Origin: a virus
Virus record (IMG/VR): IMGVR_UViG_3300037201_000054
Coordinates: 1-40,961 of that record
Length of the DNA: 40,961 bases
Strand: one strand, 5' to 3'
How positions within the stretch are numbered: the first letter of the stretch is position 1; the number at the start of each line of letters is the position of its first letter. Both the position numbers and the translations under genes were made by a program. The notes under the pieces were generated by a model, which worked only from the letters and a program-made list of their open reading frames with translations, was not told the origin of the DNA and did no database searches. Shown here one piece after another: positions 1 to 40,961 of the stretch.

Positions 1-3
1 GTC

Positions 4-255
4 ATGAAAACAGTCGGGGCGATGGATGTTTTTAGCCGGATGATGGAGCGAGACGACAAGAATTTTAAGCTGGCTCCGCTGTCGAACATCATCGAGGCGC
101 GCAAGGTCAAACAGGGCACGCGACTGACAATCGGAGTCGGCGAGGATATCTGCGCCAAGATTCTCGCGGACGAGCTCGTCGGCGGATTCATATTCTGTGA
201 CCGCAAGCGATTCGAGGAAGTGAAGGCCGAACTTGTGGCGGAGTTGGCGTCATGA
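4..255 (+). CDS. hypothetical protein, 83 aa
   Basis: I do not recognise this protein. It has an ATG start at 4, but the frame is open to the window edge, so the true start could lie upstream. The sequence is a mixed alpha/beta soluble type with an acidic C-terminal helix and no membrane segment or cysteine cluster. Its stop overlaps the start of the next gene by 4 bp (ATGA), so it is the first visible member of a translationally coupled run of tiny genes reaching 1868. Confidence 0.6.
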   Translation: MKTVGAMDVFSRMMERDDKNFKLAPLSNIIEARKVKQGTRLTIGVGEDICAKILADELVGGFIFCDRKRFEEVKAELVAELAS

Positions 256-509
256 GTTACGACCCGGCGAAGCGCGATTCCACCTGGACGAGGATCGAGC
301 CCGGCTGCTACATCGATCCGGCAGGATGCGGCCATATTTTCCCGGACGAAATTGTGGCGCAACTGCAACTCGATCACCCGGAAGCTGGATTTGATTTCAG
401 CCGCGAGGATTATGACCTGATCGTCGAGACCTTCTTCGCGATGATGCGGGCGCAATTTGCAGAGCTGAACGTTCAATTCATTTGTCACGAGCGGGAGGAC
501 GCGTCATGA
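252..509 (+). CDS. hypothetical protein, 85 aa
   Basis: The start overlaps the previous stop as ATGA, and the stop overlaps the next start in the same way. The protein is acidic and soluble, with a conspicuous CYIDPAGCGHIF segment near residue 20 and a helical C-terminal half. I recognise no family. The tight coupling on both sides supports it being real. Confidence 0.65.
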   Translation: MSYDPAKRDSTWTRIEPGCYIDPAGCGHIFPDEIVAQLQLDHPEAGFDFSREDYDLIVETFFAMMRAQFAELNVQFICHEREDAS

Positions 510-718
510 CGGTTCAAAAGAAAAGACTTTTCACGTTGGCTGATTGCGCAGTTTCGCATCCCTCGAATTGTCGCTGTAGCGGAGGCGTGCTGCGCTGCAT
601 GCACTGCACTCACGAATTTCCCCAGTCGAGCTGCGTCGAAGCCTATGCCAATTACATCGTGGTGGAGTGTATGAAGTGCCGTTGCGTGACGCCGTTCAGA
701 CTGGAGAAAACCGCATGA
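506..718 (+). CDS. Cys-rich putative zinc-ribbon protein, 70 aa
   Basis: I chose the ATG at 506 over the upstream in-frame ATG at 482 because 506 makes the same ATGA overlap seen along the whole run. The protein carries CRC, CMHC and CMKC pairs with single cysteines between them, which suggests one or two structural zinc sites. No catalytic motif is visible. The function is unknown; small zinc ribbons of this kind are common in early phage regions. Confidence 0.65.
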   Translation: MTVQKKRLFTLADCAVSHPSNCRCSGGVLRCMHCTHEFPQSSCVEAYANYIVVECMKCRCVTPFRLEKTA

Positions 719-1095
719 CCGCCCGTGAACTGATCGCCGAATACCGCCGCTGCGGACCGCAAGAGCTGACCGTGTTCCTGCACTTCATCGCCGACCGGGT
801 GCACGAACTGAGATTCGAAAGCGGCGCGCGTTTGAATGATGCGTCCGACTTCGCGGCAATGCTGAGAGAGTTGGCGGAAGCGGCACGCATGGATTCCCGC
901 GGCGACGAGTGGAGGAAGCTGGCGGACTACCGCGACAAGATGCCACAAACTGCTACCGGGCAGCTCGGACCGCGAACCCGCACCAGACTGGATTTCTGTC
1001 CCGATTGCGGACACGCGCACCGAGGCGATTCGGAGTGCGAGGAACCGACCGGCGCGGGAAGAACGTGCCGGTGTGAAAGGAAGGTCACGGCATGA
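715..1095 (+). CDS. small protein with C-terminal zinc-binding motif, 126 aa
   Basis: I chose the ATG at 715 because it overlaps the upstream TGA as ATGA; an in-frame ATG at 667 would overlap the neighbour by about 50 bp. Residues 1-80 look like a helical bundle. The C-terminus carries CPDCGHAH followed by single Cys residues and CRC, a likely zinc-binding tail. I do not recognise the family. Confidence 0.65.
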   Translation: MTARELIAEYRRCGPQELTVFLHFIADRVHELRFESGARLNDASDFAAMLRELAEAARMDSRGDEWRKLADYRDKMPQTATGQLGPRTRTRLDFCPDCGHAHRGDSECEEPTGAGRTCRCERKVTA

Positions 1096-1319
1096 ACCGC
1101 TGGCTCGGCGACATCGGATTCGGCGGCGTCGCGCTGCTCCAGGTCGTGATCGTTGTTTTACTGCTGAAGTTTCGCGGCGGATACAAGCGGGGGCGGCATG
1201 ACGGATTCAACGAAGGCATAGAGGCAGGCCGGATCCGGGCGGACGACTGGTGGTTAGAAACCATTCACCAGGTCGATCAGGCAGCGCACGAGATTCGCGA
1301 GGAGGATCGCTGGCCATGA
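1092..1319 (+). CDS. small membrane-anchored protein, 75 aa
   Basis: A single hydrophobic helix (about residues 10-26, rich in V, L and I) is followed by a basic stretch and then an acidic, Trp-containing tail. This fits a one-pass inner-membrane protein with a cytoplasmic C-terminus. It is coupled to both neighbours by ATGA overlaps. The function is unknown; it could belong to a membrane-acting early phage function, but nothing specific shows this. Confidence 0.6.
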   Translation: MNRWLGDIGFGGVALLQVVIVVLLLKFRGGYKRGRHDGFNEGIEAGRIRADDWWLETIHQVDQAAHEIREEDRWP

Positions 1320-1435
1320 CGAGAAAAGACTTGCGACTGCTCGCTGGCTCAGTGCTGTTTCTCGTCCTCGTGCTGAGCGCTATGTTTTTCACTTTGATCG
1401 AGGCCGGCTGCTTTGATCCGATAGTGAGGAGATAA
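1316..1435 (+). CDS. 39-aa single-pass membrane peptide
   Basis: The ATG at 1316 makes the ATGA overlap with the preceding gene; the longer frame from 1250 would overlap that gene heavily. After a short basic start (MTRKDLR) comes one hydrophobic helix of about 20 residues and a short tail. With the previous gene it forms a pair of tiny membrane proteins. A phage i-spanin-like or other membrane role is possible but unsupported. Confidence 0.5.
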   Translation: MTRKDLRLLAGSVLFLVLVLSAMFFTLIEAGCFDPIVRR

Positions 1436-1653
1436 TGAGCTACTCCAAAGAGAACGGGCAGGTGGTACTCAGGATGAGCCGGGAAGACTACGAACGGCTG
1501 ATTTTTCGGCTCGGTCTCGCATTGGGGAACTTCGCGAACAGCTCAGGCGTGGCTGCGCAGCAGGAAAGCATAAAGCAAGAACTGGCCTTCCTGAACCGTC
1601 TCAACGAGGGCAACCCTGACTACACTCCGTACCAGGTGGAGCAATCGAAATGA
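1435..1653 (+). CDS. hypothetical protein, 72 aa
   Basis: The start overlaps the upstream stop by one base (TAATG), and the stop overlaps the next start as ATGA. The protein is soluble and mainly helical, with a SREDYERLIFRLG segment near residue 14. I recognise no family and see no cysteines or membrane segment. Confidence 0.55.
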   Translation: MSYSKENGQVVLRMSREDYERLIFRLGLALGNFANSSGVAAQQESIKQELAFLNRLNEGNPDYTPYQVEQSK

Positions 1654-1868
1654 GTTGGCTCTGCAAAATCGGCATCGAAGATGTCCCCATGAAGTGCCAA
1701 TCCTGCGGAACCGTTTCGCGTCTCGGAGATTGCGAGCCCGATGTTGATGGAGATGGTTCGCTCGGCTGCCCGTTGCCGGATTGCGGCGGAATCGCGCTCG
1801 AACTCAACCCTTCCTCGAATTGCACACCCAATGCGCCGCCCCGTTCCAGTCCTTCCCGTCCTTCCTGA
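1650..1868 (+). CDS. zinc-ribbon protein, 72 aa
   Basis: The protein carries CQSCG and later CPLPDCGG, a typical two-knuckle zinc ribbon, separated by an acidic DVDGDG loop. The C-terminus is Pro/Ser-rich and probably disordered. It is the last gene of the rightward coupled run. Its stop lies two bases from the stop of the convergent HNH nuclease gene, with no terminator hairpin visible between them. Confidence 0.6.
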   Translation: MSWLCKIGIEDVPMKCQSCGTVSRLGDCEPDVDGDGSLGCPLPDCGGIALELNPSSNCTPNAPPRSSPSRPS

Positions 1869-1870
1869 AG

Positions 1871-2779
1871 CTACGCCACATTAGGAAGCCCCTTCGTCGT
1901 AAGCTCCGCCACTGCGCAAGCTGCTCTAATTCTTCCAATCGGGTAGTTCATCGCAACCAGGCCGCACAGAAAGCCAAGCAAATCCCCTTTTAGGAGTCGG
2001 TCTTCGACGTGGTGCTTCGTGCTGTGACATGAGTTGCAAAGGGTTTGGAGATTGTCATAGTGATTCGGGTCGAGCCCCCACAACTTCATCAGTCGAAAAG
2101 GAATCACGTGATCCACGTGGTGCTTTGTTTTGTCCGGTAATTCGCGGCAGATTCCGCAGAGATACTCGTCGCGCGCTCGGATGATTTCGGCGGTGTGCAC
2201 CCAGCCAACGCCGCGATAAGAGACCGCGCAACCGCGAAATTTAGGGCTCTTATCTCCACGTCGTTCCCGGTAGGCACATTGAAGGGAGCAGAATTTCGGC
2301 TGGCGCATGTTGAACCGCTTCACGTAGAAGCGGCGCGGCTGGGTAAAGGGGGCTCCGCAGGATGCGCAGTTCCCTTCGATGCGTTTTTCTACGCGGCGTC
2401 CCTTGGTGTACAGCCGGGCATTTCGGGCTTTGCCGACGCACGCTTCGCTACAAAACTGCTGCCACGGTGTGTTCGGAACGAAGTCGGTTCCGCAACGCTT
2501 GCAAGTGGCGATGGCGCGCGTCGGGAGCTTGCGCTCCCGAGCGTTCCTAGCGTCCTGGACGCAGCGCCGGGAGCAAAACGACTTCCACTGCGACGGGGAT
2601 TCGATCAGATTGCCGCAGTGCGCGCATTTGCTTGCCCGTATACGAAGCTTTTTCGCTCGGCGCTCCCGTAGAGCCTCGAAATAGTGCTGGCGGCAGAATC
2701 CGGACCTGTATTTCGGCCCTTGTCCGCAAACCTTGCAGACTGGCGTTCTGTTGTGTCGGGTTCCGAAGTGGCCAGCCAT
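1871..2779 (-). CDS. HNH endonuclease with tandem zinc modules, 302 aa
   Basis: Residues 208-256 form an HNH core: CGIC at 208-211, HHVDHVIP at 220-227, Asn243, then C248, C251, H252 and H256. This is the Cys-bracketed HNH type that cuts DNA with a single metal ion. N-terminal to it are four Cys modules at about 15-33, 52-73, 93-114 and 138-167; two of them share the pattern CxxCG...W..FCS..C, which suggests internal duplication for DNA recognition. The ATG at 2779 was chosen because the frame upstream overlaps the gene at 2857 and looks like noise. It is the last gene of the leftward recombination operon. It could be a free-standing homing nuclease or a phage packaging/recombination HNH; no host gene is interrupted beside it. 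Confidence 0.85.
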   Translation of the reverse strand: MAGHFGTRHNRTPVCKVCGQGPKYRSGFCRQHYFEALRERRAKKLRIRASKCAHCGNLIESPSQWKSFCSRRCVQDARNARERKLPTRAIATCKRCGTDFVPNTPWQQFCSEACVGKARNARLYTKGRRVEKRIEGNCASCGAPFTQPRRFYVKRFNMRQPKFCSLQCAYRERRGDKSPKFRGCAVSYRGVGWVHTAEIIRARDEYLCGICRELPDKTKHHVDHVIPFRLMKLWGLDPNHYDNLQTLCNSCHSTKHHVEDRLLKGDLLGFLCGLVAMNYPIGRIRAACAVAELTTKGLPNVA

Positions 2780-2856
2780 AGTTTCATTCCAGGCTTGCTC
2801 CCTTTGGTTCCGGGTGCCAGTGGTAGGCGGATCGCGGGATGGGGCGGCGGCGCAAT

Positions 2857-3165
2857 TTACTCTCCCTTCGCTTTGCGGATGGCGTATTCCACGATTGCGA
2901 GTTTGGCCTGCAGGCTCGCCACCAGGCTGTCCAGATTCTGTACGATGATCTCCGGCTCGCAGGTTTCCAAGTAGCTGCTCACTCCCAGTAATTCCTTTTG
3001 CGCTTCCTCGCAGGCTTCGAGCAGTTCCGGCGCGGCGGCGATCAGACGGGCGCTGGCTTCGTGCCATACTTCGGCAACGGTCCAGTCGTGAGCATCGCGA
3101 ATTACGTAGCAGGACTTATCGTTGGCTAGTTCAGCTTTCCACTCTTTGGGCTTTGCTTCGCTCAT
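2857..3165 (-). CDS. phage protein with ARLIAAAPELLEA motif, 102 aa
   Basis: Residues 39-51 read ARLIAAAPELLEA, a signature I know from many small phage proteins of unknown function. The region after it is a long amphipathic helix, probably a coiled coil. The start overlaps the stop of the gene at 3162 as ATGA. The 152-aa protein at 5882-6340 carries the same signature, so the two may be distant relatives. Function unknown. Confidence 0.7.
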   Translation of the reverse strand: MSEAKPKEWKAELANDKSCYVIRDAHDWTVAEVWHEASARLIAAAPELLEACEEAQKELLGVSSYLETCEPEIIVQNLDSLVASLQAKLAIVEYAIRKAKGE

Positions 3166-3407
3166 GCTGCCCTCCTGATCTTCCGTTCTGTCTTCCGGCG
3201 TTCCTTCTCTCGCCGCGCGTAGATCTCCGCAGCCAGGTCAAACACTCCACGCCAGGAGACTTCGTACCTGGTCCGGGTGCCGAGCAAGCGGACGGCGGCG
3301 TGCTCGGGGAAAACTTCGATGACGATCTCCCGTTCCCGGCCTTTATAGCGGGCCACTTGGTTGGTAATGAATGAAAGACGGCTTTTCCTTTCGGCGATTT
3401 TCTTCAT
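3162..3407 (-). CDS. small basic hypothetical protein, 81 aa
   Basis: I chose the ATG at 3407 because it overlaps the upstream stop as ATGA; the frame is open to 3779, but that part lies inside the exonuclease gene. The N-terminal half looks like a small beta domain, and the C-terminus is a strongly basic helix (REKERRKTERKIRR) that could bind nucleic acid. I recognise no family. Confidence 0.6.
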   Translation of the reverse strand: MKKIAERKSRLSFITNQVARYKGREREIVIEVFPEHAAVRLLGTRTRYEVSWRGVFDLAAEIYARREKERRKTERKIRRAA

Positions 3408-3568
3408 GATTGGTCGATTCCCTTCATGCGCAGTTCGGCCATGCCCGTCGGGATTAGGTTGTAGATCGCGCCGTAACCTTCGCAGCACACCAACCAGACG
3501 TGATTCACTTGGTCCCACCTCACAAGGAAGTGGGGCGATTCGCAATCCGTGCAAAGAAGCAGTTCCAT
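3404..3568 (-). CDS. hypothetical protein, 54 aa
   Basis: The preferred start at 3568 overlaps the exonuclease stop by one base (TGATG); an ATG eight codons upstream is possible. The protein has CTDC near the start and a CC pair near residue 28, which may bind zinc. It is coupled downstream by an ATGA overlap. Function unknown. Confidence 0.5.
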   Translation of the reverse strand: MELLLCTDCESPHFLVRWDQVNHVWLVCCEGYGAIYNLIPTGMAELRMKGIDQS

Positions 3569-4266
3569 CAGAATTGCACCTCGTCCGGACATGGCATCTC
3601 CAGGAGCGTCGCAATTGGTTGCGGCGCCTGGGGCAACACTCGGAGCACGTCCTCGATCTCGGCGTTGAAATGTACAACCTCTGCTTCCAGCGTGGCAATA
3701 AATTGCTCATCTCTTGCGAACCGGCGGACAAAAAGTTGCAGGTGTTCGGGCAAGCGCGGATCGAACGAAACAAAGTCACACCAGGCGCGCCCCGTGCAAC
3801 TCATCTCCGCCAACATCTGCGGAGCGTGCTCGACCGGAACCACGCCGGCGAGCATCCAGCCTAAGTGGGTCGACGTGTTCGGGCATTTGATCTGAATCAA
3901 ACCATCGTCGCCGACCAGGCCATCGGGACTCGCTCCGAATCTGGCGACGCGGGGATGCAGGACGAAGCCGCAAGTCTCGACCAGGACGTCGAGCTGCAGC
4001 TCGTAAGCGGCGCGGGCGAATGTCTCCTGATCCCGGCCCCACTGCATTTCGTGACTCACGTACTGCGGATAGGGCTGGCCGGTGAGGATCTCGCAGATCA
4101 GTTCGCAGCGGTAATCCCGGCGCGCGGCAGTTTCCTGCCCTTTCTTCGGCCCGGACTTGTAACAGGCGATCACGTCGGCGGCTCTTGAGGCGGTGACCAG
4201 GCCGACACGGGCTTGCAGCCAGAGTTCGCTTCCCTGCTCGAGATTGGCGAGTTCTAGAGCGGTCAT
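3568..4266 (-). CDS. YqaJ/lambda-exonuclease-type recombinase, 232 aa
   Basis: This family degrades one strand of duplex DNA from an end and hands the single strand to an annealing protein. An N-terminal WLQARVGLVTASRAADV helix (16-32) is followed by MQWGRDQE at 74-81 and by the core GASPDGL (111-117) and QIKCPN (125-130). Asp115 and Lys127 fit the PD-(D/E)XK fold, but the residue two before Lys127 is Gln125 where the family usually has Glu. The start at 4266 overlaps the annealing-protein stop as ATGA; the open frame continues upstream only as noise. The length is normal for the family. Its position next to the putative annealing gene supports a two-component recombination system. Confidence 0.85.
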   Translation of the reverse strand: MTALELANLEQGSELWLQARVGLVTASRAADVIACYKSGPKKGQETAARRDYRCELICEILTGQPYPQYVSHEMQWGRDQETFARAAYELQLDVLVETCGFVLHPRVARFGASPDGLVGDDGLIQIKCPNTSTHLGWMLAGVVPVEHAPQMLAEMSCTGRAWCDFVSFDPRLPEHLQLFVRRFARDEQFIATLEAEVVHFNAEIEDVLRVLPQAPQPIATLLEMPCPDEVQF

Positions 4267-4991
4267 TGGACCTCTCGCTTTCTCGCGTCCTTGGCCACGA
4301 TGTAAGCGGCTTGCGCGGAGCGGTCCTTCGCCTGGTCGGCTTCCCGGTAGGCGTACATATAAACCTTCCGAAGTTGTTCGAGAGAGGAAGCGGTGCGGAT
4401 ATGGGTGAGCATCACTTCGACGCGCTCTCGGGGAAGGTGTCCGCCGCTCTGAACCGCCGCACTCCTTCCGTTCCCGTCCACCTCTTCGGCCGGCGTTGGC
4501 GCGTAGCCGGCCATCACCACAACCCAGGCGAGAACGTTGCGCAATGCCTTGGCTTGAGCCCTGGTCTGAGCCATGGAGCGCAACTGAAACAACGGCTTGT
4601 CGCTCCACTTCGACTCATCGTCCATACACATCGCTTGTGCGGCCGAGATGACCTGGCCGTCGGCGCGGATCGCTTCGGCGTGGCATTCGTAGCCGCGCAC
4701 TCTTCCCTGCTCGATGTAGGAAGTTGCGCGGGCAGCAACTGTTACTCCGTAGAAGCGGCCCAGGGTTTGCCAATCCTCAAATTGCAGGAAGGTCTTGCCG
4801 TTGATGACGCACTTGTTGGGCTTGCGCTCGATCACTTCGCGGAGTGCCTGGGCGGCCTTCGCGGCTTCCTGGAGAACGATCTCCGGCGCCCGCGGCATGG
4901 CGAGCTGGGCGGGCTCGGGCGGACGCAAGGCGAGATGGTGTACATCTTGTGGTTGAATCTCGGAGCTAACTGGTAGAGTCTGTGCAGCCAT
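4263..4991 (-). CDS. putative single-strand annealing/recombination protein, 242 aa
   Basis: This is likely the partner of the YqaJ exonuclease. Residues 60-125 form an alpha/beta region (FLQFEDWQTLGRFYGV, then the GYECHAEAI strand). The segment FQLRSMAQTRAQAKALRN at 135-152, followed by GYAPTPAEE at 162-170, is a pattern I associate with phage and mobile-element recombination proteins of RecT/ERF/Rad52-like character. The C-terminus is helical and basic. No ATPase motif is present. The family is not certain from sequence alone; the adjacent exonuclease, with a 4-bp overlap, is the main argument. The start at 4991 has an AAAGGA ribosome binding site inside a structured leader (4992-5056). Confidence 0.65.
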   Translation of the reverse strand: MAAQTLPVSSEIQPQDVHHLALRPPEPAQLAMPRAPEIVLQEAAKAAQALREVIERKPNKCVINGKTFLQFEDWQTLGRFYGVTVAARATSYIEQGRVRGYECHAEAIRADGQVISAAQAMCMDDESKWSDKPLFQLRSMAQTRAQAKALRNVLAWVVVMAGYAPTPAEEVDGNGRSAAVQSGGHLPRERVEVMLTHIRTASSLEQLRKVYMYAYREADQAKDRSAQAAYIVAKDARKREVQ

Positions 4992-5060
4992 AAGTCAGTC
5001 GTCCTTTCTGATTTGTGGTTAGGGGCTTGCGGGTGCGTCGAACACCCACAAGCCCCGTTG
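4992..5060 (-). promoter_or_regulatory. structured 5' leader of the annealing-protein gene (copy A)
   Basis: Read on the minus strand, a 13-14 bp hairpin comes first (5022-5035 with 5043-5056; the only mismatch in DNA becomes a G-U pair in minus-strand RNA). It is followed by CTAACCACAAATCAG, AAAGGA and ACTGACTT just before ATGGCT. The arms TCAG and CTGA flank the AAAGGA ribosome binding site. No T-run follows the large hairpin, so it is not a standard terminator. The same design recurs before the gene at 5882-6340, which suggests a shared RNA-level control element. Confidence 0.5.
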
Positions 5061-5098
5061 TGGTTACTGCTACTGCTAGAATCGCGGCATGACTGAGA

Positions 5099-5377
5099 TC
5101 AATTCACATCATCAGTGGGAGGGAGATGTCTTAGCATCTCCACGTATTTTTTCGCTAGCTGCTCGGGAGCGTCTGCGTCTTTCAGTTCAGCGTGTATTGG
5201 AGCAAGAACTCGCAGAACATCCTGAATCATCGCGAGATCAGTTTTCGCGTTCGCTATCCTTTTTTCGATCCGGGTTGCGTCTCCTTTGGAAAGAAACGTT
5301 TTCAGCATCGCGTTCTCGATCTCGAAGCTGATCAGCGTCATCATGATGTGGTTGGCTAGTTCCTTGTCGATCTCCAT
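5099..5377 (-). CDS. small helical protein, first gene of the recombination operon, 92 aa
   Basis: The protein is mostly alpha-helical and probably a coiled coil (residues 1-75), with no cysteines or membrane helix. The ATG at 5377 lies 9 nt past a good minus-strand -10 box, so the message may have almost no leader. The gene at 6596-6883 starts at the identical position relative to a related promoter, so the two first genes occupy equivalent slots, though their sequences share little. It may be an early regulator; that is inference. Confidence 0.6.
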   Translation of the reverse strand: MEIDKELANHIMMTLISFEIENAMLKTFLSKGDATRIEKRIANAKTDLAMIQDVLRVLAPIHAELKDADAPEQLAKKYVEMLRHLPPTDDVN

Positions 5378-5456
5378 GCAATTAATTTATACGCACCCTA
5401 TGCGTATGTCAAGATAATTCTTGCGCACCCGCTGCGAACGTGTTAATGTCCTTTTG
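5378..5456. promoter_or_regulatory. bidirectional promoter/operator, copy 1
   Basis: Leftward: TTGACA (5412-5407) and TATAAA (5391-5386), 15 bp apart. Rightward: TTGCGC (5421-5426), 17 bp spacer, TAATGT (5444-5449). The two -35 boxes flank the dyad CAAGA-TAAT-TCTTG (5410-5423). A second inverted repeat TACGCA-ccc ta-TGCGTA sits in the leftward spacer (5390-5406). The block 5408-5427 (gtcaagataattcttgcgca) is identical to 6914-6933. A repressor bound to the central dyad would block both -35 elements. Confidence 0.65.
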
Positions 5457-5690
5457 ATGGCAACCAAGGCTGAAATTCGCGAATACTTTGCTAAGTTCGG
5501 CAAAAAAGGTGGCAAGGCCACCGCGCAGAACCGCACCCCAGAAGAACGGATTGAAGCGGCCCGCAAGGCCGTCGAAGCCCGCTGGTCCGCAGAACGCGCC
5601 AAGACCAAGGCCCTTCGCGACGACGCCTCCAAACTCCTGACCCAAGCCCGCAAACGGCAAACCGAGATCGAGAAGAAACGCAACCTCTAA
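5457..5690 (+). CDS. KGG/ARW-type small basic protein, 77 aa
   Basis: The N-terminus carries FAKFGKKGGKATA (11-23), a KGG-type motif, then TPEERIEAARKAVEARW (27-43) and a long charged helix. Small proteins with the ARKA..ARW signature are common in bacteria, but their function is not settled; the charge suggests nucleic-acid binding. The ATG at 5457 lies about 8 nt after the -10 box with no Shine-Dalgarno, so a leaderless transcript is likely. The first half resembles the protein at 6962-7117, which sits in the same slot of the second control region. Its stop is convergent with the gene at 5692. Confidence 0.75.
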   Translation: MATKAEIREYFAKFGKKGGKATAQNRTPEERIEAARKAVEARWSAERAKTKALRDDASKLLTQARKRQTEIEKKRNL

Positions 5691-5691
5691 A

Positions 5692-5889
5692 TCAAGCGGC
5701 TGCTGAGCGGTTGCCATAGGTAATCTCCTTTTGAGATTCGAAGTTGTAGTCGCTGAGTGCGCCGATTAAAACGTCGAGCGCCTGGTCGGACTCGTTGAAG
5801 TTCAAGTGCACGATGGCTCTCACAATGGCCAAGTGGGCGGCGAGGGAGCGGTCGAGTTCGCGAAGGATGATGGGATCAGCGTTATGCAC
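5692..5889 (-). CDS. hypothetical helical protein, 65 aa
   Basis: The GTG start at 5889 overlaps the end of the 152-aa gene by 8 bp, with GGGGGTGA just upstream serving as ribosome binding site. The protein is mostly helical and acidic, with no cysteines. It ends one base from the convergent KGG/ARW gene. I recognise no family. Confidence 0.5.
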   Translation of the reverse strand: MHNADPIILRELDRSLAAHLAIVRAIVHLNFNESDQALDVLIGALSDYNFESQKEITYGNRSAAA

Positions 5890-6340
5890 GGCTCACCCCC
5901 TTGGCTTTGCGGAACGCCTCGATTGCTCGAACGAAATCTGGGTAGTCGCTCAGATCGTCGGTGCTGCATCCGCACGGCCCCATCGCCTGAGCCGGTTCGC
6001 CTTCATAGCCTTCGCGGTCGCCGCGCTCGACCTCGCAGCCATATTTATCGGCGTGGTGTTGGAGTTCGTGATCGCATTCAGGACAAACCAATTTCGCGAG
6101 TGCGACGAACATCTCCGGCGCAGTGGCGATCAGGCGGGCATTGGCGGCTTGCTCTTCGTGAGCCGGACTCTCGTCGTGAAAGATTTCAGCGATGGCATTG
6201 ACGCCAGAGAGAGGAAAGTTGCTGGTGTAGTTGGGGGCGCGGTCGCCGGCGAACACGACGAACGGCGCGTTGGCGTAACCGCTTTGTGAAACTTTCCAGG
6301 GACCTGGGGTGGAAAAAACTGGTAGATTGCTGTGAGCCAT
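5882..6340 (-). CDS. phage protein with PGPW and ARLIATAPEM motifs, 152 aa
   Basis: The protein starts with a PGPWKV segment (about residue 12), followed by a beta-rich domain and then ANARLIATAPEM (about 66-77). This combination is widespread in small early phage proteins of unknown function. After it come CPECDHE and later CGC, a likely zinc site (about 86-125). The ATG at 6340 is preceded by AAAGGAG set in the loop of a 6-bp hairpin. It is expressed from the second leftward promoter, downstream of the genes at 6596 and 6416. Confidence 0.75.
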   Translation of the reverse strand: MAHSNLPVFSTPGPWKVSQSGYANAPFVVFAGDRAPNYTSNFPLSGVNAIAEIFHDESPAHEEQAANARLIATAPEMFVALAKLVCPECDHELQHHADKYGCEVERGDREGYEGEPAQAMGPCGCSTDDLSDYPDFVRAIEAFRKAKGVSRA

Positions 6341-6410
6341 GAGTCAGTCTCCTTTCAGACTGGTTTGTGGTTAGGGCCGTTTGCCGGCGGCAACCGACTT
6401 GCGGCCCGTT
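6341..6410 (-). promoter_or_regulatory. structured 5' leader of the 152-aa gene (copy B)
   Basis: On the minus strand a hairpin (arms 6374-6379 and 6402-6407, with an inner stem 6381-6386/6388-6393) is followed by CCTAACCACAAACCAG. A second hairpin CAGTCT-GAAAGG-AGACTG (6362-6345) places the ribosome binding site in its loop. ACTGACTC then leads to ATGGCT. Both the order of elements and the words CTAACCACAAA, AAAGGA and ACTGACT match the leader at 4992-5060. Confidence 0.5.
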
Positions 6411-6415
6411 TGTTT

Positions 6416-6559
6416 TTAGAGGACGTCCCAGTCAACGCCGCCGCACTTGGGGCAGCGATCGTTGTAATTCCCGTCGGGCGAAAGTTTCCGCTTCTTGCCG
6501 CATTCGTTGCATTGCAGGGTGACCTTGGTCTCGGCGTCGTTCGCTTGTTCCGTGATCAT
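6416..6559 (-). CDS. zinc-ribbon protein, 47 aa
   Basis: This short gene lies between the leader at 6341-6410 and the gene at 6596. It begins MITEQANDAETK and carries CNECGKK and CPKCGG (about residues 17-41), a canonical two-knuckle zinc ribbon, ending in WDVL. A GGAGGG ribosome binding site sits 4 nt before the ATG. It is expressed leftward, 36 nt after the gene at 6596-6883. A role in transcription or DNA contact is possible but not shown. Confidence 0.7.
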   Translation of the reverse strand: MITEQANDAETKVTLQCNECGKKRKLSPDGNYNDRCPKCGGVDWDVL

Positions 6560-6595
6560 CTTGCCCTCCGTGTAAACTGATGAACATGAAGCCCA

Positions 6596-6883
6596 CTAGA
6601 CTTTCGAATCGAGATCGTCTGCGAGTGGTGATGGACTTTCTAGGTCAACCCCCAACCCTTTCGCAAGCCGAAGATAGCGTTCCCTCACTTGCTGAAGTAA
6701 GGCGGAATTGGAAGCGACATCTACGCTCGCAGCAAACTCAAAAGCCCGCACGTCGTCGGCAGTCACAATCCCGCGACTCTTAAGGATGTCGAGCAGGATT
6801 TTGTTGAACTGCGCCTGCTTGACATGCAGACTCAAGACCAGCAAGTGCTCCTCAGGTGTCATCGCCTTGCCTTCCGTCCTCAT
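6596..6883 (-). CDS. small helical protein, first gene of the second leftward operon, 95 aa
   Basis: The protein is mainly helical (HLLVLSLHVKQAQ near residue 13), with no cysteines. The ATG at 6883 is placed relative to the promoter exactly as the ATG at 5377 is to its own, which supports a near-leaderless start. An alternative ATG at 6862 has a GGAAGG upstream and would give 88 aa. Its slot is equivalent to the 92-aa gene at 5099-5377. Function unknown; a regulatory role is inference. Confidence 0.55.
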   Translation of the reverse strand: MRTEGKAMTPEEHLLVLSLHVKQAQFNKILLDILKSRGIVTADDVRAFEFAASVDVASNSALLQQVRERYLRLAKGLGVDLESPSPLADDLDSKV

Positions 6884-6961
6884 GTAAACAATTTATTACG
6901 TACTAAGCACGCAGTCAAGATAATTCTTGCGCAGCACGCATAATTGTGTTAGCGTCCTCGC
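6884..6961. promoter_or_regulatory. bidirectional promoter/operator, copy 2
   Basis: Leftward: TTGACT (6918-6913) and TAATAA (6898-6893) or AATAAA one base further. Rightward: TTGCGC (6927-6932), 17-bp spacer, TAGCGT (6950-6955). The core 6914-6933 is identical to 5408-5427, including the CAAGA-TAAT-TCTTG dyad, and the alignment stays ungapped from the leftward start codon through the rightward -10. The spacers differ, so the conserved parts are those expected to be under selection. Confidence 0.65.
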
Positions 6962-7117
6962 GTGGCTGAAACTGTTGAGCAGTACAAGCAACGGATTGCA
7001 CGGTCTGGCGGCTTTGGACGTGCGAAGGCGCTCACCAAGAAGCAACGCGCCGATTCAGCTCGCAAGGCGGCTCAGGCACGCTGGGCCAAACAAAAGAAAA
7101 CTCCCCCCAAGGAGTGA
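6962..7117 (+). CDS. KGG/ARW-type small basic protein, 51 aa
   Basis: It begins at GTG 6962, about 7 nt after the -10 box and without a Shine-Dalgarno, so it may be leaderless. The sequence holds ARSGGFGRAKALTKKQ (13-28) and ARKAAQARWAKQKK (33-46), the same layout as the 77-aa protein at 5457. It is highly basic. Its C-terminal AAQARWAKQK recurs exactly at the end of the secreted protein at 7766-8272. It probably belongs to a small nucleic-acid-binding family; autoregulation from the adjacent operator is an attractive but untested idea. Confidence 0.7.
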   Translation: MAETVEQYKQRIARSGGFGRAKALTKKQRADSARKAAQARWAKQKKTPPKE

Positions 7118-7121
7118 CACC

Positions 7122-7736
7122 GTGCGATACACAGTTGCTGGTCTGCTTCTCTCTATCCTCTGCTCCGCCCCTGTTTTGGCGGACAGCATCGAACTGGACG
7201 TAAACGCTTGGGCTACCATCACCGCACCCACAACCTGTAAGTTGAACTGCTCAGAGACAATCGATGTAAGTTTTGCGTTCATCAACAACCCTGATGGCGC
7301 TGGAACTGTCGTGCCAGGCACTATGAGTTTCAGTTCGTCAGGCTTCCTCGCGCCGCTCACACCTGTCCCTGGTAATGCCTTCTATCTGGGCATGTTCAAC
7401 AACGTAGTAAACCTCAACTCAGGGGGGCAAGAGGTTCTACTTCCGACCGACGAGATAGACCTCTATTACGATGTCACAGCCAATGCGCCCAACGTAATCG
7501 TGCCCGGAACAAACACTCTGGGGTTCGCCTTCTACGCCTGTAGGACTCAAGCCTGCACCAACGCTTACGGAGCCACTTGGGCTGGTTACCAAGGCCCCAC
7601 TGGCGGCACCATCCAAGAGGGAAGCACCGTCAGGCAAGTTCCTGATGGCGACTCGCCTCTTGCGCTCAGTCTCGCTGCTTTCGGCGCGTTCGCTTTGGCT
7701 CGGCGCTGGCGACGACAAGAGGTCTTGCTGCCGTGA
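7122..7736 (+). CDS. secreted protein with VPDG-type C-terminal sorting signal, 204 aa
   Basis: The GTG at 7122 has AAGGAG 8 nt upstream, which decides the start; the frame is open further upstream. Residues 1-20 are a Sec signal peptide ending VLA-DS. The body is beta-rich with Cys at 39, 43, 140 and 145. The C-terminus reads VPDGDS (173-178), a hydrophobic helix (about 179-192) and ARRWRR, the tripartite layout of exosortase targets (VPDSG/PEP-CTERM class). Such proteins are cleaved and displayed or secreted by a host exosortase. Finding it in a phage early region is unusual; it could be a surface-altering cargo gene. Confidence 0.7.
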   Translation: MRYTVAGLLLSILCSAPVLADSIELDVNAWATITAPTTCKLNCSETIDVSFAFINNPDGAGTVVPGTMSFSSSGFLAPLTPVPGNAFYLGMFNNVVNLNSGGQEVLLPTDEIDLYYDVTANAPNVIVPGTNTLGFAFYACRTQACTNAYGATWAGYQGPTGGTIQEGSTVRQVPDGDSPLALSLAAFGAFALARRWRRQEVLLP

Positions 7737-7765
7737 AACTTCTCTGCAGAAAAAGGGGAAACACC

Positions 7766-8272
7766 ATGAAACTCTCGCTACTCGTCGCCTCTCTGTTGCT
7801 CGCCGTCTCTCCGGTTTTCGCGGACAGCGTCAACACCATCACCATCTGGGACGTGAACCCACCCTACAGCTACAACTCGGTCCCGTTAACCCCCTCTACG
7901 CTGGTCCAAGAATCTGCTCCTGGTCCACAGCCAGGGGAGCAAGGTGCTATCGAGCTGGAGTGGAGTGCCCCTGCCAGCTGGACTCGCGGGGAGGTGTATA
8001 CCTTCTCTCTTTCCTTCGACGGTCAGACCTTCTCCGGCAGCGGCCAGGAGTATATGAACTACGGCGGAGCGATCTTTCTCCTTCCCCTGACCACCCAAGA
8101 CTATCCCGCCACGATCACCGTCTCCTACGCCGGTGGCGGGGCCGCTACACAAGCGTTCATCCTGGAACCGGTGCCGGAACCGGGAACATGGGCACTCATG
8201 GCGACCGGTTTGCTTGGACTCGCGGCTCAAGCACGCTGGGCGAAACAGAAGGAGGAAAAGGCGAACTCATGA
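7766..8272 (+). CDS. PEP-CTERM secreted protein, 168 aa
   Basis: The ATG at 7766 is preceded by AAAGGGGAA. The protein has a signal peptide (1-19, VFA-DS), a beta-sandwich-like body with paired aromatic strands, VPEPGTW at 136-142, a hydrophobic helix (143-154) and a basic tail. This is the PEP-CTERM arrangement recognised by exosortase. The tail continues as AAQARWAKQK, identical to the KGG/ARW protein at 6962. With the preceding gene it forms a two-gene secreted cassette. The phage would depend on the host sorting enzyme, since none is visible here. Confidence 0.8.
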   Translation: MKLSLLVASLLLAVSPVFADSVNTITIWDVNPPYSYNSVPLTPSTLVQESAPGPQPGEQGAIELEWSAPASWTRGEVYTFSLSFDGQTFSGSGQEYMNYGGAIFLLPLTTQDYPATITVSYAGGGAATQAFILEPVPEPGTWALMATGLLGLAAQARWAKQKEEKANS

Positions 8273-8475
8273 ACGCGGCCCCCAAAAAGTCGCCTAACAA
8301 AGCTGCTGCTCCGCCGCGTTACGGATTGAGCCATTGCCTCGAATGTGATCGCAAGATCCCCAACAGCGGTAATTACACCTTTTTCTGCTCCAAGGATTGC
8401 GCCGCCGATTGGGGCGACGATGAGGCTCAGGTGCAATTCCTCAGGGCTCGCGCCGAGCAGAAGAAGGAGAACTGA
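8269..8475 (+). CDS. zinc-finger protein, 68 aa
   Basis: The start overlaps the PEP-CTERM stop as ATGA. After a basic, Ala/Pro-rich N-terminus, CLECDRK (23-29) and CSKDC (40-44) form a compact zinc knuckle with a FF pair, resembling small phage and toxin-linked zinc fingers. The C-terminus is a charged helix. DNA or RNA binding is possible; no further function can be assigned. Confidence 0.65.
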   Translation: MNAAPKKSPNKAAAPPRYGLSHCLECDRKIPNSGNYTFFCSKDCAADWGDDEAQVQFLRARAEQKKEN

Positions 8476-8572
8476 GTAACGAACTGGCACATTTTACGAT
8501 CCCACTGACTGCCGGGCAGGGACCCGGAATGCTCTTCCCCAAAGCCTCCGAAACGTAGATCATGGGAGCCCG

Positions 8573-8752
8573 ATGCCCCGCACCCTGATCGAATCCGAGC
8601 ATCTGATCGACCAGCTCCGCCAGAAGCTCCAAGTGTGCATGCTGAAAGTGGAACTGCTCGAACAATCCTCCGAGATCTGCGAGCACTGCGTCAAAGAAAT
8701 TCAGACCCTCGCCCAAGTGCTGACCGAGATCGAGCGCACCATGCGTCAGTAA
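8573..8752 (+). CDS. small coiled-coil protein, 59 aa
   Basis: It starts MPRTLIESEHLIDQLRQ and is predicted to be almost entirely helical, with leucine-rich heptads. Cysteines at 22, 36 and 39, including CEHC, may bind metal. A GGGAGCCC stretch precedes the ATG. The antisense frame here is longer but looks like a mirror of these heptads. Function unknown. Confidence 0.55.
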   Translation: MPRTLIESEHLIDQLRQKLQVCMLKVELLEQSSEICEHCVKEIQTLAQVLTEIERTMRQ

Positions 8753-8776
8753 GCGTCAACATGCCAACATACAAAC

Positions 8777-8797
8777 TTGCACCACCCCCGGTGCAAG
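8777..8797 (+). promoter_or_regulatory. inverted repeat upstream of the 96-aa gene
   Basis: TTGCACC and GGTGCAA form a perfect 7-bp inverted repeat with a CACCCCC-type spacer, between the gene ending at 8752 and the ribosome binding site of the gene at 8843. No T-run follows. It may be an operator or an RNA hairpin in the leader. Confidence 0.3.
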
Positions 8798-8842
8798 GAC
8801 TACGCTTACCCAGCAACGTTCAGCACTCCCCAGGAGGCACCA

Positions 8843-9133
8843 ATGGAGCAAGCTACCCAGAAAGAGCAAGCCCAAGGAAAACTTCCCACAACCCTCAACG
8901 TCCCCCTCTCCATTCTCACCAACACCTTCAACGGCTACGCCAAACGCGCCGTCACCCGCGCGGACAAGCACTATCTGTTTGGCATTGTCGAAGGGCTGGG
9001 CACGGCAATCGTGCAGCAGAACATCCGCGGGCCGAATGCCGGCAGCGGCGGAGCGAACGGCGGCGGATTCACTCTTGAAAACTGGATGACGGAGTGCGGA
9101 GTCAGCCCGGACTGGGCGACCATCGCGGCTTAA
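8843..9133 (+). CDS. hypothetical protein, 96 aa
   Basis: The ATG at 8843 is preceded by AGGAGG with good spacing, so I prefer it to the TTG at 8777. The protein has a TLNVPLSILTNTFNGYAKRA segment, a Gly/Asn-rich loop (about 65-75) and ends near ATIAA. I do not recognise it. It is the last gene before a convergent minus-strand mini-gene. Confidence 0.6.
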   Translation: MEQATQKEQAQGKLPTTLNVPLSILTNTFNGYAKRAVTRADKHYLFGIVEGLGTAIVQQNIRGPNAGSGGANGGGFTLENWMTECGVSPDWATIAA

Positions 9134-9218
9134 ACCACCTTGTTGGCTAGGCCACCACCGCGCGCACAGTAGCTGGAGGGGGAGTAGTATGTCCTAAAGT
9201 GAGCTGATTGTTCTGTTT

Positions 9219-9260
9219 GCGGGCCGGAACTCCCCGTCGCCAACCACGACTCCGGCCCGC
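9219..9260. terminator. inverted repeat between convergent genes, possible terminator
   Basis: GCGGGCCGGA (9219-9228) and TCCGGCCCGC (9251-9260) form a perfect 10-bp stem with a 22-nt loop, placed between the convergent ends of the genes at 8843-9133 and 9278-9424. The stem is very GC-rich but neither side has a clear T-run, so terminator function is uncertain. Confidence 0.35.
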
Positions 9261-9277
9261 GCGGCAACGGCTTAAAC

Positions 9278-9424
9278 TCAGGCCTCGACCAGCTCTACCC
9301 CAAGCACCGACGTAACCACTGCAACTTCCCATTCCCTTACCCATCGGCAGGCCGGGCAGTCCTTCGCGCACCGGTTCCCGCTCCAGTGCAGCTCGTGCTC
9401 GTAGGGGGAGAGAAGAATTGCCAT
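9278..9424 (-). CDS. small Cys-containing protein, 48 aa
   Basis: This short minus-strand gene starts MAILLSPYEHELHW and contains CAKDCPAC (about 19-26), a compact metal-site pattern, and ends in a hydrophobic VAVVTSVLGVELVEA segment. GAAAGGAA lies about 15 nt upstream of the ATG, rather far, so the start is not firm. It is convergent with the gene ending at 9133. Confidence 0.45.
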   Translation of the reverse strand: MAILLSPYEHELHWSGNRCAKDCPACRWVREWEVAVVTSVLGVELVEA

Positions 9425-9591
9425 AGCAAGTAAATCATTTCCTTTCAACACGCAGAAGTCCAGGGCACTAACGTAACCTGCAATCCCACCCCAGACTCAA
9501 TAGAGTCGCACTCGACTGCTAGGCTAGATCCGTTGCTTGTTTCAGCGCCGCGCGCCGCCCATACTGCGTAGCCAATTGCGTTACCCCCTCC
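9425..9591. other. non-coding stretch with open minus frame and small dyad
   Basis: Between the minus mini-gene and the gene at 9592 I see no normal gene. GACTC-AATA-GAGTC (9494-9507) is a perfect small dyad. On the minus strand a frame stays open from 9618 to a TGA at 9445-9447, reads like protein (for example GGGNAIGYAVWAARGAE), but has no ATG, GTG or TTG near its beginning. It may be a gene remnant. Confidence 0.3.
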
Positions 9592-9957
9592 ATGAGAATT
9601 CCTGTGTTTGCTCGCGGGTCAAACCCCGCTATCGATCCGCCCATTCAGCGCAAAAGCGAAAGCTACGGTATGGCTGAAGTTGAAGCCGGCCGTGCCGACT
9701 GGGTAGACTCCAACGATCACACCCGCGGTATCCTCTGCCGCGCCTTCCTCTACTCCGGCCAAACCCTGGAACCGGCCGGCCCTGAAGAACTCACCAAGCT
9801 TACCCTCGGCAACGCCCTCCCCCCGCTCGAAGTCTCCGGCACCCAGTTCGACGATCCCATCAAAAACTTTGTCACCCTGCAGGAACGTGCCTGCCTGATC
9901 GTCCGTGCCCGCGCCTTTGCCCGTTCGTTCGACCCTGAAGTGTTTGCCTCAGCCTGA
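9592..9957 (+). CDS. hypothetical protein, 121 aa
   Basis: The ATG at 9592 has no recognisable ribosome binding site; an in-frame ATG at 9670 is an alternative, giving 95 aa. The sequence is soluble with mixed alpha/beta character and contains a GRADWVDSNDHTRGILCRAFL segment that looks like a genuine beta domain. No family is recognised. The next gene begins 4 nt after its stop. Confidence 0.5.
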   Translation: MRIPVFARGSNPAIDPPIQRKSESYGMAEVEAGRADWVDSNDHTRGILCRAFLYSGQTLEPAGPEELTKLTLGNALPPLEVSGTQFDDPIKNFVTLQERACLIVRARAFARSFDPEVFASA

Positions 9958-9961
9958 TTTT

Positions 9962-10267
9962 ATGTATCCGGAACATTGCCCGCACTGTGGTGGACGCGTT
10001 GACCCTTCGCGGCTGACTCCGCTGGAGACCTCCGTCGCCTCGATGGTGGCGCAAGGATGGGCCGCGTCGGATATCGCTGAAACAAGTGGCAGGCGGACGC
10101 AATCGGTAAAAAATATGTTGTCGCGCATCTACGAAAAACTAGGCGTGCATGATCGCGACGGCTGGCCCCGAGTAAAACTTGGAATCTACTGGAACTGTGA
10201 ACTCTTCCAGGTCGGGCTCCACGCACTCGGCTTGATCGCTGAAAACTCTTCCGAAATTGCTGCCTGA
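9962..10267 (+). CDS. LuxR/GerE-type HTH protein with zinc knuckle, 101 aa
   Basis: Residues 18-66 match a LuxR-type helix-turn-helix: LTPLETSVASMVAQG, then a recognition helix around TQSVKNMLSRIYEKLGVHDR. N-terminal CPHCGG (6-11) suggests a small metal site. The receiver or autoinducer domain is missing, so this is a stand-alone DNA-binding domain, probably a transcription factor. It lies upstream of the recombinase and terminase genes and may act on the late region or the operators at 5378 and 6884; that is inference. Confidence 0.75.
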   Translation: MYPEHCPHCGGRVDPSRLTPLETSVASMVAQGWAASDIAETSGRRTQSVKNMLSRIYEKLGVHDRDGWPRVKLGIYWNCELFQVGLHALGLIAENSSEIAA

Positions 10268-10457
10268 TTCATGCGTGTCTTTTTCCGACAAGTTCAACGG
10301 CGACTTCCTGCAGCAATTCCACAGCATCGTGGACCTGGTTCTACAGATGGACCAGGTGCGGGCTTCCTCTTCGAAGACGCTGAGCCCGGAGATGACGCGG
10401 CTACTGGTTTTGGTGATTTTCGACGGATACCAGATCGGCGGACCTTACAGTAAATGA
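10257..10457 (+). CDS. hypothetical helical protein, 66 aa
   Basis: The frame starts with TTG at 10257 or GTG at 10275, neither with a clear ribosome binding site; both overlap or abut the LuxR-type gene. Its TGA overlaps the ATG at 10454, which supports this frame over the competing one from 10271. The protein is helical with a KFNGDFLQQFHSIVDLVLQMD stretch. Function unknown. Confidence 0.45.
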   Translation: MLPDSCVSFSDKFNGDFLQQFHSIVDLVLQMDQVRASSSKTLSPEMTRLLVLVIFDGYQIGGPYSK

Positions 10458-10753
10458 CGATCCCCGACCCCAAACTGATCGGAACCTATCCCGGAACCTA
10501 TAACCAGGTGGACCGCTCCAAGCAGTACACGCGAGCCGAAGCTCCGGAGTTGCTGCGCTCCCTGAATGAAGCCTGGTCGAAGATCCGGATGCTAGAAGCC
10601 TCTAGCCTGCGGAAAGACGCGGTCATCGCGGATCAAAATCAGCGCATCGGCCGTTATCGCGTCGGCTACACCACTTTGATTGCCATCATCACCGGCGTGT
10701 GCTGGGAAGGCGTGCGAGCCCTGGTTCCTATGGTATGGGGACTCCTGCGATGA
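10454..10753 (+). CDS. coiled-coil protein with C-terminal membrane helix, 99 aa
   Basis: Residues about 28-65 form a charged coiled coil. The C-terminus (about 71-97) is hydrophobic with a central VCWEG, fitting one membrane pass or hairpin. ATGA overlaps join it to both neighbours. The coiled-coil-plus-anchor layout resembles small phage membrane proteins such as holin accessories, but no lysis enzyme is nearby and I make no functional claim. Confidence 0.55.
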   Translation: MTIPDPKLIGTYPGTYNQVDRSKQYTRAEAPELLRSLNEAWSKIRMLEASSLRKDAVIADQNQRIGRYRVGYTTLIAIITGVCWEGVRALVPMVWGLLR

Positions 10754-10989
10754 ACTCCCGCGAGCGGCAAAGACAAGAGCGGGAGGACTTCCGCCTGGCG
10801 CGCGAGAAAACACTCCAACTGCTGGCCGAGAGCCGGGAGTTTGCCGATCCCGACAAGGTAGTGGACACGGCCGGCTTCTGGCTGGAACGCTGGAAGCGCG
10901 AGCGCAGTCCGATGCGGGGCAGGCCAAAACCGCAGAGGAAGCGCGGCGAACGTTTACTCCTGGCGCAGTCCGCGGCGCTGGCCGCATGA
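10750..10989 (+). CDS. basic hypothetical protein, 79 aa
   Basis: The ATG at 10750 overlaps the upstream stop as ATGA and its own stop overlaps the recombinase start in the same way. The protein is rich in Arg and Glu, with a helical N-terminus (RERQRQEREDFRLARE) and a basic RPKPQRKRG near the end. Strict coupling to the recombinase suggests joint expression. Function unknown. Confidence 0.55.
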   Translation: MNSRERQRQEREDFRLAREKTLQLLAESREFADPDKVVDTAGFWLERWKRERSPMRGRPKPQRKRGERLLLAQSAALAA

Positions 10990-11540
10990 AACTAGCCCTT
11001 TACGCCCGCGTCTCCAAGCCTCAACGCAACATTCCCGCGGACCTGCTCACGAAAGAACAGAATCCCGAAGTGCAGCTCCGCGAATTGCGCGAGTGGTGCC
11101 AGGCGAACAAGCACATCGTCACCAGCGAGTACGTCGAGCGGCTGAGCGGCAAAAACACCAAACGCCCGCAGCTGCAGAAGTTGATGCGCGATGCGGCGAA
11201 GGGGCTGCGTGATATCGAGGGCGTCTTAGTCTGGCGTCTCGATCGCTTCGGCCGATCGGTTCGGGATCTCCACAACCTAATCGCAGAACTGGATGAAGCC
11301 CGGATCGCCTTCATCTGTCTCAAGGATGGCTTCGACCTCACAACCTCCGGCGGCCGGGCAATGTTCGGCATGCTGGCCGTCTTTGCAGAATTTGAGCGCA
11401 ACGTAATAGCCGAGCGCACCAAGGCAGGCCTCGCCCTGGCTCGCGCCGAAGGCCGGCTGCCTGGACGCAAGATCGATCCGCGCAAAGGACCAAGCCGCAC
11501 CACCCGCTGGCGACACGCAAAAACGCGCGCCAGCGCATAA
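10986..11540 (+). CDS. small serine recombinase (resolvase/invertase type), 184 aa
   Basis: The N-terminal catalytic domain is clear: YARVS with the nucleophile Ser10, LDRFGRS at 85-91, DGFDLTT at 114-120 and FAEFERNVIAERTKAGLA at 133-150 (the E helix). These enzymes cut and rejoin DNA through a 5' phosphoserine. The C-terminus after GRLPGRK is only about 20 basic residues, so the usual helix-turn-helix DNA-binding domain is absent or greatly shortened. It may act with a partner protein, be a DNA invertase relic, or no longer be functional. No inverted-repeat invertible segment is evident beside it. Confidence 0.85.
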   Translation: MKLALYARVSKPQRNIPADLLTKEQNPEVQLRELREWCQANKHIVTSEYVERLSGKNTKRPQLQKLMRDAAKGLRDIEGVLVWRLDRFGRSVRDLHNLIAELDEARIAFICLKDGFDLTTSGGRAMFGMLAVFAEFERNVIAERTKAGLALARAEGRLPGRKIDPRKGPSRTTRWRHAKTRASA

Positions 11541-11715
11541 GCAAACTTGTTTCATATCGTCCGATGAGAAACATCAACGACTTACAAGCATTTTGGGGGC
11601 AAAAACAGGCTTTGACTATGTTCATAAGTGTTAAGCCTCGAACCGCTCCAAACACCGCGCCCAGCACGGCTTTCGGCTCATCCGCTCCATTCCGCCGCGT
11701 AGCACCTTCACAAAA

Positions 11716-12378
11716 ATGACAGAAATAAGTTCAGATTTGAAGGGAAAGGCGCAAGTTTTTGTTCGCGAGTATCTGCGTGATTGCAACGCCACAAGAGCTG
11801 CTATTGCAGCAGGTTACGCGGCTTCCTCGGCCTCCCAGGCGGGTTCCCGCCTGTACAGGAATGTTAAGGTCCGCTCAGAAATCGAACGGCTCACCTCGAA
11901 GCGCCTGATTGACCTGGAAATCGACGCTAAACGAGTGCTCCGCGGCCTGGCCCAGCTGGCCTTCTACGATCCGCGGCAGATGTTCAACGACAACGGATCC
12001 CTCAAAGCCATCACCGAGATGGATGAGGTAAGCGCGATGGCACTCAAGGGGATCGACGTGCAGTCGACCGAGACGATCATTCCCAATGGCGGAATCGGCG
12101 GGGCTGAAGCTGAGACGAAAGGCGCCGCAAGTGAGACGAAGGGCACCGACGAGGAAACGCCGGCGCCGCAGGTACTGAAACGCCGCATCACCGTCTCGAA
12201 GATCCGCCTGGCCGATCGCGGCGAAAACCTGGAACGGCTGGGGCGCCACTTGAAGCTTTTCACCGATCGCGTCGAATTCGAGGACACAACTCCGTATGAC
12301 CCAGAGCGGGACGATGCCCGCATTACGCAACTACTCGGCCAAGCAATTCTCGCAGCTGGTCGCGAGGCTCGACCCTAA
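11716..12378 (+). CDS. terminase small subunit, 220 aa
   Basis: The N-terminal region FVREYLRDCNATRAAIAAGY (about 15-34) followed by SASQAGSRLYRN is the DNA-binding helix-turn-helix of Terminase_2-type small subunits, which recognise phage DNA and recruit the large subunit. The central part is helical; a low-complexity Glu/Thr/Ala insert lies at about 130-155. The C-terminus overlaps the large-subunit ATPase gene by 83 bp. The ATG at 11716 lacks a good ribosome binding site, and the 175-bp gap upstream holds only weak promoter-like words and short dyads. Confidence 0.85.
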   Translation: MTEISSDLKGKAQVFVREYLRDCNATRAAIAAGYAASSASQAGSRLYRNVKVRSEIERLTSKRLIDLEIDAKRVLRGLAQLAFYDPRQMFNDNGSLKAITEMDEVSAMALKGIDVQSTETIIPNGGIGGAEAETKGAASETKGTDEETPAPQVLKRRITVSKIRLADRGENLERLGRHLKLFTDRVEFEDTTPYDPERDDARITQLLGQAILAAGREARP

Positions 12379-13060
12379 CAGCCAGCGCGAGCTGACCCAG
12401 CTTCTCGAACGGCGCGAACAATACGAACTGTGGAGCCAAGTCGCCAAACCCGTTGCATGCTGGGAAGCCGGACCCTTACTGTGGCTGACCTCGCACACTT
12501 TCACCGAGGACCATCACTCGCTGGCCAAGGGCACGGAGTTTCTCGCCCCCTTCCCGCGCGACGAGTACATCCGGGTGCTGGTCGACTACATTCTCTTCGA
12601 GCAATGCCTCGATGCCAACGCCTCGAACGTGCTCTTCGTACTGAAGACTCGAGAAATGATGTTCTCCTGGACCGCGGTCGGACTGATCACCTGGATGTGC
12701 CAGTTCTTGAATGTATTCTGGGTAGCGCAGTCGGGCAAGGAATCCAAAGGCGCGGAGCTGGTGAACTACGCCCGCATCCTCTGGCGCAACCAGCCGGCCT
12801 GGATGAAGCGGCGCAACCCGCTGGTAGTCGACAACGATTTAGAGTTGCAGTGGAAATCGGGCGGACGTTTCAAAGCGATCGCCTCGGGCGAAGATCAGAT
12901 CCGCATGTTCCATCCCCACGGCTACATGCAGGACGAGAGTTCCTTTCTGCCGGAAGCCGAGCAGGCTTTCAACGCGGCGCGGCCAGTGGTGGCACAGATC
13001 ATTTGCGGCTCGACCGACGAAGTGGGCTGGTTCTCGAGGCAGTGCAAGGGGCTGGTATGA
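12296..13060 (+). CDS. terminase large subunit, ATPase half, 254 aa
   Basis: This is the DNA-packaging motor domain. The modified Walker A reads LKTREMMFSW (116-125), a variant of the KxRxxxxS type found in some large terminases. Walker B is YMQDES (Asp213, Glu214), and the coupling motif is ICGST (237-240). The protein then ends at CKGLV, right where the linker to the nuclease domain would begin. The nuclease half is encoded separately at 17630-18697. Neither remaining frame after 13060 resembles terminase. The start could be 12296 or the in-frame ATG at 12314; both overlap the small-subunit gene. Confidence 0.85.
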   Translation: MTQSGTMPALRNYSAKQFSQLVARLDPNSQRELTQLLERREQYELWSQVAKPVACWEAGPLLWLTSHTFTEDHHSLAKGTEFLAPFPRDEYIRVLVDYILFEQCLDANASNVLFVLKTREMMFSWTAVGLITWMCQFLNVFWVAQSGKESKGAELVNYARILWRNQPAWMKRRNPLVVDNDLELQWKSGGRFKAIASGEDQIRMFHPHGYMQDESSFLPEAEQAFNAARPVVAQIICGSTDEVGWFSRQCKGLV

Positions 13061-13169
13061 GTAGACTTACTTCATACTCAGCGGATCGGCGCGGCTTCAC
13101 CGCAGACCGGACCGGGCACGGATCCCGGAAACTGGGCGGACACAAACCCGTAAGCGCCACAATTCTTCC

Positions 13170-13691
13170 ATGATCGACCGGCGCCAATATACTCCCGACG
13201 GCTCCAACCCTCCCTTCCCCGTGCCCATCAATGATCTGTGCACTGTGCCCACGGAAGAGATGGCCATGCTGCTCGCGAACCTGGTGCTGGGCGAAAACCC
13301 GGAAGCAGCGAAGCTGAAAGATATTTTAGAAATCGGCACGGGCTCCGGCTATCAGGCGGCGATTCTCGCGGAGCGCTGCAGGAGTTTGGTCTCGATCGAC
13401 GTTTGTCTCAATCGAGCACTGGAAGAGAAACTGCCGTCCCATGTCGCCCTGGTCGTGGCCAACGGCTACGAGTACGACACCGAAGAACAGTTCGATGGTG
13501 TGCTGGTCACCTTCGGCGCGCACGCGATCGCCGCGAGCTGGGGCTGGCAATTGAAGGAAGGCGCACGGCTGGTGGTTCCTTTGTTGCGCGGAAGCGGTTC
13601 TGCAATCTCAGTGTACGCACGCATCGGGGATCAACTGGCCCTGCTCGAAGTGGTGGCCTATGCTCCGTTCACTAAGGGAGTGGAAGCGTGA
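13170..13691 (+). CDS. PCMT-like SAM-dependent methyltransferase, 173 aa
   Basis: LEIGTGSGYQAAILA (53-67) is the SAM-binding loop of the protein-L-isoaspartate methyltransferase family, and VSIDV (74-78) supplies the acidic ribose-binding residue. The N-terminal YTPDGSNPPFPVPINDL and TVPTEEMA match the region that precedes it in PCMT. It is shorter than cellular PCMT (about 200-220 aa). It could repair isoaspartate or have been recruited to another small substrate. It is the first gene of the cassette that separates the two terminase halves and is coupled to the next gene by a GTGA overlap. Confidence 0.75.
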   Translation: MIDRRQYTPDGSNPPFPVPINDLCTVPTEEMAMLLANLVLGENPEAAKLKDILEIGTGSGYQAAILAERCRSLVSIDVCLNRALEEKLPSHVALVVANGYEYDTEEQFDGVLVTFGAHAIAASWGWQLKEGARLVVPLLRGSGSAISVYARIGDQLALLEVVAYAPFTKGVEA

Positions 13692-14596
13692 AACTGGCCG
13701 TCTTCTTCCCTGCTTCCCTGTTCTCGGCCTGGTGCTGCAGCTACGGCCTGGTGAATACGCTGAAGCGGATGGGGCACGAAGTGGTTAGCTGCCCGGTTGA
13801 CACGTCGAAGGCCGCGAACAAATTCGACATTAGCGGCGACGCTGTCGACGCGATCATTATTTCCGGCCCCGAACATATCAAGCCGGAATTTCCCTCTGGA
13901 ATCGACGAGCTCGTCCCGCGCGTGGCCTGGATGCACGAAACCGTCGAGCGCGAGGACTACGGCAAGCTGGACGTCGACGCCATCAAGGGCTCGGCCGACA
14001 TCGTCTTCTGCCCCGGCATCCAGGACGAGAAGTACGGGTTTCGCTATCTGCCGTTCGGAGTAGATACCGAAATATTCAAACCTCGCCAATGTGGGGCGCC
14101 CCCGAAGACGATCGACGCTGCCTTCATCGGGCTGCTCTACCCCAAGCGCCAAGCCTTCCTGAAAGAACTACGAGCGCAAGGCGTGGACCTCGTGACCGGC
14201 AATGTGCAAGTGTTGGAGATTGACGGCGTGAACCCGCGCAAAACGGCGGAACTCTACGCCGAGAACATCCGCAAGATCAAAGTCTTTGTGAACCTGCCGA
14301 CACTGAGCCAACTTGCGGTAACGAAGATTTATGAAGTGCTGGCGTGTGGGACACCGGTACTGACGCCGAAGATCGAGCACATGAAGAACCTGGAAGGATT
14401 ACCGGTTGAGACGTACTCGACGGCTGCGGAATGTGCGGCGATAGTGATTACACACAAGAAAGGCTTCCAGCCAAACCCATCCGAATTCACGATGAGCGCG
14501 ATACGATCCGATTTCATTCACAACCACCATCGTCTCGAACTGCGCTGCCAGACTATGATCGAAGCACTGAAGGAAATCGGCGCAAAAGCCGCCTAA
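13688..14596 (+). CDS. GT-B glycosyltransferase, 302 aa
   Basis: The layout is that of CgeB/group-1-type glycosyltransferases: an N-terminal Rossmann half (MKLAVFFPASLFS...), a linker at LPFGVDTEIFKP (121-132), and the donor-binding KIYEVLACGTPVLTP (213-227), where Glu216 should contact the nucleotide sugar. The GTG start overlaps the methyltransferase stop. Likely it moves a sugar onto a host glycan, virion protein or modified base; the sequence does not tell which. The epimerase downstream could supply its donor sugar. Confidence 0.8.
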   Translation: MKLAVFFPASLFSAWCCSYGLVNTLKRMGHEVVSCPVDTSKAANKFDISGDAVDAIIISGPEHIKPEFPSGIDELVPRVAWMHETVEREDYGKLDVDAIKGSADIVFCPGIQDEKYGFRYLPFGVDTEIFKPRQCGAPPKTIDAAFIGLLYPKRQAFLKELRAQGVDLVTGNVQVLEIDGVNPRKTAELYAENIRKIKVFVNLPTLSQLAVTKIYEVLACGTPVLTPKIEHMKNLEGLPVETYSTAAECAAIVITHKKGFQPNPSEFTMSAIRSDFIHNHHRLELRCQTMIEALKEIGAKAA

Positions 14597-14608
14597 AGGA
14601 CAAACTCT

Positions 14609-15049
14609 ATGAGAAAACTTTGCATTATCGTCGCACTCGGCCTCTCTTCCATCACCTTCGCCCAGGTTGCCCCGGCTCCAGTGAAGTCTGCGCCATCCAA
14701 GCCGGCCTCAGTCGAATCCGTGAACGCCATCCTCAAAGCTGAACACGAGCTGGACCTGGTGAAGAACGATATGGCCGACATCACGCAGCAGTTCCAAGCT
14801 TTGCAGAAGACGGCGGACATACTGAATCCGCGCTACAAGGAAGATGTGGCGAAAAAGCCAGAGGCCGAAGCCAAGGTCGACGCCGCACTCGATGCGGTCT
14901 ACGCAGCCAACGGTGTCTCGAAAGACAAGTACAACTTCGATCGGGCGAATTTCACCTTAACCGAAAAGCCGTCTGCGCCAATTAAGGCAGCGGCTCTCCC
15001 TTCAGTCCCACCGGTAACTCCGGCGGCAGAGAAAACTCCGATTCGATGA
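14609..15049 (+). CDS. secreted small helical protein, 146 aa
   Basis: AAAGGA lies upstream of the ATG. Residues 1-18 are a Sec signal peptide (cleavage near TFA-QV), then a Pro/Ala linker, a helical middle (about 36-75, HELDLVKNDMADITQQFQAL) and a Pro/Ala/Ser-rich tail. It would be periplasmic or exported. No family is recognised. Lying between a glycosyltransferase and an epimerase, it may belong to an envelope-modifying set. Confidence 0.65.
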   Translation: MRKLCIIVALGLSSITFAQVAPAPVKSAPSKPASVESVNAILKAEHELDLVKNDMADITQQFQALQKTADILNPRYKEDVAKKPEAEAKVDAALDAVYAANGVSKDKYNFDRANFTLTEKPSAPIKAAALPSVPPVTPAAEKTPIR

Positions 15050-15921
15050 GAGCGTTGGTCACAGGTTCAGCGGGTTTTGTGGGCAGGCATCTCGTCCCAA
15101 AGCTTAGAGCGTCCGGCTACGATGACATCGTATGCGTCGATCCCCGCGGCCCTTTGTCGTCGGGACCGGCTGCCACGTTCGATTGGTTTACAGAGAACTG
15201 CTCCTATCTTTTTGAGCACGTACCCTTCGACCTGGTCGTCCACCTGGCCGCCAACATCATCAACGTCGACGCCCGCATGAAGGGCGGTATGGAGATGTTC
15301 GACGACATCGCGCTCGATCTGGAATTCTGTAAGTGGCTGGAAAAGAATCCGCCCACCAAGTGCGCGGTCCTGATGAGCAGCTGCGCTACCGACAGCTGGA
15401 AGACGGACCCCTACGCCTTCACCAAGCTCGCTTTGGAACAGATGGCCCAGACGCTACACAAGAAAGGCGTGCCCGTTATCGTGTTGAAACCCTTCTCCGG
15501 CTACGGCGAAGATCAGACCGAAGAGTATCCCTTCCGCGCGATCCTGGAGCGAGCACTGCGCAAAGAAGATCCGCTCACGGTGTGGGGCAGCGGCGACCAG
15601 CTGCGAGACTGGATCCACGTTAACGATTTGACCGACGCGATCCTGTTTGCCATCGACAAAGTTCCGCCCAGCGCGAACCCGATCGAAGTCGGAACCGCTG
15701 TGGGCGCCACACTCCGAACCGTCGCGCGGATGATTGCCGCAGAGGTTGGATATTTCCCTCTCATAGGCTGCGACAGCAGTAAGCCGGCTTCCTCTGGTCG
15801 TCGGGTTGCGAATTCCGCTTTTTCGGGCAAGGATGTGCTGCAGAACTTCGGCTGGCACCCCAAGATCGACCTGGAAGAAGGCATCCGCCGCGCCGTCGCT
15901 GCAAAGATGGCCATCGCATGA
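15046..15921 (+). CDS. NAD-dependent epimerase/dehydratase (extended SDR), 291 aa
   Basis: TGSAGFVG (6-13) is the Rossmann dinucleotide loop, Asp32 suits NAD(H), and SS at 111-112 with YAFTK (Tyr123, Lys127) gives the catalytic set. LKPFSGYG (147-154) and the RDWIHVND region downstream are typical of nucleotide-sugar epimerases and dehydratases. Length is normal. Its start overlaps the secreted-protein stop as ATGA. It probably makes a nucleotide sugar for the neighbouring glycosyltransferase. Confidence 0.85.
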   Translation: MRALVTGSAGFVGRHLVPKLRASGYDDIVCVDPRGPLSSGPAATFDWFTENCSYLFEHVPFDLVVHLAANIINVDARMKGGMEMFDDIALDLEFCKWLEKNPPTKCAVLMSSCATDSWKTDPYAFTKLALEQMAQTLHKKGVPVIVLKPFSGYGEDQTEEYPFRAILERALRKEDPLTVWGSGDQLRDWIHVNDLTDAILFAIDKVPPSANPIEVGTAVGATLRTVARMIAAEVGYFPLIGCDSSKPASSGRRVANSAFSGKDVLQNFGWHPKIDLEEGIRRAVAAKMAIA

Positions 15922-16502
15922 AAGCCCTCCGCCAACGCTCCATCCAAGACGGCATCGCCGTGCACTCCGCCATCCAGCCGCGTGTCTACGAGTCTGACTC
16001 GGTTCACTCCTTCCGCATCGAACAAGCAAGGAACATGGTCAAGGACGCCATCGGCGGACGTAAAGGTCTGCGCATCGTCGAACTCGGCTGCGGAACCCTC
16101 GACATCAGTGGTCCGTTCTCGTCCGACCAGAATGTCTACGGAGTCGAATGCAATATCAATGCTGCCGCAATCGCCTCCGAGCGCTGGCCCTTCGCGAAAA
16201 TCAACTGGTGCTCGCTACAGCCGGAATCCTGCGACGTTATCGTGCTCTGTGAATTCCTGGAGCACATCGAAACCCCCTCAGAGCTAATCTCCGGCTGGCT
16301 ACCACTGGCAAAAGCTTGCGTGATCTCACATCCGCTCGACGGTGATCTGACCGATGACTTAAGCCGCGGCGAACATCAATGGTCCTTCTCGATGGAAGAC
16401 TTCCTCGGCTGGTTTGAACTGGGCGGACACTCCCTCGTCGAGCACGAAGTGTTCAAGATGGGCGGATATCAGATCGTACTGGGACGTGGAGCGAGGAATT
16501 AG
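15918..16502 (+). CDS. class I SAM-dependent methyltransferase, 194 aa
   Basis: IVELGCGTLDI (53-63) is motif I, YGVECN (74-79) supplies the acidic residue of the second strand, and the CDVIVLCEFLEHIETP stretch matches motif IV of Methyltransf_11/23-type enzymes that act on small molecules or sugars. It is coupled to the epimerase by an ATGA overlap, which favours a sugar or glycan substrate over DNA. No DNA-methylase catalytic motif (DPPY, PC) is present. Confidence 0.75.
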   Translation: MKALRQRSIQDGIAVHSAIQPRVYESDSVHSFRIEQARNMVKDAIGGRKGLRIVELGCGTLDISGPFSSDQNVYGVECNINAAAIASERWPFAKINWCSLQPESCDVIVLCEFLEHIETPSELISGWLPLAKACVISHPLDGDLTDDLSRGEHQWSFSMEDFLGWFELGGHSLVEHEVFKMGGYQIVLGRGARN

Positions 16503-16757
16503 ATGGGTTGGTATCACGACACCAGGTCCGACCGGTCAGCGCCGAATGAGCCGAGAGTTTCCCGGTGCATGTTCGGTCACGAACTATCCGCCAACATAGA
16601 AGGCGATCACTTTGATCTGGCCGTAGGCGGTCCCATCAAGGTGGAATTGGAGGCCGAGTTCGTCCACATCGGCTGCGTCCGTATGAGGTTAAAGACCTGG
16701 CACAAGCTGGTCACCGCCGTGGACGCCCTGCTCGGCAGTAATCATCACTCAGAGTGA
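16503..16757 (+). CDS. hypothetical protein, 84 aa
   Basis: The ATG follows the methyltransferase stop directly (TAGATG), with GAGCGAGGA upstream serving as ribosome binding site. The sequence has a CMFGHE segment and a beta-strand-rich centre followed by a C-terminal helix. I recognise no family and cannot connect it to the cassette enzymes. Confidence 0.55.
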   Translation: MGWYHDTRSDRSAPNEPRVSRCMFGHELSANIEGDHFDLAVGGPIKVELEAEFVHIGCVRMRLKTWHKLVTAVDALLGSNHHSE

Positions 16758-16758
16758 A

Positions 16759-17406
16759 ATGTCCTTCCGTGATCCCCAGCAGCGCGAGCACCTGGCCGCC
16801 GGAAGACTGGCCGCAATGCAGAGTCCCAAGACCCCGAAGCACCTGAAGTCGCACCTCGCCCGATTGCACGCCGAATCTACCCAAGGAGCCAGTCCCATGC
16901 CACCATCCCGCAACCAACTTAGCCGCCGATTCAAAGCACCTCAACCGCCGCGCTCGGCCGACGCGAACAACGTTTCCACGAAGAACGGCGTGCCTCCCAA
17001 CCAGGTCTGGAGTCCGGGCACCGACCAGTTCGAAAACCCCGGCGACACCTCGTCCTTCACCGACCAGGGCACCGACACGACTCCCATGGGCACCAAGGTC
17101 AAGACTTCCACCAAGCAGCCGGCGCCGGCTGGAACGCGTCCGATGAACGTGACCGCCTCACGTCCCTTGCCGAAAGGCATCGCGAAGACGGCGACGGCTA
17201 AAGTTGCGCTACCCAAGGCTCCAGGGTTGAATCAGAACCTTTCCCGCGTGGCGCACCCTCGCCCGGTAGCCACCAGCTTGAATCAGAGCGTGAAGCCGGT
17301 GATGCCGAGCGCCAAAAACGTAGCCCAGACGATTTCCATGCAGAAGACTCGCAACATGCGTGGAGCCGGCGCGAACTCGGCCTTTTACGGCGACTTCGGG
17401 GTTTAG
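16759..17406 (+). CDS. low-complexity protein ending in an AFYG tail, 215 aa
   Basis: The first 46 residues (QREHLAAGRLAAMQSPKTP and a following helix) look like a small folded domain. From 47 on the protein is Pro/Ser/Thr/Ala-rich and mostly disordered, with basic character. It ends NSAFYGDFGV. A strong AAGGAG lies before the ATG at 16897 (residue 47), so a shorter 169-aa product may be made as well. The AFYG tail is shared with three other proteins in this window. A virion-associated or scaffold-interacting role is inference. Confidence 0.6.
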   Translation: MSFRDPQQREHLAAGRLAAMQSPKTPKHLKSHLARLHAESTQGASPMPPSRNQLSRRFKAPQPPRSADANNVSTKNGVPPNQVWSPGTDQFENPGDTSSFTDQGTDTTPMGTKVKTSTKQPAPAGTRPMNVTASRPLPKGIAKTATAKVALPKAPGLNQNLSRVAHPRPVATSLNQSVKPVMPSAKNVAQTISMQKTRNMRGAGANSAFYGDFGV

Positions 17407-17417
17407 TTATAGCTAAA
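17400..17417 (+). promoter_or_regulatory. stop/start hairpin GTTTAG-TTATAG-CTAAAC
   Basis: A perfect 6-bp inverted repeat spans the stop of the 215-aa gene and ends just before the ATG of the next gene, in the place where a ribosome binding site would sit. No Shine-Dalgarno is visible for that gene. The hairpin may couple its translation to passage of ribosomes from upstream. Confidence 0.35.
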
Positions 17418-17418
17418 C

Positions 17419-17613
17419 ATGCCTTCCGTCTCCAAAGATCAGCAGATCGCAATGGCCATTGCGAAGAACGCGCCCGAGAAGCTCTACGCGCGCAACAAGG
17501 GCTTACTGAAAATGAGCGGACAGCAGCTCGATGAGTTTGCCCGCACCCCGCGCAAGAACCTGCCGAAGACCGCAGCCTCCGGACGAAAGAACAAAGCTTT
17601 CTATGGCCAGTAA
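17419..17613 (+). CDS. DUF3008-like small basic protein with AFYGQ tail, 64 aa
   Basis: It begins MPSVSKDQQIAMAIAKN and has MSGQQLDEFARTPRKNLP in the middle, the pattern I associate with DUF3008-type phage and bacterial proteins (SKaQQraaGmAl... then a FA.T.rKgLP box). Function of that family is unknown. The C-terminus is KNKAFYGQ, shared in kind with three other proteins here. It precedes the terminase nuclease gene by 16 nt. Confidence 0.6.
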   Translation: MPSVSKDQQIAMAIAKNAPEKLYARNKGLLKMSGQQLDEFARTPRKNLPKTAASGRKNKAFYGQ

Positions 17614-17629
17614 GTCTGGCGACTAACTC

Positions 17630-18697
17630 TTGACCGTTCCCAACACAACCTATCCCCACCCCGGCATCCAGGTGCACAAGAACCAGCACGGCATCACCTG
17701 CCTGCGGTTGCACTACGACGCCGACCCGGAGAAAGCCAAAGGCAAAAAGACCTTTGTGCCGGCGATCGAAATGGAATTGTCACCGTGGGCGTTGCAGCAG
17801 TTCGAGCAGATGACCGACCCCGCGCTCTACCTGCGGGAATTCGAGATCCAGGCCGAAGCCACACTCGGTTCCCTGATCTACCAAATGGACGACGAAGCGA
17901 CACTCGAACCCAGCTTTCCGATTCCCTTGAACTGGACCCGCCGCATGGCGCTCGATCCCCATCCCTCCGTCCCGCATGCGTTTCTGTGGTGCGCGACCGA
18001 TCCTTGGGGCGACCGCTGGTACTACCGCGAACTCTGGCCCTCGAAGGCCTGCTTCCGCTACGACGGGCCGCGGCTATTGGGCGCATCCGGCCCCTGCCCT
18101 CCGGACGATCCCTCCATTCGAATTAAGGACTACGTCGAAACCGTGAAGTGGATGGAATCCTCGGAAAACCCGGAGAACGTTGTCGTCAAGCCCGACCGCA
18201 CCGATCGATTCGATGAGACCATCTTCGCCCGCGTGATCGACTACGCGGCCCGCGCCTTCGGCAAAGGCACCAACGACGACCCGGAGCAGCCCAACTTCCA
18301 AGTGAGATTTGAGCAATACATGTGCATGCCGGAGCTGCGCGTGACCTGTCCGCTCTTCCAGGACGCCAAGAAAGATCACGACGTGGGCTTTGAGATGGTC
18401 AACGCTGGACTGAAGCCGCGGCGCACCATCGGCTCCGACGACAAGCCCCGCAAGCGCTCGCAGATTCACATCTTCCGCGACAAGTGTCCGGAGCTGATCT
18501 ACGAGATCAAGAATATGCGCCGCGAACGGCTGACGCCCGCCCAGGCCGTCCAGAAAGATCCGAGCGGCAAAGCCGTCCAGGTGCGCGCGCATATGTGCGA
18601 CAACCTGCGCTATCTCGAGATGTCGAACCCGATCTATATTGCGCCGCCCAAGAAAGAACCGCGCCGGCAGCAGCTCGCGAAAGGCTTCAGCTACTAA
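17630..18697 (+). CDS. terminase large subunit, nuclease half, 355 aa
   Basis: The C-terminal RNase H-fold nuclease of the packaging terminase, which cuts concatemers into genome units. The acidic set is plausible: Asp109 (MALDPHPS), Asp189 (VVVKPDR) and Asp324 (HMCDNLRY). The N-terminal part (GITCLRLHYDADPEKAK and LREFEIQAEATLG) corresponds to the segment that follows the ATPase domain in one-piece terminases, so it completes the protein begun at 12296-13060. The only candidate starts are TTG at 17630, just after a stop, or a GTG about 14 codons later; neither has a good ribosome binding site. Confidence 0.8.
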   Translation: MTVPNTTYPHPGIQVHKNQHGITCLRLHYDADPEKAKGKKTFVPAIEMELSPWALQQFEQMTDPALYLREFEIQAEATLGSLIYQMDDEATLEPSFPIPLNWTRRMALDPHPSVPHAFLWCATDPWGDRWYYRELWPSKACFRYDGPRLLGASGPCPPDDPSIRIKDYVETVKWMESSENPENVVVKPDRTDRFDETIFARVIDYAARAFGKGTNDDPEQPNFQVRFEQYMCMPELRVTCPLFQDAKKDHDVGFEMVNAGLKPRRTIGSDDKPRKRSQIHIFRDKCPELIYEIKNMRRERLTPAQAVQKDPSGKAVQVRAHMCDNLRYLEMSNPIYIAPPKKEPRRQQLAKGFSY

Positions 18698-18700
18698 TTC

Positions 18701-20971
18701 ATGGCCACACCTACCCAATCCTCCGGCACCGTCTCCGACATCATCCAGCGTCGCGACGAGAGCAAGAAATGGCTCCGCTACAACTACTGGGACGAGTGGG
18801 TCGAGACCTGGCGCATGATCAAGTGCCGGACTAAACCTCTGCGCAAACTCGACAGCGCCGGCAAGGAAACCAACGAGGAAGACAAGTCCCGCACCAACGT
18901 CGAGTCCGGCCTGGCCAACCTGATCTACCGCAAGAACGTTGCCCGCTTGAGCGCCCAGCCCTACACCTTGCGCGTGCGCGGCGGCTCCGATCCCTCTCGC
19001 GCGGCCCGGCTCTCGGCGCTGCTCTCGCATCAGTACGATACCAGCCAAGAACGCAGCGAAGATGTGCGCGTGCGGATGGCCGCGGAATCGCTCGGCATCG
19101 GCGTCTCCAAGCTTTACTGGGATTTCATCTCGCGCAACATGGTCTTCCGCAAGGCGATCATGAAGGAAGGCAAGATCGTGGCTCGCGACCGCGGCGAAAT
19201 GATGCGCTTCCGCAACGCCCCCGACGCGGAGATCCAGCAGTCGGTCGAAGAGCACGGCGCCTCGATGTCGGACGACGAAGTCAACGAGTTCATGGCCAAG
19301 TCCGGCGCCGAGATCACGGTCCCACAAGTAGTCGAGAAATACGAAGGGCCGCGCATCAAGTGCTGCTTCCCCGGCGATGTCTACTGGGAGCCCTTCGCCC
19401 GCACCCTGCGGCAATCCAGTTTTGTCACCGAGTGCTACAGCGAAACCGACCTGTGGTTAAAAAAGATGTTAGGGGTGAAATATAAAGATCCCGAGACTGG
19501 TGAGATGACGCCGGCGTTTGATCCCGAAGCCGTCGCCGGCCTGATGCGCCTCGATCCCGAGCCGGTCGTAGTCAAAGGCGAGTTCCAGGAACTGAAAGAT
19601 TTGTTCCGCACCGCAGTCGGCAAGCAAGATCAGGTCCAGTACCAGTTTCCGCGCAACCTGCGGGTGCGCAAGAGATACGACATCCTCGAGGAGCACAAGC
19701 AGGACGACGACGGCCGCATGTGGATTACCTGGTGCAACGAGAATTACCGCGACAAGGTTCTCGGCAAAATGCCCTACCCGGTGAACTTCTACGGCGACAC
19801 TGCTTTCACCGACGAAGTTCCCTTGCCCGATCTGATCGACGCCATCGGCGATTCGACGCCCCGCTTGCTGCGCTTCATGTTCATGCTGTTCAACCTGCAG
19901 CACTGCCAGAATTTCGACTACGTCACCAACTTGATTCGCGTGACCTACCTGGCGCCCGCAGGCCTCGACTTCGATACCGACGTGCTCGAGCGCGGCATGT
20001 TCCGCATCGTGCGCGTCTCCGGAGGCAATCCCAATTCCCTGCAGCCGGTTCCCACTCCGCCCCTGCCTCCGGGCGCGATGGAGCGCGGCGCCGCCATTAT
20101 GCAATTGATCGGCATGTTTGAGCCCTCGCTGCAGACCACCACCGACGGGACGACGTACAGCCCGCAATCTTCAAAGACCGCCACCACCGCCGTGCTGAAT
20201 GCGAAAGCCGCCGACGTGCTGCTCGCCTTCAAGATGGAGTCGCGCAACTTCTACCTGTATCAGTTAGGCATGAAGAAAATCTGGATGAACCAGCAGATGG
20301 CCGACATGGACAAAAGCTGGGAAGTGCCGTCGAAATACTTCGGCGGACAGATGCGCGATTACTTCGCGGGCAAAGGCATCGATCCCAAGAAATACGACGT
20401 GAAGTCATATCTCGAGCAGCAGCAGAACCAGGCCGCTGAGATCCCTTGGATTATGACCGACCAGGGCGGAATAATCTCCTCGGTGAAACTCGACCCCATG
20501 GAAATCCAGGAAGACTTCGAATGCGAGCCCGAGGCTGGCTCTTACATGGCAGTCGATGATGATCTGCGCCGGCAGGCCGCGGTCGAACTCGACCAGGTCG
20601 CGATGCAAGCTCCGGACGTGCTCGATCGCCGCAAGGTGATTGTGAATCACCTGAAGACCATCAAAGGCATCGACCAGCCGGAAGACTTCCTGGCGCCGGA
20701 AAGAACCACGCCTCCGCCGCCGCCGGTGAAAGTGAACGTGAGCCTGACCGGAAAAATTGAGGATGTGCCTGGCGCAATGAACGCGCTGCTGCAGGAACTA
20801 GGTTTGCCACCGTCGCAAGATCTGGCGGAACAGGGACAACTGAACACCATCAAGCGGCTCAGCCAAGCTTCCGACCACGCCAGTAACCTGCTCTCGAATC
20901 CGGACGCCACCGACGAAGAAGGGTCGTCCCACGGAACCCCGGTAGAGCAAGCGGAGACCGTGACCGCGTAA
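18701..20971 (+). CDS. portal protein, 756 aa
   Basis: The large size, position directly after the terminase, and an N-terminal helical part with RTNVESGLANLIYRKNVARL fit a phage portal, the dodecameric ring through which DNA enters the head. The middle has an alpha/beta wing (about 180-340) and a long helical stem with LNAKAADVLLAFKMESRNFYLYQLG (about 505-530). The C-terminus is acidic, Pro-rich and probably disordered. I cannot place it in a named portal subfamily with certainty; the P22-like size class is likely. Confidence 0.75.
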   Translation: MATPTQSSGTVSDIIQRRDESKKWLRYNYWDEWVETWRMIKCRTKPLRKLDSAGKETNEEDKSRTNVESGLANLIYRKNVARLSAQPYTLRVRGGSDPSRAARLSALLSHQYDTSQERSEDVRVRMAAESLGIGVSKLYWDFISRNMVFRKAIMKEGKIVARDRGEMMRFRNAPDAEIQQSVEEHGASMSDDEVNEFMAKSGAEITVPQVVEKYEGPRIKCCFPGDVYWEPFARTLRQSSFVTECYSETDLWLKKMLGVKYKDPETGEMTPAFDPEAVAGLMRLDPEPVVVKGEFQELKDLFRTAVGKQDQVQYQFPRNLRVRKRYDILEEHKQDDDGRMWITWCNENYRDKVLGKMPYPVNFYGDTAFTDEVPLPDLIDAIGDSTPRLLRFMFMLFNLQHCQNFDYVTNLIRVTYLAPAGLDFDTDVLERGMFRIVRVSGGNPNSLQPVPTPPLPPGAMERGAAIMQLIGMFEPSLQTTTDGTTYSPQSSKTATTAVLNAKAADVLLAFKMESRNFYLYQLGMKKIWMNQQMADMDKSWEVPSKYFGGQMRDYFAGKGIDPKKYDVKSYLEQQQNQAAEIPWIMTDQGGIISSVKLDPMEIQEDFECEPEAGSYMAVDDDLRRQAAVELDQVAMQAPDVLDRRKVIVNHLKTIKGIDQPEDFLAPERTTPPPPPVKVNVSLTGKIEDVPGAMNALLQELGLPPSQDLAEQGQLNTIKRLSQASDHASNLLSNPDATDEEGSSHGTPVEQAETVTA

Positions 20972-21220
20972 GTGAATGGCAACGGGTCCGATCTCAGCGA
21001 CATTGAGCGCCAAACACTGGCAAATTTCCTTGCCCTGCCCTCTTCAGTGCGCACCGCGCTCGCGAAATTCGCCGGCCACCAACGCCAGCACTATGAACGC
21101 ATGGCCGCCGAATCCTTGAGAACGTTGCCGCGGCAGACCGAAGCCGCCTGCGACCAGGCCGCGAAGGCCGAAGTCTACGCGACGTTGCTCAATGAGCTGC
21201 AACGCTTCGCCGACAAATAG
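20972..21220 (+). CDS. small helical protein, 82 aa
   Basis: The GTG start follows the portal TAA directly. The protein is almost all helix, with a LANFLALPSSVRTALAKFAGHQRQ stretch typical in character of small structural-operon accessory proteins. No membrane segment or cysteine cluster. Function unknown. Confidence 0.55.
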   Translation: MNGNGSDLSDIERQTLANFLALPSSVRTALAKFAGHQRQHYERMAAESLRTLPRQTEAACDQAAKAEVYATLLNELQRFADK

Positions 21221-21260
21221 AGTTTCGAGTTTCAGAAAAACGAAAAGAGGAATTGATTTT

Positions 21261-21596
21261 ATGGCAACAGCAAAAAGCACGATGAAAAAAGGCGAGTTGC
21301 GGCACATTCACATCGAGCCAGCTACCGACGGCAGCGCAGTCCTGCGCTTGAGCAAGAAATCCACCGAGGGCAAGAACAAAGGCCCCTGGCTGTCGGACTC
21401 GAGCGAAGAGACCCACACCCACCCCACACCGGAAGAAGCGGGCAAGCATGTCACGGAGATACTGCGCCAGCACTTCCACAAAGAATCACCGAAGGCCACC
21501 GACTCGGCCGCGGACAAGAAGAAATGGGGCAACAAGTCTGCGACCGGCAAGAGTGAGCCCATGTCCGACGACGGCCCCGACGCAGAACTGGCCTAG
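21261..21596 (+). CDS. hypothetical structural-region protein, 111 aa
   Basis: AGAGGAATTG precedes the ATG at 21261. The protein has KGELRHIHIEPATDG near the start, the kind of opening seen in small phage proteins of unknown role, a HTHPTPEEAGKHVTEILRQHF helix and a charged, disordered C-terminus. It sits between portal and scaffold genes. Confidence 0.6.
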   Translation: MATAKSTMKKGELRHIHIEPATDGSAVLRLSKKSTEGKNKGPWLSDSSEETHTHPTPEEAGKHVTEILRQHFHKESPKATDSAADKKKWGNKSATGKSEPMSDDGPDAELA

Positions 21597-21608
21597 ATTA
21601 ATCAGTTT

Positions 21609-21679
21609 TGCTGTACAGCATTTGTACAACATTCCGCTATACACCCAAGTTTTCGCCGGAGAACCACACTCCGGCATTT
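21609..21679 (+). terminator. palindrome and weak terminator before the scaffold gene
   Basis: TGCTGTACAGCA (21609-21620) is a perfect 12-bp palindrome. Further on, GCCGGAG-aaccaca-CTCCGGC (21655-21675) forms a 7-bp stem followed by ATTTT, a weak intrinsic terminator or attenuator. The two could tune expression of the scaffold and capsid genes relative to the portal. Confidence 0.4.
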
Positions 21680-21717
21680 TGCAAAGCAAGTTAGACAACG
21701 CAAGTTAGGAGACCACC

Positions 21718-23019
21718 ATGGCAGTTGAAACCGCACCGGTAACCACCCCGGAAAGCGCTCCGGCAACCACTCCGGGCGCGAGCGAGTTCAGTAATTTTCT
21801 CGGAGTTGAAGCTGAATCCTTACCCTCGCTCCAGCCGCGCGAAACCCCGGCACCTGACGGCGCTGAGACGGAAGAAATTCCTGTCGAAGCCGGAGCAGAG
21901 CAAGTCGAAGCCGAAACCACCGACGAGAACGTAGACGAATTACCCGCCGAAGAACTGGAAGCCCAGGGCGAGGAAACTGACGACAACTGGCTCCCCACGG
22001 AGCAGGCGAAGGAGTTTCCCACCGAAGTCTTGCAGGAGTACGCGGAGAAGCGCGGCTACGACTGGCAAAAGATTTCCGCCGATCCCACCCTTCAGCGCTT
22101 GCTGAAGGACAAACTCAACACCGACATCTATGTCGAGCAGATGCGGCAGGAAGTGGACAATGCGACTCTTGAGGAAACCACGCCCCAAGAGACGGTAGAA
22201 GCCACGGCCGAGGCTGCAGCTGCCATCGCCGATCCGAGAGCCGAGTACCACCAACGGATCGACGCGCTCGCCCAGAAAATGGATCCTCAAGCCACCGAGG
22301 AGTTGGGCCGGAATCTGCTTGCCGCGTTTGGCGTCAACACCGACGTCAAAAAGCTGGAAGCGATGCTGGCTGATCCCAAGTTGAGCCCCGAAGCGCGAAC
22401 GGAAGTACAGTCCGCCGTCGCTTTAGTGCGCAACGCGGGGCAGGTTGGATCCACCTTGGCAAAAGGTGCGATCGACCTCATCCTCACTTCCCTGCCTGAA
22501 GTTCTCCCCCAAGTCATGGAGGCAGTCGCCCCCGGACTGCTGGGAGCCTACCAGGGCTGGAGTCAGGTCAACACAGCGCGCGGAGCCTGGGAAGAAGTTG
22601 CCGGCGCCCGCGATCCAGGAAACCAGAATCAGCCGCTCTACCAGAATCTGCCCGCCTACGGCTCGAAAGAGTTCGCCGGGCTGACAGTGAAGGCGGAGCA
22701 AAAGCTGGGACTGGCCAAAGGCGCTTTGGGTGAAATGGCTTCGCGAGGCTTCATTCGCGAGGCTTACACCATGGTCGCGCAAGTGGCGAGCGGACAGAGA
22801 GTCGCCCCGCAGGCAGTAGCCAAGGCGGTGAGCGTAGGACGGCAGCAGGAACGCAATCAGCAGCAACGTCGCGCCACCGGGCGCGCTTTAGGAGCCGGGC
22901 AAACCAGCCGACAGTTTGGGCAGGAAGAAGACACTGATCCGGTACGAGACGCTTTGCGGCAACAGATCCAGGAGCAGAACACCAACTCCGATCCCTTCCG
23001 CGGGGCAACTAGCCGGTAA
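21718..23019 (+). CDS. putative scaffolding protein, 433 aa
   Basis: TAGGAG lies 7 nt before the ATG. The first 110 residues are Pro/Thr-rich and then strongly acidic (many Glu). The centre is helical and the C-terminus is Arg/Gln-rich (QQERNQQQRRATGRALG, then the DPVRDALRQQIQEQ helix). Acidic N-terminus, helical middle, basic C-terminal helix and a place directly before the capsid gene are what scaffolds that shape the procapsid show. No protease motif is visible. Confidence 0.7.
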   Translation: MAVETAPVTTPESAPATTPGASEFSNFLGVEAESLPSLQPRETPAPDGAETEEIPVEAGAEQVEAETTDENVDELPAEELEAQGEETDDNWLPTEQAKEFPTEVLQEYAEKRGYDWQKISADPTLQRLLKDKLNTDIYVEQMRQEVDNATLEETTPQETVEATAEAAAAIADPRAEYHQRIDALAQKMDPQATEELGRNLLAAFGVNTDVKKLEAMLADPKLSPEARTEVQSAVALVRNAGQVGSTLAKGAIDLILTSLPEVLPQVMEAVAPGLLGAYQGWSQVNTARGAWEEVAGARDPGNQNQPLYQNLPAYGSKEFAGLTVKAEQKLGLAKGALGEMASRGFIREAYTMVAQVASGQRVAPQAVAKAVSVGRQQERNQQQRRATGRALGAGQTSRQFGQEEDTDPVRDALRQQIQEQNTNSDPFRGATSR

Positions 23020-23062
23020 TTCGTCCCTTCGTCCTTTCAGGCCAAGGCAGAGGAACTAACCG

Positions 23063-24307
23063 ATGGCTGAACAAAACATTCGCAGCTTTCAGGACTACCA
23101 GACCGAAGGTACTCTGGTGCGAGACGTGGCGATCGACATGCTGCTGCTCGAACCCGACCGCACTCCGCTCTACGTCCTCACCAACAACTCCAAACGGAAG
23201 AAAACCGTTTATAACCCGATCTTTGAATGGCCTGAAGATCAGGATCTACCCATGCTCGGCACCGTGTCGAACGGAACCACGGCGCTTAGCTCGGTAGCCA
23301 CCGCAATTCCCGTGCAGGACGTCACCATCTTCGGCGTCAACGATATGGTCCAGGTCCCAAGCTCGGGCGACATCGGCACCGGCATCGAAGAAGTGGTGCT
23401 GATCACCGCGGTCACCATCGGCGCGGGCACGCCTTCAACCACTGCCTACCAGATTGGCGCCGTCGCCGGCACCATCACCGTGACCCGCGGCTTCGCGGCT
23501 ACCACGTCGGGCACGGTTGGGGCCACCCAGTCGCTGCGCATTATCGGCACGGCCGCCACCGAAGGCGGAGCCATCCAGACTCCGCGTTCGCCCTATGTCA
23601 CGCTGAAAACCTCCGCCTGCCAGATCTTTGAGCAGCCGGTGCAGATCACGCGCATGGGCGCTTCGACCCGGACCTACTACGACCGCAATGAACGAGCCCG
23701 ATTGCAAATGCTCGCCATGCGCCGCGCCAAGCTCGAGATCGAGGACGTCGGCATCTTCGGCGTGTACTCGCAGACGGTCAACGGAACCTCCACGCGCCTG
23801 AGCTCCATGGGCGTGCGCTCGGTAATCTCGCCCTTCGTCACCGACATGGGCGGGACCGTGACCTATCAGTCGTTCCTGCAGGCGAACGAGTTTACCTTCC
23901 GCTACGGCTCGCCCCAGAAACTGCTGATCGCCTCCCCGCTGGTGAAGACCGCGCTCGACTACTACGCGGCCAACAAGCAGCTGGTCAAGCCTGACATCGA
24001 CCTATTCGGCGTAAGCCTGAAGAAGTTTGTGACCTCGAACGGTACGTTCCTGATCGCGAACAACTTCAACATGGGCGACTTCAACGCTTCGACCAACTAC
24101 AGCTACGAGGCGCTGGCGATCGATCTGCCGTCCATCGAGTTCTGCCCGTTGTCGGACAACGGCATCTCGAACGACACGCAGCTGATCACCAACTACGACA
24201 CGACCAATCCGAAGCTGATCAAGGATCTGGTCTACACCCAAGCGGGATGGAGAATTCGCCACCCTGCCCGTCACGCGCGATTCACTAACTGGACCGCGTT
24301 TCAATAA
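23063..24307 (+). CDS. major capsid protein, 414 aa (HK97-fold, possibly DUF5309/SU10-like)
   Basis: The protein is long, soluble and rich in Thr, Gly and Val, with an N-terminal helix and arm (RSFQDYQTEGTLVRDVAIDM), a Val/Thr/Gly-rich insertion (about 85-165), and NERARLQMLAMRRAKLEIEDVGIFG (about 209-233), the long helix region of HK97-type coats. DUF5309-like capsid proteins have this size and order; the subfamily is my inference. It follows the scaffold gene and is followed directly by a strong terminator, as expected for the most highly expressed virion gene. Confidence 0.75.
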   Translation: MAEQNIRSFQDYQTEGTLVRDVAIDMLLLEPDRTPLYVLTNNSKRKKTVYNPIFEWPEDQDLPMLGTVSNGTTALSSVATAIPVQDVTIFGVNDMVQVPSSGDIGTGIEEVVLITAVTIGAGTPSTTAYQIGAVAGTITVTRGFAATTSGTVGATQSLRIIGTAATEGGAIQTPRSPYVTLKTSACQIFEQPVQITRMGASTRTYYDRNERARLQMLAMRRAKLEIEDVGIFGVYSQTVNGTSTRLSSMGVRSVISPFVTDMGGTVTYQSFLQANEFTFRYGSPQKLLIASPLVKTALDYYAANKQLVKPDIDLFGVSLKKFVTSNGTFLIANNFNMGDFNASTNYSYEALAIDLPSIEFCPLSDNGISNDTQLITNYDTTNPKLIKDLVYTQAGWRIRHPARHARFTNWTAFQ

Positions 24308-24315
24308 CTTGCACT

Positions 24316-24360
24316 GTGGCGTGCGGGGTGCTCCAAGGCCCCGCACGTCACGGCATTTTT
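24316..24360 (+). terminator. intrinsic terminator after the capsid gene
   Basis: A 13-bp GC-rich stem (24316-24328 with 24339-24351, one G-U pair) with a 10-nt loop is followed by GGCATTTTT. This is a typical Rho-independent terminator 8 nt after the capsid stop. The downstream genes lie in the same direction, so partial readthrough probably sets their lower level. Confidence 0.75.
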
Positions 24361-24380
24361 ATCCACGTAGGAGAATATTC

Positions 24381-24890
24381 ATGCACGTAGCACAAGAAAA
24401 CTGGAAAGCGACCTGCCTGGTCTGCAAGAAAGAGATTCAATATGGCGAGTGGAAGTGCGACAAGCTTCCCGGCAGCCACAAGGTCCAGGAGAAAACTTAC
24501 TTCCACCTGGGCGGCTCGCACCTGCAGAACTGGCGCGAACGCCGCGGCTGGTCGCCTCAGGTAATCCTGCGGGCAGGCTACGGGATCACCGATCCCCGCA
24601 CCGGCGCGCAGACGTTAGAACCAACCGTCCGCGTTTACTTTTCCAACCAGCAGCTGACCACCGAAGATCCCCAGATTCAGTTTTTGGTCGAGACCAAGAA
24701 CGATATGACCATCGCCTGGGGCGAGGAAGGCCACAAATCGTGGCAGAAGATTTATCTCACCCAGGATCAGCAGAAGGACCTGGCTAACAGCGAACTCGAG
24801 AACCTGAACAAACAAATTCGGGAATCGAACGCTCTGCTGGCCGAAGTCCAGGGACGCGGCAAGACGAAACTCGTCGAGGCGCGCTCCTAA
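24381..24890 (+). CDS. structural-region protein with zinc site and coiled-coil tail, 169 aa
   Basis: AGGAG precedes the ATG at 24381. CLVCKKEI (12-19) and a further Cys at 26 suggest a small metal site; the centre is alpha/beta. The C-terminal 40 residues form a coiled coil (SELENLNKQIRESNALLAEV). It is the first gene after the capsid terminator. Head decoration or assembly are possible roles but not shown. Confidence 0.6.
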   Translation: MHVAQENWKATCLVCKKEIQYGEWKCDKLPGSHKVQEKTYFHLGGSHLQNWRERRGWSPQVILRAGYGITDPRTGAQTLEPTVRVYFSNQQLTTEDPQIQFLVETKNDMTIAWGEEGHKSWQKIYLTQDQQKDLANSELENLNKQIRESNALLAEVQGRGKTKLVEARS

Positions 24891-25283
24891 GTGTCCCTTT
24901 GTCGCGGGTGCGGAGCCGGCGCGTTGCGAACCTGCGCGCGCTATGGCTCCGACATGAGTCTGCTCGAGGAAGTCTGCCCTACCTGCAAGCCTGAAGTGTT
25001 TCAGGGCGTGAAGGTGACCGACGCCTCCGACAAGAAAATCTGGGACGGCTACATGGTCGAGCCCGAGCGCTACAGCTCGCGCGACTCGGAAAACGTCGTC
25101 CACGCCAAAGACGAACTGCGGCAAGACATCTGGAACGAATTCAACCGCGACCCGGACGAGGAAGCGCGGGAGTTGAAGCGCAGAACGCGACGGACAGAGC
25201 CGCTCACGACTTCCGAAATCGAGAAAGCCAACAACTGGGGAACCAACTACCTCAGGCCAGTACTGGAGGGACATGCCAGTTAA
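24891..25283 (+). CDS. zinc-ribbon protein, 130 aa
   Basis: The GTG start directly follows the previous stop. CRGCGAG (4-10) with CPTC (29-32) gives a four-Cys ribbon at the N-terminus. The C-terminal half is charged and helical (DEEARELKRRTRRTEPL). It overlaps the next gene by 11 bp. Function unknown; the neighbouring genes on both sides also have Cys pairs. Confidence 0.6.
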   Translation: MSLCRGCGAGALRTCARYGSDMSLLEEVCPTCKPEVFQGVKVTDASDKKIWDGYMVEPERYSSRDSENVVHAKDELRQDIWNEFNRDPDEEARELKRRTRRTEPLTTSEIEKANNWGTNYLRPVLEGHAS

Positions 25284-25692
25284 CAAGAAAAACGAACTGC
25301 CGCGCTACCAGTGTCACAAGGAAGTGCGGGCGGTGAAGATCGCCGCGATCGATATGGAAAAATTGCCGACCTGGACGGGCTCGACCTGCAGGGGCTCGAT
25401 CATGCTCGGCTCCGCCTGCGGCTTTTGTGAGCGCTGTAAATGGGAGCGCGAGCACGGGCCGAAGCTGGGCGCAGTCATCACGCCCGCCAATCAAGCGTAT
25501 GCACCGTTTGAAGTCTCCGGCGATTACATGCACAAGCACAAGCCGGTGGTGGGCGGCTACTTCGTGATCTACGAAGACGGCTACCAATCGTTCTCGCCGG
25601 CGAAGGCATTCGAGGACGGCTATTCCTTGATGGACCTTCGCGGAGTCGACACCAAGATGGTCGAGGGAGTTAAGGGTTCCAATCTCCAATGA
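25273..25692 (+). CDS. phage protein with YQCHKEV...KHKPVVGGYFV motifs, 139 aa
   Basis: It has RYQCHKEVRAVKI near residue 11 and KHKPVVGGYFVIYEDGYQSF about residues 89-108, a combination I recognise from many small uncharacterised phage proteins. CGFCERC (50-56) is a Cys pair in an added segment. The C-terminus (FEDGYSLMDLRG) is conserved-looking. Function unknown. ATGA couples it to the glycosyltransferase. Confidence 0.65.
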   Translation: MPVNKKNELPRYQCHKEVRAVKIAAIDMEKLPTWTGSTCRGSIMLGSACGFCERCKWEREHGPKLGAVITPANQAYAPFEVSGDYMHKHKPVVGGYFVIYEDGYQSFSPAKAFEDGYSLMDLRGVDTKMVEGVKGSNLQ

Positions 25693-26774
25693 CGCTGCGT
25701 CCTGAAAATCTCGATGTGAACGATTCGGTTCGCCTGCTCGACAAACTGAAGAGCGAGAGCCCCTCGGGGCTGAACCGCCTCGACGTGCTGGACGCGGAGA
25801 AACGCCTTTCCCGCATTTTGAAAAGTTCCGAAGGCCGCGAAGCCTTCCGCCGCGTGACCGGATTGCGCGAAGCCGTGTTCGCTGGAGACGCGCCGCCACA
25901 GGAAGAGACGCAAGAGAAACTCCCCACCGTCGCCATTCTCATGCCGAGTTATCGCCTTCCCGCCCCGCAAGCCTGGGAAGGGCTGAACCGCATGCTCCGC
26001 GCAAGTCAAAACGTCTGCCGCGCCTATATGGAGCCCACCATTCGCCAATCGGTCGTGCACTGGTCGCGCAACTATTGCATCTCGCTGCTTTTGAAAAGCA
26101 TGAAGCCGTGGGATCACGTCCTGTTCATCGACGACGACATTGTCATGCCGGAAGACGGCCTGGCCAAGATGCTGGCTCACAAGAAAGACGTAGTGGCCGC
26201 AGCCTGCACCGTGCGCGTGGATCCGCCCATGCCGAACTTCCGCGTCTACGATCCCGAGCAGAGAGTTTTCTGCACGTGTCTCGAATGGTCGAAGGAAGGA
26301 CTCATCGGGGGAAAGTATTTCGGCGCGGGCACGGGAGCGATGCTGATTTCCAAGAGCTGCCTGCAGCGCGTGGCCGAGTATTACATCAACTGCCGCTATG
26401 AGCAGAAATTCTACGGCCTGGCCGGCGCCGCGCTCGACAAGCTGCAAAGCGGCCGGCAGAAGCAGGCCAAAGTCAGTTCCGACTTCTGGTGGTTTGAATT
26501 CCTGAAGCAGCCCGATGGCCTGGGCGAATTCGGCGAAGACATTTCCTTCTGCTTCAAGTGCATGGAACTCGACATTCCGATCTATGTTGACACCACCGTG
26601 CGCCCGCGCCACATGGGCGACTATGGCTACAACCTCGACGATTACCTCGACTGCCGCGCCAGCTACAAAGAACAGATCGCCGAGCGCGCCGCGATGGCTC
26701 CCGTTGTTAACTCCGAAATGATTCAGGCTCCGATGCAAGCAGAGCAGATTCAGGCGGAACCATGCCCGGCATAG
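25689..26774 (+). CDS. GT-A (GT2-like) glycosyltransferase, 361 aa
   Basis: VAILMPSYR (81-89) opens a nucleotide-binding Rossmann-like region. FIDDDIVMPEDGL (146-158) holds the DxD motif (148-150) that binds metal and nucleotide sugar, and the FGEDISFCFKCMELDI segment further on fits the catalytic ED helix of GT2 enzymes. An extra 75-residue helical N-terminus precedes the fold. Encoded among head genes by an ATGA overlap, it may glycosylate a virion protein. The acceptor is unknown. Confidence 0.75.
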   Translation: MTLRPENLDVNDSVRLLDKLKSESPSGLNRLDVLDAEKRLSRILKSSEGREAFRRVTGLREAVFAGDAPPQEETQEKLPTVAILMPSYRLPAPQAWEGLNRMLRASQNVCRAYMEPTIRQSVVHWSRNYCISLLLKSMKPWDHVLFIDDDIVMPEDGLAKMLAHKKDVVAAACTVRVDPPMPNFRVYDPEQRVFCTCLEWSKEGLIGGKYFGAGTGAMLISKSCLQRVAEYYINCRYEQKFYGLAGAALDKLQSGRQKQAKVSSDFWWFEFLKQPDGLGEFGEDISFCFKCMELDIPIYVDTTVRPRHMGDYGYNLDDYLDCRASYKEQIAERAAMAPVVNSEMIQAPMQAEQIQAEPCPA

Positions 26775-27514
26775 GCGGATTCAGCTGGGAGCAGGTTAAG
26801 CAGGCCGCGAACCGGCGCTGCGAACAGAGAGGCGACTCGCTCGACTTGGACGCCGAACTGTTTGTCGCCTTGCAAGAGTTGTGTTTAGAGTCCCGCTGGT
26901 GGTGGAGGCGCAAGGTCTCGAAGTTCACCCTCACCGCGAACCAGCCGCAGTACGATCTGACGAGCGTTACCGGATTCAACGCCGCCGATCTGCAGCAGGT
27001 GGCAAAGAACGGATTGAAACTTTTTTATCCCGGCACGCCGCCCTCGCCGCCTCCGCCCAATCCCTGGCAGAACAATGCCTGGATCGGGCCGGAACCAGTC
27101 TTCGACGCGGACGCGCAGGACCAGATCATCGCGCTGCAGTCGAGCTTCCCCCCGAACACACCCTGCCGCTACTTCCTGAATCCGGGCGCAACCACCACGC
27201 TCTGGTTTGATCCCATCCCGGACGCGCCCTATGTGGCCACGCTCGCCTACTGGGCGGTCCCGAATTACACCGCCGACGATGCGCCCCAAGTGATCCCCTT
27301 GCTGCCGGCGTGGATGCAGCCGAGTTTGATCAAGAAACTCGAATGCCAAATTCTCTCCTTCGAAGGGGAAGAGTTCGCCGAAAAGTACGAAGCCGCCATG
27401 CAGGAGTACGGCCGCGGCATCGAGCGCGCCAAGCTCTACCGGCAGTTTGCCGATGGATTCGTGAACGAGTTCCGCTCGCACTCGTCCGACGATGCGGTGC
27501 AGAGCACGCGCTAG
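26762..27514 (+). CDS. head-tail adaptor protein, 250 aa
   Basis: The N-terminal helical part (GFSWEQVKQAANRRCEQRGDS) and C-terminal helices flank a beta-rich middle containing YDLTSVTGF and CRYFLNPGATTTLWFDPIPD. That order and position, between head genes and the large tail protein, fit the adaptor ring below the portal in podovirus-like phages. The start overlaps the glycosyltransferase by 13 bp. A Pro-rich loop (PGTPPSPPPPNPW) is an unusual insertion. Confidence 0.6.
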   Translation: MPGIGGFSWEQVKQAANRRCEQRGDSLDLDAELFVALQELCLESRWWWRRKVSKFTLTANQPQYDLTSVTGFNAADLQQVAKNGLKLFYPGTPPSPPPPNPWQNNAWIGPEPVFDADAQDQIIALQSSFPPNTPCRYFLNPGATTTLWFDPIPDAPYVATLAYWAVPNYTADDAPQVIPLLPAWMQPSLIKKLECQILSFEGEEFAEKYEAAMQEYGRGIERAKLYRQFADGFVNEFRSHSSDDAVQSTR

Positions 27515-27547
27515 AACAAGCTTTCTTCTCTTCCCTTCCCTTTTCAA

Positions 27548-30241
27548 ATGCTGAAACCGATCGACACTTATCCCGCCGGCGGAGTGGACTCCCGCTCGAA
27601 CCCCATCAACATGCCGCCGGGGCGCTACCTCTACGTGCGCGACCTTTGGCCGCAGCAGGATGGCAGCTTCCGTCTGCGCGATGGCTACTCGCAATATGTC
27701 GCAGGCCTGCAGGCGAGTGTCCCGATCTACTCCATCACTCCCGTCGTCGGACCAGGCCCGACCTACAAGCCGCTCATCGTCTTCTGGCAGAACAAAACTC
27801 CTTACGTCCTCGATCCCTCGACGCTGACCATCACCGCGCCCACGGTGAAAGGTACGGCGATCGCCTCCGGCGCCAGATGGTCGTATTTCTACACCAACGG
27901 GCACTTACACGCATTCAATGGCACGGATGCGAAGTGGTTCGACGGATTCTACTGGCGGGACATCGGTCTGCCGACGCTGACCGCGGCGCAACTGAACGCG
28001 ATCCGTGTGGCCACCGGCTTTGAAGCGCCCACTGTGGCCCAGGCCAACGCGGTCGCGCTGGCGATCACCTCCCAAAGCAGCTCTACCTGGGTCAGTCTCC
28101 CCGGTTATCTCTACTTGGCTTTTTTCGATACCGCCCAAAATCTTTTAGCACCATCGCCCGCGCCGCTCAGCGGGAGCGCTTATCCGGTCAGCGGCTCCGC
28201 CAACGAAACCTTGGCGATTACGAGTTTGCCCAGCTCCACGGTCGCGACCGCCGTGGGATTGCTCAGTCTTCAGCCTTCGGGCTATCCTGGCGCGGACTTT
28301 GTGCTGGTGCGTTCGCTTAGTTCAGCCACGCTCTCGGGTACAGGCACCACCGTGACCGTCACCTCGACGGCCCATGGATTGATCACGGGAAACGTGATCG
28401 CCTTGCAAATTGCGGCGGGAAATCCACACGTTAACTGGTCTTCCGAAGGTCCGTTTGCGGTCACGCTCATCGATGCCAACCATTTCAGCTTCCAGGTCTC
28501 CGACGCCACCGACTACACAGGCGCGTGCGCGGTCAACCTGCTTTTGACCATTCCGAATGGAACCACCAGCTATACCTTCCCTGCTCCAGGGTTCCCGACT
28601 TTATGCCCGCAGGGGCTCGATCAGAACAATGCCGGCGAGATCCTACTGCCGTATGCGAATTCCGCATCGACCGCACTGATCGCCGCCTCGACCATCGGCG
28701 GAACCCAGCCGGGCTATCAGTTTTATGCCTCGATCTACAACCTGACCACCACGCACGTGGGCAACCGTGTAGCCATCGGCTCGCGCATCGCCAACGCGGC
28801 CGCAGCCGCATTCAACCTTACGGGACTCCCCGTCTTCTCGGATACGGAGTGGGGTTTGCTGATCGGACGCACCTCCGACGGTGCGGAAATTCCCTATGCC
28901 GTCATCGACAGCAACGGCAACTGGATCAGCGCAGCCAACGCGCAAACCACCCTGACCGTCACGCAATCGATGATCGACGGAAACTCGGAACTTCCTTCGC
29001 GCAACTATCCTCCGCCCGGCACGCTCGACTACAACTACCAGCTTTCTTTGTTGGCCGGTGGCGCGGCGCAGAATCCGCCGGTGTCGGGAACATTCTTTGC
29101 CGCCTGGGTCGAATCGGATCACTGCTGCGGAGCATTTTCTGGTCAGCCGACCATTTACCGTTCCGGATCCGCGCTCGATATGCGCGAAGGCGTGTTTGTG
29201 GGCCTCGCGGAACAGTGCTGGGATCCGGCCGACATCGAAACTTTCCCCACCGGTGCGCCGATTATGTCCGGGCAAGGCTACCAGGGCGAGAGTTGGGTTT
29301 ACACCCGCGAAGACTGCGGCGCCTTGATGGAGCTCGCCGGCGAGACCAGCTGGCAGGGACCGTGGAATGTGGGCTGCGCGGGACAATATGCCTGGACGAA
29401 AGGCTGGCAGAACATGCCTTTCTGGGTCACCGGAGACAAGCAGCTGGCGACTGTATCGGGCGGCGGCTATCTGCAGATGGGCGGACTGATGACGACCGCG
29501 GCCTCGGGGCCGATCCCCATCTCCGACGAGTACGAAGCCGCGCTGCTCAGCCAAATCGGAAGCGCGTACCTCGCCGAAGTGGAAGTCATTTATATCCGCA
29601 AGCCGGCGGAGCGCATCGATGTGCTGCGCATTCACGCTCGCGATGTGAACGGAAATCCGCTCACCATCATTCACGACTTCAACCTGCGCGATCAGCAGAG
29701 CCCTTACGGGCAAGGCTACCTCGAAGCCTACCAATCGGTGCTGAGTACGGCGCCGGCGCCGACCTTCGCGCTGGTGCGTGATCAGAACTGGCAGCTGCAG
29801 GTCCTCGCCGGTGCCTCGAATGGCAATCTCTACGAACTGTATGACGGCAGCTCCGACAACGGCTCGAACTTCACCGGCCAAGCCTTGGCGTTGATCTACG
29901 TCGGCCCGGAGCGCACCGCAATCAAATATTTGGAATGGTACGGCGACCGGAGTGCCGAGTTCTTTGTCACCCGCGATCTGACGACAGCCTTCGATCCCTC
30001 TCAAATGCAAGCCTTATGCGCGGACACGCCGGCGGAAGTGCAGGGCGATGAAAACGCCGCGCACTGGACGGTTCCCATCAAAGATTCGCCCGAGATGATT
30101 CACGCCTACCTGTTGCTGCAGCTGACCTCGCATCCGGCAGATGGCAGCGTAGGATTGAATTCTCCGCCGCACATTCCGCTCGAAACCTACGGCCGAGTGT
30201 GGCTGGTGAGTCCGCTGGCGGGAGTCAGCCGGGGAAAGTAG
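27548..30241 (+). CDS. large tail/nozzle-like protein, 897 aa
   Basis: The opening YPAGGVDSRSNPINMPPGRYLYVRD... followed by repeated beta-strand blocks fits beta-propeller nozzle or stopper proteins that close the tail in short-tailed phages. Around residues 260-325 a domain with HGLITGNVIALQI and FAVTLIDANHFSF looks like an inserted Ig-like module of a kind also seen in the fibre at 39258. Cys-rich and Trp-rich blocks in 520-640 may form surface loops. No ribosome binding site is obvious; the leader is pyrimidine-rich. Confidence 0.6.
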   Translation: MLKPIDTYPAGGVDSRSNPINMPPGRYLYVRDLWPQQDGSFRLRDGYSQYVAGLQASVPIYSITPVVGPGPTYKPLIVFWQNKTPYVLDPSTLTITAPTVKGTAIASGARWSYFYTNGHLHAFNGTDAKWFDGFYWRDIGLPTLTAAQLNAIRVATGFEAPTVAQANAVALAITSQSSSTWVSLPGYLYLAFFDTAQNLLAPSPAPLSGSAYPVSGSANETLAITSLPSSTVATAVGLLSLQPSGYPGADFVLVRSLSSATLSGTGTTVTVTSTAHGLITGNVIALQIAAGNPHVNWSSEGPFAVTLIDANHFSFQVSDATDYTGACAVNLLLTIPNGTTSYTFPAPGFPTLCPQGLDQNNAGEILLPYANSASTALIAASTIGGTQPGYQFYASIYNLTTTHVGNRVAIGSRIANAAAAAFNLTGLPVFSDTEWGLLIGRTSDGAEIPYAVIDSNGNWISAANAQTTLTVTQSMIDGNSELPSRNYPPPGTLDYNYQLSLLAGGAAQNPPVSGTFFAAWVESDHCCGAFSGQPTIYRSGSALDMREGVFVGLAEQCWDPADIETFPTGAPIMSGQGYQGESWVYTREDCGALMELAGETSWQGPWNVGCAGQYAWTKGWQNMPFWVTGDKQLATVSGGGYLQMGGLMTTAASGPIPISDEYEAALLSQIGSAYLAEVEVIYIRKPAERIDVLRIHARDVNGNPLTIIHDFNLRDQQSPYGQGYLEAYQSVLSTAPAPTFALVRDQNWQLQVLAGASNGNLYELYDGSSDNGSNFTGQALALIYVGPERTAIKYLEWYGDRSAEFFVTRDLTTAFDPSQMQALCADTPAEVQGDENAAHWTVPIKDSPEMIHAYLLLQLTSHPADGSVGLNSPPHIPLETYGRVWLVSPLAGVSRGK

Positions 30242-30279
30242 ATTTTTTTTGCAGTCCAGTCGAGTCAAGGAGAACAGCC

Positions 30280-30684
30280 ATGAAGAAGGAAGTTCCAGTT
30301 CAGTCGCAAAAGCCAGATTACTCAACATTGCGCAAGCAACTCAACGATTACGAGAGCACGTTTTACGGCCCACATTGCTGTGAAGGTTGCGGGCGATACG
30401 ACGTTGTAAGAAAAGCCTTCGAGCAGGGCGCTGATTCGTGGGAGGGAAATGAGGGCGAGCCTTACAGTCCGCATCGCTGTTCCCATGTTCTCGTTTTCCG
30501 AAAGCTCGCAGGACAAGTATTGACGGTGATCGATGCCGCCTTTCCGCCCGCGAGTCCGCAGTTAAAGGCGATCAAGAATTTACTGAAGCGCGATATTTCT
30601 GCTGCCATCGCCCGAACGCGGGAACTTGAAGGCGACCGGAGTGCTGAAACCTGCGCTTCCATAGAGCAATTAGCGACCGGCTGA
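30280..30684 (+). CDS. hypothetical protein with Cys pair, 134 aa
   Basis: AAGGAGAAC lies before the ATG at 30280. CCEGCG (33-38) and a later Cys-rich HRCSH segment suggest a metal site. The C-terminal half is helical. The sequence contains TFYG near residue 28 but not at the end. I recognise no family. Confidence 0.55.
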   Translation: MKKEVPVQSQKPDYSTLRKQLNDYESTFYGPHCCEGCGRYDVVRKAFEQGADSWEGNEGEPYSPHRCSHVLVFRKLAGQVLTVIDAAFPPASPQLKAIKNLLKRDISAAIARTRELEGDRSAETCASIEQLATG

Positions 30685-30687
30685 AAT

Positions 30688-30867
30688 ATGGTTCGCACGC
30701 GCCTCCAAATCGACACGGAGCATGCCACAAAGTTGATTCACGGCGAGTCGATCGCGGTGAAAGTTCCGCCTGACACCGACGTACTCGAGATTCGGCTCGC
30801 CAAGCCTTACGACGGCGAATCATTCGCCAAGCTGGTCGATGTTTTCTTTAACGGACGGCCCGCATGA
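30688..30867 (+). CDS. hypothetical protein, 59 aa
   Basis: It starts MVRTRLQIDTEHATKLIHG and has alternating beta strands (SIAVKVPPDTDVLEIRLAKP), then a short helix. It lies between the previous stop and the next start, with the TGA overlapping the ATG at 30864 (ATGA). No family is recognised. Confidence 0.55.
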   Translation: MVRTRLQIDTEHATKLIHGESIAVKVPPDTDVLEIRLAKPYDGESFAKLVDVFFNGRPA

Positions 30868-31358
30868 AGTCCTTCATCCAATCCGTCGCCGGATCGAACT
30901 ACAGCCTGCGCGCTGTCGAGAAGTACAACATCGCGGCGCAGATCCGCCAGCGGGGCACGCCCCAGAATGCGATGCCTCCGCGCGATATCCAAGTGCAGTC
31001 CGCGGCTGGCGGCGTCCAGGTGAGCTGGAAGCTGCCGACAACGCATGACAACATCGCCGGCTGGCGCGTCTACGTGAACAATGAATCGAACCTCGCCGCG
31101 CAGATCCGCGACAAGGGCACGCGGCAGATCTTTGTCCCACTCAGCTCCGGATCCAGTCCGACCGCGTCCAACATCATGGTCTCGGCCTTTACCACGCTCG
31201 GACGCGAGAGCGCGAAAGTGGTGAAGCAGGGCACGCCGTCGACGCAGACAGCTTCGACAACCGTTCCCACCGTGCCACCAGGCTACGACGCGGAAGCGGC
31301 CGGCGGAGCGAATCGCAGCCTGATCAGATTCAACGGGGAAACCCAGTACGTACACTGA
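30864..31358 (+). CDS. fibronectin type III-like protein, 164 aa
   Basis: After a basic helical N-terminus, residues about 45-125 form a fibronectin-like beta sandwich: VQVSWKLPTTHDNIAGWRVYV has the conserved Trp and Tyr, followed by IFVPLSSGS and NIMVSAFTTLG strands. Such domains decorate tails and capsids and aid binding to cell surfaces. The C-terminus is Ser/Thr/Pro-rich. Coupled to the next gene by one-base overlap. Confidence 0.65.
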   Translation: MKSFIQSVAGSNYSLRAVEKYNIAAQIRQRGTPQNAMPPRDIQVQSAAGGVQVSWKLPTTHDNIAGWRVYVNNESNLAAQIRDKGTRQIFVPLSSGSSPTASNIMVSAFTTLGRESAKVVKQGTPSTQTASTTVPTVPPGYDAEAAGGANRSLIRFNGETQYVH

Positions 31359-31789
31359 TGCGCAGAATTCTCCCACTCGATTTTGATCGGACCGCCGGCT
31401 ATGTCATGCCGAAGGACCCGGTGTTGCACCACAAGGCCATTGAGTTCGCGCAAAAGGAACTAGCGGAGATACCGAACTTCGCCGACTATGCGCGGGTCTG
31501 GCTTTCGGTCGACGTGGATGACAAAGAAAAACCGGTGAGTGTGCACGGGGCGCTGGGCTTTGTGATGCGTCCGGATATTGTGCTCTGCCGATCGCTCGAT
31601 CGCAAGGCGATGGTCGGGCTCTACCTGCGGGCGAATGCGTATCTCGCCGACAACGGAGCGCGCGGCTATGAAGCGCTGGTTTACATCAACCCCGACGAAG
31701 CGCCCGAACAGAAGTGTCCGCAGCAGAAAGAATCGCTGGCGGCCTTGAACATGAAGCCGGCGAACCGCTGGGCCATTACCGTTCGTTAG
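31358..31789 (+). CDS. hypothetical protein, 143 aa
   Basis: It starts at an ATG overlapping the previous stop (TGATG). The sequence is alpha/beta, with a VWLSVDVDDKEKPVSVHGALGF block and an ANAYLADNGARGYEALVYIN block that faintly suggest an acetyltransferase-like fold, but I cannot assign a family. No signal peptide or membrane segment. Confidence 0.5.
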   Translation: MRRILPLDFDRTAGYVMPKDPVLHHKAIEFAQKELAEIPNFADYARVWLSVDVDDKEKPVSVHGALGFVMRPDIVLCRSLDRKAMVGLYLRANAYLADNGARGYEALVYINPDEAPEQKCPQQKESLAALNMKPANRWAITVR

Positions 31790-31814
31790 AAAATCCTCCG
31801 CTGAGAAAAATCCC

Positions 31815-32450
31815 ATGAAGATCACAACCAAAGCCGTCTTCGATATCGCCAGCGGAAAACTGCTCGACTGGGAAGGCTACGACTACGACGGCCCGGTCGA
31901 ACTTGCCGGCGGTGGGGCCAGCTCGCAGCAGAAAGCCGCCCAGGGGCAGGTACTGCAGAACGCCACCAACGAAGGCAACGAAGCGCAGACGGCGCAGACG
32001 GCCTTTAATTCTGCCGTTGGGACGGCTACTCCGTTCTACGCCGGCGAGGAAGCCAACGGGCTGCCCTTCTACAACAACCTGACCGACTTCAGCTCGGGCA
32101 CCAACGCGCAAGCCTACGCTCCGGCCAAAGCAGCGTATCTGCGGCAGGAGTCGACGATGGGCGCGCTGCCCTCGGGCTCGAAAGCCGCAGGCATGGCGGA
32201 TATCAACGAAGCGCAGGCGAAAAACTTCGATTCCACTCTGACGGGCAACATGTTCGCGCAGCAACAGGCAAAACAGGCGGGCGCGCAGGGCATGATGGGC
32301 GTGGCGCAGACCACCAATCCCGCAGCGTTCTACGGCGGCTCGACTTCGGCCAGTGGTGTCGGAGTGAATCCGTTGCAGCCCGCGTACAACCCCTGGATGG
32401 GCGTGCTGGGCGGCGCTGTGTCGGGCGCGGCAAGCAAGATCCCGTTCTAG
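31815..32450 (+). CDS. putative internal virion/ejection protein, 211 aa
   Basis: Ala/Gly/Gln/Asn-rich throughout, with a helical middle (about 40-60, and 125-160 rich in AQQQAKQAGAQ) and a glycine-zipper-like C-terminus (GVLGGAVSGAASK). It includes NPAAFYGG internally (about 167-174). This composition is seen in small injected proteins of podoviruses. It lies upstream of the large internal proteins. Confidence 0.5.
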   Translation: MKITTKAVFDIASGKLLDWEGYDYDGPVELAGGGASSQQKAAQGQVLQNATNEGNEAQTAQTAFNSAVGTATPFYAGEEANGLPFYNNLTDFSSGTNAQAYAPAKAAYLRQESTMGALPSGSKAAGMADINEAQAKNFDSTLTGNMFAQQQAKQAGAQGMMGVAQTTNPAAFYGGSTSASGVGVNPLQPAYNPWMGVLGGAVSGAASKIPF

Positions 32451-32453
32451 TCA

Positions 32454-32771
32454 GTGCCTGAAGTTGACCCACTTTACATTCTCGGCCTTTCCGCACTAGC
32501 TACTGCCGGCTTGGTTTTCATGTGGGCGGCGTTCTGGAAAGCAGCTTCTCAGCAGCAAGAGAGTATTCGCGGCATCCTGCTGAGCGCGGCATTTTTTAGA
32601 ACTGTCGCCGTGATGGGCGTGATTGCGGCAACCGTAGTTTTAGCTTTGGCGGGACGGCTGGCAGACAACGTCACCGGGACCATCTTGAGCGGCATCGTGG
32701 GATACGTGCTGGGACAATCCGAAAAAGGACAGTCGGAAAAAGCACAGTCGGAAAAAGGAAAAGAAGGTTAA
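32454..32771 (+). CDS. membrane protein with QSEK repeat tail, 105 aa
   Basis: The GTG start follows the previous stop closely. Three hydrophobic helices (about 8-28, 46-66 and 74-86) are followed by QSEKGQSEKAQSEKGK, a short charged repeat. This could be a holin-like or other membrane protein; position among virion genes and lack of a nearby endolysin prevent a firm call. Confidence 0.5.
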   Translation: MPEVDPLYILGLSALATAGLVFMWAAFWKAASQQQESIRGILLSAAFFRTVAVMGVIAATVVLALAGRLADNVTGTILSGIVGYVLGQSEKGQSEKAQSEKGKEG

Positions 32772-32773
32772 CC

Positions 32774-33052
32774 ATGGGCGGAGCATTGGGCGGAGTCTTC
32801 AGCAATCAAGGGCAAGGGGCAGACGGCTCTCCGTCGCTTCTGCAGAGTCTCGTGCAGGGCTCAGCGCAAGGCGCAGGCACGGCCTTCGGTAAGGGCGCGC
32901 AGCAACCGCCGCCGCGATCTGGCGGACCTGGCGGCGCAATGCAGGCTCCCGCGGCCACTCCGGTGGATCCACGATTCTTTCAGCCATCAACTTTTACTCC
33001 ACCGGGCGCACCAGCTCCGGGCGGCGGCAATCCAGCGTTTTACGGACAGTAG
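32774..33052 (+). CDS. Gly/Pro/Gln-rich protein ending AFYGQ, 92 aa
   Basis: Low-complexity, probably disordered, with a GALGGVFSNQGQG opening and a Pro-rich middle. It ends GGNPAFYGQ. The composition is like the proteins at 16759 and 38951, which share the tail. Its position two bases after the membrane-protein stop and just before the large internal protein suggests a virion assembly role, by inference only. Confidence 0.55.
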   Translation: MGGALGGVFSNQGQGADGSPSLLQSLVQGSAQGAGTAFGKGAQQPPPRSGGPGGAMQAPAATPVDPRFFQPSTFTPPGAPAPGGGNPAFYGQ

Positions 33053-33058
33053 TGATTT

Positions 33059-34963
33059 ATGGCACTTGACCTCACCAATCCGGGATTAGTCTCGCAGGAT
33101 CAGACCATCGATCCGATGACGGGCCAGCCTGTCGTGAAGCCGCGGGTCGCTTTCTTCCCCAGCGACGCGGCTCGCGCGCTGGCCTTCGCAAAACAGCAGC
33201 AGGGAGCGGTGGCTCCGTCGACGTCGGATGTTTCCGGAGGTATCGCCGCGCCTGGTCAGGCTCCGAACAATCCCGTTTCGACGGTCACGCCTCCAACTCC
33301 GCCGATCCCAACATTTTTCAAGCCCAGTTTTACTTCGACGCTCACCGATCCGACAACCGGACTTCCCGCGCCAGTCAACCCGGCGCAAACCAAGCTCGGA
33401 AAGCTGGTTTCTATTCTCGGAGCGGCTGCTCGTGGGGCTGCGGCAGGATGGGGTTATGGCAATGCCGCACAAGGCGCAAATGCCGCGCGAGAGATTCCCT
33501 TCCAGGAAGCCGAGCAGCAGCAACAGCTACGGCAGCAGCAGGCCCAGACAGCCTTGACGCAAGCGCAGTCCTCGATGGTGCCTACGCCTTACGGGCCGAT
33601 GCCGCTCGGCATGGCGAGATACATCTTCCCGTCGATGATCAATGCGGGAGCGAAGATCGGCAGCGCACAGATTGGAGCCGGGGCGAAAGAGAGCGTTGCT
33701 CAGACCGGAGCGGCCAGCAAACTGGCGGTCGCGGGCGTGAACAAGCGTTATATGGCCATTCCCAACGTTGGATTATTTGATACGGGAGCCGAGGGCGGAC
33801 CGGGGCTAATCCCGAACAGCGCAGAAGGCTTCGTCGTCACTCCGGAATATGCGCAAGAAAACAATTTGCCGCAAGCGATGATCGGCAAACGCGCCACGTT
33901 AGGAAATGCGATCGCGCTGCAGAATGCGCTGGCGAAGTTCGCGCCAACGGTGAGCAGCGAATCTTCGACCACCGATTTGATGGGAAACACCACCACAGGG
34001 CGCACCGCGCAAAAGGTTCGGCCGGGGAACTTCGTGCAGGGCGCTCCAGGCGGTCCACTTGTCCAGCAAGGCGGAACTCCGCAAGCAGCTCCCGCGCGAC
34101 CGCGAACGTCCACGATTGTACCGGCTACTTCTCCCGCGGCTGCGAAGAGTGGATCACAGCCCGCTTCACAAGAAGTGGCTGCCGCAGCCTCGCAGCTCGC
34201 GCTTGCTCCGGACGTCGAGCAGCGGCTTGCTTCTTCTAACCTGAACCCACAGGAACAAGCCTACGTCCGCGCACTGCTGACCTATCACGGACAGATGCCT
34301 TCGCCACGGGCCAAGAATTACGGCGCGACGCTTTCGACTCTGAGTTCGATCGATCCTTCGTTCGACGCACCCAACTACGACGCGCGACACAAAGTCGCCC
34401 TGGATTACTCCGCGGGCGGCTCGATCGGCAAGCAGGCGATGTCGTTTAACACCGCGATCGCCCATCTGGGAATGCTGCAGGACGCGGCCGATGCCCTGAA
34501 AAATACCGACGTTCCTGCTCTCAATCGGGTCGCGAATTTCTTCAAGGTTCAAACCGGCGACACGGCGGTGACTACATTCAACAATATCGCCGACGCGGTA
34601 GATGGCGAAGTCTCGAAGACCTTCAAGGGCACGGCGACCGAAGGCGAACTGGCTCGCGTGGGCGCGCACTTCAATCACGCACTCGGCGCGGATCAGATCC
34701 AACACAACATCGGCTCCACGGTCGGATTGCTGAACGGAAAGATGGGCGAGATGGAATCGGCCTATCAGCAGCCAGCTCCGGTCGGCATGGGAAAGCCCAT
34801 CAGTCTCGTTAGTCCGCAAGCGCAACAGACGCTGCAGAAACTCCAGCAGAAAGCGAACGGCGGCGGCGGCGGAGTGCAAGTCACTGATCCTCGTGGACAC
34901 ATTCATACCTTCCCGGACCAAAAGTCAGCCGACAACTTCAAGAGGCTCGCGAACATTCAATGA
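33059..34963 (+). CDS. large internal virion-type protein, 634 aa
   Basis: The N-terminal 130 residues are Pro/Thr-rich. A Gln-rich helix (QEAEQQQQLRQQQAQT) follows. A helical domain lies around 415-590 (MSFNTAIAHLGMLQDAADAL and FNNIADAVDGEVSKTF), of a type I associate with proteins ejected with phage DNA. The C-terminus VTDPRGHIHTFPDQKSADNFKR is a small motif common at the end of injected or polyvalent proteins. Coupled to the next gene by an ATGA overlap. Confidence 0.6.
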   Translation: MALDLTNPGLVSQDQTIDPMTGQPVVKPRVAFFPSDAARALAFAKQQQGAVAPSTSDVSGGIAAPGQAPNNPVSTVTPPTPPIPTFFKPSFTSTLTDPTTGLPAPVNPAQTKLGKLVSILGAAARGAAAGWGYGNAAQGANAAREIPFQEAEQQQQLRQQQAQTALTQAQSSMVPTPYGPMPLGMARYIFPSMINAGAKIGSAQIGAGAKESVAQTGAASKLAVAGVNKRYMAIPNVGLFDTGAEGGPGLIPNSAEGFVVTPEYAQENNLPQAMIGKRATLGNAIALQNALAKFAPTVSSESSTTDLMGNTTTGRTAQKVRPGNFVQGAPGGPLVQQGGTPQAAPARPRTSTIVPATSPAAAKSGSQPASQEVAAAASQLALAPDVEQRLASSNLNPQEQAYVRALLTYHGQMPSPRAKNYGATLSTLSSIDPSFDAPNYDARHKVALDYSAGGSIGKQAMSFNTAIAHLGMLQDAADALKNTDVPALNRVANFFKVQTGDTAVTTFNNIADAVDGEVSKTFKGTATEGELARVGAHFNHALGADQIQHNIGSTVGLLNGKMGEMESAYQQPAPVGMGKPISLVSPQAQQTLQKLQQKANGGGGGVQVTDPRGHIHTFPDQKSADNFKRLANIQ

Positions 34964-36885
34964 GTCCGCAGACACAAACCGTCGATTACGACGCGCTGGC
35001 GAAACAGGCTGGCGCGATCTCATCGATGCCGGACTACGATACGCTGGCGAAGCAGGCGGGAGCAATCTCGTCGACTGCGCCCGCTTCGGCCGCTCCGCAG
35101 CCTCCCGGATACTTTAAGCGGCTCGGTCAATCGCTGGGCCTGCCGACATCGATGGATGAACTGAAAGCCGCGCAACCGAGTACTGCTGAAATCATCGGCG
35201 GTCCTGCGGTAACTGCCGGGAAGATGCTCTGGAACTACGGGAAAACCGCGGTAAAGGGCGTCAAGGAAGGTGCGCAGGAAGCCTACGACGCAGGCCAAAA
35301 CATCGCGGCCGGTCAGCCTGTCCTTCCGAATGTCGCTAAGGCCGGATACGGATTGGCGCACGCTAATCTGCAGGCCACTCCTGTCATCGGCCCACCGGTC
35401 GAGACTGCGGGACAAGATGTCAGCGCGAAGAACTACCGCGGAGCTCTCGGTGGACTCACCGGAGTCATCGCCCAACTCGCACTCGCCAGCGATCCCGGAC
35501 AAGCAGCCATCGAAAAAGGCGCATCGCTGGTCAAGGCCGCACCGTCGAAAGTTGTGCAGGCCGCGAAAGCTACCGGGCAAGTTCTCAAAGACGCAGCGAC
35601 GCCGGAAAATATCGCCACAGCGGTCGGTTCTGGGGTTGGTGGCTATGCGGGACATTTAGTTGGAGAGCCGGTTGGCCTAGGGTTGGCTGGTGGCGCTCTC
35701 GGACGTGTGTTAGGAAAGTCGATCGCGAAAAGATTAGCAACGCCTCCAGAGACCCCAGTTCTCCCTGGAGCTACGCTGCCCGAAACACCCGCACCCGAAC
35801 TTCTGCAGGGGAACGCTCTCTCGACCGGCGCACAACCGGCAGTCGATCCCAGCGCCGGCCTGAATCAGATTCCGATCCGCGGCTTCCGTCAGCCAGTATT
35901 TCCCGGCGCTAAATTGCCGGAAACTCCAGCGCCCGAGGTTTTACAGGCGCAAGCTCTCGCCAGTGGCGCGCAACCAGCAGTCGATCCCAGCGAGGGACTG
36001 GGACAGATTCCAATCCGCGGCTTCCGCCCAGTTCGTCCGGCTCCAGAAGCACCACAACCCGTCGCCCCTCCGACAACCCAAGGCGCACTCGTCAATCTGC
36101 AGCAACAGATAAACGACGCTCTCGGTGGCAAGCCCCTGCAGGAAGGCGTCCCGCTCAAGAATCAGCGCCCGCAGACGAATCTTCAGCAACAGCTCGCGGA
36201 CGCAGTAGGACCGTCGACCCAGAAGCCCAAGGCTCCGCTCACCAACTTGCAGGACCAAATTGCCCATCCCTTGCCGGAAGGTTTCACGCCGGTCGATTCC
36301 AGAGCACTCCTGGGCTACAAATACGATCCCGCAACGCTGGAACACACCACCATAAGAAACGACGGCGTGCCCCGCACTTTCGCTCCCGTGACGCCAGACG
36401 CGGCGCAAGCCTTCGCCGACGCTCCCTCGAAAGGAACTGCCTTAGGGCCGTTTGAGCGCGCTCATGTGATGACGAAAAAGAACGGTATCCCGGTAAAACC
36501 GACGACGCGGGGCACGGCGACCCCGGCTGGCGAAATACTGCCTCTGAAGAAGTCTGCCGCGCCACAAGATCCTGCTGCGAGCGCATCTCCGGCTGAAGCT
36601 CCGACTCCCGACACGGTCGATCTAACCCAGATGCTGAAGAAATCTGTTGCTCAGGCGGAGAAGGCGCGACAGATGAAGATGAAAGCGGCTGCGACTCCAA
36701 CCGAAGGCGAGGGGGCTCAGTCGGCCTCTGCGCCGAAGGAGGCACTTCGGCGGCCCGGAATCTTCGACGACCTACGGGCAGCGCAATCGACTGGTCAGCC
36801 CACAGGAAGCGCAGCAGGCGCGGCAGAATCTGAGCGACAAACTCTTCCGCACAAACGCGGGCCTCGATCCAACAATGCTCGCTGA
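34960..36885 (+). CDS. repeat-rich N-terminal part of a polyvalent-type virion protein, 641 aa
   Basis: Residues 8-38 hold two copies of a DYDxLAKQAGAISS repeat. Residues 160-260 are Ala/Gly-rich with hydrophobic helices. Residues 266-356 hold two near-identical 45-aa repeats (LPETPAPE..., AQPAVDP...IPIRGFR). Residues 378-440 have three NLQQQ-type repeats. Residues 445-505 (DSRALLGYKYDPATLE... SKGTALGPF) may be a degenerate KTSC-like domain. The frame ends at 36885, but the sequence that matches the downstream protein family continues in the next frame (+1) from about 36770, so this and the gene at 36875 were or are one protein. Confidence 0.65.
   Translation: MSPQTQTVDYDALAKQAGAISSMPDYDTLAKQAGAISSTAPASAAPQPPGYFKRLGQSLGLPTSMDELKAAQPSTAEIIGGPAVTAGKMLWNYGKTAVKGVKEGAQEAYDAGQNIAAGQPVLPNVAKAGYGLAHANLQATPVIGPPVETAGQDVSAKNYRGALGGLTGVIAQLALASDPGQAAIEKGASLVKAAPSKVVQAAKATGQVLKDAATPENIATAVGSGVGGYAGHLVGEPVGLGLAGGALGRVLGKSIAKRLATPPETPVLPGATLPETPAPELLQGNALSTGAQPAVDPSAGLNQIPIRGFRQPVFPGAKLPETPAPEVLQAQALASGAQPAVDPSEGLGQIPIRGFRPVRPAPEAPQPVAPPTTQGALVNLQQQINDALGGKPLQEGVPLKNQRPQTNLQQQLADAVGPSTQKPKAPLTNLQDQIAHPLPEGFTPVDSRALLGYKYDPATLEHTTIRNDGVPRTFAPVTPDAAQAFADAPSKGTALGPFERAHVMTKKNGIPVKPTTRGTATPAGEILPLKKSAAPQDPAASASPAEAPTPDTVDLTQMLKKSVAQAEKARQMKMKAAATPTEGEGAQSASAPKEALRRPGIFDDLRAAQSTGQPTGSAAGAAESERQTLPHKRGPRSNNAR
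34981..35073 (+). repeat. tandem DYDxLAKQAGAISS repeat
   Basis: Two in-frame copies (34981-35025 and 35029-35073) of a 15-residue unit encoded near the start of the 641-aa gene. Codons differ between copies, so selection has acted on the protein since the duplication. Confidence 0.7.
35755..36027 (+). repeat. tandem 45-residue repeat, two copies
   Basis: Copies at 35755-35889 and 35893-36027 encode the same block (P.LPG..LPETPAPE to IPIRGFR) with about seven amino-acid differences and many silent ones. The period is 46 residues. It is likely a flexible or binding repeat in the virion protein. Confidence 0.75.
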
Positions 36886-38848
36886 CGCCGCCAAGCTGGG
36901 AACTTATCACTTGGAAGCTGGATTGCGCGAATTCGGCGCTTGGTCGCAGCAAATGGTAAACGAAATGGGAGAGCGCATCCGTCCGCACCTGCAGGCGATC
37001 TGGCAGAAGATCCAGCCGGAGAGCGAAACCCCGAACGCGCCCACGTTCTACTCCAAGGCTGCGCAGGTAGTAAACGAGAAAGTCGGCGGCTCCGGCTCCG
37101 GAGATCAGATTCTCGCCACGCTGCGCAACAACGGAGTGAAGGAAAACGAAATCGGATGGATGGGACTGGACGATTACCTAAAGGGAAAGCCGAAAGTCTC
37201 GAAGGCCGATCTGCAGCAGTTCGTCAACGATAACCAGATTCAATTGCAAGAGAGCACGCGGGGCACGCAGCGCGAGCAATTGCAGAAGCAACGCGATTCG
37301 GCCTATGCCGCGCAGAATCGGATGTGGGAAGAACTGCGATATGGCTTCGACCAGCGAAATGGAAGATTCGATTGGGATGGCGCGCAGGACCAACCCACTA
37401 TCGGCCAGTGGTTGCGCTCAAGCGACGAGGCGAAGGCTGAAGCTGTTCAGCGCGGCATCGTGAGTCCGGAACGTCTCGCACGGTTCCAACAATTTGACGA
37501 GTTGGGGAAGCGCATCTCGGACCTCGATATGCAGAAGGCTACGCTGCAAGAGAAGCCCGTCAAGTACGAGCAATACACGCTCCCAGGCGACAAGTCTAAC
37601 TATTCCGAAATGCTGATGAAGTTGCCCGAAGAGGGGGCCTCTCCGGAACTCCGCAACCAGTTCGCGAATGCGGAACGGTTGCGCGAAAGCTTTTTGGGTG
37701 CGGGCCTGGCAGTTCCGGGAGATGTGGAAGTGAAATTCCTGGACGCGCAACAAGCGATGCGCAAGGCCGGGAATGAATCCCCTTCGTTTAAGTCTTCGCA
37801 CTTCGACGAGCCCAACGTCCTCGCCCATACGCGCTTCGATGATCGCGTCGATGTCGACGGCAAGCGCAATCTCTTCCTCGAAGAAGTGCAGAGCGACTGG
37901 CACCAGAAGGGCAAGAGGGACGGCTACAAATCGACGCAAACACCCACCAATGCGGAAAACAAAGGTGGCTATTTCGAAGTGACGGACAAGGACGGGAAAT
38001 TTATCACAAACGTCTACGACACCGTGGCGGCAACGCCGCAGGCGGCTATTGCAGAGGCAGCCCGCCGACTTCGAGAGAACCCGCAGTCCACTGCGGGCGG
38101 TCAGAGGGTTCCCGATGCGCCCTTCAAGTCGGATTGGCACGAACTCGCAATGAAACGGATGCTGCGCTACGCAGCAGAAAACGACTATGACCGCATGTCC
38201 TGGACCACGGGGCAGCAGCAAGCAGAACGCTACGACCTCAGCAAGAATATCGACAAACTGGAATGGCACCATCTCCCGCCATCAGTTAGCAGCGATGGCA
38301 GACTCTTCGCCTTCGATAAGAACGGGAACGCTGTGCTTGAAAAGCAGATGGACCCTAGCGAACTCCCGGACTACATCGGCAAGGATGCCGCGCAAAAACT
38401 TCTTGCCGCTCAGGTCGAGCGCACGGAGAGCGGACGCAGACAATGGCAGTCGCTATCGGGGCTTGATCTGAAGACCGGTGGCGACTGGGCTAAGGCGCTC
38501 TATGATCGCGCGATTCCCAACTTCCTCAACAAGTACGCAAAGAAGTGGGGCGCTAAAGCCGGAGCAACGACGCTGAAGGGTGAACCGCAGGTTGAGGGGC
38601 CGCTACATATTCGCAGCGACGGTAAAAGCTACTGGGTCGGAAGTGACACGCACGGGGCCGTCTCTCCAATGTTTGATTCAGCGATGAAGGCGATGGACGC
38701 TCGCGACCGTATGACGACGGGGCCGACCGTTCACTCCATCGACATCACCCCGGCCATGAAGAAGTCTGTCCTCAAGGAAGGCCAACCCATCTCGAAGAAT
38801 GCCGCGCCGGAAATGGCAGCAAGAGAGCAAGAACTGCAGCCAGCCTAA
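36875..38848 (+). CDS. polyvalent-protein-type C-terminal part, 657 aa
   Basis: The segment around residues 320-350 (SHFDEPNVLAHTRFDDRVD, then LFLEEVQSDWHQKGKRDGY), followed by VPDAPFKSDWHELAMKRMLRYAAE, WTTGQQQAERYDLSK, and near the end HSIDITPAMKKSVL, is a set I recognise from large polyvalent proteins of phages and conjugative elements, which are injected with DNA. The start ATG at 36875 lies inside the family motif: in the same frame upstream, from about 36770, the sequence YGQRNRLVSPQEAQQARQNL continues it. The gene therefore looks like the downstream part of a protein begun at 34960. Catalytic role is unclear. Confidence 0.65.
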   Translation: MLADAAKLGTYHLEAGLREFGAWSQQMVNEMGERIRPHLQAIWQKIQPESETPNAPTFYSKAAQVVNEKVGGSGSGDQILATLRNNGVKENEIGWMGLDDYLKGKPKVSKADLQQFVNDNQIQLQESTRGTQREQLQKQRDSAYAAQNRMWEELRYGFDQRNGRFDWDGAQDQPTIGQWLRSSDEAKAEAVQRGIVSPERLARFQQFDELGKRISDLDMQKATLQEKPVKYEQYTLPGDKSNYSEMLMKLPEEGASPELRNQFANAERLRESFLGAGLAVPGDVEVKFLDAQQAMRKAGNESPSFKSSHFDEPNVLAHTRFDDRVDVDGKRNLFLEEVQSDWHQKGKRDGYKSTQTPTNAENKGGYFEVTDKDGKFITNVYDTVAATPQAAIAEAARRLRENPQSTAGGQRVPDAPFKSDWHELAMKRMLRYAAENDYDRMSWTTGQQQAERYDLSKNIDKLEWHHLPPSVSSDGRLFAFDKNGNAVLEKQMDPSELPDYIGKDAAQKLLAAQVERTESGRRQWQSLSGLDLKTGGDWAKALYDRAIPNFLNKYAKKWGAKAGATTLKGEPQVEGPLHIRSDGKSYWVGSDTHGAVSPMFDSAMKAMDARDRMTTGPTVHSIDITPAMKKSVLKEGQPISKNAAPEMAAREQELQPA

Positions 38849-38854
38849 CTCTTC

Positions 38855-38950
38855 ATGCGAACGCTGTTCTCTTCCCCGCTACTCTGCCGGCTGGCCTTTG
38901 CCGCCCTGCTGGTCGTGTGCGCGATCTTTGCAAACTCGGAGGTTTCCTAG
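38855..38950 (+). CDS. 31-aa hydrophobic peptide
   Basis: A short frame MRTLFSSPLLCRLAFAALLVVC, continuing with AIFANSEVS, resembles a membrane peptide or a detached signal sequence. It ends directly before the ATG of the next gene (TAGATG), which supports translation. No clear ribosome binding site is seen. It may be a tiny membrane-active protein; unknown. Confidence 0.4.
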   Translation: MRTLFSSPLLCRLAFAALLVVCAIFANSEVS

Positions 38951-39253
38951 ATGGGCTCGGGCTTAGCTCCAAAGAATTTTCCCTGGCCGTCCACCATCGG
39001 CAGCTCGCCGGCCGCGGCTCCCCTGACTCAATCAATGGCTCCGGGCCAGGTAGGCGCGACTTCGCCTTACGGTGGCACGAACCAGCCCGGAAGTTCCGGA
39101 ACTCCTGCAGCACCAACCTTGCCGGCAACTCCGACGCCGCCGACACAACCGCCGCAGAACCCCCTTCTCCCGAAGAATCCCCTGGCCCCGATCACGCGTC
39201 CCGTCGCCGGCGGCTCTCAATTGGGACTGGCGAATGCGTTTTACGGTGCCTAA
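38951..39253 (+). CDS. Pro/Gly-rich protein ending AFYGA, 100 aa
   Basis: Low complexity, with runs of Pro, Thr, Gly and Ser, probably disordered. It ends LGLANAFYGA, sharing the tail of the proteins at 16759, 17419 and 32774. It lies between the polyvalent-type protein and the fibre gene. A connector or assembly role is possible; nothing in the sequence proves one. Confidence 0.55.
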   Translation: MGSGLAPKNFPWPSTIGSSPAAAPLTQSMAPGQVGATSPYGGTNQPGSSGTPAAPTLPATPTPPTQPPQNPLLPKNPLAPITRPVAGGSQLGLANAFYGA

Positions 39254-39257
39254 CCTC

Positions 39258-40961
39258 ATGCGTTTTCAACACACACTCTCTCGTCTCTTCTGGCCTCTCC
39301 TCGCCTGCGTGATCTTGCTGTGCGCGCCGGACGGTCTCTTTGCCCAGACCGTCGCCGTCTCCTCCGCCCTGACCGACGGTTCCGCGAGCCCAGTCGGCGG
39401 CAAAACCTACATGCACTTCACGCTGCAGAACTGCGGCGCGAACATTCCCGTCTCGAACGCCGGCACCGCGATTCTCACGGTGCAGAACGGGTTCATCTAC
39501 AACACCCTCGTCACCGCGACCGTCACCAGTTCCGCCGGCTTCTATGTGGGTCAATCCGTCACCGTCGCCTCGACCGGCGTCGCCCAATACAACGGAACTT
39601 TCGTTCTGACCAGTGTGTCGACCGGAGCGCTCGGCTGGACTGATTCCGCACTTTCCGAGTCGTATGGGACAGCCACGTCGGGCGTGGTCACTGGGGTTGG
39701 CGGCTCGGTCATCGTCAAACGATCTTTTGATATTGTCGCCAATTCAGCCGGCCTAGCCTCGGGAACGGTGGTGCCGAACGATCTGATCACCTGCGGCAAC
39801 GTGGTCTCAACCCAATGGTCGGTCTCGGTGATGGCCAGCGAAAATTCTCCCATCACTGAAGCGCAGACTTACTTCATCTGTTCCGCGGCGGCGACGGTGG
39901 GCTTTACCTGCGCCCAGCCGACGGCGGGTGCGATCTTCAATCTCGGCAACGCGCAGCCAGCCAGCGTCAGCCCTCCCGCGCCGGGCTTTATTCCGTTTTT
40001 CGACAATCCAGTGCAGTCGCAAACCGTCAATCAGCCGGTAAACACGCAGGCGAATTTCCTCGGAACCTACAAGTTTGAAGATGGCCTTTTTTCCGGCTCG
40101 ATCAGCTTTGCCAGTCTGGCCGGCTTTACTGGTCTGGCGAATTTCGTGTATGTGTACGATGCGACCTACGGGTCTTCCCCTTGCGCGGGAGGCGGGACCG
40201 GAGCCTTTGCCTTCTACGTGAACGGAGTCTGGACCTGCAACTCTGGGAGCAGCAGCGGCAGCATGACCTGGCCCTCGGGCGGCGCGGGCATTCCGAACTA
40301 CACCGGCTCCTCGGCTTATGGGACGACTTACAACGCTGGCAACACCATCCCGGCGAATTTCGTTTCTACGCTGAATCAAAACACCACCGGCAACGCGGCT
40401 ACAGCCACGGCTCTCGCAACCACTCCCAGTTTGTGTTCCACCGGTTACGCACCGACAGGCGTTTTGCCCAGCGGCAACGCGACCGGTTGCGCTGCGCTCA
40501 GTAGCGGAAGCGGATTGCCCTCGGTGGTGGTGTACGTGCCCGCAGGCTCTATTTCGAGCGCCATTCAAACCATTTTGACCAACGCCGTTTCGGGCGAGGA
40601 AATATGGTTCTCGGGATCGAATACCGGGTGCAGTCTGACCTTGACTGTCACCGGCGTGCGCATCCGCGGCTTGAACGAATATTCGACTTCTATCCAGTGC
40701 GCGACGGCCGGAGTGCCTGTTTTGTCGGTCAGCGGAAGCGGTCTCAACGGCTTCGAGATCTCGGGAATCACGCTGCGGCACATCACCAGCGTTCCGACTT
40801 GCTCCGGTGGCGTGGGGTCTTCGAGTTGCGGCGATGGGCTGCAGATCGCGGGCGGAGCGGGCCGGGTCAAAATCGGGCCGAATGTCCACGGCAATTTTAA
40901 CTACACCGGTTTGGCGCTGGGCTACACCACGTATGCGGAGGTTATCAACAGCGAATGGGAA
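39258..40961 (+). CDS. tail fibre/beta-helix protein with signal peptide (partial)
   Basis: Begins MRFQHTLSRLFWPLL and runs open to the window edge (568 codons). Residues 1-29 look like a Sec signal peptide (GLFA-QTV), which is odd for a tail fibre. A beta-rich Ig-like block (about 75-155) is followed by LNQNTTGNAATATAL (about 374-388), a motif common in phage tail fibres. From about 440, VVVYVPAGSISSAIQ and later strands such as GVRIRGLN and GFEISGITL read as a right-handed parallel beta helix of the pectate-lyase type, which often degrades or binds host glycans. The 3' end is missing. Confidence 0.65.
   Translation, partial: MRFQHTLSRLFWPLLACVILLCAPDGLFAQTVAVSSALTDGSASPVGGKTYMHFTLQNCGANIPVSNAGTAILTVQNGFIYNTLVTATVTSSAGFYVGQSVTVASTGVAQYNGTFVLTSVSTGALGWTDSALSESYGTATSGVVTGVGGSVIVKRSFDIVANSAGLASGTVVPNDLITCGNVVSTQWSVSVMASENSPITEAQTYFICSAAATVGFTCAQPTAGAIFNLGNAQPASVSPPAPGFIPFFDNPVQSQTVNQPVNTQANFLGTYKFEDGLFSGSISFASLAGFTGLANFVYVYDATYGSSPCAGGGTGAFAFYVNGVWTCNSGSSSGSMTWPSGGAGIPNYTGSSAYGTTYNAGNTIPANFVSTLNQNTTGNAATATALATTPSLCSTGYAPTGVLPSGNATGCAALSSGSGLPSVVVYVPAGSISSAIQTILTNAVSGEEIWFSGSNTGCSLTLTVTGVRIRGLNEYSTSIQCATAGVPVLSVSGSGLNGFEISGITLRHITSVPTCSGGVGSSSCGDGLQIAGGAGRVKIGPNVHGNFNYTGLALGYTTYAEVINSEWE

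Follow-up and report, generated by a model that had tools for sequence, protein, structure and literature searches.

The terminase large subunit (TerL) is regarded as one chain of two domains, ATPase and nuclease, and models of force generation centre on the hinge that joins them. When TerL of phage T4 (gp17) was cut artificially at the linker, the ATPase and nuclease activities were kept and translocation was abolished (PMC3012670, PMC9958956). Group I introns and inteins interrupt phage TerL genes, and the known interrupted genes are spliced (PMC11878797, PMC3322345, PMC7156551). In herpesviruses, UL15 has two exons, with UL16 and UL17 lying inside its intron (PMC3079670). A naturally split, unspliced two-chain TerL has no description in the open-access literature that we searched (subscription journals being outside this scope). 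Here we describe a phage lineage in which TerL is encoded by two ORFs and very likely consists of two polypeptides, most likely assembling non-covalently into one packaging motor.

The two TerL reading frames and their neighbourhood

The window, i.e. the whole stretch of DNA analysed, is a linear IMG/VR virus record of 40,961 bp whose termini have no end repeats, and all the records of the split-TerL clade are metagenomic. The neighbourhood TerS - TerL - portal - capsid is kept in the window (Table 1), TerS and the capsid protein being identified by Pfam while the portal is weak in Pfam and conserved in position. This portal-like gene begins 3 bp beyond chain 2, a position also conserved in three related loci (L005, L006 and L010). 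What is absent from the window is the usual, although not strictly defining, TerL feature of both domains on one polypeptide: the halves are two ORFs 4.6 kb apart with eight ORFs in between. An earlier note on this DNA had placed an ATPase ORF and a nuclease ORF on either side of eight genes for methylation, glycosylation, epimerisation and small proteins. The ORF list confirms the coordinates of both halves, and methyltransferases, a glycosyltransferase-like protein and an epimerase are indeed found among the eight intervening ORFs.

Table 1. Features of the TerL region in the window
Feature	Coordinates	Strand	Evidence
TerS (terminase small subunit)	11716..12378	+	PF03592 E=1e-28, phrog_51 E=5e-29
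TerL chain 1, ATPase core (NsubI equivalent)	12296..13060	+	ORF, 254 aa; fold match; invariant residues
PCMT-like protein methyltransferase	13170..13691	+	PF01135 E=3e-13
Glycosyltransferase-like protein	13688..14596	+	PF13524 E=3e-5
Small protein, signal-peptide-like start, coiled-coil	14609..15049	+	ORF, translation
NAD-dependent nucleotide-sugar epimerase	15046..15921	+	PF01370 E=2e-32; phrog_540
Methyltransferase-like protein (second in cassette)	15918..16502	+	phrog_6564 E=4e-6
84 aa protein	16503..16757	+	ORF; homologue in L004
Basic low-complexity protein, 215 aa, C-terminal AFYG tag	16759..17406	+	
Small basic protein, 64 aa, C-terminal AFYG tag	17419..17613	+	
TerL chain 2, lid/transmission segment + RNase H-like nuclease	17630..18697	+	ORF, 355 aa; fold matches; conservation
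Portal protein, SU10-like (weak)	18701..20971	+	PF23899 E=0.003, under curated cut-off
Major capsid protein, SU10-like	23063..24307	+	PF17236 E=1e-24

Identity of the two chains and position of the break

Sequence profiles barely recognise the halves. The best match of the ATPase half was the TerL family phrog_2 with a marginal E = 0.05, and the nuclease half was matched by no Pfam or PHROG profile. Pfam, PHROG and PDB sequence searches with both halves gave nothing significant, and tblastn against GenBank phages with the window's halves and those of a related locus (L014) as queries gave no match. The identity of the halves is settled by AlphaFold models, built on alignments of the homologues found in this analysis, which match terminase folds.

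The chain 1 model (pLDDT 84) matches T4 gp17 residues 101-305 (Z 21.2, rmsd 2.6, 195 residues). K117, R119, D213, E214 and S239 are invariant in the 26 N halves aligned, K117 being the lysine that opens a Walker A of deviant form, K[ST]R[ED]M[ML]xSW. The one-piece TerLs of phages RM378 and Henu15 share this deviant motif in an EK.R form (EKPRQMGVTW and EKSRDYGATW, respectively). By its model and these residues, chain 1 is a terminase-type P-loop ATPase with a catalytic acid pair and a coupling motif. As the earlier note had it, the ATPase domain ends just past this motif: chain 1 stops 15 aa after Ser239 in the window, and 0-25 aa beyond the motif in nearly all contigs, so the cut site is conserved.

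The chain 2 ORF, which has a TTG start with an in-frame TAA just upstream, is laid out as a lid/transmission segment (~1-79) and an RNase H-like nuclease (~80-338). For its model (pLDDT 74), fold matches were obtained with the nuclease domains of the D6E (Z 18.2), P22 (Z 15.7) and SPP1 (Z 13.3) terminases, and also with those of RB49, G20c and T4 gp17 (361-562, Z 12.8). D109 and D324 are invariant in all 31 C halves aligned. The second conserved nuclease acid is D204, in RVIDYAARAFG, right after a predicted strand. Thus, among the key residues listed in the earlier note, Lys117, Asp213/Glu214, Asp109 and Asp324 hold across the 26 N and 31 C halves, whereas Asp189, which sits in a non-conserved, indel-rich variable insert of chain 2, has to be replaced by D204. 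The fold matches and conserved acids identify the nuclease part of chain 2 as RNase H-like, with D109, D204 and D324 as its acidic triad.

Where does the break fall? In gp17 numbering, ~305 is the last residue of chain 1 and ~361 the first of the nuclease part of chain 2. The first ~79 residues of chain 2, which have a lower model confidence and were placed by mapping of the flanking folds rather than by a direct match, would stand at the position of NsubII (“transmission”) and the linker. On this mapping, the break falls at the hinge of the power stroke, with NsubI on one side and NsubII on the other, and the lid/transmission segment goes with the nuclease. The split between ATPase and nuclease pieces described earlier stands as far as the two ORFs are concerned, and the nuclease ORF does start with the segment that normally follows, i.e. 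transmission/lid. However, the cut is not at the ATPase/nuclease domain border: it separates the ATPase core from the lid/transmission segment. With the window chains joined end to end, ~124 residues separate Ser239 from the first nuclease Asp, compared to a spacing of ~115 residues from coupling motif to D401 in T4 gp17; thus nothing appears to be missing from TerL. D401 is the nuclease Asp of T4 gp17 (PMC3012670). The laboratory cut of gp17 lies after NsubII, in the linker, whereas the natural cut lies between NsubI and NsubII. Since the linker cut abolishes translocation, a two-chain motor must have compensated.

Distribution, cassettes and one-piece genes

Profile searches of IMG/VR retrieved the relatives of the window first and, in a later round, ~80 loci that are more distant; all open frames were searched for both halves. 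In total, ~114 distinct environmental contigs carry both halves as separate ORFs (88 after 95% dereplication). The gap between the halves, approximate as start codons were picked automatically, is within 100 bp in 42 contigs, 0.1-1 kb in 13 and beyond 1 kb in 59. Many of the 42 close pairs overlap stop and start by 1 or 4 bp, and the chain 2 start ranges from 4 bp upstream of the chain 1 stop to 5,576 bp downstream. Even at ~27% identity the catalytic residues do not vary, and the distances among N halves and among C halves correlate with r = 0.86, compared to at most 0.07 in 500 permutations; the halves co-evolve and share their ancestry. Matches in bacterial genomes came from nine contigs, all of them in Acidobacteriota MAGs, and this membership suggests that the hosts of split-TerL phages are probably acidobacterial.

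The gaps of the window's clade have a core of a PCMT-like methyltransferase, recurrent in 21 of 29 related gaps, and basic low-complexity proteins, to which movable extras are added. For example, the glycosyltransferase and the epimerase, which the window has inside the gap, follow the capsid gene in L005. In the window, a second glycosyltransferase-like protein (Anp1, weak; 25689-26774) is also encoded downstream of the capsid gene, and its sequence, together with those of the cassette enzymes, suggests surface or DNA glycosylation. The gap genes of other split-TerL clades have no detectable homology to those of the window's clade, which makes it probable that genes entered the gap on more than one occasion. 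Moreover, in a clade of 31 rows of the N tree the halves are almost always adjacent, so that the split is independent of the cassette. The idea that a cassette had moved the nuclease gene fits poorly with these adjacent or overlapping halves in a whole clade; the split probably came first.

A C-terminal FYG tag recurs on a number of different small proteins that are basic or Pro/Gly-rich (A-F-Y-G-[EQDGAK] followed by 0-4 residues). In the window, these are the last two cassette products and the proteins encoded at 32774-33052 and 38951-39253; elsewhere, they are found in the gaps of L004-L048, in G001 (37749-38054 and 42135-42377) and in G003 (8058-8342). Within TerL gaps of the window's clade, the tag is carried by 43 of 396 plus-strand ORFs and 0 of 404 minus-strand ORFs, against 4 of 1644 outside gaps, and none was found in other split-TerL clades. 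From its sequence, it may serve these proteins as a common tag for recruitment or targeting, and among the features described here it is perhaps the most novel. The window also encodes a 657 aa protein (36875-38848) with weak matches to PHROG families of endolysins and of DarB-like antirestriction proteins; it may be an internal or an ejection protein.

Three one-piece genes, from two lineages, were found within the clade: L114 (574 aa), L152 (735 aa) and L154 (781 aa; the same locus as L052). In the tree built on both halves together (35 rows, careful search; the separate N tree has 98 rows), L114 is sister to the split L109, whose gap is 1457 bp, and L152/L154 group with the split L077, both with support 100/99. 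A tree uniting all split genes was rejected (p-AU 2e-66), the one-piece genes being nested deep inside the split clade. The N tail and the C start of L109 (1008-2467), 1,457 bp apart, are a single continuous stretch in L114, and a fusion of this natural kind counts as Rosetta-stone evidence for the two chains working together. L152 and L154 share one contig of an acidobacterial MAG (G033 contig C45), with ~28 kb between them, and L154 carries an N-terminal transposase-OrfA-like helix-turn-helix extension.

By parsimony, the fused state costs two changes on the tree, or three when the tree is rooted on one-piece TerL, which makes independent splits in every lineage a less parsimonious history. 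Parsimony favours instead a single ancient split followed by two re-fusions, with unrelated cassettes filling the gap repeatedly, though the gene may also have been split repeatedly at one and the same point. Most likely, a single early split would have yielded two adjacent, translationally coupled genes; cassettes unrelated to each other would later have entered the gap several times, and at least two re-fusions of the gene would have occurred.

A probable two-chain packaging motor and its relation to known systems

Two objections raised in the earlier note, an assembly error and a second complete terminase, could be addressed directly. That the window, a linear IMG/VR fragment, holds an assembly error or a decayed gene in one contig only is refuted by ~114 distinct contigs from many metagenomes that show the same architecture with conserved catalytic residues, leaving a practically nil probability for an artefact. 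A second TerL was found in none of 33 records including the window by searching with phrog_2, whose four matches are N halves of the clade, and three larger clade records of up to 65 kb each have exactly one N and one C half. This also bears on a reading that gives the ATPase and nuclease halves independent roles outside a common motor, with something else driving packaging. The T4 domains are individually active once separated (PMC3012670), and in two MAG loci (L051 and L053) an N half is present and no C half was found in the contig stretches searched. Against this, no other TerL was found in these records, the order TerS-N-C-portal and the catalytic residues are kept, the halves co-evolve and re-fused genes exist, so that separate jobs are quite improbable.

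Alternatively, the halves could be rejoined into an ordinary TerL after transcription or translation, by a split intron, trans-splicing, a split intein or a frameshift. The introns and inteins of phage TerL genes and the two exons of UL15 are precedents for it. However, Rfam detected no intron in the window, each half has its own start and stop, and the cassettes, which differ between clades, are densely packed with genes on the strand of the two halves. As no intein-sized flanking extension was found in the homologues, the few residues beyond the conserved domains leave no room for split-intein parts, in agreement with the earlier note, which saw no intein or intron-like sequence. Among adjacent pairs all three relative frames are represented: 8 pairs keep the same frame, and the two other frames account for 26 and 8. 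This mixture speaks against one common mechanism of frameshift or readthrough, and a programmed frameshift was rejected. We therefore consider rejoining very improbable.

The ~114 contigs, the co-evolution of the halves, the lack of a second TerL in the records searched and the natural re-fusions support the proposal that both halves are functional-looking separate chains of one TerL, and from these sequence data we infer a two-chain function. The chains would be made separately and bind each other at the portal, and ATP-driven movement would pass across their interface. More broadly, it is likely that a large and ancient clade of tailed phages, probably acidobacterial, uses a genuine two-chain motor broken at the power-stroke hinge (NsubI on one side, NsubII plus nuclease on the other), in which the covalent engine-transmission linkage is dispensable and the gap is a recurrent cassette site. 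Given the outcome of the gp17 linker cut, such a natural motor would be a real, testable surprise. A lineage that separates the engine from transmission and nuclease offers a direct test of the need for covalent coupling, and the split L109 and its re-fused sister L114 are a natural pair for experiments, with ready-made controls. These phages are a large group among soil viruses of bacteria, often with other genes between the motor halves. As phrog_2 recognised only 4 of 33 clade records, TerL marker searches may miss them.

Short TerL entries are found in BFVD (e.g. 235 aa in Pectobacterium phage CBB and 238 aa in Campylobacter phage F207), and short PHROG TerL families exist too. These may be intron-split or fragmentary genes, or there may be other split TerLs elsewhere.

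Among described phages, the window resembles SU10-like phages by its major capsid protein, which matches SU10_MCP (PF17236 E=1e-24), with its portal as a weak, candidate match (PF23899 E=0.003, under the curated cut-off). The comparison with terminases proposed in the earlier note yielded one-piece relatives both within the clade (the three genes above) and in GenBank. The latter (Rhodothermus phage RM378, HRTV-5, Morganella phage Henu15, Meiothermus phage MMP17 and Podoviridae ctKR88) are ~23-28% identical over the ATPase or the nuclease region, and are single ORFs of 415-588 aa where TerL here is two. As in the interrupted TerL genes of Bastillevirinae, Campylobacter IBB_35 and Mic1, the coding sequence is interrupted; those genes are rejoined by splicing, whereas the search for a splicing element gave none here, and what separates the halves is ordinary phage genes. 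Likewise, herpesvirus UL15/UL89 has two TerL-homologue coding parts with unrelated genes between them, but these are spliced into one protein (PMC3079670), in contrast to two ORFs each with its own start and stop. Finally, the split TerL shares with T4 gp17 and classical TerL the order, folds and spacing of ATPase core, lid/transmission and RNase H-like nuclease, with TerS upstream and the portal downstream; gp17 is one polypeptide, whereas TerL here is two ORFs.
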